Below are positions 1 to 64,000 of a stretch of 64,000 bases of DNA, piece after piece. A model generated the notes under the pieces. That model saw only the letters and a list, made by a program, of their open reading frames with translations, searched no databases and had not been told where the DNA came from. Position 1 is the first letter of the stretch; each line of letters opens with the position of its first letter. The stretch covers positions 3,542,501-3,606,500 of the forward strand of contig SMSO01000034.1 of the NCBI GenBank assembly GCA_004764695.1, given 5' to 3'. This DNA is from Schizochytrium sp. TIO01. Taxonomy: Eukaryota; Sar; Bigyra; Thraustochytrida; Thraustochytriidae. The position numbers and the translations under genes are program-made.

Positions 1-1020
1 TTGAGTCAAGCAAGAAACAAATAGAAATATAGTATGAAAGTAGAATTTTTAACCTTATTTCAACTAAATAATAGTAGGTACCTACCCACCTACTACTAAT
101 AGCGCGAAAGGTAGAAGAGAAGTCAGTCATCACAGAAAGAGTAAAAGAGTAATAGATCTACTAGTCAATTGATGTTTTCAATTGCTCTCTTGTTTCTCAA
201 GCCTTGTGTCATGAACTGCTTAGTTGAGGTCAGTTTGAGCACATAAATAGAAGTGAACGAACCGAGTGCTGAAGGGTGTCTTTGATTGCTCCCGTTGACA
301 AGATCTGTGCGTATTTGCTCGCCAATTCAATGACTGATCGAGACAATATTAAACTTGTATGTAAAGCAAAAAGTCTGAATGAATGCGTGGAGGAGTTTGA
401 TACGAGTAGGGTAAAGGAAAAGAATTTGCAGTTAAGTTTTTATATGTTAAGGCTATCTATGGCTTTGGTGTTTAGACAGAGCCATGTAGAGTTTTCATTG
501 TTCTTTTTCACAAGGATAAGACAATTTGAGGGGCTGGATCTGAGCATGCATTATTAGTACCTTTCTCTTTACGGGTAGCAGATGCAAGGAACTAGTTCCC
601 CGCAGTTTAAAAACACTGTTCTGCAATTTCAAGCGGAAATCAAATACGCAGACAAACTCAAATATGAAACGATTATACAATAATAAGACAGATCTGGTTG
701 CTAGAGCAAATGGGACCATAATGATTTCATCGAACCTTATTTGTGTAGCTTCTGCATTTGAGGTAGTACATTAGAAGGAAAAGAGCAAATTGAGGTTTAA
801 AATATGGAAGAGATCGCGTATGTCAATGCAGCGAAATCAATATTCAATAAGGAAGGAAAAGTAATTTCCTGCTCAATTTGGAAAATGAAAAGGTCACAGC
901 TTAGATTTGACAGTACCAGGTATTCATGAATAGATTGTTTGATTTATCGGGGTCGCTACAGTTAGGAAGTTCGCTAGTAAGATAGGTTAGTGTTGTTTTC
1001 TGCAAGGTCTCAGCACAGAT
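1..1020. other. Intergenic region left of the CysRS gene
   Basis: No recognisable gene. It holds a palindrome-rich GGTA/TACC motif at 73-97 and a 75-codon plus-strand frame (ATG at 330, stop at 557) whose product resembles nothing I know. The rest is AT-rich and without clear structure. The 3' end of the minus-strand CysRS gene lies at its right border. Confidence 0.5.
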
Positions 1021-3441
1021 TTATGCTTGAGAAGACGCAGCTGCCTCTAGATCGGCGTAAACCTGTTGGAGGTTAGCAAGCTCCTCCTTTATTGCGTCAA
1101 GATAAGCAGCTGGGTTGCCGTTTGATTTTGTCTCCAGATCAGCGTTTACCTTGCGCTGCTTATCCATAGCCTTCTTGAGCTTCTTGCGCTGGGAGTCAGG
1201 GATGGGCTTCTCGTCACCAGCAGCCTGAGTAGGAATACCATCTTCATCCCAAGCAGTGTACTCAGCAGTCTTGAAGATCTCCGCTGCCGGGGTCTGGGCC
1301 GCAGTCCATTTGGCGAGCTCCTTCTCCTTTTGATCAACCTTGCCCTGAGCCTTCTTGAGGCGCTCCTCGGCCTCCTTGGCACGCTTTTGGGCAATCTCAC
1401 GACGCAAACTCTCAGGGTCCTCAAGGTTCCACTTTGTGCCCTCAGGGCGGTCCTCAAGACGGAGACCAAGATCCACCAAGGTCTCGTCACGAATAGTATC
1501 GCATGCCTGAAGAATGGATCGCAGGGCCGGGTCTGCCTTGTTCTCAGCGCCAAGAGCGAGGTTGCGCACCATTTCGCGGAAGCTGACCAGAGCTTCAGCA
1601 AAGGCATCAACGCCCTGGTTTGCACCAGCATTGTCAGCCACAGTTTCAGAAGCACCAGCGTGGTAGCCAAAGCCATCGTTACCCTGAACCACACCAAACA
1701 CCTTGAGGATCTGAGTTACATACACAGCAATACGACGCAGAAGCAGGATTGCAGGGCGCACGTCGGGAAGCTTAAAGTACTTGTTGCACTCAGTGATAAG
1801 GTCAATCATAGCACGCATGGCCTCAACAGTGTTGAAGTTGTCCAGAAGGGAACGGTGCACAGTCTCCTGAGTTGCAAGGAATGCATCTGCAAGCTCGTGG
1901 TCAGTGGCACCCATGCGCCAGCCAACCTCTTCATCAAGGTAGTCAGAGCGCGAGAGGTTCTCGACTTCCTGAAAGAACGTACGGAAGGCACGCTCCTTCT
2001 TGACTGCGTCCTCCATCTTTTGGTCACTGTACGCCATAGGGCTGTCCCATGCTTGGAGAAGAAAGAGAATGCGAAGTTGGCGCGCAGTGTGGGTAGAAAG
2101 GGCCTCGCGAATAGTGACAAAGTTCTTGAGTGACTTGGACATCTTGAGGCCCTTGATGTTAAGGTGGCCAGCGTGCAAAAAGTATGAGCACCACTGCTGG
2201 CAGCCGAAGCAGGCCTCAGACTGAGCAAGCTCGTTGTCGTGATGGGGGAACTTAAGATCCTCACCACCAGCGTGGATATCGAGGTGCTCACCGAGGATAT
2301 CGGAAGCGATCACAGAACACTCAATGTGCCAACCAGGGCGACCCATACCCCAGGGCGACTCCCAGGCAGGCTCACCCGGCTTGGAGGCCTTCCAAAGCGC
2401 AAAGTCGTTACGGTTGCGCTTGGCGAGCGCGTTACTGTCTCCGAGAGCACCCTCGCTCTCGGCGAGCTGAGCGTCACTTGTGTCTTCCTTAGCCGGCACA
2501 AGTTTACGGTAATTATGCTCCTTCTTGTACTCATCAAGGCTAAGGTACACAGACCCCTCAGCCTCGTAGCCGATGCCCTTCTCCACAATGCGCTGGATAA
2601 AAGCAATAATCTGCGGAATGTACTCTGTAACACGGGTAAGAACATCAGGCTCACGAATGCCGAGAGCAGCCATGTCCTCCATGAACTCACGTTCATATTT
2701 TCGTGCATGAGCATTAAAGATTTCATGCTCCGTGACCGTAGCTCCCTTCTCCTTGTCGAGCTTCTTCGACAAGACCCCGCGAGCAGCCTCTACAAGAGCC
2801 TCACGATCGCCAGCCTTGGTAGCCTGGGCAGTCTCAATATCCTCCACTTCCTTTGCAAATCCCTCAATCTTCTGCAAGTGCATGTTCAGTTGTTCTGTAG
2901 CCTCCTCGAGCTCGCGCTTCTTGGACTCTTGTCCTTCGAGCTCCTTGACCTCCTGCTCGAGCTTCTCGCGCTTGCTGACAAGGTCCTCCTGAGCCTCCTT
3001 GGTGGCTTGTGAGACCATTGTGGCAAGTTCTGCAAATGCTACGGATTCATCAGCTTTGAGGTCATCGACAAGCTTGTTTTGGCGGGCTCTCAAGATGATT
3101 TTGTCGTCGATGTCTGTGATGTTGACTTGGTACAACACGTTGTAGCCGAAGTAGTCCGTCATGATGCGGCGCAGGATATCGAAGGACAGGTATGAGCGAG
3201 CGTGACCAACGTGGGAGCTGTCATATACCGTGGGACCGCAGGTGTACCACTTGACGGTGCGTCCATTGAGAGGCACGAACACGTCTTTCCTGCCGGTGAG
3301 AGAGTTGTTCATGAGGAGCTTGCCCTCAGCAAGAGGGTCACCTTCCACAGGAAGAGGAGGGTACCATGGGTGCCGCTGAGCGCCGGCACCGTTGTCTGAT
3401 GCAAAGGCTGGGCCAAACTGGCCGCGTCCGGAAGTGCTCAT
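1021..3441 (-). CDS. Cysteinyl-tRNA synthetase, eukaryotic cytosolic type
   Basis: Charges tRNA-Cys with cysteine (class I synthetase, EC 6.1.1.16). The 806-residue frame runs from an ATG to TAA. CGPTVYD at 68-74 carries the first zinc cysteine (C68). The HIGH box is HVGH at 77-80, WHIECS at 371-376 gives C375, FPHHDNELAQSE at about 398-409 supplies the His/Glu zinc ligands, and the KMSKS loop is at 433-437. As in animal and fungal cytosolic enzymes, the Rossmann fold is split by a long insertion, here a charged coiled coil at about 130-240. The C-terminal 115 residues are a Lys/Glu-rich helical extension of the sort that often helps tRNA binding. No clear organelle presequence is seen, although 45 residues precede the catalytic core, so dual localisation cannot be excluded. 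The identification is firm. Confidence 0.97.
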   Translation of the reverse strand: MSTSGRGQFGPAFASDNGAGAQRHPWYPPLPVEGDPLAEGKLLMNNSLTGRKDVFVPLNGRTVKWYTCGPTVYDSSHVGHARSYLSFDILRRIMTDYFGYNVLYQVNITDIDDKIILRARQNKLVDDLKADESVAFAELATMVSQATKEAQEDLVSKREKLEQEVKELEGQESKKRELEEATEQLNMHLQKIEGFAKEVEDIETAQATKAGDREALVEAARGVLSKKLDKEKGATVTEHEIFNAHARKYEREFMEDMAALGIREPDVLTRVTEYIPQIIAFIQRIVEKGIGYEAEGSVYLSLDEYKKEHNYRKLVPAKEDTSDAQLAESEGALGDSNALAKRNRNDFALWKASKPGEPAWESPWGMGRPGWHIECSVIASDILGEHLDIHAGGEDLKFPHHDNELAQSEACFGCQQWCSYFLHAGHLNIKGLKMSKSLKNFVTIREALSTHTARQLRILFLLQAWDSPMAYSDQKMEDAVKKERAFRTFFQEVENLSRSDYLDEEVGWRMGATDHELADAFLATQETVHRSLLDNFNTVEAMRAMIDLITECNKYFKLPDVRPAILLLRRIAVYVTQILKVFGVVQGNDGFGYHAGASETVADNAGANQGVDAFAEALVSFREMVRNLALGAENKADPALRSILQACDTIRDETLVDLGLRLEDRPEGTKWNLEDPESLRREIAQKRAKEAEERLKKAQGKVDQKEKELAKWTAAQTPAAEIFKTAEYTAWDEDGIPTQAAGDEKPIPDSQRKKLKKAMDKQRKVNADLETKSNGNPAAYLDAIKEELANLQQVYADLEAAASSQA

Positions 3442-5951
3442 CGTGTTCGAGACGGTATAGCAGGCAGCCTGACAGGATGAAGCGGACTTCGAGGTTTGAC
3501 TGTCTTCTGGATGTCTGTCTCCGTGGCGGAGAAGTTATTGATTTGTTCTCCTTTGTTCTGTTCAATTCTCTTTCTTTTCTAGCATTTCCCTTATTTGTTT
3601 AGTACAATCGCACTCCAAAGTGTCCTCACTTAAATTGCTCAATGCCTTCCTTTCCTGGTACGCCTTAGTAGTCACTCCGGAAAGAGCTGCTATCCTCGCA
3701 TGGTCACTTCTGTTTTCACAGGCTCTGTGTCACTCCTGTAGACTATAAATATGAATAGCTGTCATGTTTCTAAACCCAAAAGCTGCAAAATGGGAGCTTT
3801 CAGTAGTAGCAGTGTCGATCTTTTAATTAAAATTATACATAAATTTGTAAAGAAAAGAAAAGAAAAGTGAAAGATGTAGTATTGTGCCCAAAAAGGACAG
3901 ATCCAGGACCTTTACAGTCATTCTAATCTCACAGGTTTCTCACATCCCTGGCCTGCGAAGGTAAATGTTCACGCATAGCCAAGCCCTTCGTGTCTCACCC
4001 TCGAGTGGCTCTGCACATCAACCTCCCTCTAATTACACCAGGAAACAGCGCTGTGCTAGTCTCGTTCCTGAGATCGAAAGAAGTTGTGGGCTACCTACCT
4101 ACCTACCTACCAAGGTACTAGTGGTTTGCTAGAGAGAAAAGACAAGAAATGAGAGGAAGGGACGAAAGATAAATAATATGATAATGAGTGGTAGTAATAG
4201 TGCCAGCATAAATTAATTGCATTACGTACATCGATCGCAATCACTCGTTCCATTTCACTTCATAAATTCGATTGCGATACAATGCAACAAATCAGAATTC
4301 ACTGGCGTGACTAGCGATGTTTTATGCGTTGCATGCAGTTCAAGTCTGGCTATTTCTGCGACGATGAAGAAATGTCACTTGGGCTTGGGAAAAGAAGAGC
4401 TTTCAAAGAGTTTGCTGGTGGAGCATTCGCAGAAAGAGCTTTTGTGAGGAGGAACGGTGGAGGAACATTTGTCGCCGCCTGTTCTTCTGGAGCAGAACCA
4501 GAACCAAATCCAAATCAGTCACAGATCTGAGAATCCTTTGCAAACACTTCTCTAGCTCTACTCTAGAGCAATACAACATCAATTAAGAACTCCATGGTGC
4601 AGTAGGTACCTAAGTGCTATGCCTTAAGGTTTCCAAAGTACTCAAGGCAACCAAGAGAATCGATAAGCTAGGGAATAAACAAAATGCACGCTAGAAACTT
4701 ATCGTATAGCACCACGGTGCAGGCTGTGAATACGCGACAGGATTCTCGCTGAGAAAGCAAGGACCCCAAGAGAGATGAGCTTTTTCACATTTCAATTCTG
4801 AATTTGGAGGTAGGGATCGAATCCAAAACGGAGATGGCAACTTGCAACTTGCAAGCCTCCTACGGCATATAGAATCGCAAGCTACTAACGGGTCTACATT
4901 GTCAACGCGGTTGCGAATTAAGATAATAAGGATCAATTTGGCACATGAATCTTCACAAAGGTCTGAGTGATACGGTGGAAGGCGCTTGATTATAAGACAT
5001 CCCTTCTGAATAACCCGTTCTGCTTACTAAAGAGAGAACGAGGCGGAAACGCGCGAATGGTGGGCCCGTCGGAGTGATTCGGACTACCTGGGAGTTGACG
5101 CAGACGGGCTTTGGTGGCATGCGCAAATATGATCCAATGGTTCATGGCAACTTTTCTATCAAAAATATGAGAAAGAATGAACATTGTCACGATTCTCCCT
5201 ACCTCACCATTTACGCATTTACAGAAAAAAAAAAATGAGAAGCACAGCTCTGAGCCAAGAGTGAAAAAACAAAAACCAAGGATGATTTGTATTTTAGTCT
5301 CTGTAGTAGAATAGTATCGACCAGTGAATGTCGAAGTCAGGGATAATGTTCATAGAGAGTGTAAAGGGTGAAGGAAGAAGAACTAAGCCCTGGCAAGGTA
5401 CACACAAACAACAAAAAGAGAAATCGAAAAAAGAATTGACTCTTTTTCTGATGTGCATGGTTGCTCCTGCACGAAGAACCCGTTTTTGGAAATTTCTTTG
5501 CTCCAATTGTGAATGCAAAATGAAATTACCCTTCTGAAATTTATGTTCGGGTTAGGGCATCAACAAAGCAATATAGAGTGAAAAGTTTGTAAGACTTTCT
5601 TGATTTGTAAACAATAATGATGTTTTCTTTAGGAAAGAACAATTTTAAACGTTACCTCACTACTTTGCACTAATAAGAAAGAAGAAACTAGTGGCTGTAT
5701 TATACACAAATTATTGAATTGGATACAAGTATCGGCGAGGCCCATTTTTGTGAATCGAGCAGCACCCCACTTGTAATTTTCATCATCTTGAGAAACCCAA
5801 GACGATATCTATAGTAGAGTGAGACGAAAGAGAATTTATTTCTCAAAAAGCTGACAATCCTCTTGCCAGAAAATTCTACCATGGTACACCTGTTTTGAAG
5901 GATTGTTAACACTAACAAAAGAATTGGCATGCCACGTGAAGAAGGATTGTC
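3442..5951. other. Intergenic region, no supported gene
   Basis: About 2.5 kb between two minus-strand genes. It contains a (CTAC)5 tract at 4091-4110 followed by a GGTACT element, another GGTACC motif at 4601-4613, and only short frames under 85 codons with no recognisable product. The first few hundred bases above 3441 should hold the CysRS promoter, but no convincing TATA box was found on the minus strand. Confidence 0.5.
4091..4110. repeat. (CTAC)5 microsatellite
   Basis: Five CTAC units followed by C AAGGTACTAG; it is the most regular member of the scattered GGTA/TACC motif group. Confidence 0.9.
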
Positions 5952-6725
5952 TCAGTCATATGTTTGGTTTGCAGCCTGAAGTTCCTCAAGAACTGTAGTT
6001 TGAATGTTCTGCGTACGCTGCAGACGTGCAATAAGCTGTGCCTCTTTCTTCTCAAGGCTTAGTATTTTCTTCTCAATCTTCCTTGCAGCCGCTTCCTCAG
6101 CATAAACTTTTCGTTCGTACTCTCTGCGTGCCTGCTCACGCATTGCTTCTTGGCGACGATGCAGTTTGCGCTGTGCTTCCTCCCGTGATCTTTTGACAGC
6201 TTCTGCCCGCCTCAAAGCATCCTCGTGGGCCTTCATTCGCTGCTCCGAAGCAGTTTGCACAGCCTGCTGTTTCAATGCTCGCATCTCTTGTGCTTCGCGA
6301 ATTTTGCGTTCGTGAACCTCCCGAATTTGCTTTCTTCGTGCAGCGCGAGCAAGATCCTTTTCAAGCATTCGCTCCTTCCCCTCAAGCTCTAGACGTCGGT
6401 CCTCCAAAGCTTCTGTTTTCGCGCGGACATTTTTTGTGCGCTGCCGAGCAATCTCTGTTACTCGATGTTGAGCTTGAACAATACGATGTCTTGCTCTTTC
6501 CTCTTCCTTTTTGAGCAACAAGATTCGATTCTGTAGAGCTTGTTGGTCCACCTCAGCCTGTTTCCTAGCTTTTCTGGCCAACGCTAAGCTATGTGCAGTA
6601 CCGTGGTCTTCATCAGTTTGCCGAAGCACCAAGGCTGTGCTCTGTTGCGCAATTTCTTCATCTTCAAGGTCATCATCCATATGTAGCACTTGCTGCGTCA
6701 GAAGTCCCTCCCGGGGACTCGCCAT
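5952..6725 (-). CDS. Coiled-coil protein of unknown function
   Basis: A 257-residue protein starting at an ATG with MASPREGLL. The first 45 residues are acidic (HMDDDLEDEE) and the remaining 200 or so form one almost unbroken, very basic and Arg/Glu/Gln-rich helix with heptad-like spacing, ending NQTYD. There is no signal peptide, membrane segment or enzyme motif. Similar short, highly charged coiled coils are common in axonemal and basal-body proteins, and thraustochytrids make flagellate zoospores, so a cytoskeletal or ciliary role is possible but not shown. The even, gene-like composition and clean ATG-to-stop frame argue that it is real. It is transcribed divergently from the next coiled-coil gene. 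Confidence 0.8.
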   Translation of the reverse strand: MASPREGLLTQQVLHMDDDLEDEEIAQQSTALVLRQTDEDHGTAHSLALARKARKQAEVDQQALQNRILLLKKEEERARHRIVQAQHRVTEIARQRTKNVRAKTEALEDRRLELEGKERMLEKDLARAARRKQIREVHERKIREAQEMRALKQQAVQTASEQRMKAHEDALRRAEAVKRSREEAQRKLHRRQEAMREQARREYERKVYAEEAAARKIEKKILSLEKKEAQLIARLQRTQNIQTTVLEELQAANQTYD

Positions 6726-7782
6726 GTTATTTTAGCCCAGACCTCAGTTGGACGCACTGATGAAGACTTCCGCCGACCTCACAGGCTGGCTGCCTATTCG
6801 CAAATTTGCGTCTTTGCAGAGCCCAAGCCAGAGGGAACTAAGCTATTGCCTCAGCGCTAAGGAGGTTTATACTCTCCCCAATAACCGCAAGATTTTCTGC
6901 ATACGCAGGCCGCGCATCTGATCGTGATCTTCATCATTATTTCCATCTCTGCTAGTTCTCCGCGCCATCCCCATTCCAGTACACACCTGTATAGAGAGAC
7001 TAGTGCACACCTACCGCGCTGCGGAACCCGCACATATATAAGGCTCGGTGGCGCGCGAGCGAGTGCGTAAAACCGTCGTCGATAACACCCACCTCGTTTT
7101 GCCGGTATCAAGAGCCCCAGAAGCATAAATTTGCCTATGATTTTACCTTGAAGCAGGGCCTGCGGTTCAAGTTTTCTTCTCTGCGATCGTTTCGATTTGC
7201 CTGTTTGCCCCCTTATCGTGATATTTGTCTATTAGTTCGTTTCTTGGGACACCGACAACGCGAAGTAGTCTAAAGAAGAGCTTCTCCTTCTCTGACGACT
7301 TAAAAAAAACTTTTCTGTGCATGGTTACTTTGTCTTGGTCTGCTGCTAAGCTGATTGGGGCTCTGTGATTGGCAGTAAAGGTGAAACTCCCTTGTGGCCT
7401 AGAGACTCCTCAAACCTTGCTCTGGACGCTTAAGGTATAAACAGCTTGTGGCTTTGGTATCTGTTCTCACGTAAATCCTCTTCGCGGGAATAACTGCAGT
7501 GCAGCAGTTAAGTTGGCAGAACAAGCTCTTGAGTGAGTCGGCCAGCTTACTAGCTAGCTAGCTCGCATCTAACTCGCGGTAATCAATTGAGGCGCTGCAG
7601 ATCTATAGCTAGTACTTGACCTTGGATTGTTGACTTAGTTGCTCAGGTACTGGGACGACAGAAAAAAGTGCTCAATCAAGTTCGTTTGTTTGTTTGCTTC
7701 TTGAGCTATATCGTCTTCGTCAGGGCTTTCTTTAGTGATTCGTGGGAAAAAACAACAACTAGAGAATAGAGTGTTGACTGCT
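6726..7782. promoter_or_regulatory. Divergent intergenic region between two coiled-coil genes
   Basis: About 1.06 kb separating head-to-head genes, so it should hold both promoters. TATA-like strings on the plus strand lie at 7035-7042 (TATATAAG) and 7436-7442 (TATAAAC), the latter about 340 bases before the plus-strand ATG. A CTAGCTAGCTAG palindrome lies near 7550-7562. The long distance to the ATG leaves room for a 5' UTR, possibly with an intron, but nothing decides this. Confidence 0.3.
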
Positions 7783-9183
7783 ATGCCACCTCCCGGAAGC
7801 TACCATGGCCTGAGTGGCAACAATTCTGATGAGCCCTCGCGAGAGGAGCTTAAGTCGGAGGTCTTTACATTGAAGATGAAATGTCACCAGTATGAAGAGC
7901 GCATGAAGTTAGTCAATTTACATGGTCTAAATGGCGAAACACTACAACAACGCAACAACGAGCTTGAGGAGCAGCTTGCAGACACCACTGCAGAGCTGCG
8001 TAACCGCTCTGAAGAGCTCGAAAACTATGTTGCTCTTCTAGGAAAGGCAAGAACTGCCATCGAAAAACTTAATACGCGTAACCAGGAGCTCAATGCGGCA
8101 CTACAGGAAAAAACTGTGAACCTCGAAGCTCTCAAAAACGAGTGCCATGACCTCGAGCAGAACCTTGCCACTTGCGAACGAGACCGCGATACGGCAGTTG
8201 ATCGTAGTAGAGCTTTTGAGAGGGAAGTTATTCGGCTTGAGCCTATGGAGCCCAAGGCGAGGCTTCTGCCGAAGGTTTGCGAGGAACGCGACTCGTTGCA
8301 ACATCGCGTGCAGGATCTCGAGCGGGATCTCACTAACAGCCAGGCCGAGGCTCGCATGGCTAGGGAGCAAGCGGAGAAGGAGGCGGCACGGTTAGAACTG
8401 GCAAATTTAGACTATCAAAATGCTCAAAAGGAGTTTCAACATGAGATTATGCGCCGCACAGAAGAACTCGAGCAGAAGCATAATCATGCTCAGAGTCGCT
8501 ACGAAGCAAACCTCAAAGAAAGTGAGCTACAGATTAAGTTCTACGAAGAGAAGGTCCAATCCCTAGAGTTTGAGCTGAGCCGTTATTCTTCGCGCACCGA
8601 GGAGCTCAAGGCTCATGAGCGAGAACTTGTGGATGAGGTAGCGCGTCTCAAGGTTGATTTGCAGAATGCCGAGCGCCGCGAAACCATGAATATGGATCGA
8701 TTCCGTCGTGAAATAGATTCCGAACGTCACGAGGCTGCTGATAAAGCTCAACAAGAGCTTCTCGAGGTCCGTGCGGACCTGAACAATCAACTTATGGATA
8801 AGCAACGGCAATACGAGAGCCTCTGTACCGCTATGGCCTCACAAAAAGAAAAACATCGCCGCACCGTTCATGAGTACTCCAAAAAGATCGATGACTTGAC
8901 AAGTCAACTCGAAACAATTAAAAAGCGCTGGAAAGACTCAATCTCAAACAAACGAGTTGCCCAGAAGGAAAACATCGTGCGGAGTGGCAACACCATACCT
9001 ACTGTCCCTTCTGGAGTTGTCAGCACATCCAAACCATCGAGTTCACGCCCTGCTTCTACAAAGAAGAGTAAATCCACGACCCTCAAGTCCCACACTGTTT
9101 CATCTGCTAACGGGACGACATCTGCGCCTAGCCTTGTTCGGAAAACAAAGACTCTTGTTGTTGCGCCGAAGCCATTTCGATAA
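7783..9183 (+). CDS. Long coiled-coil protein with a basic Ser/Thr-rich tail
   Basis: I take the ATG at 7783 (MPPPGSYHGLSG), the first ATG in the frame, which gives 466 residues. After about 25 flexible residues, a near-continuous alpha-helical coiled coil runs from about 25 to 385, rich in Glu, Leu, Arg and Gln. The last 80 residues are disordered, Ser/Thr/Pro-rich and basic (TKKSKSTTLKS, RKTKTLV), a composition often seen in microtubule- or nucleic-acid-binding tails. No enzymatic motif, membrane segment or signal peptide is present. The family is not recognisable by eye; golgin, centrosomal and kinetochore coiled coils all look like this. It lies divergent to another coiled-coil gene and convergent with the small gene downstream. 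Confidence 0.85.
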   Translation: MPPPGSYHGLSGNNSDEPSREELKSEVFTLKMKCHQYEERMKLVNLHGLNGETLQQRNNELEEQLADTTAELRNRSEELENYVALLGKARTAIEKLNTRNQELNAALQEKTVNLEALKNECHDLEQNLATCERDRDTAVDRSRAFEREVIRLEPMEPKARLLPKVCEERDSLQHRVQDLERDLTNSQAEARMAREQAEKEAARLELANLDYQNAQKEFQHEIMRRTEELEQKHNHAQSRYEANLKESELQIKFYEEKVQSLEFELSRYSSRTEELKAHERELVDEVARLKVDLQNAERRETMNMDRFRREIDSERHEAADKAQQELLEVRADLNNQLMDKQRQYESLCTAMASQKEKHRRTVHEYSKKIDDLTSQLETIKKRWKDSISNKRVAQKENIVRSGNTIPTVPSGVVSTSKPSSSRPASTKKSKSTTLKSHTVSSANGTTSAPSLVRKTKTLVVAPKPFR

Positions 9184-9589
9184 GTTTGGCCTAGGCTCGG
9201 CGATGTTTCCTTCCCGGTCTACCAGTTTATTTGTGTGCTTGCCTGTATGTTGCCAATCATTGTATCATAGTCCCCCATAATTTTCATTGTAACCAAATGA
9301 ATCAGAAGGAAAGCAAAAGTCACGCAACTCATGAATTTAAACTTATAAACGTAAAAACGAACGAAGATAAAATTTAAGAAATACTACAAAACAGATTCAA
9401 ACCTCATTGAGTAAAGAACAAATCCTCTTTCCCTTGTGCAAGTCCCCTTTATTTCCAATTTACAATGGACAAATTAGTATTTTATCTTGACGTAAACAAA
9501 CAGCAAATGGTAAAAACTCTTGTACCCCAGCTGAAGAAAACTAGTTGAATGCCAAGGTATTTAATTTAAGAAATAAACATGAAAACTAA
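9184..9589. other. Convergent 3' intergenic spacer
   Basis: About 400 AT-rich bases between the ends of two convergent genes, holding both 3' UTRs. No gene or notable repeat is seen. Confidence 0.5.
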
Positions 9590-10030
9590 CTACTCGATTA
9601 CTCGGTGTACCTGTTGACCGTTGATGCGGAAACTATCGAGTTCCAGAGGAGGGTCACCAACCTGCCAACTGGAATGGTCCATTTTCCGATAGTTGTCAAT
9701 TTCGAATCGATTCCCACCTCCACACGTACAGCTTGGACAGCATCCCACAATTGGCGCATTGGGAAAAGCAAGGCCCCAGTCAGTGATTGGACCACTGTAT
9801 ACTTTAGCAGTGAGTCCTTCTTGGTTAAAGTAGCGCAAATACCCAGTCTGTGAAATCTCCACAATGATCCCAGTATGCCTTCCCATATTGTGACGACTTT
9901 CACGAAGAGAGATTTTGTACTGAGCAGAAGCTACGCATATACGGTAGCCAGCGCTTACATCTTCGCCAGACGTCCATCGCCCAACGAGGTGCTCCGGTGC
10001 GGCAACTTGTTTGCCGACACATGCACCCAT
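9590..10030 (-). CDS. Small protein with a candidate N-myristoylation/palmitoylation signal
   Basis: The first ATG in the frame gives a 146-residue protein beginning MGACVGKQ. Gly2, a small residue at position 6 and Lys7 fit the general N-myristoylation pattern, and Cys4 could be palmitoylated, so inner-leaflet membrane attachment is a reasonable inference. The body has no membrane segment. It contains a Cys/Gly cluster, CCPSCTCGGGNRFEIDN, around residues 97-113, which could bind metal or form disulfides, and a sequence VGRWTSGEDVSAGYRICV near the start. I do not recognise the family. Composition looks protein-like, and it converges with the coiled-coil gene on its left. The frame is short, so confidence that it is expressed is moderate. 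Confidence 0.6.
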   Translation of the reverse strand: MGACVGKQVAAPEHLVGRWTSGEDVSAGYRICVASAQYKISLRESRHNMGRHTGIIVEISQTGYLRYFNQEGLTAKVYSGPITDWGLAFPNAPIVGCCPSCTCGGGNRFEIDNYRKMDHSSWQVGDPPLELDSFRINGQQVHRVIE

Positions 10031-13000
10031 GAACAAAGCAGGAAACGCTTTCGGGACTTTCGAAACTGACTGAGACGAGAAGGAGAGAAACCAATACTAT
10101 TACTCACAGCTGTGGCGTTCATACTCTACCCAGGAAAAGCAGTCAACCACGCATAGTCGCGAACAGCATGCCTTCCACCTGTTTGCTGACGTGAGAACCT
10201 TAATACCGCATGTTTGAGTGGCAGGATTTTGCGATCCTCAGGCTAATCTAGGTCACTTATTTTAAAGAAAAAGAAACGAACAAAAAATGAAAATGAAAAA
10301 TTCGAGTCCAAGGACAGTTTGATATCAGCTTTGCATATTATAGTTAAAGCAAAATAGTCGCACTGCGGCGTTCAATGTAGCAAGAATTTGATCCCATGCC
10401 AAGCCGGATTGCTAATTAGCGAACAGAATTAATGTTAGCTCTCAGATAGGGTTTCCGATCCAGACCGAGACTGAGAGGTCAGCTACGACGAGTATAAAAC
10501 TCCGCTCAAAAGAAAAGTTGTCTTACAAACGAAAGTAGCAAGGATATGAAATGTAAAATAATCAAGCTTGATTAGGCTTGCATGTTTCTCGAAACTATAT
10601 TATTTGATTATGTGATAACTTCGATGAGCCGCAAAAATAGGAAAATTTTCTTACTCCCTTAGAAAGAGTAAGAAATAAACTCTGGATACTACGCACATAT
10701 ACCTTACAGCGAAAGTTTCCATACCATGAAGAGGGTTCCTTGTGATGTATTAACTAAGTACCACATTTCCACTTGCCATCAAGCCAGTGTCATTTTGCTT
10801 GCAAGTGCTTGTATCTATTCTTCGAATTCTTTAAAGCCCAAATAAGAAAGTCAGTCATCAACTGGTCATTCCGGACATCCAGTGACATCTATACGCTCCA
10901 GTTCCGAAGCCTGCGAACCATCATGGATCATCTCAAGCTCTTATATCCATGACGGTATAGGTAGGCACCTACTACCTAGTCCAAGCAGCACTCTTAACAG
11001 CTGAAGTAGCAGTTCTCATCACCGGCTTTGTGAGGCCTTTCCGACTTCTGCAAGCTCTCAAATGTCGATGTCGCGATCTCATTAAAACCCCACTCTTTTT
11101 GCAAGACAAAATGAAGCACAACCTTCTATTGGCATCGTCGATTCGCATCACGATGACCGTGTTTCTACAATTCATGAGGATGCACAGCTGCCAGCCCCAC
11201 CTCGTCCTGTGCGGTTTGCACCACCTCACGCCAGACAGGTCATCATTAGGTAGGTCCCCCCGCTGCAGAGTAAGAGAAATAAAGACCTTTTGACGTGTGG
11301 CGTCGATCAGGGGAGACAGTGGGCATGCAGAAGAGGAGGGTGACGATGGCTAAGTGCCAACTTTATCTTTTGCTTTTCGTTGGAACGGATGGCCAAATGG
11401 GCTCCAGCGACCGACGGGGGTGTAAAAATGGCCCACTGTTGCTACCTCTACCTACTAAGCTACTAACCTTTGTAAAACAAAAAACCCTATGCATAATATG
11501 ATAGCTTCTCGGAAGAAAGCACAGAGGATACAATACAACAAGAACTCTTTTTGCTTCCTAGGAGATGGGTTTGAGATGGACTATTTTGTCTGCTGTGAAT
11601 AACTGGTCAAACGCAACGGGGCCAGAGGTCAGCCAGAGCGTTCTCTGGATGGGAGTTATCATGTGCCATTGTGGGAAGATGTTGCGGGCTATTTGCGAGC
11701 TGTGTGAGAGTGAATAGTGGAAGCGCAGCTCTGCATAGCCTGAAGACAGCGATAACGATGCTGCTGGCCTCGAATTTTACATTGAATCATCAAAGTTATA
11801 GACAATGGGGCCTTGATGCCTTCAGACGTCATCAGATGTTACACGAATCCTGCATTCGCTCCATAAACTAAAGTATCTATTTTTGAAAAGCTTTGGAGCA
11901 GTTTAGGGATACCAGAATACAGAACTAGAGCCCGTACACTCTTAAATCATAATGAACTTCTCTTGGTACTCTTCAAATAACATCTGTCTACAAACGTAAA
12001 TATATTTCCATAATCGAAACAATTCATCAATGAAAGAAAGGCTAGAGAACGATAAGAATTTAATATATCAAATATACATATATAGTAATTTTCTGGGAAA
12101 TCAACTAGTAGTCTTCTCCAAGATTCAGGATTTGGTTGCCACTGGTTGTGGAAGCAAATAATTTAATTTATAGGCACATCTCTATCTTGGAATTTCCTTT
12201 GCGGAATGATGTTTTGGAGAGCAACAAATATCAGCGGAATATATGGCCTTCGTAACAGATTCAATGGCAATATCTCGGAATACGATGTTACCATGCAGTA
12301 CACTGACACAGTGCATTGCAACAAGAGAGCTCTCGAATAGCTTTGGTTCCCTAGTCACTGTTCTCATGAGGGGAATCTTTTGGTACAGTGTCATCTGAGA
12401 ATATTGTAGCAATAGTGATTCTACCTTGGATCCTGCCGTGGTTCCTCTGAAATGTCCAAGACTGCGACTTACCTCATCGAGAGAATAAGGTCCCTCTAGC
12501 TTGGCTTCTTTTATAGACCACTCTTCTCTAAATCACTTAGGCTCGCGAGCTGCATCGCGATATTCTGATCCTCGAGAGATTAGTCATGATTTAAGTTGTT
12601 ATTATTGCGGTCTCTCTAGCACAACATCAGTGCTCAGATTCACAACATCATCTTGGTTCGAAGTAAATTCTCAGCTATTAATTAATTGAGAACGCGAACA
12701 TCAGCTAATCAAAATGACGCCCAGAAATGCCAGCCATTGATATTCTTCTTCGTCTTTTTCTTATCTTAGCAACGCCACTAGGGAACCCCTCCATTACCAG
12801 TCCCAGATACAACACCGTGACTGTCACAATTTTTCGGAAAAGTCTCCCGATTAATCTTTTATCTTTTGCCTTTTATTTTAAATTGAAAAATAGAATCAGG
12901 ACTGAGCCTAAGAACAAAAAAACCAAAAACAAAAACAATCATACGTCGGCCTAAATACATATTATTTAAAAAAAACAAAAAAACTCATCGCTCCCATAAT

Positions 13001-14780
13001 ACCAGACTGGAGTATCTCCCATCGTTGGCGTGGGTACCACTTAGTACCAAGTTGGTCCTACTAACGCTAAGCTCGTATTATATATTATTAGGAGTGGCAT
13101 GCTCGGTTTCGTTTCTGGTGAAAAAGCCAACAATACGGAATGAAGGCTCTTCTTCCACACAGAGATGCTGCAACTGCGCCTAAACGTGTGGCCCAAAGCC
13201 AGCTAGCTCTCTGCAAGCGAAAGCTTAGAGCAGTGAGGCGGGAGGGCCTCAAGCACAGCTCACAATCCCTTCTAATCAGCTGAAAGGCGAGCCGGGCGGG
13301 CCTCGCGGGGGCAGGCAAATCGTCTCCCGCCGCCATAATCGTCTCAGTACCGTGGAGATCTTGGTCCCACATTACAGAACCTCATCAGGGTCCACCGTTC
13401 TCCCCCAAAAAGAACGGCCGCAAAGATCCGCCTATATTGCACGTAAGCACCGCGGAGCCCAAAGAACACCGGTATCATGGAGCGATGACTATCTTCTTTC
13501 CTTCTTCTTTCTCCTATCTTGGGCTATTAAGGCGGTGGATGTTAAAACTTTCATTCATCTTAACAATACCAGTTATCATGGCACTATGGCGAGTAAGTAT
13601 GATACTAACTCTAACTCTGGATAAGAAAAAAGAAAAACCTGCGTAGGCCCAATTGTTTCTTTACAAATTAATTATGATCTTTCAAAGTGCTTTAGTTGTT
13701 TCTTTATTTCTTCATTTGCTCTGTTTATATGATAGTCACACTCGCAGGCAGTCAGTCAGCTCGCTCGCCGCCAGAACTCCATCCCCGTCAGCCACGAGCA
13801 TCGTCCGCTGCCGCAGGGACGCTGCAGGGCAGCCTCTAGGCCCGCCCGCCGCCACGGTCGCCGATACACCTGGTGCCACGCTGCTGGGAAGCTGGAGAAG
13901 GTTGTGCAGTTGGCGAGCTTCTGCGGCTTCGCTCTCTCTCTCTTTTTCTCTTTTTGAATTCGAATTCAAAGTCGAATTCAACTCCAGTTCAAACTAAAAC
14001 TCGGCTGCTCACCGGTAAGGACGTCGCGCCCGTCTGAGCCTGCGTCAGCTGCAAGCTATAAAGGGAAATTGATCTTGTGGGCGTCGTCGTCATCGTTGCC
14101 GTTGTTGTTGCCGTTGCTTTTACTGCCGCTGTTTGAGCGCTGAGTTTCCTTCGTCTTCATCTTCGTCCTCGATCTCTTGGCCTTGTTTGGCTTCAGAGGC
14201 CGTCGCACGTGTACAGAAGGTCTGTTCGTTTGTGAGTTTTCCGGGTCGATTCGATTGGTCAGCGAGACAGTCAACTGGTCAGAAGTAGCTCAGGTCGTGG
14301 GAAATAGCCTCGAGGTCGTCGCGCGAACTGTGGTAACTCAAAGCGAGCTGGGGCTTGCCTGCGCTTAGACAAGAAGTTTTCTGTAACTGTCTTGACATTT
14401 CCTAAAGAGCAAGAGGAATATTATCTGCCTGTGCGTATTGTTTGTGCGAAGACATCGCCCTTCTGACCTCTTCTTCAGGTGTTGACGGGTGACACACATT
14501 TCAAGTTTGTGAATCTTTCTCCATATTATAATATAATATATACGCCGGCCGCGAGCGGAACAACTGCGGATCGGAGCCAATTCGCCAGTACTTTCTTTTG
14601 TTGGAGACAGAGCTCCAAAACCAAACACAAGTTGAGAGATCCGTACACGGCGCAGGGAAGTAAACAAAAAGGCGATTGAGTCATCATCTCGTTCATCTTA
14701 ACTGTTATTTTTGAAGAAGGAAATATACAATCAAAAAAATAGTGTAGTCAAGAAAGCAAAGTCCAAGGGCTTTGAGCAAA
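10031..14780. other. Gene-poor 4.7-kb region
   Basis: No recognisable gene. It contains GGTA/TACC motifs at 10954-10980 and near 11246-11257, and a related tract near 11441-11467. The left 3 kb are AT-rich. From about 13,700 to 14,370 the DNA becomes GC-richer with CpG-rich stretches, triple GAATTC repeats near 13,957-13,980 and a TATAAAG at 14057-14063, which suggests the promoter and leader of the actin-regulator gene that starts at 14781. All frames here are under 115 codons and mostly lack a good ATG or sensible composition. Confidence 0.5.
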
Positions 14781-17318
14781 ATGGAACATGTTGTCTATGA
14801 TCCGGTAGACCAAAAGCCGATGAAGCCGTCCGAGGCATACGCAACCTCGGATAACTTGTACTTTGCCTCGCTTGAGACACAGCAAATGTACTATCATCTC
14901 ATCGATAAAGGCTTCGAGGTTGTGGTAGAAGGAGGTAAACCGATTTTAAGGCCAGCTCAGGCGAAACGTATTTGGACCAAAGATATGAACCTGAGTAGGT
15001 CAAGCAAAGATGGCCACTATGTCCAGAGCGGTCTGGAGCCTGGCACATATACCTTTCAAGCCGAAGCACCCGATGTACACTCCTTGCTTGGATCACGTAA
15101 ATGTACGGGCACACTTCAGGTCACCTCGGGAGATGGGCGTAACAAAATTGTCCAAGCAAACTTCAATCTTGGCAAGGATTCGCAGATGTGGTCCCAGAAG
15201 TTTAGCGTTGAGGTGGAGCAACAAAATGCTACGATGGTTGTGGATTTCATAAACGCATCTTCTTTTGGTAAATCAATGAACGCTCACGCATCGTTGGATT
15301 TTCTTCCACTCTCCAAGTCAAAGAAGGATATGATCGAGGCTCGCCGAAAGTCTACCGCAGTGGCTAGAAACGGAGAGTATGTTGTGGAGCTCACCAAAGG
15401 TACTACAGGTGTAGGTATGACCTTGTCATGGGATAACCGCATCAAATCAGTGCTTATCCGCACAATTGAGGAGAATGGTGCTGCGCAGCGTACGCACAAG
15501 CTCAAGGTCGGTGATCGCATCAAAGGTATCCAGGGCCAGCGAGTGGATACCCTATCTTTCAAGGATGTTATTAAAATGCTCCGTAACATTCCTACCACTG
15601 TGGTTCTCCTCATGGAGGCCGCCCCGCCTGGCTTCAAAATGGAGGAAAAGAAACCTGGACGCAGGGTTCGACGTATAGACGCCCCGCCCCGGCCTCCTCG
15701 AGCTGCTCCGCCCGCTCGTCAAGGTGCACCCGCTGCCGCAGGAGGTCCAGCTCCTCCAGCTCCTCCACCTCCATCGAGAGCGAGTGGTGTGCCTCAGGTT
15801 CCGAGCACCCCAAGCCAACCACAGATGCCCCCCGCCATTCCAATTAACAGAACTCCTGCACCTCCGCCGCAACCTCAGGCCCGCACTCCTCCTCCCCCGC
15901 CCGTGAACACAAGTTCGGCCACTGGGGTTGCCGCAGCTGCCGCTGCTCTTGCTCAGGAGAAGAACGACTCCCCGCTGTCTCGAGATAATTCCATGAAGCG
16001 GCGATCCCGTCCTCCTCCACCCTCGAGACCTCGTCGCCCAAGCACACCAACAAGGCCTGCCGCATCCAAGTCTTTCTCCAGCAGCACGGCAGCAACAGCC
16101 CCCCCTCCCCAGCCGCCAGCACCACCCTCAAGGCCGGCAATGCCGTCATCTGCGGCATCCACAGTCTCGGCGCCTCCTCCTCCGACAAGAGCTCCGCCGC
16201 GGTCAAGCTCTGGCCGAAATCTCGTGCCACCACCCCCTCCGACTCTCTCAACTTCACAATCTTCACTTGGAAGCCAAAACTCTGCTCGTTCTGCGCCGCC
16301 TCCGCCTCCTGTGCCCTTGCACGCAACGTCCTCCAGCACAATGCCTCCACAGCCACCGACAAGAGTTCCCTCGATGCGTGGACCACCGCCGCCTGTGCCA
16401 GCGCCTGCTGCCTCTTCCTCAGCTCCTGCTCCCAGTGCGGGCAACGATGGCTTCGACAAGTACAGGCAAATGCTCAAGGTCGGCCTACCAGAAGGCGCTG
16501 TGCGCAACAAGGCGGCCCAAGATGGCGTGATGTTGCCTGATAGCTTCTTCTCTGGCGCGGGAGACCAGTCTGCAGCACCTGCAGCACCTGCAGCACCGGC
16601 GCCCCCGACGAGAACAGCAGCACCGCCACCACCGACGAGAACAGCAGCACCGCCACCGCCACCAGTGCAAAGCTCTGGAGGAGCACAAGATGCGGGAACG
16701 GCCCTTCCGCCAGGATATGAAAAGTATTCGCGCATGCAAAAGGCTGGACTGCCGGAAGGGGCAATTCTACAGGCTATGGCGAGAGATGGAGTTCAGCCTC
16801 CACCTGGATTTGGAGCACCAATGGCGGCAAGCGCGGCCCCGGCTGCATCAAGAGCCCCGCCGCCGCCGACACCAACGCCGAGCGCAGGAGGAGCTGGAGC
16901 ACCGGGAGGACTTCTTGCGCAGATTCAACAGGGAACACACCTCAAGAAGGCAGAAGCACCGCCTCCACCTCAGTCATCGTCTTCAGCTTCGGGTGGCGGG
17001 GGCAACGATCTGCTATCGGCGATTCAGAATGGAGTCAAGCTCAAGAAAGCAGCACCTCGCGAAGAAATACCAAATGGAGCAGCTGCGCCCTTGAACCCGC
17101 TTTTGGCAGCTTTACAGAATGCCAAGAAGGAAAATCTTCGCCACGTCGATGTGGACAAAGTGCAGGAGGAGCGTCGTACCTCGGTTGCACGTGGCAGCGC
17201 TGTTGGAGGAAACCCCATGTCTGCCATTGCGCAGGCTCTCGACGCCCGCAGAGACCAGATTGTGGGTGGTGATAGCAGTGATGAAGAATGGAGTGATAAC
17301 GATGAGTGGGCCCTCTAA
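14781..17318 (+). CDS. WASP-like Arp2/3 activator with PDZ, polyproline, WH2 and acidic tail
   Basis: An 845-residue protein that by its C-terminus is an actin nucleation-promoting factor. Residues 1-190 are an unrecognised, probably beta-rich region, not an obvious WH1. A PDZ domain follows at about 197-280, with loop VGMTLSW and later KVGDRIKGI. About 260 residues of polyproline come next (PPPPP runs, profilin/SH3 type). Two related motifs near 553-590 and 645-673 (KYRQMLKVGLPEGAV and KYSRMQKAGLPEGAI) resemble the CCDC53/WASH-subunit motif. WH2 actin-binding motifs are LLAQIQQGTHLKKA (about 709-722) and LLSAIQNGVKLKKA (about 743-756), with a possible degenerate third near 771-788. The end, from PMSAIAQALDARR, matches the central region of N-WASP and is followed by a Ser/Asp/Glu-rich tail with two tryptophans (DEEWSDNDEWAL). 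The architecture is unusual; the NPF function is an inference from these motifs. Confidence 0.9.
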   Translation: MEHVVYDPVDQKPMKPSEAYATSDNLYFASLETQQMYYHLIDKGFEVVVEGGKPILRPAQAKRIWTKDMNLSRSSKDGHYVQSGLEPGTYTFQAEAPDVHSLLGSRKCTGTLQVTSGDGRNKIVQANFNLGKDSQMWSQKFSVEVEQQNATMVVDFINASSFGKSMNAHASLDFLPLSKSKKDMIEARRKSTAVARNGEYVVELTKGTTGVGMTLSWDNRIKSVLIRTIEENGAAQRTHKLKVGDRIKGIQGQRVDTLSFKDVIKMLRNIPTTVVLLMEAAPPGFKMEEKKPGRRVRRIDAPPRPPRAAPPARQGAPAAAGGPAPPAPPPPSRASGVPQVPSTPSQPQMPPAIPINRTPAPPPQPQARTPPPPPVNTSSATGVAAAAAALAQEKNDSPLSRDNSMKRRSRPPPPSRPRRPSTPTRPAASKSFSSSTAATAPPPQPPAPPSRPAMPSSAASTVSAPPPPTRAPPRSSSGRNLVPPPPPTLSTSQSSLGSQNSARSAPPPPPVPLHATSSSTMPPQPPTRVPSMRGPPPPVPAPAASSSAPAPSAGNDGFDKYRQMLKVGLPEGAVRNKAAQDGVMLPDSFFSGAGDQSAAPAAPAAPAPPTRTAAPPPPTRTAAPPPPPVQSSGGAQDAGTALPPGYEKYSRMQKAGLPEGAILQAMARDGVQPPPGFGAPMAASAAPAASRAPPPPTPTPSAGGAGAPGGLLAQIQQGTHLKKAEAPPPPQSSSSASGGGGNDLLSAIQNGVKLKKAAPREEIPNGAAAPLNPLLAALQNAKKENLRHVDVDKVQEERRTSVARGSAVGGNPMSAIAQALDARRDQIVGGDSSDEEWSDNDEWAL

Positions 17319-17739
17319 GCTGGACCCCCTGTTCGTGGTCAAAAGGGCGTATTCTGCTTGCTTGGTTTCTCCCAAATATAATTTTGACTTTTTCATCTGC
17401 CACTTCATATTATTCGCAAAACACATAGAAAATCCTATAAAAAATGAATTACCTACCATTCTTCTAATGCTCATGTTCATGACTTAATTCTGGAGAAGTC
17501 TATGCCTATGAATTGCAAGATACCTATTTGTCTACAAAGAATACTTTCTTCTAGAGTGAAGTGGGGATTGGATAGAATTCAAGGTATGAAAAAGCTTTGG
17601 TAGCTTCAGAACGAGAACAACTTATCATGAGTATGTGCATATAGCTAGGGCAGACAAACAAGAAGTGAAAAGTGAGCAATTTCTGCCTTTGCCCAAACTA
17701 TTCAGGATGTATCGATTTAATTTCAAATTATGTCTAAAT
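17319..17739. other. Convergent 3' intergenic spacer
   Basis: About 420 bases between convergent genes. AT-rich, with no gene or repeat of note. Confidence 0.5.
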
Positions 17740-19464
17740 TCATCCACAACGACCACCAGCACACCCACCCTTCTGCACATAGTCCTCGCCTGAGCGAGTT
17801 GTGATGGTGAGATCAACAAATGCTTCAGCATTCGTAGGGTGAATACCTAATACACGGTCATATAGGTCTTCTTTGGTAGCACCGAGATTGACTGCAAGAG
17901 CAAGGCCTTGCATAGTCTCACCAGCTGCAGGTCCAACAAAATGAAGACCTACTACCTTTTGCTCTGAAGGATCATCTCCCCCGCGCAGACATACCACCTT
18001 GGCCATGCACTGGCGTGGGTATTCAGTTCCATCATGTGACGTACGGTGTGTTGCAGAGATATGCAAGCTCTGCCATTCCATAATGTAGGTCTCCACATTT
18101 TCAGGACCAAGTTGTTCACATGCGGCCTCCTCACCAAGGCCCACACGGCCATACTCAATTGGCGTGAAGACTGTGCTTGGGACCATAAGGCTTGCAGCGG
18201 CGCTTACACCAATGAACTCGCTCACTGCGGTTTGTAAAAACTTATTCTTGCGCTTACCCTCAACAGGCGCAAGCATGTCTACAAGAACATCAGCTTGACG
18301 AATTGCAACAGGTGTTAGCTCGGGCATATCCAATGGGGTAAGAGCACAATCACCAAGAGCATAGATACCGGCCTGCGTTGTTTTAAATTGGTCATCTACT
18401 ACAATCTTACCCGACACGGAGTCAACTTTGATATTTACCTGCTCCAAGCCCAGACTGGCCACCTCCGGTGCTCGGCCTGTGCCAAATAGAACAGTGTCAA
18501 ATTCCTCTTCGTACTGAAATCCCATGCTATCTTCCATAGTCACGCGAATAGGACCATCCTCCTTTGTTCGTTCAAGTTTCACAGGTTGGGCCTGCTCTAC
18601 CTTCGCTCCATGTGCTTGCAGCAGTTCAAGTACTTTCCCGGCACATTGCCTGTCAAAAGCTGCCCCCCTGAGTGCTTTGCTGCGCACTGCCACAGTTGTA
18701 TCAAGCCCTAGGCCTGCAAGAAACCCCGCAATCTCTAGTGAAACATAAGAGCCTCCTACGCAAAGTGTACGTCCTGGAGACCTGGCTAGCGAGAAGATAT
18801 CGTCGCTTGTGACTCCGAACTCCTTCGCTCCTGGCACGTGGTCAGGGACTTTCGGGCGACCTCCCATCGCTAGAATGACGCCCTTTCGAGCCTCCATCTT
18901 GATGTTTTCGCCCGAGTTATGGTCCAGCAACACATTCTTAGCGCCGCCTTCAATCTGCAGACCCACTGCTCTAGATCTCACAAGCTGTACGTTTTTGTCA
19001 AGGCCAGAGGCGTACGAAAAGCTAAGTGATTTGACATGGTTTTGGACAGTCTTCACAATGTCATTCCAATCGCTTTGAAAATGTTCTCCGTCCCGAATTT
19101 CGCCTTGATCAGAACTGGCACTGAGGACCTTGGCAAGACCAAACGCAGCACCGTCAAGCAAAACATCGTCGCGAAGAGTAGCAGCGCGGTGAAAGAGATA
19201 CTTTGGAATGCAACCGACGTTGACACAGGTGCCACCGAAGCCGTAAGAAGTACCGCGGTCCGAAGGTCGAACGTGGTCCAAGAGTGCTACCTCAAAGCCA
19301 CGTTGAGCAAGGTTATTCGCACAAGCAATACCTCCAGAACCACCACCAACAACCACGTAATCAACGGCGGAAGGAAGAGCAGGACCCTGCAAAGCGGCAC
19401 CTAGGTCTAGACCGCCACCAGTGAAGAGGCCGCGCCGAGCAAGAGATGCTCCGTGGCGAAGCAT
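17740..19464 (-). CDS. High-molecular-weight thioredoxin reductase, Cys-only C-terminus
   Basis: An FAD- and NADPH-dependent disulfide reductase of 574 residues. The FAD-binding VVGGGSGGIACA is at about 38-49, the active disulfide CVNVGC at C80/C85, an NADPH-site VGGSYVSLE near 256-264, the second FAD motif ALGDC, and the catalytic base motif GIHPTNAEAF near the end. The protein finishes GGCAGGRCG, a second redox pair C568/C573 separated by four residues. That flexible tail is the mark of large thioredoxin reductases rather than glutathione reductases, and its spacing matches the apicomplexan (Plasmodium) enzyme rather than the animal GCUG selenocysteine tail. The first 20 residues (MLRHGASLARRGLF) are basic and hydroxylated, suggesting a mitochondrial presequence. 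Convergent with the actin-regulator gene. Confidence 0.95.
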   Translation of the reverse strand: MLRHGASLARRGLFTGGGLDLGAALQGPALPSAVDYVVVGGGSGGIACANNLAQRGFEVALLDHVRPSDRGTSYGFGGTCVNVGCIPKYLFHRAATLRDDVLLDGAAFGLAKVLSASSDQGEIRDGEHFQSDWNDIVKTVQNHVKSLSFSYASGLDKNVQLVRSRAVGLQIEGGAKNVLLDHNSGENIKMEARKGVILAMGGRPKVPDHVPGAKEFGVTSDDIFSLARSPGRTLCVGGSYVSLEIAGFLAGLGLDTTVAVRSKALRGAAFDRQCAGKVLELLQAHGAKVEQAQPVKLERTKEDGPIRVTMEDSMGFQYEEEFDTVLFGTGRAPEVASLGLEQVNIKVDSVSGKIVVDDQFKTTQAGIYALGDCALTPLDMPELTPVAIRQADVLVDMLAPVEGKRKNKFLQTAVSEFIGVSAAASLMVPSTVFTPIEYGRVGLGEEAACEQLGPENVETYIMEWQSLHISATHRTSHDGTEYPRQCMAKVVCLRGGDDPSEQKVVGLHFVGPAAGETMQGLALAVNLGATKEDLYDRVLGIHPTNAEAFVDLTITTRSGEDYVQKGGCAGGRCG

Positions 19465-22118
19465 GGCACCACAAGCTCGAAGCTTAGCTGCCTGTCAGCA
19501 CAAATTTTCTTTAGTGAACCCAACTTTGACTACTTAAGGAGAGATCGCAATGCAGCAGGTTTCCGAATTGGATTCCGCTGCAATGCAAGGGTTTTGCGAT
19601 TGTTGAAATGGTTTTGATTCTCGATCAGGACCACTATGGTTACTAAGTAGAAGGTAAAAGTAAAAACTATTAGGTTCGAGTTCCTTTTTTGTTTTGTTTT
19701 CTCTTCCAGCATTTTGTAATGATGATCAAAGTTCAAAGACCTGGAATAAACAAGAAGATCTAGGAAAAGCGAGTCATTGCGGTTTGTTGCACTGAGGATT
19801 GGGCACCTCCCTAGCGGGAATTGTAATTTTAGAAGCTGGAGCTAAGTGAGAAGTGCAAGCATGCGCTTACTATGAAGTAGGTAAGGAGGTTCCTACGTAC
19901 CTTCTCACCAAAAAGGTTCTCCGCTCCCCTGGCAAGGTATTTAACCGGATTATCTTTCTCGGAGGAATAGAAAATCGATACAATGCGACTTTAACAAAGT
20001 TGGAGCGACGAATCACGAATGTATATCACTACGGATGAACTTTAAATGGCCATTTCCTGAGAAGTAAAACAATACCTTGGGGCCGATTTAACGAAGATGG
20101 ACAGCAAATACATATCTTGGTAAGCACTTTGCCTCGAATGCTGCTATGTCTGGTGTCCAAGAAGAACGTTTCTCGCCAGCGTGGAGTTTAAAAGCGGACC
20201 ACGCAGGAGCTGGTAGGATTCACCGATGTGGGCCCGTGCGTGCTGTTTTTGTTTGAGAGGTGTTCTTGTTTGAGCCTTGGAGAATGTATCTGAAATCTCC
20301 ATCGATGGAATTCGGAATTCACTACTGCTGTTGACTTGAATGACCAAATAGTTCTCAGAGTTATATGGTAGAAAAGGCACACAAACACAGAAATTTCATA
20401 CGCATATGCAGTGACCTTCTTGTTGCTCTACGGGACTTGGGATGTTGGTCTCTTAAAATGTACTTGGGAACCTAGGCTGCAAGGTTGTGAGATTGTCTGA
20501 TTACCCCTCTGTCCCACAAAAAAAAATGTGGTGTAGGTACAACCATTACTCGAGTGAAATTGAGTGTTGTTATCAAGCTCACCTTTTCCAATCCGTTATT
20601 AGGCTACCTGTTAGGTAACCATAAATGAGTTTTTGGTTCGAGGCTGCCGTCTTCTACGGAGTTCTCTTGTAGAAAGTTATGAAGGTTTTTTTTAATATAA
20701 AGTGAAGCAAAGATTATATAATAGCCAACATGTCAATCATACTAACATAATTATTCCGCAGAATCCCAAAAGTTGTGTTCTTTTCCCCTTTGATTGGCTC
20801 AAGCTGGCATCCACATTGCCAAGTTGCTGGATGTCCCAAGATTCCCCGAACGACTGCGTAGAATGAATGCTTCAGTGTGGGCACATAATTCCCCTGCTAT
20901 ATCAGCCACCCTAAAACTCGGAACCCCGAATCAAGGTCTCCTCGACCTCCTCATTACTGCCTGCTAATTTTGTGAAAAGTTTTTTAGGAGTCTTTCGTTT
21001 AACCTTGGTTTTTCTCGATGGTTTCCAAATTATTCGCTCTTGCGCGTCTTGAAGCAGCTTTCTGACAAGCAGTCGCCGTGAGGTGAATTATAAAATGCTT
21101 TTCTTTCAAGACCGGTAGTGCTGATTGTGTTGGTCTACTTGCTGCCCAGTAGAGCCCACTTCGAGGGCCCCTTATTAACTCATTGTGCTAGCAGAAAGGG
21201 ATCTTTTAAAAGCAAGTGGGTCTAAGCAAAGATTGCAGTAGGCGGTAGCGACCTTCACGAATCGATTGAAGAAGCAAATTGATAGACCAGGAAGACAGCA
21301 GTAGTGAGGTGGTGTAGCATAGAGGTGCGCCAGTAATGGGGTTGGATAGCAAACCTGAATATATTGCTCAGGTGCAATGTAAGAAAGTATTTATTACACT
21401 ACTAATAGGATTATATGGGTTCCTACCACTATAAAATTTGTTTCAGTCTGTGTGGATCTTGCAATGGCCACGAAACTATCATGCCCATGCCATGAAGGGT
21501 GAATCCATCTCAGCTATGGCCACAAGAATACAACAAGTACATCCATTTCTTGACTTAAAATTGAAACACTTATTGAGATGCAATCAGACGAGAGCGCAAG
21601 TCATCCATTTAGTTGGCATTTATCCTTCAATAGTGCCATAATCAAGCTCTACACGAATAAATGCCAGCTTAATTTGTCAATCTATTTGTCACCAATAATT
21701 AAAACCTCGTCGCTCTTATATCACCATGAGATGTAGGTGCAGATTATCCACACAAACAAAGCCTGCAAGAACAAAAAAAATAAACTTGGCGAGTCAAAAT
21801 AATTGCCAGAGAATCGCTGAGCTGCATCCATGCATGGTACCTTCATCCGCTAAGGAAGCAACGACGTTTACTATGACTTTAAGAAACCCAAACCGACAAT
21901 AGGGGAAGGACGAAATAAAGTAACAGAGAATGAGCATGAATATGCAGAAAAGGAGGATAAAAGAAAGAGAAAAAGACATTAAGAAAAAATAAGAAAGAAG
22001 TTGGAAAAAGAAAGAGTTTGCAATCACTTTCGATTAATTCATCAACCCATCGATTGCCAAAGCACGGCCTCCGCAGTCCTTCGTGCCTCTCTTCAAGAGA
22101 GGGGGGGGGCTAGAGCTT
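19465..22118. other. Intergenic region upstream of the fusion gene
   Basis: About 2.65 kb, AT-rich, without a supported gene. It has a GGTA/TACC motif at 19876-19903 and a purine-rich stretch (long A/G runs) at about 21,900-22,020 just before the fusion gene. A run of nine G at 22101-22109 sits 10 bases before the chosen ATG. Both flanking genes point away, so it should hold two promoters, but no strong TATA box was identified. Confidence 0.45.
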
Positions 22119-25100
22119 ATGTTGTGGCATTCTTCGGACTCCGCGGAGGAGGTCTCTTCTGCAGGCGCCTTTCTAGGCGAGCAGGAGGTGGCTGAGGGCC
22201 CTCGCAGACGTGGCAGCTTGCCACAAGACCTCGGCAGCCTACACTCAGAAACCTCTCAAGAAGATAGCTTTGAAAGCGGAATTGGACTTCACTACGCAGG
22301 TAGCCGAGAGCTCTCTTTAGGCTCCTCAATACACCACATTCAGCACTCTCAACACAGCTCCAATGCAAGTAACAGCCACATCAGCGCCAATCTCAGCAAT
22401 AATATCAACAACAACAACAATGGTAGCGGGAATAGCAATGGCAACTGCTCGAGTCACCATTCATTTCATGCTCATAAGAATACAAGCCATCCAAGCCCAT
22501 GTATGAGTACGAGCTGCAGCGCATGTGGAGATAATAATATTGGAGGAGGCAATTCCCATACACATGGGAACGCTGTTTCAAGCGCATTGAGGAATTTATC
22601 ATTCGTGAGCGCTGCACAATGCGGTTCGCAAAGTCGTGGAGGTCAATCACACGCTTCAGAGACATCTGCTGACGAAAGGGTCCGCTTTAAACGCAAAACT
22701 TCTGTGTATTTAGAGAATAATACTATGGCACTCTTCGAAGAAGAAGAAAACGCCGATCACCCGGTCGATGGACCGTGTGGGTGTTTAGAAGAGACATTTA
22801 GTAGACCAGCAGCGATGGTTCTGGTATCTATATGGTTTGTTCTCAGCTGTATATTCTACATTAAACTTCGCAGGTCCATGAAGGGCTTCAGTGGCGGTGG
22901 CGACGTGGTGGCGCAAACTGGTGTCCACTTCCTTACAAGCGGCATTATAATGCTTCTTCATTCCACAATCATGTGGACAACAGGCCAACAAAAACACGAG
23001 GCCCTCTCGAAATTACTCAAAGAGACACCTGCGCCTGTATGGCTGGTGCTTGGTTTTGCCCACTTTGTGGGCCATGCACTCTTAATATGCGGCTTATCCG
23101 TTCTGACAGTGTCAAATATGCAACTTGCGCGACTTATTGAACCGGCTATTGCTGTTGCTATGGCGGGCCTTGGCTGGGTTCCACAGAGTCATGCACCTCT
23201 AACATCAACCCAAATGGCCTTCGGTGCTGTTCTTGCAGGTGGTGGTTTGCTGGCTGCACTCCCCTCGCACGAAGTATTTTCTGGGGTTGTTCTCATTTAT
23301 TTGTCTAGCTTCTTATTGCAGTGGCGCGGGCATGCTGTCCGCAGGATGATGCAGACAGTACATGTCGACGCTTGTTTTGTGGCGTTTGGTATTACTGCTG
23401 TGGTTGGTTCTTTCATTGCCATGTTGGTTCTCCTTCTCCTCTACACCACTGGGCTTTCTGTTTTTTCGGGGTCTGTTAATCTTGAAACTGGCCTTTATTA
23501 TTTCGGAGCTAATGCGGTAAGCCTTCTCCTTACACAAGTTTATCACCATGGTGCCCACGAGGGATTGAAGCTCTTGAAGCGAGTTCTCACTGCTGCAATT
23601 GCTGCTTATATTCAATATGAACATATCACTCAAAGTCAATGGATCGGTGTTGCTGTGGTGGCGATCGGCTGGGTCGGCCTTGATATGGATCGTCAAATCG
23701 CAAACTCAAGGCGAAGTAGAATTCTTGGAGTGTTAGTTGCTCTTCTTTTGTTGGCCGTCATATCTCTCGGTGGAAGTTTACAAGAACAGTATGGCCCAGA
23801 AACCTGGCTACAACAGCGCTCTACCAAGCCATTTGCACCGGGAGTCAGCGAAGATGGGCGAACTGAAGAAGCTCGTCCCTTTTGCGAAATCTATGAGGAT
23901 CAGCTTTACAGTATTTGGGCGTATCCGTATGGCCCTGATCCCAGTGTAACGCGTCGCTGTCCTACTGAAGTTGTGTATTGTGCATATACTGAGTGCTTAA
24001 ATCATTTTGCAGGTGCGCGGCGACTCAACCTTGCATCTTTGGCTAAGGGAACACCTTACGAAGATTTCGTACGTTACCATATGTGGTATAAAATAAAACA
24101 CAAGAGGCAATTCGTACATCATGTCCAGTCCGTTGCAATGCTTTCTCTGCTTTTGAAAAAACCTGGAATTTGCGTACGTATTATTGGTGATATGCGATGG
24201 CACTGTCATGAAGACCGGAACTGGCCTTCTCTCGACTATGATCCAGAGAGTGGCGTGACCCTGCCTCACTTTATGCCCCATCGACCTGTGATTTTGCATG
24301 ATGAATTTACTTCATTTAGTTATGTTTCACGCATGAAGCGTGTAGTTGGTGTGGACCTTGGTGATGAACTTCAAGCATTCGCTGGACTCTCGTTTGTCCC
24401 TTATCTCACCCATTTCACCGATCGAGATCAAGGACTACCCAACTCGCATGGCCACATCTTTATGAATTCATGGTTTGGACCCTCCGTTCGCTGGCCACCC
24501 AGTAACGCTCTTAATCCTGTAATGGTTTCGTTACATACCAGTCCAAAGTTTCGACGCACCTTGCAGGCACAAAATTTTACTTACCTTCGACGATACAACA
24601 CAATATACGGCGCGATTGGCGCGCGTGAACATGCAACCCTAGATTTCCTTCGCGCAAACGGAGTTGATGCATATTTCTCCGGCTGCTTTTCAACCATTGT
24701 GGATATTACTAAAGATGCTACGACCAGGTTACGGAACAAAACATTCTTGGTGGATGTGGCACGTCTTGAGCTTGTGCCTAAAGAAATTCGTGACGTTGCA
24801 GAACGTCGGACAGTGCTTCCTCAGACGCGTGGGCTGCAAGACGAGGAATCTCTTCATTTAAATGCTTTTGAACTCTTACGCACTTTCGCAACAGAAGCTA
24901 GGCTTGTAGTAACCTCAAGAATTCATGTTGGCCTTGCTGCAATGTCACAAGGTGTTCCTGTTGTGTTTCTCAAGCCGCCCCCTGGGGCTGCCGCAACAAC
25001 TACGGATGTAACAGGTGCCACAGGGGCCGGTATGAATGAGGTAATGACTTATTTCCATGTGCTGAGTAAGGATCAGCCTCTTCGGAAAAACTTCAATTGG

Positions 25101-26183
25101 AGTGATCCTCTCCCCAATCCAGGCAACCACATTGTTGACCGCCACCGTGCCAGTTTTTGGAGAGTTGTCTCGAAGCGTTCTCATTTCTATGCTGACACTG
25201 CACATCTCTTTGGTGTAGTTCCTCTGGTGCGTCTCGGCCAAGGTCAAAAGTATGCCAACAAAGTGTCTCATCACACTTTTCACTTAGCCTTGCCGCATGC
25301 TGACGCCGTAACAGCCTCAACCATCCAGCTTGCTGAAAGTGTTTTTAGACATCACCCAAACGCGAAATTAGTTGTTCACTGCAATGATTTTGGTGTGCGG
25401 CACACTGACCTCGTTAACTTTGCCTTGGTGGGCTATGATGTTGTTGTTGAACCATTTGATCTCGTTCAGCAATTACGCCAGTTTCACCTAGATCATAAGC
25501 TCGTAAGACGCTTTGTCAAGCACATCAAAACGAACCCAGATGACATTTCCATTCTGCCTGTTCTTGCTTTGTGGCTTCAAGGTGGAGTGTTTTTACGTGA
25601 ACATGACTCTTTGATTACAAATACAATCCCTCATTCCATATCTGCTGCATATCAACCAGATTACAGCATCCTTATGTTCCCCAAGAATTCGCCGATTTTA
25701 CTTCGTGTGGCTGAACTCTTTCTACGGAATCCTCAATTGGCTTTGGATAATGCCCTCAACCAGGCCATCAATGAGATCTCAGTGATCACTAGTCCTCACC
25801 ATGAGGCGCCCTTCGACAGACCTCTTCCTCTTCAACAAACATTGCAGGTTGGGGTGGAAGATAACGATTTCGAAAACCCCGAAAATAGCTTACAACAAAG
25901 TGAAGAAAAAGAACAAAATGAAATTGTGGAATTCGATGACACTATTCTGCAGCAGGGATCTCCCGTCGCGCCTCCTGCCGATGCTCCGACTTTTGTATCT
26001 GCACCAACTTCTTCAGGCACTGTCTTACCTGAAGGTACGAAGGACCATTCAAGAAACTTTCAAATTATACGACTTTCTGAGGGCGAGTATTCAACTGGAC
26101 CTTGTGTCAATTCTACGATAGTATGTACTAATCTCTTTGAGACTTCGTGTCTGTTTTGCGACTCTCCGTGGGGCCCAATGTAG
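22119..26183 (+). CDS. Transporter / polysaccharide pyruvyl transferase-like / glycosyltransferase-like fusion
   Basis: A single 1354-residue frame, with the first in-frame ATG at 22119 (MLWHSSDSAEE). Residues 1-225 are disordered and rich in Ser, Asn and His. Residues about 230-550 hold roughly ten hydrophobic helices arranged like a DMT/triose-phosphate or nucleotide-sugar translocator, beginning IWFVLSCIFYIKLRR and ending ILGVLVALLLLAVISL. From about 570 to 990 the sequence fits the polysaccharide pyruvyl transferase family (WcaK/Pvg1 type): FMNSWFGPSVRW near 776, IGAREHATLDFLRANGVDAYFS, and VVTSRIHVGLAAMSQGVPVVFL near 928. Residues about 1050-1210 look like a DXD-type sugar transferase of the GT32/A4GALT kind: FRHHPNAKLVVHC, then LALWLQGGVFLREHD where the usual YLDTD would be, so its metal site is altered. 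If functional, it would probably act in the Golgi. The frame has no internal stop or shift. Confidence 0.85.
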   Translation: MLWHSSDSAEEVSSAGAFLGEQEVAEGPRRRGSLPQDLGSLHSETSQEDSFESGIGLHYAGSRELSLGSSIHHIQHSQHSSNASNSHISANLSNNINNNNNGSGNSNGNCSSHHSFHAHKNTSHPSPCMSTSCSACGDNNIGGGNSHTHGNAVSSALRNLSFVSAAQCGSQSRGGQSHASETSADERVRFKRKTSVYLENNTMALFEEEENADHPVDGPCGCLEETFSRPAAMVLVSIWFVLSCIFYIKLRRSMKGFSGGGDVVAQTGVHFLTSGIIMLLHSTIMWTTGQQKHEALSKLLKETPAPVWLVLGFAHFVGHALLICGLSVLTVSNMQLARLIEPAIAVAMAGLGWVPQSHAPLTSTQMAFGAVLAGGGLLAALPSHEVFSGVVLIYLSSFLLQWRGHAVRRMMQTVHVDACFVAFGITAVVGSFIAMLVLLLLYTTGLSVFSGSVNLETGLYYFGANAVSLLLTQVYHHGAHEGLKLLKRVLTAAIAAYIQYEHITQSQWIGVAVVAIGWVGLDMDRQIANSRRSRILGVLVALLLLAVISLGGSLQEQYGPETWLQQRSTKPFAPGVSEDGRTEEARPFCEIYEDQLYSIWAYPYGPDPSVTRRCPTEVVYCAYTECLNHFAGARRLNLASLAKGTPYEDFVRYHMWYKIKHKRQFVHHVQSVAMLSLLLKKPGICVRIIGDMRWHCHEDRNWPSLDYDPESGVTLPHFMPHRPVILHDEFTSFSYVSRMKRVVGVDLGDELQAFAGLSFVPYLTHFTDRDQGLPNSHGHIFMNSWFGPSVRWPPSNALNPVMVSLHTSPKFRRTLQAQNFTYLRRYNTIYGAIGAREHATLDFLRANGVDAYFSGCFSTIVDITKDATTRLRNKTFLVDVARLELVPKEIRDVAERRTVLPQTRGLQDEESLHLNAFELLRTFATEARLVVTSRIHVGLAAMSQGVPVVFLKPPPGAAATTTDVTGATGAGMNEVMTYFHVLSKDQPLRKNFNWSDPLPNPGNHIVDRHRASFWRVVSKRSHFYADTAHLFGVVPLVRLGQGQKYANKVSHHTFHLALPHADAVTASTIQLAESVFRHHPNAKLVVHCNDFGVRHTDLVNFALVGYDVVVEPFDLVQQLRQFHLDHKLVRRFVKHIKTNPDDISILPVLALWLQGGVFLREHDSLITNTIPHSISAAYQPDYSILMFPKNSPILLRVAELFLRNPQLALDNALNQAINEISVITSPHHEAPFDRPLPLQQTLQVGVEDNDFENPENSLQQSEEKEQNEIVEFDDTILQQGSPVAPPADAPTFVSAPTSSGTVLPEGTKDHSRNFQIIRLSEGEYSTGPCVNSTIVCTNLFETSCLFCDSPWGPM

Positions 26184-26655
26184 TTTCATACTACAAAACA
26201 TCTGCTACAGATCATCACTTTCCCCCCTCATTTGATAATACTATGTACTGCACAATTTTATTCTGTTAAAACAAGAAAAACACCATAGCCACCTTTCTTT
26301 AAATTTTGCACGTGTACGTATCTAATCTATTTTGTCCAGGTGCGCGCAGACAGACTTCCGTAAGCCTTCAGCTTCTGATTCGTAAAATTAAAAGAACTGA
26401 AACTATTTTATAAGTAAAAAGATGTTTGTTTTTTTTTAAAATTAAAAAATTAAGAAATAAAAGCCATAGCATACATGCTACTAGTAGAAGGTACTATGCA
26501 ACACACTAGCGGTAATTTAAAAAAATCAAAAAGAGCAAACCTGAACAACCTGCACATATAAAAACGCATTTAGAATCGGGAAACACGCTGTCGCCCACGG
26601 AGGTTAAACCCGCTTTATCGAAACTTCGTGGCAAACACATTAATCCTCCGATACC
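26184..26655. other. Tandem-gene intergenic spacer
   Basis: About 470 AT-rich bases between two plus-strand genes, holding the 3' UTR of the fusion gene and the promoter of the gamma-SNAP gene. Confidence 0.5.
26557..26563 (+). promoter_or_regulatory. Candidate TATA box of the gamma-SNAP gene
   Basis: TATAAAA lies 93 bases before the ATG at 26656, in a plausible position for a core promoter. It is a match by eye only, in AT-rich DNA. Confidence 0.35.
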
Positions 26656-28122
26656 ATGTCGGCCCTGAGTGCCGCGCGGAAACACATGACGGCCGCTAAG
26701 GGCGCCCTAAAGACTTCGCTCTTCAAATGGAGTCCAGACTACATCTCGGCAGCTCATCTTTACGAAAAAGCTGCTGTTTCCTTCAAAGCTGCAGGTGACC
26801 CCGAGCAAGCGGGAGATGCGTACAAGTGTGCTGCAGAAGCCAATTCCAAAGGTGACAATGAAAATGCGGCCGCCAAGTGCTGGGAATCCGCTGCAGAAAT
26901 GCACCTGAGCATCTTCCGAAACCAATCTAAAGGTATCGAAGGTGGTCTTCAGCAAGCCAGAACAGCTGCAGACTACTACAGCCAAGCTGTGATGATTTAC
27001 CGCGAATCAGGAGCAGCTAGCCAGGCGTCCACAGCTCTTAGCAAAAAGGGGCAGGTTCTTGCAGACGCCGCGGCAACGCTTCCAGAGGCACACAAGAAGC
27101 GCGACGCACTTCTCACGGAGGCACTCGAGTGCCTCATGACTTCTTGCGAAATTCTCGAAATTGCCAACAAGCTTGTTTTTAGCAAGGACACTTACCGCAA
27201 CACTTTTAACCTAGTTGTACGTATGCGACGCTGGTCAGATGCCCTCCAGGTCCTTAATAAGATGATACCAGTGTACAAGGAGCTCAACCAGACAGCTGGA
27301 GGATTCAAGCTGCGCTTGAGCGCAGTAATTATTCAACTTCAAAGGAATGATCTTACAGCAGCTAAAGCTTCTTTTCGAGAGGGTTTTGATGATACAGCGT
27401 ACCTCAGCTCTGACGAGTGTGCGGCTGCTGAAGATTTGCTGCGGGCATGGGAGGACATGGACGAAGATGCTGTGCGGAAGGTAATTGCCCGACCTGTATT
27501 TCAATTCTTAGAACGCGAAGTTGCGCTGGTGGCGCGTGACCTAAGCCCATTTAACAGCTCTGCTCAACCACGAGATGTCCCATTGGCAAGTAGTGCTACC
27601 ACTGGCTCCGGGGCAGGAGCAGGTGCTCGCGCATCTCTTGCTACAGCAAGTTATGCTCAACCGGGACCAGCCGCTATGGATGCGAAGATTGTCACTTCGT
27701 CTAAATCTGACGCAATGCCAGCTAAGACCACAGCTGCATCTACCCCAACAGGTGAGGCTGATGCGGTTTCGGATGCTAATCGTCAAAGCTTGTTCGCCCG
27801 GAAGCCACAGCTGGCACCAGCGCCACCGGCTCCGGTTATAGCTGAGGCAACTCCCATTTCGAGCGAGTTTGAGGCAGAACAGATGCCCATGGCTGCACCG
27901 GAACCTACGCCAGCACCCAAGACGGCATCACTGACGAGCACTGCTGCGCTGGACCACAGCGTGGAAGCTGCCACGTCGCAGCTTGCCTCCTCTTCACTGT
28001 CCGATAAATCTATGCCCTCAGACTCTGCTGCAGGGGAACCAACTGCTCACTCACAAAGCACATCGCTTCCGCATGATGCAAATGATGATGACGAGGACGC
28101 AGATCTTGACTTTCTGCGTTAA
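26656..28122 (+). CDS. Gamma-SNAP (soluble NSF attachment protein) with long C-terminal tail
   Basis: Adaptor that helps the ATPase NSF disassemble SNARE complexes after membrane fusion. The ATG at 26656 gives 488 residues. Residues 1-300 are the TPR-like helical-repeat SNAP fold: AAHLYEKAAVSFKAAGDPEQAGDAYKCAAE near 32-61, AADYYSQAVMIYRESGA, LVFSKDTYRNTFNLVVRMRRWSDAL, and the gamma-type ending DEDAVRKVIARPVFQFLEREVALVARDL. The family is usually about 310 residues. Here about 185 extra low-complexity residues (Ala, Pro, Ser, Thr) follow, ending in an acidic patch with a terminal Leu-Arg (DDDEDADLDFLR). The acidic end recalls the NSF-activating tail of alpha-SNAP, but the intervening linker is unusual. 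It is tandem with the fusion gene and convergent with the Tcd-like gene. Confidence 0.93.
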   Translation: MSALSAARKHMTAAKGALKTSLFKWSPDYISAAHLYEKAAVSFKAAGDPEQAGDAYKCAAEANSKGDNENAAAKCWESAAEMHLSIFRNQSKGIEGGLQQARTAADYYSQAVMIYRESGAASQASTALSKKGQVLADAAATLPEAHKKRDALLTEALECLMTSCEILEIANKLVFSKDTYRNTFNLVVRMRRWSDALQVLNKMIPVYKELNQTAGGFKLRLSAVIIQLQRNDLTAAKASFREGFDDTAYLSSDECAAAEDLLRAWEDMDEDAVRKVIARPVFQFLEREVALVARDLSPFNSSAQPRDVPLASSATTGSGAGAGARASLATASYAQPGPAAMDAKIVTSSKSDAMPAKTTAASTPTGEADAVSDANRQSLFARKPQLAPAPPAPVIAEATPISSEFEAEQMPMAAPEPTPAPKTASLTSTAALDHSVEAATSQLASSSLSDKSMPSDSAAGEPTAHSQSTSLPHDANDDDEDADLDFLR

Positions 28123-28585
28123 ATTGTAAGACACAACTAAAAAATAGACAAAAGACCTTAGAAACATTTTTTCCCTTCTGCATTTATATACGAATCAAAA
28201 TGATTCACCTGCATTCATTCATGATTTGTCTTCGTATTTGATGGTTGTGGTGGTCAGAAGTTAACACGTAAATATTCACTTTTAGAAACCAGACCATATA
28301 TCAATTACTCATGTATAAAAAAATCTCCAACTGTAATCTCCTCTAATTATGTGTAAGATAAAGCAGGAGGCGAAAATTGAGAAGCAAAATTTCCACAAGA
28401 AATGACGACGAGCTATGCGTCTCAACTTTTGAGTATCGAAAACCATAAAGCATTTTTTGCAGCAATTTAAGCAATCATTTCTAGTTGTGACTTACTTTTT
28501 GTGTCGATTGGCTAGCTAGAGAATTAACGATGCAGCAAAGCGTGTCATTAGGATAAATTTGGCTATACGCACATGATCATGTTAT
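28123..28585. other. Convergent 3' intergenic spacer
   Basis: About 460 AT-rich bases between convergent genes; nothing distinctive seen. Confidence 0.5.
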
Positions 28586-30436
28586 TTATGCAGACTCGTT
28601 CGCTTGGGTATCAACTTGATGTTCACCCTCCTTGCGGCCCTGGAGAGTGAGCTTGACCACAGTCTCCCGAAGCTCAGAGGCCTCAATCAAAATTCCAGGG
28701 TACAAGATCTCTACAGATTCCTCGGAACCGTCCTTCAGCTTGCAATCAAATTTCATGCCCGTGCGGTTCATGGATTTGAGTTCTGCTGAGATGGCAGAGG
28801 GGAGATCGCCATAAACCTGAACCAGTGTCAAATTGTCCTTAGCATGATCTTTGTTCATGTGCGTAGTGGCCCGTTGACAACCAGCCTGGAAAGACTTCTC
28901 GCTCGTAACCTCCTTGCGGCGTGTAGCTTGGTCACGCACACTTCCCATGAGGCGCACAGAGAAGTCGTACTCCTGTTTCGAGATGCCAAGGTTTACAGGA
29001 GTTGGCAGTTTACGCTCGGAGTGGATCTTGAGAAGTTTATCATATCCAGAAGGAGCGCAAATAACAAGGTTATGGGGTGTGAGGGGGCGGTCAAAGCGCC
29101 ACATAATGAGCTGGAACTTGGTTCCGTCGCCCGGCTTCGTGCCGGATACTGGGCAACGCAATCCAAACTGGGAGGCGATAACCTCAACATCCTCTTCACT
29201 GACATCATCGAGGTTCCAAGACTTCCACGCGGCATCCTCAGCCTCATTCTCCGGTGCACTGGCAGCCAAAGTTTCCTTAATCTTCTTCAAGTTAGAGCGG
29301 AACTTAGAGTAGAGTTTGTGGGCGCCACGCTCTTTCATCCGAGGAGCAGAGAGGGGCTCAAACGGTTGTTGAGCAAGGTTGGTAATGACACGGGAAGCCA
29401 TCGACATGCCAAAGATAGCCGGGATAGGGCCAAGCACAGGCATGATTCGCACACGGAAGTTTGCCACAGCTCCAAGGTTGTCTGGCTGTTCTTGAGCAAC
29501 TTCCTCATCTAGAGGGAGCAAGTTCACACGTGCAGTCTCAGACGAGTAGAGCACTTCAATTTTAGAGCTTTCGTCAATCAAAGCCTCGGAGCCAGCCTCC
29601 ATAAACTTCTTACGGATCAGCCAGCGCAGCTTAGATGCAATTGGGTCACGGATAACATCACCGAGAGAGCAAAAGTGCAGACGAGTTGGGTCAGTGCGGG
29701 CTCCGGCGGCCATAGAGCTGATGACTGGAATTTTGTGCTCTACGCAATACGCCAGTAGGTCGGTTTTTGTGTTGGAGTCGTCGATACAATCCACAACGTA
29801 ATCAGGTTCCCCAGCAAGCAAGCGATCAGCTTCCTCGCCAGTGAACATTTCGTTGCGAGCATCGACGTGACACTGAGGCATAAAAGCAGCGATATGGCGC
29901 TGGAGAGCACGCACCTTGGGCTTACCAACATCGGAACGGTCTGCAACCGCATGCCGGTTCAAAGAGGAGAGGGTAACATTATCAAAGTCAATGATACGGA
30001 GACGGCGAACTCCGGAGCGAGCTAAGAAATGAGTGCAGTGAGATCCTACACCTCCAGCACCAACCACGATAACAAAACTTTCCTCGAGACGTTTCTGGCC
30101 CTCGTCACCGAGGAAGACGCGGCCGCGTGAGAGCTGTTCGTCAAGAAGCTCGATTTCGCTTTCTGGCAAAGGTGGTAACACAGATGTTTTTGAAACCTCG
30201 TGAGATTCCACAACACATTCACTTTGCTTTTGCGAAGAAGTCTCAGCGACGCCAGAATTTCCCACACGAGATGTTGCGTTTATTGCCGCTGATGAAAACT
30301 TGGCAGCTCGCTGGCGAGTCTGGAGTTCCTTCGTAATCGCAACAGTGGCCAAGGCCCCAACTGCAGCACTTGTACAAGCTACGATAGCCAAAAGTGCTGT
30401 GGAGCTGCTTGAGGAGGTGCTGCTTGAGGAGGACAT
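28586..30436 (-). CDS. tRNA threonylcarbamoyladenosine dehydratase (TcdA/Tcd type) fused to a DUF2470-like domain
   Basis: An E1-like (ThiF/MoeB) enzyme that converts t6A37 of ANN-decoding tRNAs to its cyclic form, using ATP. The start is the ATG at 30436 (616 residues). A Ser-rich N-terminus leads into a hydrophobic helix (TALLAIVACTSAAVGALATVAI, about 13-34), as in the yeast Tcd1/Tcd2 proteins of the mitochondrial outer membrane. The nucleotide loop GAGGVGS is at about 126-132, the DFDNVTLSSLNRH motif follows, and VVDCIDDSNTKTDLL and GARTDPTRLHFCSLGDVIRDP are typical of the family. The Tcd-type C-terminal part (FGLRCPVSG through RPLTPHNLVIC) is present. The added tail at about 530-600, starting TTHMNKDHAKDNL, resembles DUF2470, a domain found next to haem-binding and PNPOx-like proteins. 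This combination is unfamiliar to me. Cofactor use of the tail is unknown. Confidence 0.9.
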   Translation of the reverse strand: MSSSSSTSSSSSTALLAIVACTSAAVGALATVAITKELQTRQRAAKFSSAAINATSRVGNSGVAETSSQKQSECVVESHEVSKTSVLPPLPESEIELLDEQLSRGRVFLGDEGQKRLEESFVIVVGAGGVGSHCTHFLARSGVRRLRIIDFDNVTLSSLNRHAVADRSDVGKPKVRALQRHIAAFMPQCHVDARNEMFTGEEADRLLAGEPDYVVDCIDDSNTKTDLLAYCVEHKIPVISSMAAGARTDPTRLHFCSLGDVIRDPIASKLRWLIRKKFMEAGSEALIDESSKIEVLYSSETARVNLLPLDEEVAQEQPDNLGAVANFRVRIMPVLGPIPAIFGMSMASRVITNLAQQPFEPLSAPRMKERGAHKLYSKFRSNLKKIKETLAASAPENEAEDAAWKSWNLDDVSEEDVEVIASQFGLRCPVSGTKPGDGTKFQLIMWRFDRPLTPHNLVICAPSGYDKLLKIHSERKLPTPVNLGISKQEYDFSVRLMGSVRDQATRRKEVTSEKSFQAGCQRATTHMNKDHAKDNLTLVQVYGDLPSAISAELKSMNRTGMKFDCKLKDGSEESVEILYPGILIEASELRETVVKLTLQGRKEGEHQVDTQANESA

Positions 30437-31791
30437 GGTGCCTTCCACAGACTTTTCAGCTCCTAGCGACTAGGGCTGTTCTTAATATGAGCTGGGCTCA
30501 CGCCAAAGTTTTGTAAGCTTGGTGTTCGTATAACTTAGTCAAATTTAGTACTAGTTCTTGCCTGCGAGGTCGCCACTTGCGAGCGCCAATGGGTGTCTGG
30601 CCAAGAGAGCTTACCAATGTTTTACCCTCTATGTCTCGCAAAGCAGGACCATAGCTATAATTAAACCAAATTTTAAGTTACCTGTGTTCCCTAAGTATTT
30701 TCTATGACAATATTGGACAATATTGTGATTCATAGTGGCTAACGGGATCCTGATCTAAAATTTGCGGGAGGCTATCCATGATTTATATCATAAATCAGTC
30801 ATCTAGGTAAGTCTCAGAGAATGAGTTGCAACTTCTAGTATGAAGTGATAATTGCAAGCAAATCAGGCATAGCAAACTGAAATTGAAGTAATTCGAACAG
30901 TTTAAAACCGTTAAGCTTATCGATAGGGACACCTTAGTTGTGTAAAAGATAAGCTCATAAGATTAAAAAGCCCTGTAAACTCTCTTTCCAACATATGCGA
31001 TGGTAAAAATTAGACATTAATTTGCGTTGGTTTACATAGGCCTGCTCAAAAAAATATCTTTGCTGAAGATTCTGATATTCTAAATGCCTAGATCGTACGA
31101 GAATGGCACTACCTATCTTTCAAGCAACATGTCGCGGCCTTCCCCGTCTCCTCGCTTATCACTTGCTCTTCCCAAGTTGCTCTTCTTCATCTCCAGATTT
31201 TCATATATGGTCCTCATAATAATTGAAAGAAATAAAAGAGATTTTTGGTTTCCTGTCACAACTTTCTATGCTCAGCTTTTCTTCCTTGACCCCTAGTGCG
31301 TCAGTTTTCTAGTAACCTCCAGGTCTTTGAAGTCATAGTACTTATATCCCAATGAAAGCAGCATTCACCTTGTGGATCCATCACGATGAAGCTGGTTTTG
31401 TAGATGATTCCTTTCCCACCTCACATTCCTTTCTTAATTAAAAACGTTTTCCTTTTTTCTTTACTCAGGCTCTAAAATAAAAAGTAGAGAGTGATACTCC
31501 ACGTCTACCAATAATGTTACAAGTCGTGACAAATTAAATTAAAATGTACAGGCCTATATATAATTAAAACTTTAAACATTCATCGACAAATGAAGAGAAA
31601 ACAGTGATGAGACAGATCTCAGTCTCTCTTGTGTTGTCTCTCTCCGTTGGAGCGAGCGTGCGCGAGAGCACGGGAAAAGCAACTTGGTTGTCTCCCATAG
31701 AACCCAGGCAGGGAGGCAGGCTATCCTGCTGCCACTGCTTCTTTCCCTTGGCCGCTGTTTAGGCTTTTTCATCTTCAGGTTGGCGACAGTC
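30437..31791. other. Divergent intergenic region
   Basis: About 1.35 kb between head-to-head genes. It has a perfect 10-bp direct repeat (GACAATATTG twice, 30706-30725), a small hairpin (GATTTAT/ATAAATC, 30780-30796) and a TATATATAA at 31555-31563, about 230 bases before the plus-strand ATG. No gene is supported. Confidence 0.45.
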
Positions 31792-33667
31792 ATGGCCGGC
31801 TCCGCTACTTTAGGCTCGGTGCTCCTCGTGACGGCCTCTCTTCTAGCGGTTCATACACTCGCTGCTCAAGATGCTGTCGAGCTTGGCAGTCGTGCACTTT
31901 CATCAATGTATGGCCCTGATAATGTAAATGTTGCGTTGTACGGAGATGTAGACAAGCTGGGATACGTGTATGCTAAGTCAACGTTTTCCCGTACTTTTGA
32001 AGCAGGTGCTGATGCGCAAGGACATGTAATGCGTATGATTGTGGATTCTTCGTCAAAATTGACATACGCCCCATGCACAGGTTGTACGGAGGAAGATTGC
32101 GGGTCTCGACGTATGGAGAGGCTCGTGAATGAGCTACACCAGACTATGAGATTGGGATGCCATGACCAGGTATGCCCAGCGTCAGCGAGGAATTGCCTCG
32201 CGACAAATCAAGGCAGGACAGATGACTGCTTCATGGAGCTCGAATACCCTGATGAAAACTGGCTAGAAGGAAACTTTGTGCAGACTTTTCTCAATTTGAG
32301 CTCCAGCTTGAGGTTCACTCTTTTAGGATGCGTGTGGGATATGAGTGCACCATTTCGAAACATGTACGCAGATGGATCTCTCGCATTGGCACAGTCCTCA
32401 GAGACATTGGCGGTTGGGATCGGCCGTAGCAATGGATGGTCGATGTGCCTAGCTCCTGGAGGCTACTATGGCGGTTCCCTGGAAGTTGGCAAGTCTTTGC
32501 AATTTAGCGATGCCGAGGACGAGATGTGGATTGAGCTCCATGAAGAACGTACAGACCCTCTTAACCAATGGAAGGGATATTATGTGAGTGCTCTTGCAGA
32601 CCCTCAGATGAGCATTGGAAACTCTACGATATCAATTGAAAAACATACCCATGCTCTCATAAATACAGGTTCCTCTCTGACGTTTCTTCCTGAGGAGCTT
32701 TTTAATGATGCACGCGAAGCGTTGTTCAACTTTTGTGATAAAAGCAACCCCTCAACAGACGCAGACGGTGCAGATAGCTCAATCTCACGTTGTGCTGGCA
32801 ATAAGCGTGTTACAGGTCGGCCGAGCTCACTTGCATGCTACGACGTGACTGGCACAGACTTTTTCCGTAAGAACGCTGAGCTCTTCGCGAATAATGATGG
32901 TCCAAACAAGTATCGTGTATACAAACTTCTTGATAGCTTCCCGAACGTGACATTTCACTTCCATGCTGAGAGCAGCAAGGTTGGTGGACCTTCAATTTTC
33001 AAGTTGTCGGTACACCCCAAAGAATACATGTTTTATGAAGGATCAGGCGTTTACTGCGCGGGCATCATGCGCGATACCAGCACCTCTGGTCCAACCAAGG
33101 GCGATGTAACCCTTGGTGTCAACGTTCTTCGTGGCTGGAACATAACCATGGATTTACGCAATTTCCGCCATGGCACAGAGGAGTGTCGTTTCTCATTTAA
33201 GCCCTGCCTCCGCAAGTTCGATCTCGCGGTAGATCAGGACACTCAGAGTGAAACTACTTCCAATTCGTGGGCCATGCATGCTGGCGCACAGTCAGGTGTC
33301 GCAGCATTTTTCGGGCTCTTCTCTTTGACCATGTGTCTCCTCTGTTGTATTCGCTGCTTGTGCGTGCGCCGGGGCGTACAATATGAGGCAGTCAATGAAT
33401 TTGGCACAGGTAACACTGACCATGCTCGCGCAGTCGAAATTCCGCGTTTGGGTAAATTCAGCATTGGTTCAGATGACGACCTTCCTTCCGATGATGAGCA
33501 TGATGAGTTGGCGTTGGAAATGGACGGTGGGGACGACGACGAAGATGAAGACTTTGTTTCTGAAGCCGCAAGGGTTCGTCCTGTTAATGACAGCCGCAGT
33601 AGCAGCAATAGCAAAGGTCGCGGAGGCCGAAACTCTGGAGCTGTAAAACCAGGCTATCCTCGTGGAA

Positions 33668-33698
<31 letters not shown>

Positions 33699-33777
33699 AA
33701 ATGGCGGTTTTTTGTTTGACCAAGATGATTTTAGTGACGATGATGATGCCTCGAGCAGCTTTACGCGCCGACGATAA
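31792..33777 (+). CDS. Membrane-anchored pepsin-like aspartyl protease homologue, catalytic sites altered
   Basis: The ATG at 31792 opens a clear signal peptide (MAGSATLGSVLLVTASLLAV, cut likely after LAA). The luminal/extracellular part of about 470 residues has the two-lobed pepsin (A1) layout with many cysteines and several N-glycosylation sites. The first active-site motif is IVDSSSKLTYAPCTGC (Asp at about 84; DSS instead of DTG/DSG). The second is ALINTGSSLTFLP near 286-298, with Asn where the catalytic Asp belongs. GDVTLGVNVLRGWNITMD matches the conserved region before the C-terminus. One membrane helix follows at about 500-527 (FFGLFSLTMCLLCCIRC), then a cytosolic acidic tail with nine consecutive Gln and DDDD runs. 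With one Asp lost it is probably a pseudoprotease or binding protein. 661 residues, no frame break. Confidence 0.88.
33670..33696 (+). repeat. (CAG)9 trinucleotide repeat in coding sequence
   Basis: Nine consecutive CAG codons encode nine glutamines in the cytosolic tail of the protease-like protein. The repeat is pure, so its length is likely to vary between strains. Confidence 0.95.
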
Positions 33778-35387
33778 AGTTTATAGTTTTCTTCGTCAAC
33801 TTTTTTCTCTGCAAATTATTCCATGCGTGCTTTCCTCCACAACTAGGTACTACTGCAACAGTATTCATGTGCGTGGAAAAAACTGTATTGCTGCCTTAGA
33901 TAGTATAAACGTACCCTTCTTCACAACCTGGATTATTTTTACAGGTTTTTAAAACTAAAGGAAATTTCAGTCTTTTTCTCTGTACTGCCTCCGACATGTC
34001 TATACTGAAGGGAAACGATGCCTACGCAGTTCTTGTGCACAGCTTTCCACAGTGCTGGTCTTGAACTGCTTCCCAGGCATGATAAAATACGGAAACGAAC
34101 ATAACAGATGAAATCGACTCTTCTCCAACCCCCGCTCGAGCCAGATATAGATATATTCGCTGTTGACCTCCATTATTACTATGTGCTATAACATTTTAAA
34201 AGTTCAACATCTCTAATCTATGCAGCGCGTGCATAGCATCAAAGCTCATCAATATTGTCACAACACAGACTCTCGCGTTCCATAGTTAGTAAATCAGATC
34301 CTATTAGTAATTAGTTATGGTTGGTTAGTAATCAACCATACCATTGTATATGGCTTGCGCCATCAGAACTTTGAAGCTAAATGTAGTCGAGCAGAATATA
34401 TTAAGAGCAGGCTCTTTTGAAATTAATTGCTAACAGAACATTCTGAGTTTCGTTTATCATCAACAGAAGTTAATCTGTAGAAACCATTACTAACAAAACT
34501 AGGTAGGTTATGCTCGTTCTCTTTCGGTATGGCTCTTGCGCCTGCCCTTTCACCCGTTTTAAGGTAGCTAGGTAGGTAGTTCCTCATTTTATATTTTCTT
34601 TTTCTTTTTATTGTATTCTTTCCTTTTTCCTTCTTTTCTGATGTCAGAGACCTTCGAAACCTGGTCGAGGCCTATACGATGCTCACTCAGGTCCGAAACT
34701 TCATATCAAGCTGTATCGCCAGAGATTAAACAGTCCCCATATTCACAAACACACATACAAATGTGCAATTAGAGCAGTCCTTCCCATTCGAAATGACTCC
34801 GTGATCGCGGTATACTTTTTAGTCCTGCAATTTTGGTTCATCTACCCCTAACTATTCTTAATAACACTTCTAGCGCGACTCTGACCGCGATCAAAACCAG
34901 AATCGCTACGATTAGCGTTGCGACCGCTCTCTCACGAAGTCCGGGAGTGGCACCGCCCGAGCGACAGGACTTAAAACGGGCTAAGTTGTTAAGGTACTCG
35001 AGCCTGTCTCCTGTACTTGTGGGGTTTATTCTTGCTCGTCATCTAACAAGGTGGCTGCAGGTCTGAGATTTCATCGCTATCCAGGCGTGACAACTTCTTT
35101 CCTGAGCTCTGAGTCCTTGCAGGTGCTTTGTTCAAACAAAGTCACAGCATATCACAGTGCCACGAGTTGATTTGCTGTCGTGATTTTTGGGACCCACTTG
35201 TTGCTCACCAACTTCTCGCGGAATAGAATAGTCACATCTGAAGCAGTCACGACCAGGACATCATTCTTACGGTTGTCTAGTCCACCAAACTGGTCTGTGC
35301 AGGTCAAGAACATTGACAAAGTGACCACAAATCGATAGCAACTGGGGGCCAACCTTACAGGCCATGCGCGAGGGGCATTTGACGTCA
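33778..35387. other. Intergenic region between two plus-strand genes
   Basis: About 1.6 kb with no supported gene. GGTA motifs at 34499-34510 and 34562-34580. Small hairpins at 34218-34236 (CTATGCA/TGCATAG) and 34316-34340 (TATGGTTG/CAACCATA). The rest is AT-rich with pyrimidine tracts near 34,590-34,640. Confidence 0.45.
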
Positions 35388-36608
35388 ATGGGTGCAGGGT
35401 CTTCTACAACAACTGAATCTCCCCTTGGTGTTGGTGGCATGCTTGATCATGACCCAACCATGTTCCAGTCTAAGCTCAAGCCACGTACGTCTATGGAAGA
35501 GAGAAAATTGGTACCCCCGGAGCTGGAACGGCGGGGTGAGGCTTGGCTACGCATGGCGTCTAGAGATTTGTTGCTTCCTGTAGTTGACCCTAAGTGGGAA
35601 TTAAACAACACAAAGGAGCTCGCAGCCTGGAGTGCTTTAAAACCTAATATCATTGTAGAGACCCTTTGCGCTAAAAGACCAATCAGTTCGAGTCAATACA
35701 TGATTGAGACTATGGAGCAAATTGAACGCGACTTGCCGCGGACCTATCCTGATGTAGACTTTTTTGCAAATACTGATATTAAGGACGCACTGGGGCGCAT
35801 TCTTCGAGCGCTTGCCATTGCATACCCTGAGACGGGCTATGTGCAAGGAATGAACTTTCTCGCTGCCAATATATTGCTGCACATGCGTGGATCCGAGGAT
35901 AAAACATTTTTGCTCCTTCGATATATGATGGAAGCACCCAAGTATCGACTTGTCAATGTATTTCAAGAAGGTCTGCCTAACCTTCGACGTTTTACAGATC
36001 TGCTCTCTGACTTTATGCAAGTGCGTCACCCGCTCTTATTCCAGCATTTTGAAGATATTGGGCTTGAGCCATTGTTCTACTCTCAAAATTGGACTGTTAC
36101 CCTTTTTTCCTATATGGTCCCGTTTCTCCCTCTTGCAAAGATTTGGGATCGCTTCTTTGAAGTTGGCTGGGAGGCTATCTTCAAGCATGGGCTAGCATTT
36201 TTTCACATCAATATTGGAATTCTTATGGCTGCAGACTTTGAAAAGGCAGCGGTTATCTTACGTTCTACAGCGGAGCGTCCTCCGCCAAATCTGTCAATCG
36301 TGGCTGACACAATCAAGCTTACCCCGGAAGAAGTTGAAAGAATTGCGCATACTGTCCAACTTCAGGAGCAGTATTCATCCTCCTCGGCTAGCCCTCATGT
36401 TGCTCATCTCAACCGTCGTCGCTCAAGTGTCAACAGTCAACTTCGAGAAGAAGGATGTGCGAGTCCTGCAACCATCATTTCCGCTGAAAGCCCAAAGGCG
36501 GCTTCTTCATTTTTCGGGAGCTTTCGACGAAGGCAGGCTTCAGAAGAAGGTCCGCGCTATGTAAGCGCAAGCTCCTTGGCATACGGCGCAGACACCAATA
36601 CTTTGTAG
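35388..36608 (+). CDS. TBC-domain Rab GTPase-activating protein, probably N-myristoylated
   Basis: Speeds GTP hydrolysis by a Rab GTPase and so ends a trafficking signal. Two in-frame ATGs exist, 35364 and 35388. I choose 35388 because it yields MGAGSSTTT, a good N-myristoylation signal (Gly2, Ser6); the upstream start would hide it. The product has 406 residues. The TBC domain spans about 50-300. IERDLPRTYP holds the arginine finger (R118) and YVQGMNFLA the glutamine finger (Q153), so both catalytic residues are intact. WDRFFEVGWEAIFKHGLAFF is the usual late TBC helix. The last 90 residues are Ser-rich and disordered. Rab specificity cannot be read from the sequence. Tandem with the protease-like gene and convergent with SERINC. 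Confidence 0.93.
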   Translation: MGAGSSTTTESPLGVGGMLDHDPTMFQSKLKPRTSMEERKLVPPELERRGEAWLRMASRDLLLPVVDPKWELNNTKELAAWSALKPNIIVETLCAKRPISSSQYMIETMEQIERDLPRTYPDVDFFANTDIKDALGRILRALAIAYPETGYVQGMNFLAANILLHMRGSEDKTFLLLRYMMEAPKYRLVNVFQEGLPNLRRFTDLLSDFMQVRHPLLFQHFEDIGLEPLFYSQNWTVTLFSYMVPFLPLAKIWDRFFEVGWEAIFKHGLAFFHINIGILMAADFEKAAVILRSTAERPPPNLSIVADTIKLTPEEVERIAHTVQLQEQYSSSSASPHVAHLNRRRSSVNSQLREEGCASPATIISAESPKAASSFFGSFRRRQASEEGPRYVSASSLAYGADTNTL

Positions 36609-37675
36609 ACTATTATCATATCAGTATATCATTTTTCTTTTTTTATAAGGTACAGCTAGTCTAATCAAGGATTAGACCATCACCATGAACCGTTATATTC
36701 ACTTCGCCGCCTAGGCGCTTATAGCTAGCTATCAGTTCCAGATGCTAACCTCGCAAGTTAGCATTTGGAGAGAGGAAACGCATCTACTGGCATTAAGAAG
36801 AAGCGACTAAGACTTCATTTTAAAAGTCTCTCTACCTGAAACATCATGTAAATTGAGAACCATCATGCTTTAACACTGCAAAACGAACCATTCTAGACCT
36901 CCGCATGTAAACCTGCACTCATACAAAACACGCAAACCATACAAACCAAACAGAGGACGCACTGGTCGAAAGCCTAAGGAAAACCTCAATTATCGCACAA
37001 GCATGTGAACTTCTTTAAGAAAGATAGCTTTATAGAATAGGAGATAGTATATGAACAAAGCCTGTGCAATGAATGTACAATCAGCAACTTGAATGCAGAT
37101 GACCAAATGAGAGTAATAGGGATTTGACAGACAAGATTTAGTACTGCAGGAATTCAAATACCTGCGCTGAGCTCCGTGAAAGGAAACATTACATATGAGA
37201 GAATGCATACGAATTTCTTATTTCACTTTACAACATCTTCAATCAAGCCGGGAACGATTACAAAAAAAATGTCAGTCAGGATACAGATAAAAAGTAACTA
37301 GACATAACCTTCTCTTAGACTACTATGTGGGAGTAAAAATGAACTACAAATGCAATTCAAACTCGTGAATCTTCATTTTTCCTTTGCAGATTGAATTTAA
37401 CAATTCTAGAAAAAAAGAAAAGAAAAAAAAACAAGATATTTTTCATTTGGTAGAATATAGGTAAAGAAACATGCAAAATCAAACCAAATGTGCTGAGCAT
37501 AGTAAAAAATTGTGCACCCGAGACTAAAAATTCAACGAAATTGCACTTGTTGAGCTGGTAGCCGGGTTTCGAGTTAGATTGAACATATCATTCTAATGGA
37601 GCATTTGTTCTCACAGTAGAAATTTGACTCTTAGGAGATATGTTTCTGTTCTCAATGAACCTAGCAGCGGTATAT
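36609..37675. other. Convergent intergenic region
   Basis: About 1.07 kb, AT-rich, no gene supported. A hairpin with an 8-bp perfect stem and 7-base loop (ATGCTAAC / GTTAGCAT, 36742-36764) lies about 130 bases beyond the TBC stop and could sit in its 3' UTR. Confidence 0.45.
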
Positions 37676-39043
37676 CTAATAGTCAAAATCACGGTTGATA
37701 ATCAAAGGTGCTACAATGGTCCAGACATAGAGCAAGACAGTAAGCCAGGAGGCTGCAATCTTGACCCAACTTGAGACCGTGCCAATGGTAGAGTTATCTG
37801 TGGAATTTTCCGAGATACCCCAGTTGGTTAGAATCATGGCCATGTAAAAGCTTGCAAAAATAAGCACCGAGTAAAATATGTGCGGCTTGTCCTCAAGAGA
37901 ATCATTCTTGTTGTTCGCTTCTTCATTAGCCTCATCGTCCTTAACCTCAATAGTATCGCGCGCCATAATCGCCTTGCCATTTTTATCCTCGCCAATCTCA
38001 TAAATACCACCAAGTTGACTATCACCAAGCTTGGGTTTCTCCTCACTCTTGGTGTCACCAGCAAGCAGGTTACTGGTTCGCTTTGAGGCAGTGTAAGCAA
38101 GCCAAACCAATGAGACTAAGGCGATGATTACACCAACGATAACCAGTGCACTGTTGCCATCATCAAAGGGGTGGCACTCCGTGCTGGGAATGGACTCTGT
38201 GGCAGACCAGACCAAATAAGATGTGTAAAAGAAGACAATGGAGACAGGGACTGCCGAGCCTGCAATACCTGTGAACTTCTCACGGAAGACAGTCATGGTG
38301 GCGTAAATAACAAAGAGAATCAAGTTCACCACAGCAAAGCTCTTTCCTGCACGGCAGTCATCGTACTTGGCAAAAATAATGGCTGTAAACGCGAGGCCAC
38401 CGCCGAACATCAAAAATGTAATCACGTACAAGCCCACAAGCCAACCTTTGCTGCCAGTTTCCGTTCGATCGAGCCAATCTTCATTGAGCTGATAGCTGAA
38501 ATCGATCAACAGAAGAACCTGCAAAATGATGAAGAGGCCCGATGCGATGCGGGCAACCCATGCAAAACCATTTTCTGGATTATCAAAGATAGAAGACGGA
38601 AGCCACGGAAGGGAGCACATTGCACCAAGGTATAGAATCAGCTTGATAGACCACCAGCCAAGGTGAAAGCTCCAGCCACATAGCGGGCGGAAACGCTCCT
38701 CACCAGTGCAGGTTGGCACAGGAAAGGTCGCAAGAAGCATGAAGGAGAAGAAAAGAACATTGATGAAAGAGACCCTGTACACAAAGCCAATATCGGAACA
38801 AACTGTATTGCCGTCTTGGCCATCACATGAGAAATCAAGTTGTGCAAATGTCTTACCTCCATCTGGTCCATAATACTCCACGAGCCATGCCATAAGACCC
38901 GAAAGAAGCAACAGAATCACATAAGTGGCCTTGGAGGCCTGACGTGACCCCTTGACAGCTCCAGAGCCCATTGCGCAGCAGCATGAGCCCGCTGACGACA
39001 CTAAGGTGCCGCAGCAGCACAGAGCGCTAAGTACAATACCCAT
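37676..39043 (-). CDS. SERINC/TMS1-family multipass membrane protein
   Basis: A 455-residue protein of the serine incorporator family (TDE1/TMS), integral proteins of the endomembrane system and plasma membrane linked to phospholipid scrambling and serine-derived lipids. It begins MGIVLSALCCCGTL, with the family's Cys-rich start, followed by roughly ten hydrophobic helices: ATYVILLLLSGLMAWL, VSFINVLFFSFMLLATF, GWWSIKLILYLGAMCSLPWL, GLFIILQVLLLIDFSYQLNEDWL and others. RVSFINVLFF, LLIDFSYQLNEDW and the late YSVLIFASFYMAMILTNWG are the conserved stretches I recognise. An acidic loop at about 330-385 (KDDEANEEANNKND) faces the cytosol. Length is normal for the family. The biochemical activity of SERINCs is debated, so the name rests on homology only. 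Confidence 0.95.
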   Translation of the reverse strand: MGIVLSALCCCGTLVSSAGSCCCAMGSGAVKGSRQASKATYVILLLLSGLMAWLVEYYGPDGGKTFAQLDFSCDGQDGNTVCSDIGFVYRVSFINVLFFSFMLLATFPVPTCTGEERFRPLCGWSFHLGWWSIKLILYLGAMCSLPWLPSSIFDNPENGFAWVARIASGLFIILQVLLLIDFSYQLNEDWLDRTETGSKGWLVGLYVITFLMFGGGLAFTAIIFAKYDDCRAGKSFAVVNLILFVIYATMTVFREKFTGIAGSAVPVSIVFFYTSYLVWSATESIPSTECHPFDDGNSALVIVGVIIALVSLVWLAYTASKRTSNLLAGDTKSEEKPKLGDSQLGGIYEIGEDKNGKAIMARDTIEVKDDEANEEANNKNDSLEDKPHIFYSVLIFASFYMAMILTNWGISENSTDNSTIGTVSSWVKIAASWLTVLLYVWTIVAPLIINRDFDY

Positions 39044-39606
39044 TGTGCTGCTACTGTAAGTCTCCCCTTAAACCTCTGGGAATCACCACGCTGCAAACTT
39101 GTTGCCTCGCAGACCTAATAACGCTTTGGACTGGGAAGACAAACAAAGTTGAGCTACAAGAACTTAGTAGCGAGGGATCGATTGAGCGATTTGCTATTCG
39201 ATCGACTACCATGAAATGCTAGTAGGTAGTAAGAAAAAGAAGCCCTGAGGAGAACTAGTTGGCGCGTGTACTTTAAAAAGTACTTGGACACACAAGGGTC
39301 TCCCTCTCTGGAAAAAGAGCTACAAACTAGAATTTAAAAAATGACTAATGAAACAGAGAAAACCAACTCAGGCCATGTACTCAGTCTGCTGCAGCAAGTC
39401 TCCATCACAGCCAGCAAGTCAAAGCCAACGAGCCAGCAAAGCAATGAGCCACTTGCTCAATTGCGAAATAAACAGTTGATTTCCATTCTCTCTTAATTTT
39501 TTTTGTAAGTAGTAGCACTACTACTTACCTATTAGTGAATGAGGAGTAAAATGTTTCCAGCACGTGCACACATGTTTTCGTAGGTGCAGCCTAGGCATAG
39601 TTATGT
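39044..39606. promoter_or_regulatory. Upstream region of SERINC, with a long inverted repeat
   Basis: Holds the presumed SERINC promoter (minus strand). A GGTAGT motif at 39221-39230 and a perfect inverted repeat GTAAGTAGTA / TACTACTTAC at 39505-39528 with a 4-base loop. No gene. Confidence 0.4.
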
Positions 39607-40047
39607 ATGGTGTTTACTAGTGTGATCATGGACTTAGAGAAAGAAGAAGACTTCGCCTCGAGAATAGCTCTTAATGATGAAGAATTCAAGGTAGAGGATG
39701 TTGAAGAATATTTACCTCCACGCTCTTTACCTAACACTACGTATGCAGTCTCAAATCCTAAAGCAAAAAGACAAAAACATTTACTTTGCGTTTGTGAGTG
39801 CGACTTGGTACGTTCGAGGCACTAGTAGTATGTACCCTGGCACTCTGGGAGAACGGTGGTGTTTGCTGTGAGCTCTGTTGACTGCTATTGCCGTGACTAC
39901 TTGGTATCTACTACTAGTAGTAGACCTTTACTCATTAACATTGCCGCTCATTTAATCTGGCATTTCCAGTCAAAAAATCCAGACGGTCCAGTTTGGGGAT
40001 AGAGGCGTGTGCGTCAAACCGTGACTGCATAATCGTCCAGCGTTCAT
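39607..40047 (+). CDS. Possible small two-exon gene, unknown function
   Basis: The frame starting at ATG 39607 encodes an acidic, protein-like stretch (LEKEEDFASRIALNDEEFKVEDVEEYLPPRSLP) followed by a basic one (NPKAKRQKH). Read through unspliced it stops at 39825 after 72 residues. A good donor, GTGAGT, begins at 39794, and a pyrimidine-containing acceptor, TTTCCAG, ends at 39969. Splicing these would join the frame to 25 further residues containing KKSRRSSLG and end at TAG 40045-40047. The intron would be 176 bases and includes an 18-base perfect palindrome. Both versions are small and match no family I know. No other gene in this window needs an intron, which weighs against the spliced model. 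Confidence 0.22.
39907..39924. repeat. 18-base perfect palindrome
   Basis: TCTACTACTAGTAGTAGA equals its own reverse complement. Related to the CTACTA/TAGTAG and GGTA motifs scattered through the gaps of this window. Confidence 0.9.
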
Positions 40048-41137
40048 AGGTACTAGGAAAGGAAAAGTAGGAGTCCTTCTGTAGCAGCGACAATCAAGGC
40101 GCGATGCCTAATTAAAAAAGAAACAACCAATCGCTCGAACCGCGAAAAGATTGCAAAGAGCTATGAAATAGCTTCCGAAGAATCAAATTGCCACCGAAAA
40201 GAATTGTTTCACGTCTAGACAACTTCTATAAGTGCCCTGTTTACCTCAAGATGTTGGAAAGACTACCTTGAAAAGTCGCCAAATTAAGAATAGTCTGTTT
40301 CGCAAGCAATTCCGACGGCAAAATAATAAGTGTGCTATGCCGAAGTAGTACCATAGCATAGTGTATAATAAAGCCAAATATTTCAAAGTGTTTCATAATT
40401 CTAGTTTCTGTCATATCACTCCTTTAAGGACCAACCAAAATTTGGTCCTTCACTCATTGGGCCTTTCAGACAAGTTTCGGAGAGCAGTTCTGGAGTACTA
40501 ATCAAATCTAAAGGAAAAAATGCGGGGGAAATTAAAGTCAATCAACTTAACATATATATCCTACTCCCGACTACTAAGATTGTTTCATGACAAAGTAAAT
40601 CTTTATCTTCAAATTATCCCTCCCCATTCAATGTAAGTTCTCTTTCTTTACATTCGTTTAACAAGCGTCATTTTGCGTATTGCAATTTGTACTTTTTAAA
40701 ATAGCTATACTCAAGATTGTAATCCATGTTGGTCAGAAGCTTGCATGTATTTGTGTTATCAAATACAGTGTTAGGATATAGAAGAGTATCTAGTTAATGT
40801 TCTCAGAATAGTGTTTCTTTTTTTCAGTTATGCTGGTCATCTTGATGTTATTATAATTATGGAAATGTTCCCTGAATCAATATAGAACCTTGCAAGAAAC
40901 CCCAATTGTTGATGGCTTCGAATTTCTCTCCAAGTATCTGCGGCATTTATTTGTTTGTCTAGAATTTGGATAATAATATAGCTTATTTCACAAAGACCTC
41001 AGAAGTCTTTTGGATTAGGAATCGAGACAATCTCGAAATAACCATGAAGTAAGGACACTGGAGCGCCTAAAGGGTAAACATATACTTGATGACTTTAACT
41101 AGATGCGAATGTGTTTCAAAGGTGCTTCAAAGGTGCT
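40048..41137. other. Intergenic region with a hairpin
   Basis: About 1.1 kb, AT-rich. A perfect 9-bp inverted repeat (AAGGACCAA / TTGGTCCTT, 40426-40450, 7-base loop) is the only structure noted. Just before the quinone-reductase stop codon there is a short AAAGGTGCTTC direct duplication near 41117-41141. No gene seen. Confidence 0.45.
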
Positions 41138-42148
41138 TCAAACAATCGTGACGATAATCTTGCCGATGCTGACATTAGACTCCATGTACTCATGAGCGAG
41201 TCCAAAAGACTCAATTCCGTGGAAACACCTTTTGTCGCGCACAGGTTTCAAAACCTTGGAAGCAAACTTGTCGAATGTATTTTCTACAAAGGTCTTGCAC
41301 AATTCAGCCTTGTATTCTAAAGAGCGTGAGCGCAAAGTAGTCCCAAGGAGCTGGATCCGCTTGTGAAGAACCTCCTCAAACAGCGCTGGCATCGTACCAT
41401 CTTTAGGGATACCACCAAGGAAACCGAAGAAAATCCATCTACCGTCTACTGCAATTGCTTTGGTGTTTCCTTTTACGTATGGGTAACCGACTGGGTCATG
41501 AATAATACTTACCCCATTTCCGCCTGTTGCATCGAGGACACATTGTGCCCAATCATCTGTCTTGTAGTTGAAACCTTCTGTTGCACCAAGACTCTTACAA
41601 AAGTCAATCTTCTCCTGCGTGCCTGCTGTCACAAAGATTTTGGTTAAACCAAATACGTGGCGAGCAAGTTGAATGGCTGCGGTTCCAACTCCACTTGCAC
41701 CAGCATGGATAAGTATGGAGTCATTTGGTTGGGCCTTTGCTACATATCTAAAGTGTTGAAATGCTGTTAGCCATACTTCTGGTATAGCAGCTGCGTCTTC
41801 GAAGCTCTCATCATCGGGTACACGGAGTACTTGGCGCTCATCAACAGCGACATACTCAGCATAACCGCCGCCGCCAAGGAGCGAGGAAACACGGTCACCT
41901 TGTACCCAACCAAACTCACAATCACCACCTATGGCAATGACTTTTCCGGCGCACTCAAGACCTAGCACATCAGTGGGCCCATGGTATTCACCTTGAACTT
42001 GCATAAGGTCTGCACGATTGAGGGCAGAGGCATAAATCTTAATAAGCACCTTTCGGCCTTCGGGATGTGGAACAGGGCGTTCTTGTTCTTCTATGCTACC
42101 TTCCTTCGCCACAATACATCGCATAGACTTTGGCAAAGGGGACGCCAT
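41138..42148 (-). CDS. NAD(P)H:quinone oxidoreductase, PIG3/zeta-crystallin family
   Basis: A 336-residue medium-chain dehydrogenase/reductase without zinc. Starts at an ATG. The catalytic domain has the family markers ALNRADLMQVQGEYHGP and LGLECAGKVIAIG. The coenzyme domain carries HAGASGVGTAAIQLARHV (about 167-184), the AxxGxxG dinucleotide motif, and a downstream IIHDPVGYPYV segment. DVLGLECAG, WLTAFQHF and the length are closest to the TP53I3/PIG3 branch of NADPH quinone reductases, which use NADPH to reduce quinones or unsaturated carbonyls. No targeting signal is seen, so the likely location is the cytosol. Substrate is unknown. Isolated between two gene-poor stretches, with no functional link to its neighbours. 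Confidence 0.93.
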   Translation of the reverse strand: MASPLPKSMRCIVAKEGSIEEQERPVPHPEGRKVLIKIYASALNRADLMQVQGEYHGPTDVLGLECAGKVIAIGGDCEFGWVQGDRVSSLLGGGGYAEYVAVDERQVLRVPDDESFEDAAAIPEVWLTAFQHFRYVAKAQPNDSILIHAGASGVGTAAIQLARHVFGLTKIFVTAGTQEKIDFCKSLGATEGFNYKTDDWAQCVLDATGGNGVSIIHDPVGYPYVKGNTKAIAVDGRWIFFGFLGGIPKDGTMPALFEEVLHKRIQLLGTTLRSRSLEYKAELCKTFVENTFDKFASKVLKPVRDKRCFHGIESFGLAHEYMESNVSIGKIIVTIV

Positions 42149-43724
42149 CTTACCCTATTCAATTCGAGAGTGCGTATTATTTGCAAGATTTAAGCGTATA
42201 ATGTGGACTGTAGCGCGTTGCGGAATTGCAATGACCACTGTTGGCTTCGAGTTAGGTATTTCCCAAAATAGTATTTGAAGCGGCCTGACACAGAATTAAT
42301 GGAACAGATGGCGAACGATGTTTTGCAACTTGGAAATGCGAAATAGAGAGGTAAGGATACCTTGTAGTGTTGAAAATGATTCAAAGTCATGCACAGCGAG
42401 TGCGGGCCTTGTGAAGAGTGTATTCTCACTACTGATAATAGTCGAAGCTTTGGCGAGATCTTTTTTTCCAGTCGCTGAGATGCAGCGGCAAAAAGTATCA
42501 GTTCGTGCGGCATGAAATAAAAACCCGGCGTCTGAAAAATGGTTCAGAAACTGCAACGAATTCACGATTCAAGATCATTAACCAAAATCTTTCGTCCGAC
42601 TCATCAATCAACACAAGGAATCTCCCAGTAGTGACATCGGCGTGTCCAAGCAAACAGCAGGATTCGGCGCTTGCCTTGTCGCGAGAACTTTCGAATTCCT
42701 GCGACGTGTAGCATTCTTTGTCTATATTTTTATTTTCATTATATATAACAAAAAACCGGATTCTCAAGTTGTCTTTATAAAAGTAAAAAAAATATCGGTA
42801 GGAGAACGAACACTCCGAAGAACAATAGAATTCAAAGTAGTCGTCTGCCGAGTTGCTCATCAGTCTATAATACGCAGCTCAAAATGCATGATATTTAGAT
42901 ATATCGAAAAGTTCATACTAGACGCTATAGCTCTCGAATTACAGTGCTACAAAACATCGTTATGGCACAACTTTTTTTAAAATTTAACTAACGTTTCTTC
43001 ATTGAATAATTATTTTGGTTGGAGTTTTTCTCCAAGTTAAAAGATTTTAACTCAGTACCTCTGAGAGTGACGTTTCTTCGAAGGTCAGTTCTCTAAATAG
43101 GTAGGAGGTACTACCAAGGTACCAACTAGCAGCCTGGATTACTACCATTACAAATGAACGGAGAGAGCGAACTTCGTTCCCGAGATTCAGTTTGCGATTT
43201 GTAAACCACCAGTAATCTCAGCAATCTGACCCGAAACCAATCAACTACACAGATCATTAAAAACCTCGGGAAGCTTACCTCACAGATTGTAACAGTAACA
43301 GCTTCCTTTCTCTCTGTTTTGGAGTTCTTTGCCGATGATACTAAGCTAAGAGCCAGGTAGGAACCCCAAGATCTGAAGTGTCATTTTTCTAATACAACAA
43401 GCAGAGTGAGATGAGATTTTTTGAAACAGCAATTATAATTACGTATGCATACTCCCTGCAAAGCTTTGTCATTTCCTCCAGTTGCATATGATTTGGTTTG
43501 GGAACCGCAAAGAACTATCACATAATGCGATAAGTTGGGGGTTGATGTGTAATGGTTGACAGAGGGCTTGCTTTTCTTGTCCCAAAGTTGGAAAGTAGAT
43601 CCATGCATTCTTTTTATTACTAATATCTATTCTATTATTTTATTATTTTTTAATTTTAAACAATGTAAAACTATTAAGAATATAAATAGCCTATACCTGT
43701 ACATAGAGACGAAAGTTTTGACTT

Positions 43725-43745
43725 AAAAAAAAAAAAAAAAAAAAA
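43725..43745. repeat. Poly(A) tract, 21 bases
   Basis: Twenty-one uninterrupted A. It could be a simple homopolymer or the tail of an old retrocopy; no target-site duplication or recognisable source gene was found next to it. Confidence 0.9.
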
Positions 43746-44735
43746 TCCCTCTCAAATATTGTCAGATAATTAATTGCCCCTTAAAGCTCTTCGCCCTCCA
43801 CTTTAAAGACCAGCAATAAAGCGCAACTTAGATACAGGCTATTTTGTTATCGTTTGGTTTATTTATTTGTACAGACACGCTTTACAGGCTAGCAGGCCAC
43901 TTGGATTCGGAGGTACGAAAGAGCCTGCGGAGCTCTCGAGTCGTGATCATAAAGAGAGCTCAACGAAGGCCGTGCAGTTTAGTCCCGATGCTAATCAGGC
44001 TTTCCAACCATATGTTGTAGTAAGCGCCTCCTCTTTTTATTCCATGTCCTTGTTGCGGCGTCAGCGTTGTGAATTTCCGAGTAGCTGAATTCATTAGCCC
44101 TAAAAGTCTTATATTTGCGTATGTCCCATACGTACAGATCTCTAACTCGGAAGTCGCACCAGTTTAGAAGCGTATAACTGCACGTTAGCGATTCTTTGTA
44201 GTATTAGATCGACGCGAGGCTGTCTTGTTCCGTTGCTTCATGGCTAATCTGTAATATGCAGTTTCGCGCGCATTAATAAAAGCAATCCGTTTATGCAAAT
44301 AATTCTGTAAGTCTATGTTTATGATTTTAAAAAGTAAATAAAGTCATTTGCTATTTTTCAACCTTCGAAGGATACTATCATCTAGTTTATTAGTTAGCTT
44401 GGGAGATCATTTTAGCCTATTGTCAACAACTCAAGGAGGTACGCTACCAGCTCTGACAAATAATCACCACTCTCACTAGAGGTAAAGAGTAAAAATCGTT
44501 TAGCTAGGGTAAAAAGTCAAGCCAGAACAATCGCTGATTGCATTGGGTCGTTACTACCTAGGTAGGTACATCCTAGGTATCTAAAGTTTTTGACTTTGTA
44601 AGAATAAGTCCATGTCCCTGATAGAAACCTACTTTCTTTTATTTTTCATTGCAGCACAACTTTCTCATTACTCGAGATCTGTGTTGACTTAGTTCAAGCG
44701 CCGTCAACAGTCTACTACTACAAAAACTATCATCA

Positions 44736-44873
44736 CTACTTCTCATCACTTTCATGCATTCTCTCTACGCTCATTCTGCATTTGCGCCTGGCTAGCTGCA
44801 TTTCTACTTCTCATCACTTGCATGCATTCTCTCTACGCTCATTCTGCATTTGCGCCTGGCTAACTGCATTTCT
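44736..44873. repeat. 68-bp tandem duplication, two copies
   Basis: Copy 1 is 44736-44803 and copy 2 is 44804-44871 (match runs on to 44873). The copies start CTACTTCTCATCACTT and differ at two positions only (T/G near the start, G/A near the end), which indicates a recent duplication in non-coding DNA. Confidence 0.95.
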
Positions 44874-46171
44874 GGATCGTAGAACTACTTCGTCTTGCTC
44901 ATAAGTCAGAGAAAAGAGCAATATTCTTTGATTGGACAGCATTATCGCTTTGTAACACAAAAAAATGCCTTCCTCCGTGATATGGCGGTAATACACAGCT
45001 ATTTCTCCAGTGTTCTTAATTAGATAGTGTGAGAAATAGATCTTTGTTCTAGTGATTCAACATTTTGAAGTCCCTCGTCCAGAACGTGAGAGTTTGATGT
45101 AATTCAGACCAGAGTTCTGGGTGATCAGGCTGCTGGTGATCAGGAGATAGGCCTGATCGGCAATACTTGAATAGATTTTAGATATTAAAGCGAACAAAAA
45201 CAGAAAGTTAGAGGCTCATTACACAAAAAAGAAAGAAAAGAAAACAGGTTTGCATTTTTTAATCCCGTAAAGTATCAAGATCGGTGTATGCAAGGAAAAC
45301 TGAATCAGCTGTGGAAGCTGAAACTGCTGGGAACTCTTATGCCTAACAAAACTGGAGGCAGGACAATTAAACAAAGAAAAAAAGATCGAAATCTTAACTA
45401 GGCCTGAAACTGGCGTTTCGTTGTTGCATGCAAGACAGTAGTTTACCTGACAACTGCATCAGAAAATAGTTACTCGAACTGCAATACGTGTTTTAACCAT
45501 AACCGATAATCCTCCACCGTTTTCGTATCCTTAAGCTAATTTAAATTATACTTGTAGTCAATAGAGCTCTGAGTTGCTGGATTTAACCTTTTAGTGACTA
45601 TTTGAGATACAACCAGCTATCGTTCAATTGGAACCGTCACGTTAAGTTACGATTCCTTCTTCGGTTAAATTTGCTATAAGCGGCCGATCCCGATTCAAGT
45701 TGTGGCTTGGAAAACCTTGAGCAATTAATGTCTTTGGCACTTTAATAAATGAAACCAAGATGAGCATCAATTCATCCTCACAGATGACTCTGAAAGGGTA
45801 AAAAAATAAGCAAGTATAAAAGTTACCCCGACTAATCAATTGCCCTTTTCTAAGCAAACGTGGAGATGCGATGCCTGTCCTCTTCCCTCTGCAGACTTTA
45901 TTTAGCACAATCTTTTGCAATACTGTCATATCCCTGGCAAGGCAAGTCAGTTAACGATTGCGCGGCAAACCCATAATAGCGAGCCTGCTGTGAATTGGTC
46001 AAGATCCAGTAGCAGTAGCTCCATAGCTTCGACTCAGTTCGTAAAGGCATAAGTCCAAGCAATTCACCATAGCTCGAATTTGTGGAAAGACTTCAGCAAA
46101 TCTACAAAAGAGCACACATTACAAAAAAAAATCAAGTGAAGGTATTCTCCTTAAAAAACAGCTTTTGCAGC

Positions 46172-49100
46172 ATGTTGAACAACTCGAACTCCGGCGATAC
46201 ACCTGAAAATTCTGAGAGGGTTTGGACATCTTCACGCACTCTTCATTCCGATGAAGATGGCTCAGAAGATCTTGAGCTGGATGCTGGTGAATCTCTAGCA
46301 TCTGGCTCCTCGGTTTCAGAATTCTCTGATAGCATCCAAGGAGATGCACAGACGTTGAAACAGCTCGATAATAGCCTAGAATCCTGCAACATGGGTCCCC
46401 ACCGCAAATTTTCTGAGCAATTTCAACAAGACTCTCTTTCGTCTAACCCTGACCCTACGCCTTCGCCGATGCCAGTGTCTGGATACCAAAATTTGGACCA
46501 GCGATTTGACAATACCAAACGTGAATTTTCTGCTGTAGAGAGTGCTCAGATCCTCTCCAGTGTACGAGGTGAAAATTCTGGCCTGTGAGTGTTGCTTTTG
46601 AAAACCTGAGCTACTCAGTGATGCTGCCGAAAGGAGGAACGGAAATTTCAACTGTAGCTACAACATTTGCCAGGTTGTTTTCGCCAGTCATAAAGTTTTT
46701 AACTTGTAAGTGGGAGACCCGGTCTGAAGTGACTATCCTGCATCCAATGTCAGGCTGCTTTGAGGCTGGTAAGTCGACCCTTGTACTCGGTCCACCAGGC
46801 TGTGGCGTATCGAGTCTTTTCAAGGTTCTCTCGGGACGAGCGAAAACCCGTCGGGACTACAGGCTCCATGGGCAAATGTATTATTCAGGTTTTACTCCTG
46901 AACAAGTACATGTTTCCAAAGCTCGCCATGTATGTGGAGCAACTCGATCAGCACTTACCAGTCTTTACGGTTCAAGAGACCCTTGAGTTTGCCTACGCTT
47001 CATTTGGAGGCCCCACAACTGCAACTAAAGCTGTCGGTTTTAGCTCTACCTCTAAAGAATGGAATGAGCTGGTTCCCGAACAAGTAGCCTGGATGCACCA
47101 ACACTTCGAGGAATACCCTGATTTTATCATACACAACCTCGGATTAGATCGAGCAAAGGACACCATCATTGGTAACGCCATGCTTCGTGGAGTTTCAGGA
47201 GGTGAAAAACGACGAGTTACATCAGCGGAAATCCTTATGTCTCGTCACCCAGTAACCTTCTACGACCAGATATCCACGGGTTTAGATAGCGCTGCAACTT
47301 TCGATGTTTGCCGAAGAATTACTAGCGTGGCCCAGAATCTGAGCCTCACTCCGGTGATTGCGCTGTTGCAACCTCCTCCAGAGGTATACAATCTCTTTGA
47401 CGAGATTTTAATCCTTGCCCAGGGCTACGTTATTTACCATGGGCCGCGTGAAAACGTGCTTATTTACTTTACAAGCATTGGCTTTGATTGTCCATTTGAT
47501 CGTGACATTGCGGATTTCATACAAGAGGTCGCAACAACGGCTCGGGTACGCTTTCAAACTCGTTTTGATGCACCTCGTGATGATAAAGAAATGGCACAAG
47601 CTTGGGAGCGCTCGCCTTTTTCCCAAGCTAAACGGGACACCACTAGAGCACTTTGCAACCCTGAGGCAAAGATGGACAGCCCTCTACGGCGTGAACTATA
47701 TGCTCGAAATCAGCCTCGGTACGCGAATACCTACTGCAGGGACTTCACGCTAGTACTCAATCGTCAATGGCAACTCATTCTGAGGGATCCTTCTTTTTTT
47801 CGCGCACGCTTGATGCAAGCTACAGTCATGGGAGTCGTTATTGGAACCATTTTTCTCAAACTAGATCCTAATCTTCCAAACGGCGATGGGTCAACATTTG
47901 ACTATACTCCAATCACACAGCGTTATGGTGTCATTTTCTCGACGCTCATGCAATGTGCTCTTGCAGGCATGGCGCAAGTTCCGGTGGTGCTTGCTCAGCG
48001 CCCTGTGTACTACAAGCAAAGTAGTTCTCACTTTTTCCGCACAATAAACTATGTGCTTGCTCAGCTCATTTCGACAATCCCAGTGGTAATTGTTGAATCA
48101 ATCATTATGGCTTCCCTCATCTTTTGGATTACAGAGATTGTACCATGGGACAACAATGCCCCTACTGGCGCAAACGATGTTGCTGGTTGCTTCATGACTT
48201 TTCTATGCATCATGATTGCTCTCAACCTTTCATTTGCAGCTTACTTACGAGCAATTGCCACATTCGTGCCTACGCCAGGCGTCGGGCAAGTCTTCGCTGG
48301 TCTATCGCTTGCTGGATGCGTTGTCTTTAGTGGATTCATTATTACGCCGAGTGCGATGCCGCCTTGGTTTATCTGGATCTATTGGCTCTCACCAATTGCA
48401 TGGGCCTATCGGTCAGCAGTTCTTACAGTATTTACATCAGCAGCCTTTCAACAAGATCAACAGGCGTTTGCTCTCGAGCTCTTTGCGTTTCCTACAAATC
48501 CTCAGTATATTTGGGCTGGTGTTTTGGTGCTCATGGGATACCTAGTGCTAAATATTTTTCTAGGATATTTGGGCTACACTTCCATGCGCTACGAAAGTAT
48601 TGGCTCAAAACAAGCTCCACCAAGTCAGAATGCAGAAGTCGAGGAAATTACACGTATCATAAAAGAGCGAAGCTCGTCTCGTATCATTAGCCATGGATTG
48701 GCCCGAGCTGACTCTCAATATATTGTTGATGAGCAAACGCTTTCTTCACGGATGCTTAACACACCGATGTGCGCTTGTAAAAACCGGCAAGGCACAGATA
48801 TTGAACTCCGGGTTGCAACCTCTCTGCAGAATGAAAACTTCACTCCGTGTGATATGGTTTTTCGTAACTTGCAATATTCTGTGCAGGGGCCCAATGACAA
48901 ACGAGGACAGTACTCTATTGAGCTGCTTAAAGGAATCACAGGATTTGCAGAGGCTGGCACTCTGACTGCTTTGATGGGAAGCTCTGGAGCTGGGAAGACT
49001 ACTCTTCTAGATGTGCTCGCTATGCGAAAGACTAGTGGTAAGATCACTGGTGAAGTCCTAGTAAACGGTCGTCAGCAAGACAAAACAACATTTTCTCGGA

Positions 49101-50674
49101 TTGTCGGCTACGTCGAGCAAAACGACATTCACAGTCCTTTGGCCACAGTAGAAGAAGCGTTCTTATTCTCTGCTGTTTTGCGTCAAGCAGCTGACATACC
49201 TCGTAAGGAGAAAGAGAACTTCGTGGAAGGTGTCATTGATACATTAAATCTTGGTGCTATTCGTAACTATATCATTGGATCTAAAACCTCAGGAGGGCTT
49301 TCAACAGAACAAGCAAAGCGTGTCACTATTGGCGTTGAGCTTTCTGCTAACCCTGCTATCATCTTTGCTGATGAACCAACATCGGGTCTTGATGCCAACT
49401 CTGCTCGCATCGTAATGATCGGGCTCGAGAGGATTGCTCGTGCTGGGCGTACCGTTATCTGTACAATTCACCAGCCGTCCAAGGATATATTTTTCAAGTT
49501 TGATAGACTTCTTCTTCTCAAACGGGGTGGTGAGACAGTGTTTTTCGGAAATCTTGGTGAAAAAGCGGAACATCTCCTGACCTATCTCGCAAGCATCCCA
49601 GGTACACCACGCATGCCGAGTCCTCGGTATAACCCAGCAACATATATGCTCGAGGTCATTGGCGCTGGAGCTGTTGAGAAGGAAGGAGTAGACTATGCTG
49701 AATTATATCGTGAGAGCAATTTGTGCGCTAGTAATGTTGAAAATCTTGAAAGAATTGTTCGCACTAATATTGAGGATCGTCCTGAAATTTACTTTGAGCA
49801 TTCCTATGCGAGCACCTTTTCAGAACAACAGGAATTACTTCTGAAACGATGGGTAAATGCCTATTGGCGGAACTCTTCATACAATGTTGCACGTTTGATT
49901 GTGGCAATTTTAATTGCTCTATTTTTCGGTCTATCCTTTCTGCAAAAGGCATCCTTACTTGAGAATACTCAAGATGTACAAAGCGTTTGTGGTCTGACAT
50001 TTTCCTGTGCATCTTTTCTTTGCGTTATTTCTATGAACACTGCTATACCAGTCGTGATGGACGAGCGTACTCCATTTTATCGTGAACGTGCTGCTCGTTA
50101 TTATGGTGTAGCTCCGATGGTTATTGCGATCACTTCTGTTGAAGGTCCCTGGGTGATAGCAACATGCCTTATATACGTGCCAGTGTTCTACTTCCTAGTT
50201 CACTTCTGGGTCAACGCAAGTGTTTTTTTCCTGTGGCTTGGTGTTTACACCACGTTCCTTATGACAATGACCTTCTGGGGGCACTTTTTAGGTAGCGTTG
50301 CTCCTAATCAGCAAGTAGCAAGCATTTTAGGAGCTTTGTCCTTTGGTCTTTGGGTGCAGACAACGGGTCTTGTTATTGCCATTCGTGATATTCCTATTTT
50401 CTGGTACTGGCTGAGCTGCATTAACCCTTTGCGATATATGTTCAATGCTTTAATTGTCATTCAACTCGCTTGCGATGACCCCGTGGGGAGTGCAGACTCT
50501 CCGGGTTGTATTGAAGTGTCAGAAGGAATGACTGCATGGAATTATGTACAGAGTAATTTCGGGTTCAAATCAGACGATTGGAAGTTTTGTTTTGCTTCAC
50601 TGGCGGGCTTTTGTGTGGGTTTTCGCATACTCAGCATCCTTGCTTATAGCTTCGTTTCCTATCTTAAGCGATAA
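46172..50674 (+). CDS. Full-size PDR/ABCG transporter, frame broken twice
   Basis: A plasma-membrane efflux pump of the pleiotropic drug resistance type, layout (NBD-TMD)x2, about 1500 residues if read through. ATG 46172 opens an acidic disordered N-terminus. The frame shifts within 46573-46588 (one base apparently missing), and again near 46921 (one base apparently extra, between AAA and CTC), restoring the original frame. NBD1: Walker A GPPGCGVSSLF near residue 205, with Val for the usual Lys; signature VSGGEKRRV near 340; Walker B FYDQISTGLDS, with Gln for Glu. TMD1 about 540-810. NBD2: GSSGAGKTTLL near 935, GGLSTEQAKRVTIG near 1040, IIFADEPTSGLD near 1063, H-loop TIHQPS. TMD2 about 1240-1500. 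NBD2 keeps its Walker catalytic residues and NBD1 does not. Whether the breaks are real or sequencing errors is open. Confidence 0.88.
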
Positions 50675-51486
50675 ATTTTATAGCATATATAGTTATTTAT
50701 AGCATATCTCGCAGCAGCAATAATATGAAGCTCCATATTCCCAGATACAATTAATCCTGAGTTATCTCTTTGATTTTCTACACAAGGCATCGGCAATCGA
50801 CATCGAATCCCAAAACTTTTAAAATAGATATTACACCCAAGAATTTTTTTTGGGCTATCTTAAAGAGATAATCAGCTAAATTTGTCTACTTAATTATGCT
50901 ATGTTACATACAAATTTGCCACAGAGTGGACAAAAAAGTACCCTCTAATGATACCAAGTAAAAAGAAATGGCCATACAGTCTACCTACACAAGCAAACAG
51001 ATAAAGTAGGTTAGTGCATCAGGCCAAGATCCGAAGAAGTTGATGTGACTGAGGTTCGAATGTTTCTCTCCATTGATCCAAGTTGGTAAATCTATATAAT
51101 GCATGGTTTCCCCTGAATGCGTAAAACTAGACACTAGCAGAGAGAAACTTTTGAAGCAAGCAACAGCCTTAATATTCGGCCGATGGATGTAACATAAAGT
51201 AAAACTCCTGAGTGGATAATTGAGTCTTACATTAAACCATACGACGCAAAGAAAGAGAAACAGGATAAGAAGGAGAATACGAAGAAGAAGAAAAAGGAAA
51301 GGAAAAACTCGTCACCGCCATCACCACCATCACCAAAGCTTCCCAAATGGAAAAGAAAAGACAAATAAAAAGAACCCATTGATGATTCCACAAGTTCATT
51401 TGAAACTTCTTTCCTTTGGATAATGCCAAAAAAAAGAACCCAAACTTTTTCATCCACAACGAAATGAATATGAAAACCAAATTGTA
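50675..51486. other. Convergent intergenic region, purine-rich tract
   Basis: About 800 bases without a supported gene. The plus strand is almost pure purine from about 51,243 to 51,305, followed by a CACCATCACCACCATCACC tract near 51,320. Confidence 0.45.
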
Positions 51487-51966
51487 CTACCACTCAAAAC
51501 CACTCCATTGAAAATCCCAGGATAACTCCTGGATCGCATTGTTGTCAAGTCCCCACCTAAAATATAGGCTCATGAAGCCACGAGGAATATAATGCACACT
51601 CATCAGAAAGAGATAAGGTATGAATGTATGATGGCCATCCTGAGAGAAACGCCGCAGTACGAAGCCCAGCGGGAAAGCACGGAAGAGAGAAATAGAGAAA
51701 ACGAAAATAAAGCCAAATGAAATGAAGTCAACGCAAGTGCCAGAACAACCTTGCCGAAAGAATGAGAAAGAAATGTCTCTATTGTCTTGAAAAGGAAGGA
51801 TATATAGAAAAGGGAGATGATACCTAGAAGGGAAGAGTGAAAAAGACGCAGTCGAAGAGAGAGGTAGCTTCAAGATGCTCGAGGGGGGATAGTGTGTGAA
51901 GGTATATCTTGAACTGCAAGATGATGCCCCAAATTGAACCAACATGATGCAGCAGTGGGCTCTCAT
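51487..51966 (-). CDS. Doubtful hydrophobic open reading frame
   Basis: From the ATG at 51966 to the stop at 51487 this would encode 159 residues, rich in Phe, Ser and Leu, with a hydrophobic stretch (FISFGFIFVFSISLF) that could cross a membrane and a Trp-rich end. It resembles no family I know. The template is purine-rich on the other strand, which favours long frames rich in Phe and Ser by chance. It lies just downstream of the SR-protein gene on the same strand and may be part of that gene's 3' UTR. Confidence 0.18.
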   Translation of the reverse strand: MRAHCCIMLVQFGASSCSSRYTFTHYPPSSILKLPLSSTASFSLFPSRYHLPFLYILPFQDNRDISFSFFRQGCSGTCVDFISFGFIFVFSISLFRAFPLGFVLRRFSQDGHHTFIPYLFLMSVHYIPRGFMSLYFRWGLDNNAIQELSWDFQWSGFEW

Positions 51967-52239
51967 CAGTTGTAGGCCATAACGCTGACGATAAATGATG
52001 GTAATTCTCAAGATTTATGGCGCCCTGAGAGAAATGGGGAAGAAAGTGTCTTTTAGCATTGCTGTCGTCATATTGCACTCCTTTACGGTGTGAGATAATC
52101 TCGAGGGTTTTGTTTTGCTTTGCGTTGCATTAAAATTATCCCCGCGAGTAAGGGACGTCAAGTATAGCTTCTGTTTAAATGTAGACACATTCGATTCTGC
52201 GACCGAAGAAAAATGTATCCAGGTTCCTTTGCAATTGAT

Positions 52240-53319
52240 TTACTTATCTTCGGTAGCCTTGTCTGCGTGGTCCTTAGGGGGGGAGTCACTGTTACTGTGG
52301 TCAGCAGGGCGGTCTTCGGAACGGTCATCGCGCGTCTCTCCGCGTCGATCATAGCGTTCCTCGCGTCTGTCATCGCGCCTGTCGCGGTCGTCCCTACGGT
52401 CTCTCTCGTCCCTGCGATCCTCACGCCTGTCGTCGCGCCTGTCGCGGTCATCCCTACGACCTCTGTCGTCACGCCGGTCTCTGTCATCGCGGTCATATCT
52501 GTCTCTGCGATCACGGTCATCCCTACGGTCGCGCCTTCTGTCGCGTCTCGGGCTGTGAGATCTCGACCGCGACCGCGAAGGCGATCTTCTGTACCTCGGG
52601 GAGGGGCTTCTCGACGGACTTCTCGAGTAGGACCGGCGTCTTGGCGAGCGAGATCTGCGCCTCGGCGAGCGCGAGCGCGAGCGAGAACGAGATCTGCTGT
52701 GCCTCTTGGGAGACCGAGATCTTGACCTCGAACTGCGTCCCCGCGGGGAACCTCCACGGCGCCTGCCTCTCATGCGGGACTCCTCGTCCACGCGGATGTG
52801 GTAATTACCCATGGAGTAGCCCTCAAGTTCGTCCAAGGCGCGCTCCATATCGTCCCGGTTCGAGTACTCAATGAGACCAGTTCCATCACGCTCCACCTTG
52901 GTGAAGTTCACGTCTCCGGCCTTCCTGGCAACGTCCTTCAGGTCCTGCCACGAAGCCCGCGGGGGGAGGTTGGTCACCACGAGGCGGAATTCGGTGCGCC
53001 GGGAGCCAGGGCCATCCCCGGAGCGAGCGCCGCGGGGTGCACGCTCGCTAGGGGGAGGACCGCGCTCACGAGGACCGCCACGATTGGTGGAGACCTCAAC
53101 CTTGAGGCGACGGCCAAGGTACTCGCTGCCGTCGCACGCACGAATGGCAGCATCAGCGTCTTCCGGTACCATGGTGACAAAACCGAAGCCACCAGGGTGA
53201 CGGGCGAGCCACACACCGGTCACACGGCCGTGCTTTCCAAAGTACTCTTCGAGGTCATTCTCACGAGCGTCGTAGGAAAGGTTTCCCACGTAGATCTTCG
53301 TGCCTTCAGGAGCAGACAT
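52240..53319 (-). CDS. SR-family splicing factor, SRSF1-like, with RS and RD tails
   Basis: Nuclear pre-mRNA splicing regulator of 359 residues. RRM1 at about 7-78 has RNP2 KIYVGNLS and RNP1-like GGFGFVTM. A Gly/Arg/Pro-rich hinge follows. RRM2 at about 110-180 is the SRSF1-type pseudo-RRM, marked by SWQDLKDVARKAGDV, the invariant SWQDLKD heptapeptide. An RS domain of about 75 residues (RSRSRSRSP, SPRRRSRSP) comes next, target of SR-protein kinases. It then changes into about 90 residues of RD/RRDDRDRR repeats, a mixed-charge tail, ending SDSPPKDHADKATEDK. The ATG at 53319 is well placed, and a (CT)10 tract lies 230 bases upstream. An SR protein in an otherwise intron-poor window implies that splicing matters elsewhere in this genome. 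Confidence 0.94.
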   Translation of the reverse strand: MSAPEGTKIYVGNLSYDARENDLEEYFGKHGRVTGVWLARHPGGFGFVTMVPEDADAAIRACDGSEYLGRRLKVEVSTNRGGPRERGPPPSERAPRGARSGDGPGSRRTEFRLVVTNLPPRASWQDLKDVARKAGDVNFTKVERDGTGLIEYSNRDDMERALDELEGYSMGNYHIRVDEESRMRGRRRGGSPRGRSSRSRSRSPKRHSRSRSRSRSRSPRRRSRSPRRRSYSRSPSRSPSPRYRRSPSRSRSRSHSPRRDRRRDRRDDRDRRDRYDRDDRDRRDDRGRRDDRDRRDDRREDRRDERDRRDDRDRRDDRREERYDRRGETRDDRSEDRPADHSNSDSPPKDHADKATEDK

Positions 53320-54447
53320 GGTATGTATGTGCTTCTTGGACGGACGGCTTCAAAGTCGTCGGCCGTTCGAAGCTCCAGCCAATTTAATCCAACCAACCAG
53401 CGGTTCTTCGTGGATCCCTCGCCGCAACGGCTGGCCGCTACGGGTGATCCGGAGGATCAGGCTCCGGTACGCTACACTTCCACGCAGGCGGGCGTGGGCG
53501 CAAGCGGCGGTCTTGTCTCGCGCAGTCGTCGCGAGGCTGATTTGCTTCGCTCTCTCTCTCTCTCTCTCTTTGGCTGTTGCTTCGATAGATAATCTGCCTT
53601 CGGTTGCTCCTATGCAGCCTCCTAAGCTTTACCCATAGCAGTATTCCCTCTAGGATGAGGTGGCGCTAGGGCTTCACCTACCGAAAACAGTAGGGGTGCG
53701 ACTAGCGAAATAACGAGAGAAAATCGATACTTGTAGACCGAGAAGCCTGAGGCCTCATCTGCGACAGGCCTGGCGAGAGGCTGGCCGGTGCGTGCGACCT
53801 GCTGCTGCTGCATGCGCCCGGAACGAACCTCTTGGGCTTGATTGAAGCGCCGCGAGGTCTGGGGCCGGCCGAGCTTGGCGCAAGACCGCTGCTGCTATGG
53901 GAAATCAGAGGCTGGCAGTAGGTCCCGAAATCCAGGACATGGACAAAGGTCTGCGGGGGTTAGTCCACGTAGCGCTGATAAGGGCACGATGACTTGCTTG
54001 CTTACTTCTAAGAATGCCACTGTGACGAAAGCAGAAGAAGCCAGGCTCTTGCTTGAGTTGGATTGGAAGGGGGGCAAGTGCAGGGCGGGAGAAAGAAACT
54101 GCTTTGTGTACCGGGTCACTTCACTTCACTCACTCAAGATTGCCCGTTATTGTAAAAGGGTCACAGACAGCTCAGTTTCACAAGCTTGAAGAACCCTGGG
54201 AAAGCGAGCCTTTGTTATAGTTTACAGAGGCGACTAGATGTAAAGGAAAGGAAGTGGACCCAGAGGCAGAAAGCTTGAAGAGTACAATGCAGACCGTGAC
54301 TCGTCGACACAAGTCATTAGTGGGGGTAGTCTCGTAGTCTCGCACAAAGCTGTAAAGTTGGAATTAACAGGACTCTAGAGCAGTATTTGGCTGAAAATTT
54401 AATCAACAGACCCAGCAAAGTTCAGACTATCCGAAAGGTCAAACTAA
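53320..54447. other. Upstream region of the SR-protein gene
   Basis: The GC-rich first 600 bases look like a promoter and leader of the minus-strand SR gene and include the (CT)10 tract. A 115-codon plus-strand frame at 53842-54189 has an ATG but no recognisable product. No other gene supported. Confidence 0.4.
53550..53569. repeat. (CT)10 microsatellite
   Basis: Ten CT units, read as (AG)10 on the strand of the SR-protein gene, about 230 bases before its ATG. It is probably in the promoter or 5' UTR. Confidence 0.9.
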
Positions 54448-54810
54448 TTACAGGCGAAGTATTTTGCGTAGCTTGCGACGTATCATACCTGCCAGAAAAG
54501 GGGTTTCTTTGTCATTTCTATTTTGATCGAAGTACTCTCTATTGCAATTGAACTTCATCTCGTCTGAACGTTGCAACGATGACAACAATAATACCAAGAA
54601 GCGTTCTAGGCTGCACAGGCCGCTGTACCTTTTACAATAAGACTCAACCACCTGCCATGTTATTAACTGCAAGTCATGTGCTAGTATGAGGACAGAGCGA
54701 AACCTGTTTGTCCTTTCGTCAAGAATCCTTATAGCTAGCAGTCTCTGGGACTTGAGGAAAGACCCGACGCAACATATACGAACCATGTTCTGCGGGTCAC
54801 TCTCTCGCAT
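54448..54810 (-). CDS. Doubtful small open reading frame
   Basis: An ATG-initiated frame of 120 residues with mixed composition (MRESDPQNMVRICCVGSF, later VLILAHDLQLITWQVV). No family is recognised, no promoter is evident, and a frame of this length can occur by chance. Listed for completeness. Confidence 0.18.
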   Translation of the reverse strand: MRESDPQNMVRICCVGSFLKSQRLLAIRILDERTNRFRSVLILAHDLQLITWQVVESYCKRYSGLCSLERFLVLLLSSLQRSDEMKFNCNREYFDQNRNDKETPFLAGMIRRKLRKILRL

Positions 54811-55885
54811 CCTTTCTTCTTTTAACAGCCACTGATATTCACTGGCCTGTACACGACGTAATGCTTCACTGCCTATGTTTATGCTTCTGCATTAACTTCC
54901 CTTCCATCTAATCTGAATTCATCTAAAACTTATGAGCTCGAGCGAATTGGAGGATCTCACGGAATTTTCCCAGGGTCACGGTCGACCCACACTCGTTTAG
55001 GTTCTTACAGTTCTGCCTATCAAATGGGATAAGTACTACCACCTACTAGCTTTGCACTACGTGAGTACAACCATGCGTCAAAAAGCGAGATTACTACTTT
55101 GAAAAATCAAGCAGAATTCGATTGGAGGACCTAACCTCGGTCAATGCACAGGCGCTTCAATGGCGATCTTTGGCATACCATAGTATCTGCGACGACTCCG
55201 TTTGCTGCAACCTGGGAGGAAGAAGACGAGAAGCTGCTTTCTAAGATGCCGAAGTAAAAGGAATGGGATTCAGAACCAGGGCTTTTGTTTCACATGAGAA
55301 GAATTGCTGATTGCTTATGATGATTTAGGTGGAGGATAATGTAATGTCAAGCTTCTGTACAGATTTCATTGCCACTCTAGCTCATCACCCACCTTCCTCT
55401 GACGCAAACAGGGCAGTCTGGGACTAAGTTCGCTTTGGAGAAGGTGTCCACCAAGGACTACTACCACAGGATGGGGGTCTGCACGTGCGGCTAGAAACAA
55501 GTGCCCACCCCCCCCCCCCCCCCTCCCTCTTTAAAAGACAAGCTGAACGAGTTCCTTTGGTCTTCTCTTTAGGTTTCGCAAACATGGAGAACTAATAAGT
55601 GATAGATTCCCTACTTGGTCCTCAATGGTAATGTCAGTCGTCGCAGGTACTAAATTTAGTAGTGGCACGGTATGTACGTGTACCTACCTTCAAAATCTCT
55701 GAAAACTCTGGATCTTGAGACTGGTAGTAGATCGACTTTTAAGATCAGCAAACCCATTTCTCGAGCTTTCTTGTGCAGAGGAGGAGCTCGTTGCAGCGGT
55801 CAGGCACGAGTGCAAAGCACGTTAGGAAAGGAGAAATACGCCTTGAGAGTTGCAGCTTCGGAGAAGGAGTGAAGATAAATCCCGG
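54811..55885. other. Intergenic region with a poly(C) run
   Basis: About 1.07 kb without a gene. GGTA/TACC-type motifs near 55032-55050 and 55671-55690, and a C16 run at 55508-55523. Confidence 0.45.
55508..55523. repeat. Poly(C) run, 16 bases
   Basis: Sixteen uninterrupted C followed by TCCCTCT. Such runs are prone to length error in sequencing and to slippage in the cell. Confidence 0.9.
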
Positions 55886-56544
55886 ATGGACAACTCGGAG
55901 GCAAGGGGCAACAGTGCTGAGAAGCATGTCAAGAACGAACCTACGGAGGCTGGCACAGAATACGAATCCAAAGAAGAAGCTAAAGACGATGCATTAGTAG
56001 GAGAGCTTGAGGCAAGACTTCTGTCGATGGAACTCAAAGATGAAGTGCATACAATCGACAAGTCAAACTTCGATCACTTTGACGAAATTAAAGAGCCATG
56101 TTACATGCATATTGATATTCGAAGGCTCCCAGGCGCATCCACGAAAATTTCGAGTTACATTGGCAAAAAGCTATTGCGAAAGTTTCTAGGCTTTAGAAAT
56201 AGAAGAGTTCACGTCCGCTGGCTTCTAGAGCTGCAGCCTTTTAACTTCGAATTGTTGAAACTTTCCCCCTTTCCAACTTTTCTATGGGGCCTCGGAATAT
56301 GATATACGTGCGCGAGCAAACTGGTTTCTCTTCGGATGGGAATTATGAATGCATTCATGTGGACCATTTCCCACGAGAATTTATGAGAGAACTACACCGT
56401 GAGCTTACACAGGAGGCGATAATATTAGATTCAGATATGCGCGGCTACGTGAAGTTCACCTTCATTTATAACAATTCTCACAGATTTTTTCACATGCCAG
56501 TAAATGCAACTTTCGAAGAAGTGGAGCAGGAGGTTTCCCGCTAG
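55886..56544 (+). CDS. Unknown small protein, split by one frameshift
   Basis: Two overlapping frames seem to be one gene. The first runs from ATG 55886 (acidic start MDNSEARGN, then CYMHIDIRRLPGAS and GKKLLRKFLGFRNRR) and stops at 56302. The second is open from 56245 to 56544 and encodes IYVREQTGFSSDGNYECIHV and later DMRGYVKFTFIYNN, ending at TAG. The two join naturally if one G is missing from GGGG at 56286-56289, giving about 219 residues. The overlap, the similar composition and the absence of any other partner support this. I do not recognise the family; no signal peptide or membrane segment is seen. Alternatives are a recent pseudogene or two unrelated short frames. Confidence 0.45.
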
Positions 56545-58450
56545 GCAGACTTTCTTCAACTACCGTTCTCATGAGAAACGTAGAGAGTTCGATTAAGCAT
56601 ATCAATGCCGTGACAACTCCAAGGGTCTTGGTTGCTCTTTGCTTCTTCTGCATCTAAAAGGACGCGAAGCATCTTTGTCTACTCGCTGTGCAAGCTCCGG
56701 ATATATAAAAGAAAAACCAGTCTGAAGAAAAAGAAAAAACTACAAAATGCAAAATACAAAAAAAATATCAACCGACTACTACTTCTTTCGAATATAAAAA
56801 CAACTACCTATGATAGATAGACTTCACGTAGGTTACTCTGGCTATGTGACACGACAGCGATAAACAGGGGAGTTGTTCTGGAGGAGATGCTGACGAAGCT
56901 GTCTGATCTCACTTCCCTTTTATTGAGGCTGCCAAAGAATATTTCTCTTCATTAGTCTATGGAGACACACATTCTCAAGCTGTCCTACCAGTCCTGAGAC
57001 AAAGAAATTTGAAACGACACATCTCGTGTCGTGGAGCCGTCGCCCGTGCTGCGGAGTGCAAGCAAGGTACACAGGCGTTGAGATACAAGCAAGGAAGCAG
57101 ATTGAGCCTGTCAATAGACGTTATATCGGTGAAAGCCCGGAAGACGTTGGCTTCGAAATTACAGTTTTAAAAAATGAGAACGGAACCTACTCTTGCTGGA
57201 TCTGACTACTCTATGAAGTCGAGACAGTCAACAATCACGTACCAAGAGTGACTCAGGTTTGAATTTCTAACAAAGAATAACCAATATTTTTTTTTCGTTT
57301 TGAAACATAGCACCGGGACAGGCGTTAGTCGAAACTCTGGAAACGTCACTCCGAATTCGAGCGAAGGTTTAACAAGGCTTTCAATCCCTTGGCCACGTCA
57401 AGACGATGTGGAGCGAAGAGAGCTTGATAGAGTGATTAGCTAATGCAGAGCGCACTCAAACGGAGAGGTAAGTAGACTTGTCATACGAAACAGACTTGAG
57501 CGACCAATCACAGAAACTCCCAAATTTCTTAATTTTTAATATCAAATCAACCTTCAGTGTACTGCAATTCTAAAAATTCTCATAACAAAGACGATGACAG
57601 AGCTAAGGGGAATATACACTTCTCTAAACCCTACCTGTTGCTGCGACTATAAATAAATTCCATAAAGGTATCAAACAAAAGAAAGAATTCATCAACAAAT
57701 CTACAGGTACCTGGCGTGGTGATATTCACTATGATAAATACAAACATTACAAAACGTAGTTTACAACTCCTATTGAACTCAACAGTAGCAGATGCAGACT
57801 ATACACTTGTAGATCTATCGACAAATAGTGCTGTTCCTCTCAGTCAAACGAGATTCAAAGCTCAAAGTTATGCTCCTTGTTCCTTTGATATTAACCCCAA
57901 GTCGTTCATTAATTTGACACAGCTTCATTCAGCACTTTGATAAACCCAACACTACCATCACCAACACTACAGAGGCCCCGATCACCAAATTCAATTTCTG
58001 TACTTATAAATTTGTCGTAAAGGCTGTACTGCACCAAGTCGAGTGTCATTAATCCAAGCGCTTTCGGGATGCTCGTCATCATGAAATACAATCACTTTCA
58101 ATTTGTATATTTTAAATATCCCAACGTCACAACAACAAGTGAAACAAGAAACAAGAAATATTTGGTAAACCCGTAATGTCTTTGAAATAAGAAACCTAAA
58201 TTTGTTTATGACAATTAATTCTTTTGCAAACCTATAAACCTCAATTTTTAAAACTGAAACCAGCCCCGATTGCAGAGGAAGGAATCCAATTTGCAGCAGT
58301 CGCACATACCACGGTAAAGCAGGTAGAAAAAAACCACTGCCAGCATACGGCATGCGCAGCTTGGTAGGAAGCAAGTGCATGTTAGTACAGTCTTCAAGTC
58401 TAGCATTGTGAATGGAAGAAAATCACATTCATTCATGATCAATCAATGAT

Positions 58451-58457
58451 TATAAAA
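58451..58457 (+). promoter_or_regulatory. Candidate TATA box of the PHTF-like gene
   Basis: TATAAAA followed by a pyrimidine-rich stretch (TTTTCTTTTC), about 310 bases before the ATG at 58770. By eye only. Confidence 0.25.
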
Positions 58458-58540
58458 GCCTTTTCTTTTCTTTCTTTTCTTCTCCTTGTTCACCTGCTTT
58501 TCCGATACCTTAGGAGACTAAAAGGAAACGTAAAGAGGAA

Positions 58541-58568
58541 ATGAATGAATGAATGAATGAATGAATGA
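58541..58568. repeat. (ATGA)7 microsatellite
   Basis: Seven pure ATGA units about 200 bases before the PHTF-like ATG, probably in its leader. Each unit contains an ATG followed by a TGA overlap, so if transcribed it would present several minimal upstream ATGs. Confidence 0.92.
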
Positions 58569-58769
58569 ACGATTAATTCAAAAGAGCCACAACGGAGAAG
58601 CACAACCAGAGCTGCAATCGAGCCTCAAGACCTCTGGAGCGCGTCTCTGCATCCAATATTGCCGCGCGGGAGGTGTGTCGCTTGCCTTTGGGTAAGGCGT
58701 TGCGTGGAAGCTATCCTCTTCACGAGGCGGAGGACTGGGTAAGATCGCGGTCATTACCGCGGCGGCGCC

Positions 58770-61700
58770 ATGGAGGGCTCGCACGCTGCAGGAGAAGCAG
58801 GACCAGAGCTGTACCCGCAAGAACTCCGCGTGCGCGCAGGTCTTGGTGTAGACGTTGCGGCATCACTTGCAGACGTTATCGCGGAGCCGAACGAAAGCCC
58901 AGCGCAGACTCCCACTGGTGTCTCCGGGCTTGCGGGACGCCAGGACCACGAAACTGAAAAACAGTCGCCAAACCAAAACCAACACCATGAAAGCCGCGAC
59001 AAGTTCGACGAAGGTCATTTCCAAGATAGCAATAATTATCACCAAAGACAGCTGCTTCAGCAAGGGCATTCACATTTTCAGAACTTTCGCAGCCTCGAGG
59101 AGAATGATGCCTTCGAATCAGCCTCTGATGTGTCAGGGTATAGGGTTCGCTCGGCGTCGCAGGAGATCAAGCGCGAGGCAGAGCGCATGAAAAAGTCGCA
59201 CAGTATGAGCAGCATTTCGAGATACAATGTTATGCTGACCCCAAGTTTATTTGAGTCAGATGACGAAGAGGATACAAAAAAGGTGGATGGAGATGAGGAC
59301 GTGGAGGATGAGGATCTCAGGGTCTTGGAGAACCCAGGGCATGTGCAATTCCTCGATGAGCCGCTTGTGGCTAGAGTGAACTCGGTGAATATGTCGGTAG
59401 CATCTCCACCATCGTCACACCACTTACATGGACGCTTTTCAGGGTCCACAAAATCTAGCGAATCCTCACAGGGTAGTCCAAGAGGCTTAATGCGGGACAC
59501 AGAAGCGGAGAGCAATGTAACCCATGAGGACCTTGATCAAGATCAGCCGTACGCCCATGCACGCACAGCTGCTTTGCAAGCAGAGGATCTGGCCATGCCC
59601 CGTGTAGTGTCAGTAGATAGTATAGCAACGAGCTCGTTTGCCGGGAATGGTGTTCCGAGCAGCTCAATGAGTGGAATTAATAGCGATGTAGATAATGACG
59701 TGCACACGCCAGGCGCCGCAAGCCAAGCCTCAAGTGTGATGGATGATACTTCAACAGAAGGAGAGGAGTCTTCCTCGCGTCGCAGCGAAGACAGTCGTCC
59801 GCCACCTTTGATGAGCGCATACATGAACTTTGACAGCAGCCGCTTTCTTCGTGGCGAGCACGCCCGCCAACGATCAAGTCTGGGTAGCCGCTATGGTATT
59901 CAGGGTATTCCAGGTGTCAAGCTGCGGCTTGAAGATGAAGATGATTCCGATTTTGACACAGGCTATGATTCCACTGCAAGCCCACGCTTTACAACTCGTG
60001 GGCAACCAATGCCTACACCTCATGTTCTCGGCGGGCCAGAGATGTTTGATTTTGATGTAATGAAACGTAAAACACGGATGAAAACTAGCAAGAAGCTCGA
60101 CAAACCTAGTGTCCGAAAAGGTCAAATGTGGTTTCTGCGGGTGCTGTTGTTTCCTATCTTTGTATCATTTTGGTCTAGTAAGCTCAAGACTCAGTGGCTC
60201 ATTGTCAGCATTTGCATTTATGTGTCTCAAATGACTGCTACCTTTATGTATTGGACTGGACCCGAGGAACCTTCAGAGGCGACTCGATACGAGATTATTG
60301 CCACTCTGATTATCTTCCTTATTGTGGCATTCATGCTTGGCCACTGCGCTGCCGTAAGTAGCGCAGTAAGCAATGCTCTGAAGAAGGAACGGGAGGATTC
60401 CCCGATGGGTCAGAAGGACCAAACGAAAAAAACTAGCGCAACATATACCAGCCAAAGCTCGTCACGCTCATCCGCTCATGGCTCTGAAAAGGATCACCTT
60501 AGTAGCGATGAAAAGAGCATCCGAGATCGCTTTAGAAAAACCTTCAGCTCCCACCTTTCAGTTGGAAGCGCAAAATACGTTACGGATGGCGATGACTACG
60601 ATGACGAAGAAGATGACTCTATTTCCAGTGATGAAGATGAGAACACTGATTTCGATGATTCCAGTGTTTCACAAGCCCAGAGTCACCGCCATAGCATGGG
60701 TCAACGTTTGCAAAAGCAACTTCCCGAACTGCGTAGACCCATGTCTCAAAAAAGTGTAACCAGTGCGCGTTCTTCTCTTGGCTCAGGGTTGGGCCGCCCT
60801 GGGGCCTTAAGAGGACATCAAAGCTCTTCACTGCGCTCAGTACGCACGAGTCCTGGCGCCATAGCTGGTGCTCGGCCACTCGGTATTGCAGGCACGGGCC
60901 AACGTGTCCGTATCCATCTCGATACAGATTCAAGTGATAACACCTCGCCGCCCTCGCAAGATGATATCTCTTTGAACAACCGGCAGTTGCCAAGCCCTCC
61001 GAATCGCCCGCAGTTTGTGCCTCTCGGGGATAGTATGCGATTTCGGGGCCAAATGCTCTCCAAAACTTCGTCTGTGCGCAGCTTGTTGTGGTCTACTACG
61101 GGTCCGCCTCAGGAGAGCACTTTGTCTGTTACGGAGATGCGCAACCGCATTTACACGCGTATCAGTATGAGTAAGCCAAACCTTACATACGTGCGTTTTG
61201 CTGATATGTCGGCACTCTTTCTACCTATCATTCCGATGATTTTTCGAGTTGCCAAGAGTTTTTTGCCAGTTGTTTGCTGGTTTGCGGAGCAACCAGAAAG
61301 CCAATCTTTTATGTCATTCGCTGGTTTTGACGAACTCTTGCGTTCTGCTGTTTGTGTGCCCGTTTTTGGCAACGAAACTGGTGAGGTTTCACTTGTGGAT
61401 ACATACGCTGAAGGCCGTGGCCTCAATGTTAGTGTTGATCCTCTGGTGTGTTACCTTGCAGATCAGGAACGATGCGAGCATACTCTTGTTGAAGCCATCT
61501 TCGAAGCCTTGCGAAGGGAGTACAATTTCCATGCAAGCTTCATTGCTCTGTCAAGCATGGTGACATCCGTGTTCCTGCTTGCAATCTTTTTCCAGTTTGT
61601 GGTTATTGCAGAGGAGTCTTTTCGGCGCCGTTTGTTGTACGCGAAATACTTTGGCATGCTGACATCTTCTCGACGAGCTCAAAAGGCTCGGCTTCCGCAT

Positions 61701-62252
61701 TTCCGCTTGAACCGCGTGAATCATATTCGTGTTTGGCTGGACCTGCGAAACAATCCTCGTGAGGCACACAACTCAAGTTATCAGTTTGGAGACGCAGCTG
61801 CAAATACACTTGTTTTGGCTACATTAACTGTTGTTGCGCGTGCATGTCTGCGTCTATTCTCTGGAGCTTGGTCCTTTGAACGTCTTGATGATTGGGCAAC
61901 ATTGTTATACTCTTCAGCACTTATCTTTTTTATGTACAGGTTTATGAACTTGGCTAGCTCAACTCAGAAAAAGTACAGTGCCAGTGCACGTATTTTGTAC
62001 ACGGAGCAACTTAACATTTACATTAGACTCTTTTCCAATCCTGAAAACAAGGATGAGCTGGTTGCGTGCAACAATATGCTTAAAATTGCCATCAAATTGC
62101 TTTCATCAGAAGCGAAGCCAGGCAAGGATGCGTACAAGGCAATTCTTCTTAACCCTATTGTCTACAACCTGTTTCGTGTCACTATTCTCTCTGCCTTGGG
62201 AACCATGTCTTCAGACTTTTTGGGCTTTAAGGTACGCTTGTGGAAGATCTGA
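58770..62252 (+). CDS. PHTF-family multipass membrane protein
   Basis: An 1160-residue homologue of the animal PHTF1/PHTF2 proteins (named putative homeodomain transcription factor, but actually ER-membrane proteins). ATG at 58770. Residues 1-445 are disordered and acidic. A first membrane block lies at about 453-530 (LRVLLFPIFVSFW, WLIVSICIYVSQMTATF, IIATLIIFLIVAFML), then a Ser-rich acidic linker to about 790. The second block has helices near 812-830, 925-945, 1010-1028 and 1038-1060. The last 95 residues match my recollection of the PHTF C-terminus closely: KYSASARILYTEQLNIYIRL, LLNPIVYNLFRV, SSDFLGFKVRLWKI at the very end. Function is unknown even in animals (FEM1B binding, spermatogenesis). 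The acidic serine-rich linkers are longer than in animals. No frame break. Confidence 0.9.
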   Translation: MEGSHAAGEAGPELYPQELRVRAGLGVDVAASLADVIAEPNESPAQTPTGVSGLAGRQDHETEKQSPNQNQHHESRDKFDEGHFQDSNNYHQRQLLQQGHSHFQNFRSLEENDAFESASDVSGYRVRSASQEIKREAERMKKSHSMSSISRYNVMLTPSLFESDDEEDTKKVDGDEDVEDEDLRVLENPGHVQFLDEPLVARVNSVNMSVASPPSSHHLHGRFSGSTKSSESSQGSPRGLMRDTEAESNVTHEDLDQDQPYAHARTAALQAEDLAMPRVVSVDSIATSSFAGNGVPSSSMSGINSDVDNDVHTPGAASQASSVMDDTSTEGEESSSRRSEDSRPPPLMSAYMNFDSSRFLRGEHARQRSSLGSRYGIQGIPGVKLRLEDEDDSDFDTGYDSTASPRFTTRGQPMPTPHVLGGPEMFDFDVMKRKTRMKTSKKLDKPSVRKGQMWFLRVLLFPIFVSFWSSKLKTQWLIVSICIYVSQMTATFMYWTGPEEPSEATRYEIIATLIIFLIVAFMLGHCAAVSSAVSNALKKEREDSPMGQKDQTKKTSATYTSQSSSRSSAHGSEKDHLSSDEKSIRDRFRKTFSSHLSVGSAKYVTDGDDYDDEEDDSISSDEDENTDFDDSSVSQAQSHRHSMGQRLQKQLPELRRPMSQKSVTSARSSLGSGLGRPGALRGHQSSSLRSVRTSPGAIAGARPLGIAGTGQRVRIHLDTDSSDNTSPPSQDDISLNNRQLPSPPNRPQFVPLGDSMRFRGQMLSKTSSVRSLLWSTTGPPQESTLSVTEMRNRIYTRISMSKPNLTYVRFADMSALFLPIIPMIFRVAKSFLPVVCWFAEQPESQSFMSFAGFDELLRSAVCVPVFGNETGEVSLVDTYAEGRGLNVSVDPLVCYLADQERCEHTLVEAIFEALRREYNFHASFIALSSMVTSVFLLAIFFQFVVIAEESFRRRLLYAKYFGMLTSSRRAQKARLPHFRLNRVNHIRVWLDLRNNPREAHNSSYQFGDAAANTLVLATLTVVARACLRLFSGAWSFERLDDWATLLYSSALIFFMYRFMNLASSTQKKYSASARILYTEQLNIYIRLFSNPENKDELVACNNMLKIAIKLLSSEAKPGKDAYKAILLNPIVYNLFRVTILSALGTMSSDFLGFKVRLWKI

Positions 62253-62942
62253 TAATTTAGATTCTTGTTTTTGCAGTTCTTACCTAGTACTAAGTTTGCA
62301 AGCAAATGAGGGATGAAAACGACTTCAAATTGATCAAGCAAACACGATTGTACCCCACTTCCGTCTCCGAAATACAAAATTTTGAATAAACGCAGATGGC
62401 TCTCTTCGAGAACATACTAATGTGTAGTGTTCAGGACACACCAGATTACACTACGCTTTCTTTCAAGGAATTGTTTTTCGTTTCCTTACCCATAGCTCTT
62501 TCTATAGATTGTGCACCGGATAGTCGTGGTTTTCTTAGGCCACCCTTTTGGTACAGTCTCTTTCTCTAATTCATTATCTGTTTTATTGTTAGGTACAATT
62601 ATTTTCTTCTTTTTCATATTTTCTTAGCACCAACAATCCGCAACGTGCATTCACCACGCACACCAAGCTTGTTCTCGTATACGATTTAACCCTGAAGGAC
62701 CGACGAGAAAGGGTGTGGTCCATGATTAAAAATATATAAGGAAATATGTAGTTCAGAATGTCTCACCACAGAAAGAGAAAATGGAAACAAAGTAAAAAAA
62801 GACAGGAAAGATGAAACACAAAATAGTAGGGTAGTTCAAAGAAGAACGCAAAGGTAAAAAGTCAAAAAGCAGGGTACTTGCAGGTGTGGTTATCGAAGCA
62901 ACCGCGGCAATACATACTGCTACAGCAAGAACAGTATGATAC
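62253..62942. other. Convergent 3' intergenic spacer
   Basis: About 690 AT-rich bases between convergent genes. No gene or notable repeat. Confidence 0.5.
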
Positions 62943-64000
62943 TTACAAGTTGAGACCATCATCACTGTCGGAACTGCTTGAATCATCATCAGAGTCATCA
63001 GAATCATCATCGTCACTCGAGTCACGACGCTTGGTAGTGGTGGTCTTTTTCGAAGAAGGAAGCTCTGAGTTTCCTTCATTTGTAGCAAGGAATGCGGCAA
63101 GCTTGTTTGGGCCGGGTTTTGTGGTCGGTTGAGAAGGTGTTGACTTGGATGTAGTGGAGGTCGAAGCAGTGCCTGATTTAGGAGCGGCAGCTGCATTGGC
63201 AGCGGACATTTCACGAACACGCTGAGCAGCCTCCTCGCGCTCTTTACGAGCGGCTGCCCGCTCGAGCTGCTTTGCACGTCGTTCCTTAAAACCTTGAGCA
63301 ATCTGACCACCGAGAGCAGCAGTTGCAAAGCCAGGGGCATAGATACCACCTCCGGCTCCTCGAGCCACGCGCTCCATACGTGTTTGAATGTCTTCATCAA
63401 AGGGGCGCTGAATTGCATCCTCATCAACACCAAGCATACGCAGAGCTTTGTTAGAAGGTTTGGCGACTCCAAAGGGTTGCAAGTTGCCTTCCATACGAAC
63501 GCTGGCAATTCGGTTGCGGGCTTCATCGTCTAAGCGACCATAGTCTTCTCCAGTGCGACGCGTGCTCACGCGTTTGTCAAATCCAGCAATAGCTTGAGAG
63601 CGGCGCATCTCGAACTCCCCATCAGGACGGTTCTTGTGGTTGCTATCTTCACTATCTTTGTCATTCTCCTTACCTTTGACTGGGTTTGCTTTGATGAAGT
63701 CTGCTAGTGACGGCGTATTTCCACGGCTTGGGCCATACGGATTGACAACGTTATTGTAAGGGTCGACAGTACTGTATGGATTGACAGGGTTTCTATATGG
63801 TGTAGTGCCTTCAACCATGTATGTTTCTGACGGCTGAGCTGGGCAGCAAAAATGCCTCGTCAAGTAGATCATGCCGACGAGAATAAGAAAGCAACCAACA
63901 CCAATACTTGCATACACAACGAGGAGTACCCATCCTGGTTTATCACTAAGGCCGTCCTCAATAAAGTTAAGTTTACGTGCGACCTCATCGAAGCTTTCAA
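62943..64000 (-). CDS. Single-pass membrane protein, N-terminal part beyond window edge
   Basis: The frame is open to the right edge; 351 residues are visible and the start is missing. A short segment at the edge (ESFDEVARKLNFIEDGLSD) precedes one strong membrane helix (WVLLVVYASIGVGCFLILVG), then Cys-Cys after RHF, a likely palmitoylation site. The remainder is presumably cytosolic: NPVNPYSTVDPYNNVVNPYG repeats an NPY-like motif three times just inside the membrane, reminiscent of endocytic tyrosine signals. A basic helix follows (FKERRAKQLERAAARKEREEA), a Ser/Thr/Pro linker, and an acidic Ser/Asp end (SDDDDSDDSDDD) typical of casein-kinase-2 targets. Not recognised as a known family. The missing ectodomain would decide what it is. 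Confidence 0.75.
   Translation of the reverse strand, partial: ESFDEVARKLNFIEDGLSDKPGWVLLVVYASIGVGCFLILVGMIYLTRHFCCPAQPSETYMVEGTTPYRNPVNPYSTVDPYNNVVNPYGPSRGNTPSLADFIKANPVKGKENDKDSEDSNHKNRPDGEFEMRRSQAIAGFDKRVSTRRTGEDYGRLDDEARNRIASVRMEGNLQPFGVAKPSNKALRMLGVDEDAIQRPFDEDIQTRMERVARGAGGGIYAPGFATAALGGQIAQGFKERRAKQLERAAARKEREEAAQRVREMSAANAAAAPKSGTASTSTTSKSTPSQPTTKPGPNKLAAFLATNEGNSELPSSKKTTTTKRRDSSDDDDSDDSDDDSSSSDSDDGLNL

Follow-up and report, generated by a model that had tools for sequence, protein, structure and literature searches.

Does one polypeptide at this locus both bring phosphoenolpyruvate (PEP) across a membrane and transfer its pyruvate to a glycan? In fission yeast, according to the literature drawn on here, these steps belong to separate proteins, Pvg1p lying in the Golgi membrane and membrane transporters bringing PEP to the lumen (PMC4872226, PMC6801904); a fusion would tie the two genetically. 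We have analysed a 64,000-nucleotide stretch of Schizochytrium DNA, referred to as the window, in which positions 22119-26183 (+) form a single 1354-codon open frame. The original prediction had described this frame as unbroken and as holding, in order, carrier, pyruvyltransferase and glycosyltransferase families, with the carrier possibly feeding the fused transferase as a channelling device for acidic surface polysaccharide. Our computations bore out the frame, the families and their order, and a collinear protein of the thraustochytrid Hondaea fermentalgiana has its parts in the same order (61% identity across residues 225-1215); feeding of the transferase by the carrier may be how the protein works, and is consistent with the findings below. 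The parts are as follows.

22119..22790, +: N-terminal extension, residues 1-224, Asn/Ser/His-rich, 28% identity to Hondaea
22791..23702, +: TPT-like carrier, residues 225-528, ten membrane helices (structure prediction, profiles, PF03151 in fused relatives)
23130..23132, +: R338, at the position of TPT Lys203 in A. thaliana numbering (alignment; pocket per PMC6981301)
23577..23582, +: K487-R488, at the position of TPT Lys359-Arg360 (alignment; pocket per PMC6981301)
23706..23792, +: eleventh membrane helix, residues 530-558, starting with the basic stretch SRRSR (structure model, hydropathy)
23871..24218, +: GT32-derived module A, residues about 585-700, without DXD (HHalign via relatives' copies)
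24291..25253, +: polysaccharide pyruvyltransferase (PPT) module PF04230, residues about 725-1045 (Pfam, structure prediction)
24624..24626, +: R836, at the motif position of CsaB R148 and Pvg1 R217 (placed by motif)
24912..24926, +: TSRIH motif, with R934 and H936 corresponding to Pvg1 R337 and H339 (CsaB R306 and H308) (profiles against 5ax7)
25263..26096, +: GT32-like module B of GT-A fold, residues about 1049-1326 (HHalign, structure model)
26103..26159, +: cysteine motif, residues 1329-1347, ending CLFC (alignment)

We consider it fairly probable that this protein works in the secretory pathway as a single-chain enzyme that both supplies its donor and carries out the transfer, a TPT-type antiporter feeding PEP to a luminal ketal-pyruvyltransferase. 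In the proposed mechanism, the antiporter would import PEP from the cytosol to the lumen, and the eleventh helix would join it to the luminal ketal-pyruvyltransferase, itself flanked by two GT32-derived modules. Pyruvate would be transferred to a glycan in the lumen and phosphate set free; the phosphate would then leave by the same antiporter, as the counter-ion powering the next round. Because PEP import and phosphate release would stand at one to one, the reaction itself could keep the antiport in balance. The compartment would be the Golgi, and the acceptor a surface or scale polysaccharide. We hold more tentatively, at a little under even likelihood, that the protein is a self-contained PEP-in/phosphate-out pyruvylation machine, old in eukaryotes, whose two GT32-derived modules grip the acceptor.

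Triose-phosphate and PEP/phosphate translocators are plastid carriers. The carrier of the window protein was modelled as a ten-helix DMT fold, for which the nearest solved phosphate translocator was the triose-phosphate/phosphate translocator 5y78. Pfam did not reach the TPT profile (PF03151) on the window protein, returning EamA only (E 0.0074), and we therefore refer to this part as TPT-like. The assignment was strengthened by the relatives: a profile of seven fused carriers, that of the window included, matched 5y78 with E 9.6e-25 and favoured TPT over the nucleotide-sugar transporter by ~20 orders of magnitude in E-value; PF03151 was above cut-off in 7 of 10 fused relatives, below it in 2, and without a match in Hondaea. 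TPT binds phosphate through a Lys on the fourth helix and a Lys-Arg pair on the ninth, at which the window protein has R338 (basic, although Arg replaces Lys203), K487 and R488; most of the binding residues are thus retained, the positions are largely conserved among the fused carriers, and together with the group profile they support the DMT/TPT-type carrier originally proposed. The window protein also differs from TPT in having Leu at the F262 position, and from triose-phosphate and plastid PEP/phosphate translocators, which are described as stand-alone (PMC6981301), in its additional eleventh helix and enzyme. TPT Tyr338 does not enter this comparison, because its mapping fell on the wrong residue. 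We infer that the carrier moves PEP and that phosphate exits through it.

Two observations on the carrier count against this mechanism. The KR pair is replaced by Q-C in Hondaea and by S-R in fused relative P0037, and 4 of the 11 fused carriers have Phe at a position where it is thought to hinder PEP. Possibly the carrier is only a membrane anchor, a Golgi retention device or a phosphate exporter, as the lost KR pair in Hondaea, the failure of Pfam TPT to reach either the window or the Hondaea protein, and a window-Hondaea identity lower in the carrier (55%) than in the PPT module (63%) would suggest. We judge this unlikely, if not negligibly so, in that deep divergence has spared the ten helices and most positions of the pocket, and one helix, as predicted near the N terminus of each of the unfused relatives P0010 and P0011, suffices as an anchor. 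It is unlikely too that the carrier supplies the glycosyltransferase module while the pyruvyltransferase obtains PEP elsewhere: the group profile for TPT and the retained phosphate-binding positions speak against a nucleotide-sugar substrate, and the fusion is kept in the window, Hondaea, P0009 and P0014 proteins despite loss of the glycosyltransferase DXD motif.

As to the luminal enzyme of the preferred, PEP-feeding reading, about ten membrane helices had been counted originally; ten are indeed present in the carrier, and the model has 11 in total. All but one of the 11 fused proteins have an eleventh segment above the hydropathy threshold, and the charge bias of the topology is consistent in all 11. 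Helix number, proposed earlier as a check on the orientation of the C-terminal domains, and charge bias place the enzyme opposite the N terminus; the enzyme is probably luminal, and the N-terminal extension is predicted to be cytosolic. Sequons were set aside as a luminal-side marker: among the 11 fused proteins, the C-terminal part has the greater sequon density in 5 and the lesser in 6, which gives no support for the orientation and counts against the mechanism.

The window enzyme shares its fold type and PEP-binding motif with S. pombe Pvg1p. Whereas in S. pombe Pvg1p and the carriers Pet1p and Pet2p, which we take to be TPT-family proteins, are separate, the window protein is one chain, and its enzyme, unlike Pvg1p, is flanked on both sides by GT32-derived modules. 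A second comparison is with CsaB, the ketal-pyruvyltransferase of Paenibacillus alvei, presumably a bacterial enzyme without a carrier. Pfam PF04230 matched the window protein with E 3e-7 (31.1 bits against a cut-off of 25.3), so that domain searches placed the middle part in the pyruvyltransferase family, as predicted; the Hondaea protein scored 22.0, under the same cut-off, which counts against the mechanism. The predicted fold is Pvg1-like, with yeast Pvg1 as the top VIA-align match. Profiles of the enzyme region reached 5ax7 among solved sequences at E 0.14 to 0.18 only, weak overall, and the link to Pvg1 therefore rests on Pfam, motif and fold jointly. As described for the known enzymes, PEP is bound by R148, R306 and H308 in CsaB and by R217, R337 and H339 in Pvg1, and contacted by K328 and K361, respectively; Pvg1p is described there as a type II protein whose membrane domain is N-terminal (PMC10435577). 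The counterparts R836, R934 and H936 are present in both the window and Hondaea proteins. R836 is invariant with ten short PF04230-type proteins, its equivalence being set by motif and this invariance rather than by a printed alignment to CsaB or Pvg1. The K328/K361 Lys has no clear counterpart, a further point against the mechanism: there is no Lys at the ungapped position in the window protein, and K952 lies six residues upstream.

The original prediction had recognized one GT32/A4GALT-like segment; the GT32 relation stood, but there are two modules, module A having been overlooked. Module A is the segment most conserved with Hondaea (72% identity). Its link to GT32 runs through relatives' copies: it matched a set of six (P0035, P0036, P0037, P0038, P0040 and P0041) with an HHalign probability of 98.7%, and three of these (P0038, P0040 and P0041) are PF04488-positive; the six-copy set matched module B at 90.9%. 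Direct HHalign comparisons of module A with module B of DXD-bearing relatives and with PPT each gave a probability of 0.2%. Module B aligned over its length with DXD-bearing relatives of the GT32/A4GALT families PF04488 and PF04572 (HHalign E 1.3e-33), and its GT-A fold and GT32 descent were both recovered; from about residue 1222 onward, confidence in the structure model is low. It differs from these families in that the C-terminal piece of the window protein has no Pfam match and no canonical DXD was found in module B of the window, Hondaea or diatom-type relatives: the window has GGVFLREHD and Hondaea GGVFLRNHN instead of GGVYLDTD. Of the 36 proteins in which module B could be read, the window protein among them, 13 keep D-x-D. 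The profile alignment reads E-H-D for the window, with a slight chance of a variant metal-binding motif. Module B probably cannot catalyse, and we infer that the GT32-like modules bind the acceptor rather than transfer sugar. The set of DXD-bearing B modules also scored strongly in HHalign against the PPT set, but this was an artefact of overlapping cuts and was disregarded.

Absence of a canonical DXD from the second GT32 module counts against the mechanism. So do absence from the window and Hondaea proteins of an LPGG-containing loop that is nearly invariant in the relatives' alignment, and loss of the RxH motif from P0004, the next closest fused relative, whose branch is long in the enzyme tree (2.05) but not in the carrier tree (0.65). 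All three would also fit decay of the enzyme module in this lineage, the protein gradually becoming a pseudoenzyme with another role. With R836, R934 and H936 retained and 63% PPT identity between window and Hondaea, such decay seems distinctly unlikely.

A sequence search with the complete protein found no match among solved structures, nor did NCBIfam give one; the families were resolved through alignment profiles and structure prediction. The homologue searches, one with the window protein alone and two with profiles, each scored ~8000 candidates, so that counts of relatives are lower bounds. Hondaea, another labyrinthulomycete (the group originally proposed for a search), was alone in the window-only search, which suggested a fusion private to thraustochytrids; the profile searches overturned this by adding relatives that include a Thalassiosira species (a diatom) and Balamuthia (an amoeba). 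Carrier and pyruvyltransferase are joined in at least 11 proteins (11 of the 51 on the tree), window included, and the fused/unfused label requires seven changes. That an assembly or gene-model error joined neighbouring genes is hardly credible given at least ten fused relatives, including the full-length collinear Hondaea protein and P0009 with its MMETSP source, even though the sole near-identical transcript-derived protein among the matches, P0003, spans residues 942-1354 only (the last 413), which counts against the mechanism.

We did not find a carrier-pyruvyltransferase fusion described in the open-licence PubMed Central literature, and the word 'diatoms' is absent from the text of the review PMC6801904. 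In a diatom, in thraustochytrids and in Balamuthia, the fusion points to a candidate PEP carrier, and it allows the hand-over of substrate across a membrane to be tested within one purified protein. If the proposal is true, fusion has identified a secretory-pathway carrier for PEP in lineages for which we found none described, and organisms including diatoms would be expected to bear pyruvate ketals on their glycans.

Some unfused records seem incomplete, P0040 starting with sequence that resembles the last carrier helix of P0038. The N-terminal extension contains two conserved islands, GPRRRGS(L/V)PQ and RFKRK(T/S)SVYL, the second spotted by eye, and the C-terminal cysteine motif reads CIFC in 10 of the 16 alignment rows that reach it.

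Translation of window positions 22119-26183 (+) gave 1354 codons without interruption from an ATG start, and the remaining five frames of this interval carry 45 to 82 stops each, which bears out the unbroken 1354-residue frame of the original prediction. An alternative GTG start 36 bases 5' of the ATG would add 12 residues to the window protein. The strongest evidence that this frame is one gene is a collinear protein, FCC1311_039512 of Hondaea fermentalgiana (order Thraustochytrida; 1257 residues), which aligns with window residues 225-1215 at 61% identity. The two proteins also have a C-terminal cysteine motif in common. The close relatives agree with the thraustochytrid of the original prediction. 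A further relative, P0003, comes from MMETSP, a transcriptome project; it matches window residues 942-1354 at all but three positions and has the identical end residue. P0003 suggests that the 3' part of the window gene is transcribed, but does not prove a full-length mRNA, because it starts at an internal methionine of the window protein.

Identity between the window and Hondaea proteins, by part
N-terminal extension: 28%
Carrier: 55%
Eleventh helix and linker: 50%
Module A (GT32-like, before the pyruvyltransferase): 72%
Pyruvyltransferase: 63%
Module B (GT32-like, after it): 63%
Tail: 38%

The N-terminal tail (22119-22790, +) is poorly conserved apart from two basic islands common to Hondaea, GPRRRGS and RFKRK(T/S)SVYL, the second of which reads RLKRKLSVF in the relative P0004; these are possible retention or phosphorylation signals.

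The carrier-pyruvyltransferase fusion is real and conserved and, as far as we searched the open-licence literature, undescribed. It is assembled from known families, and the mechanism proposed for it is clear and testable. Profile searches yielded at least 20 and at least 37 proteins, overlapping, which with the window protein make up P0001-P0052; 20 of the 51 relatives were scanned directly with Pfam and the remainder were read from a precomputed column. Among these, 11 proteins combine the carrier with a PF04230-type enzyme: the window and Hondaea proteins, P0004, P0005, P0009, P0014 (the diatom Thalassiosira sp. AJA248-18), P0032, P0035, P0036 (Balamuthia mandrillaris, Amoebozoa), P0037 and P0038. 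P0009, which has MMETSP among its sources, clusters with Thalassiosira and Skeletonema proteins in the enzyme tree. Other combinations were also seen. P0031 and P0032 have methyltransferase-type matches C-terminal to the GT32-like module, possibly a further fused step; P0019 has PF04230 and GT8 (PF01501) in the precomputed column. PF01501 is also listed there for P0020, in which profile search finds a pyruvyltransferase-like core.

In a tree of 51 enzyme cores (P0003 excluded), the fused proteins are scattered over several deep groups, and the fusion label requires seven changes, six of them forced by starred branches. The 11-row carrier tree has four starred groups: window/Hondaea/P0004, P0009/P0014, P0035/P0038 and P0036/P0037. 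The first and last are matched by the enzyme tree, in which P0009 and P0014 belong to a starred 11-row group whose other nine members are unfused, and P0040 and P0041 cluster with P0035 and P0038. The scatter may stem from an ancient fusion that was later lost in places, together with records that are fragments, or from multiple fusions.

The original prediction had proposed placing the C-terminal domains by helix number. The count is eleven, which would put residues 559-1354 opposite the N terminus; with the N terminus in, they are predicted to be luminal. An additional segment above the hydropathy threshold of 1.25 is present between carrier and enzyme in 10 of the 11 fused proteins; the aligned segment of P0014 is short and scores 1.09. 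The loop preceding this segment contains at least three Lys+Arg in all fused proteins save P0009, which has one. When the loop boundaries of the window model are transferred to the other fused proteins and both ends are excluded, the loops that are cytosolic under the N-in model are richer in Lys+Arg than the opposite loops in all 11 (8 versus 3 in the window protein). The unfused relatives P0010 and P0011 have a single predicted helix close to the N terminus, a layout that would put the enzyme on the same side as in the fused proteins.

Plastid relatives of the carrier exchange phosphoenolpyruvate (PEP) for phosphate. The window protein most likely works in a cycle: the carrier would bring PEP into the lumen while exporting phosphate, the enzyme on the luminal side would transfer the pyruvate of PEP to a sugar, freeing phosphate, and the carrier would return this phosphate. 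Published accounts indicate that in fission yeast the task proposed here for one protein is performed by Pvg1p together with the transporters Pet1p and Pet2p (PMC4872226, PMC6801904), and that phosphate is released in pyruvyl transfer by CsaB (PMC10435577). From what those accounts give for Pvg1p, we infer Golgi residence of the window protein.

Several observations run against this mechanism. The carrier Lys-Arg pair (window K487-R488) is absent from the Hondaea protein. P0004 (1095 aa, source jgi) keeps this pair but has lost the enzyme motif SRxH, with GKKV where SRIH is expected, and its branch length is 2.05 in the enzyme tree versus 0.65 in the carrier tree. The LPGG-containing loop that follows the RxH motif is absent from the window and Hondaea proteins, and a Phe thought to hinder PEP occurs in 4 of the 11 fused carriers. 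Because of these changes, any single fused protein may have lost or altered a step. Among the thraustochytrid-type window, Hondaea and P0004 proteins, the carrier and enzyme motif sets are both intact in the window protein only.

Immediately 3' of the fusion gene, on the same strand, is a SNAP-family (soluble NSF attachment protein) gene with a long tail (26656-28122, +). Ten of the 14 remaining window frames of at least 300 aa were scanned with Pfam.

Pfam matches in other window frames
1021-3441: class I tRNA synthetase (cysteine type)
14772-17318 (+): 848 residues; PDZ, CCDC53 (WASH complex subunit) and WH2 in one chain
17740-19464: disulphide oxidoreductase
28586-30448 (-): ThiF-type protein, DUF2470 domain close to the C terminus
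31684-33777: TAXi_N
35364-36608: TBC RabGAP
37676-39043: Serinc
46760-50674: ABC transporter in which ABC and the ABC2 membrane stretch each occur twice
58770-62252: PHTF-like

The combination of PDZ, CCDC53 and WH2 looked unusual.
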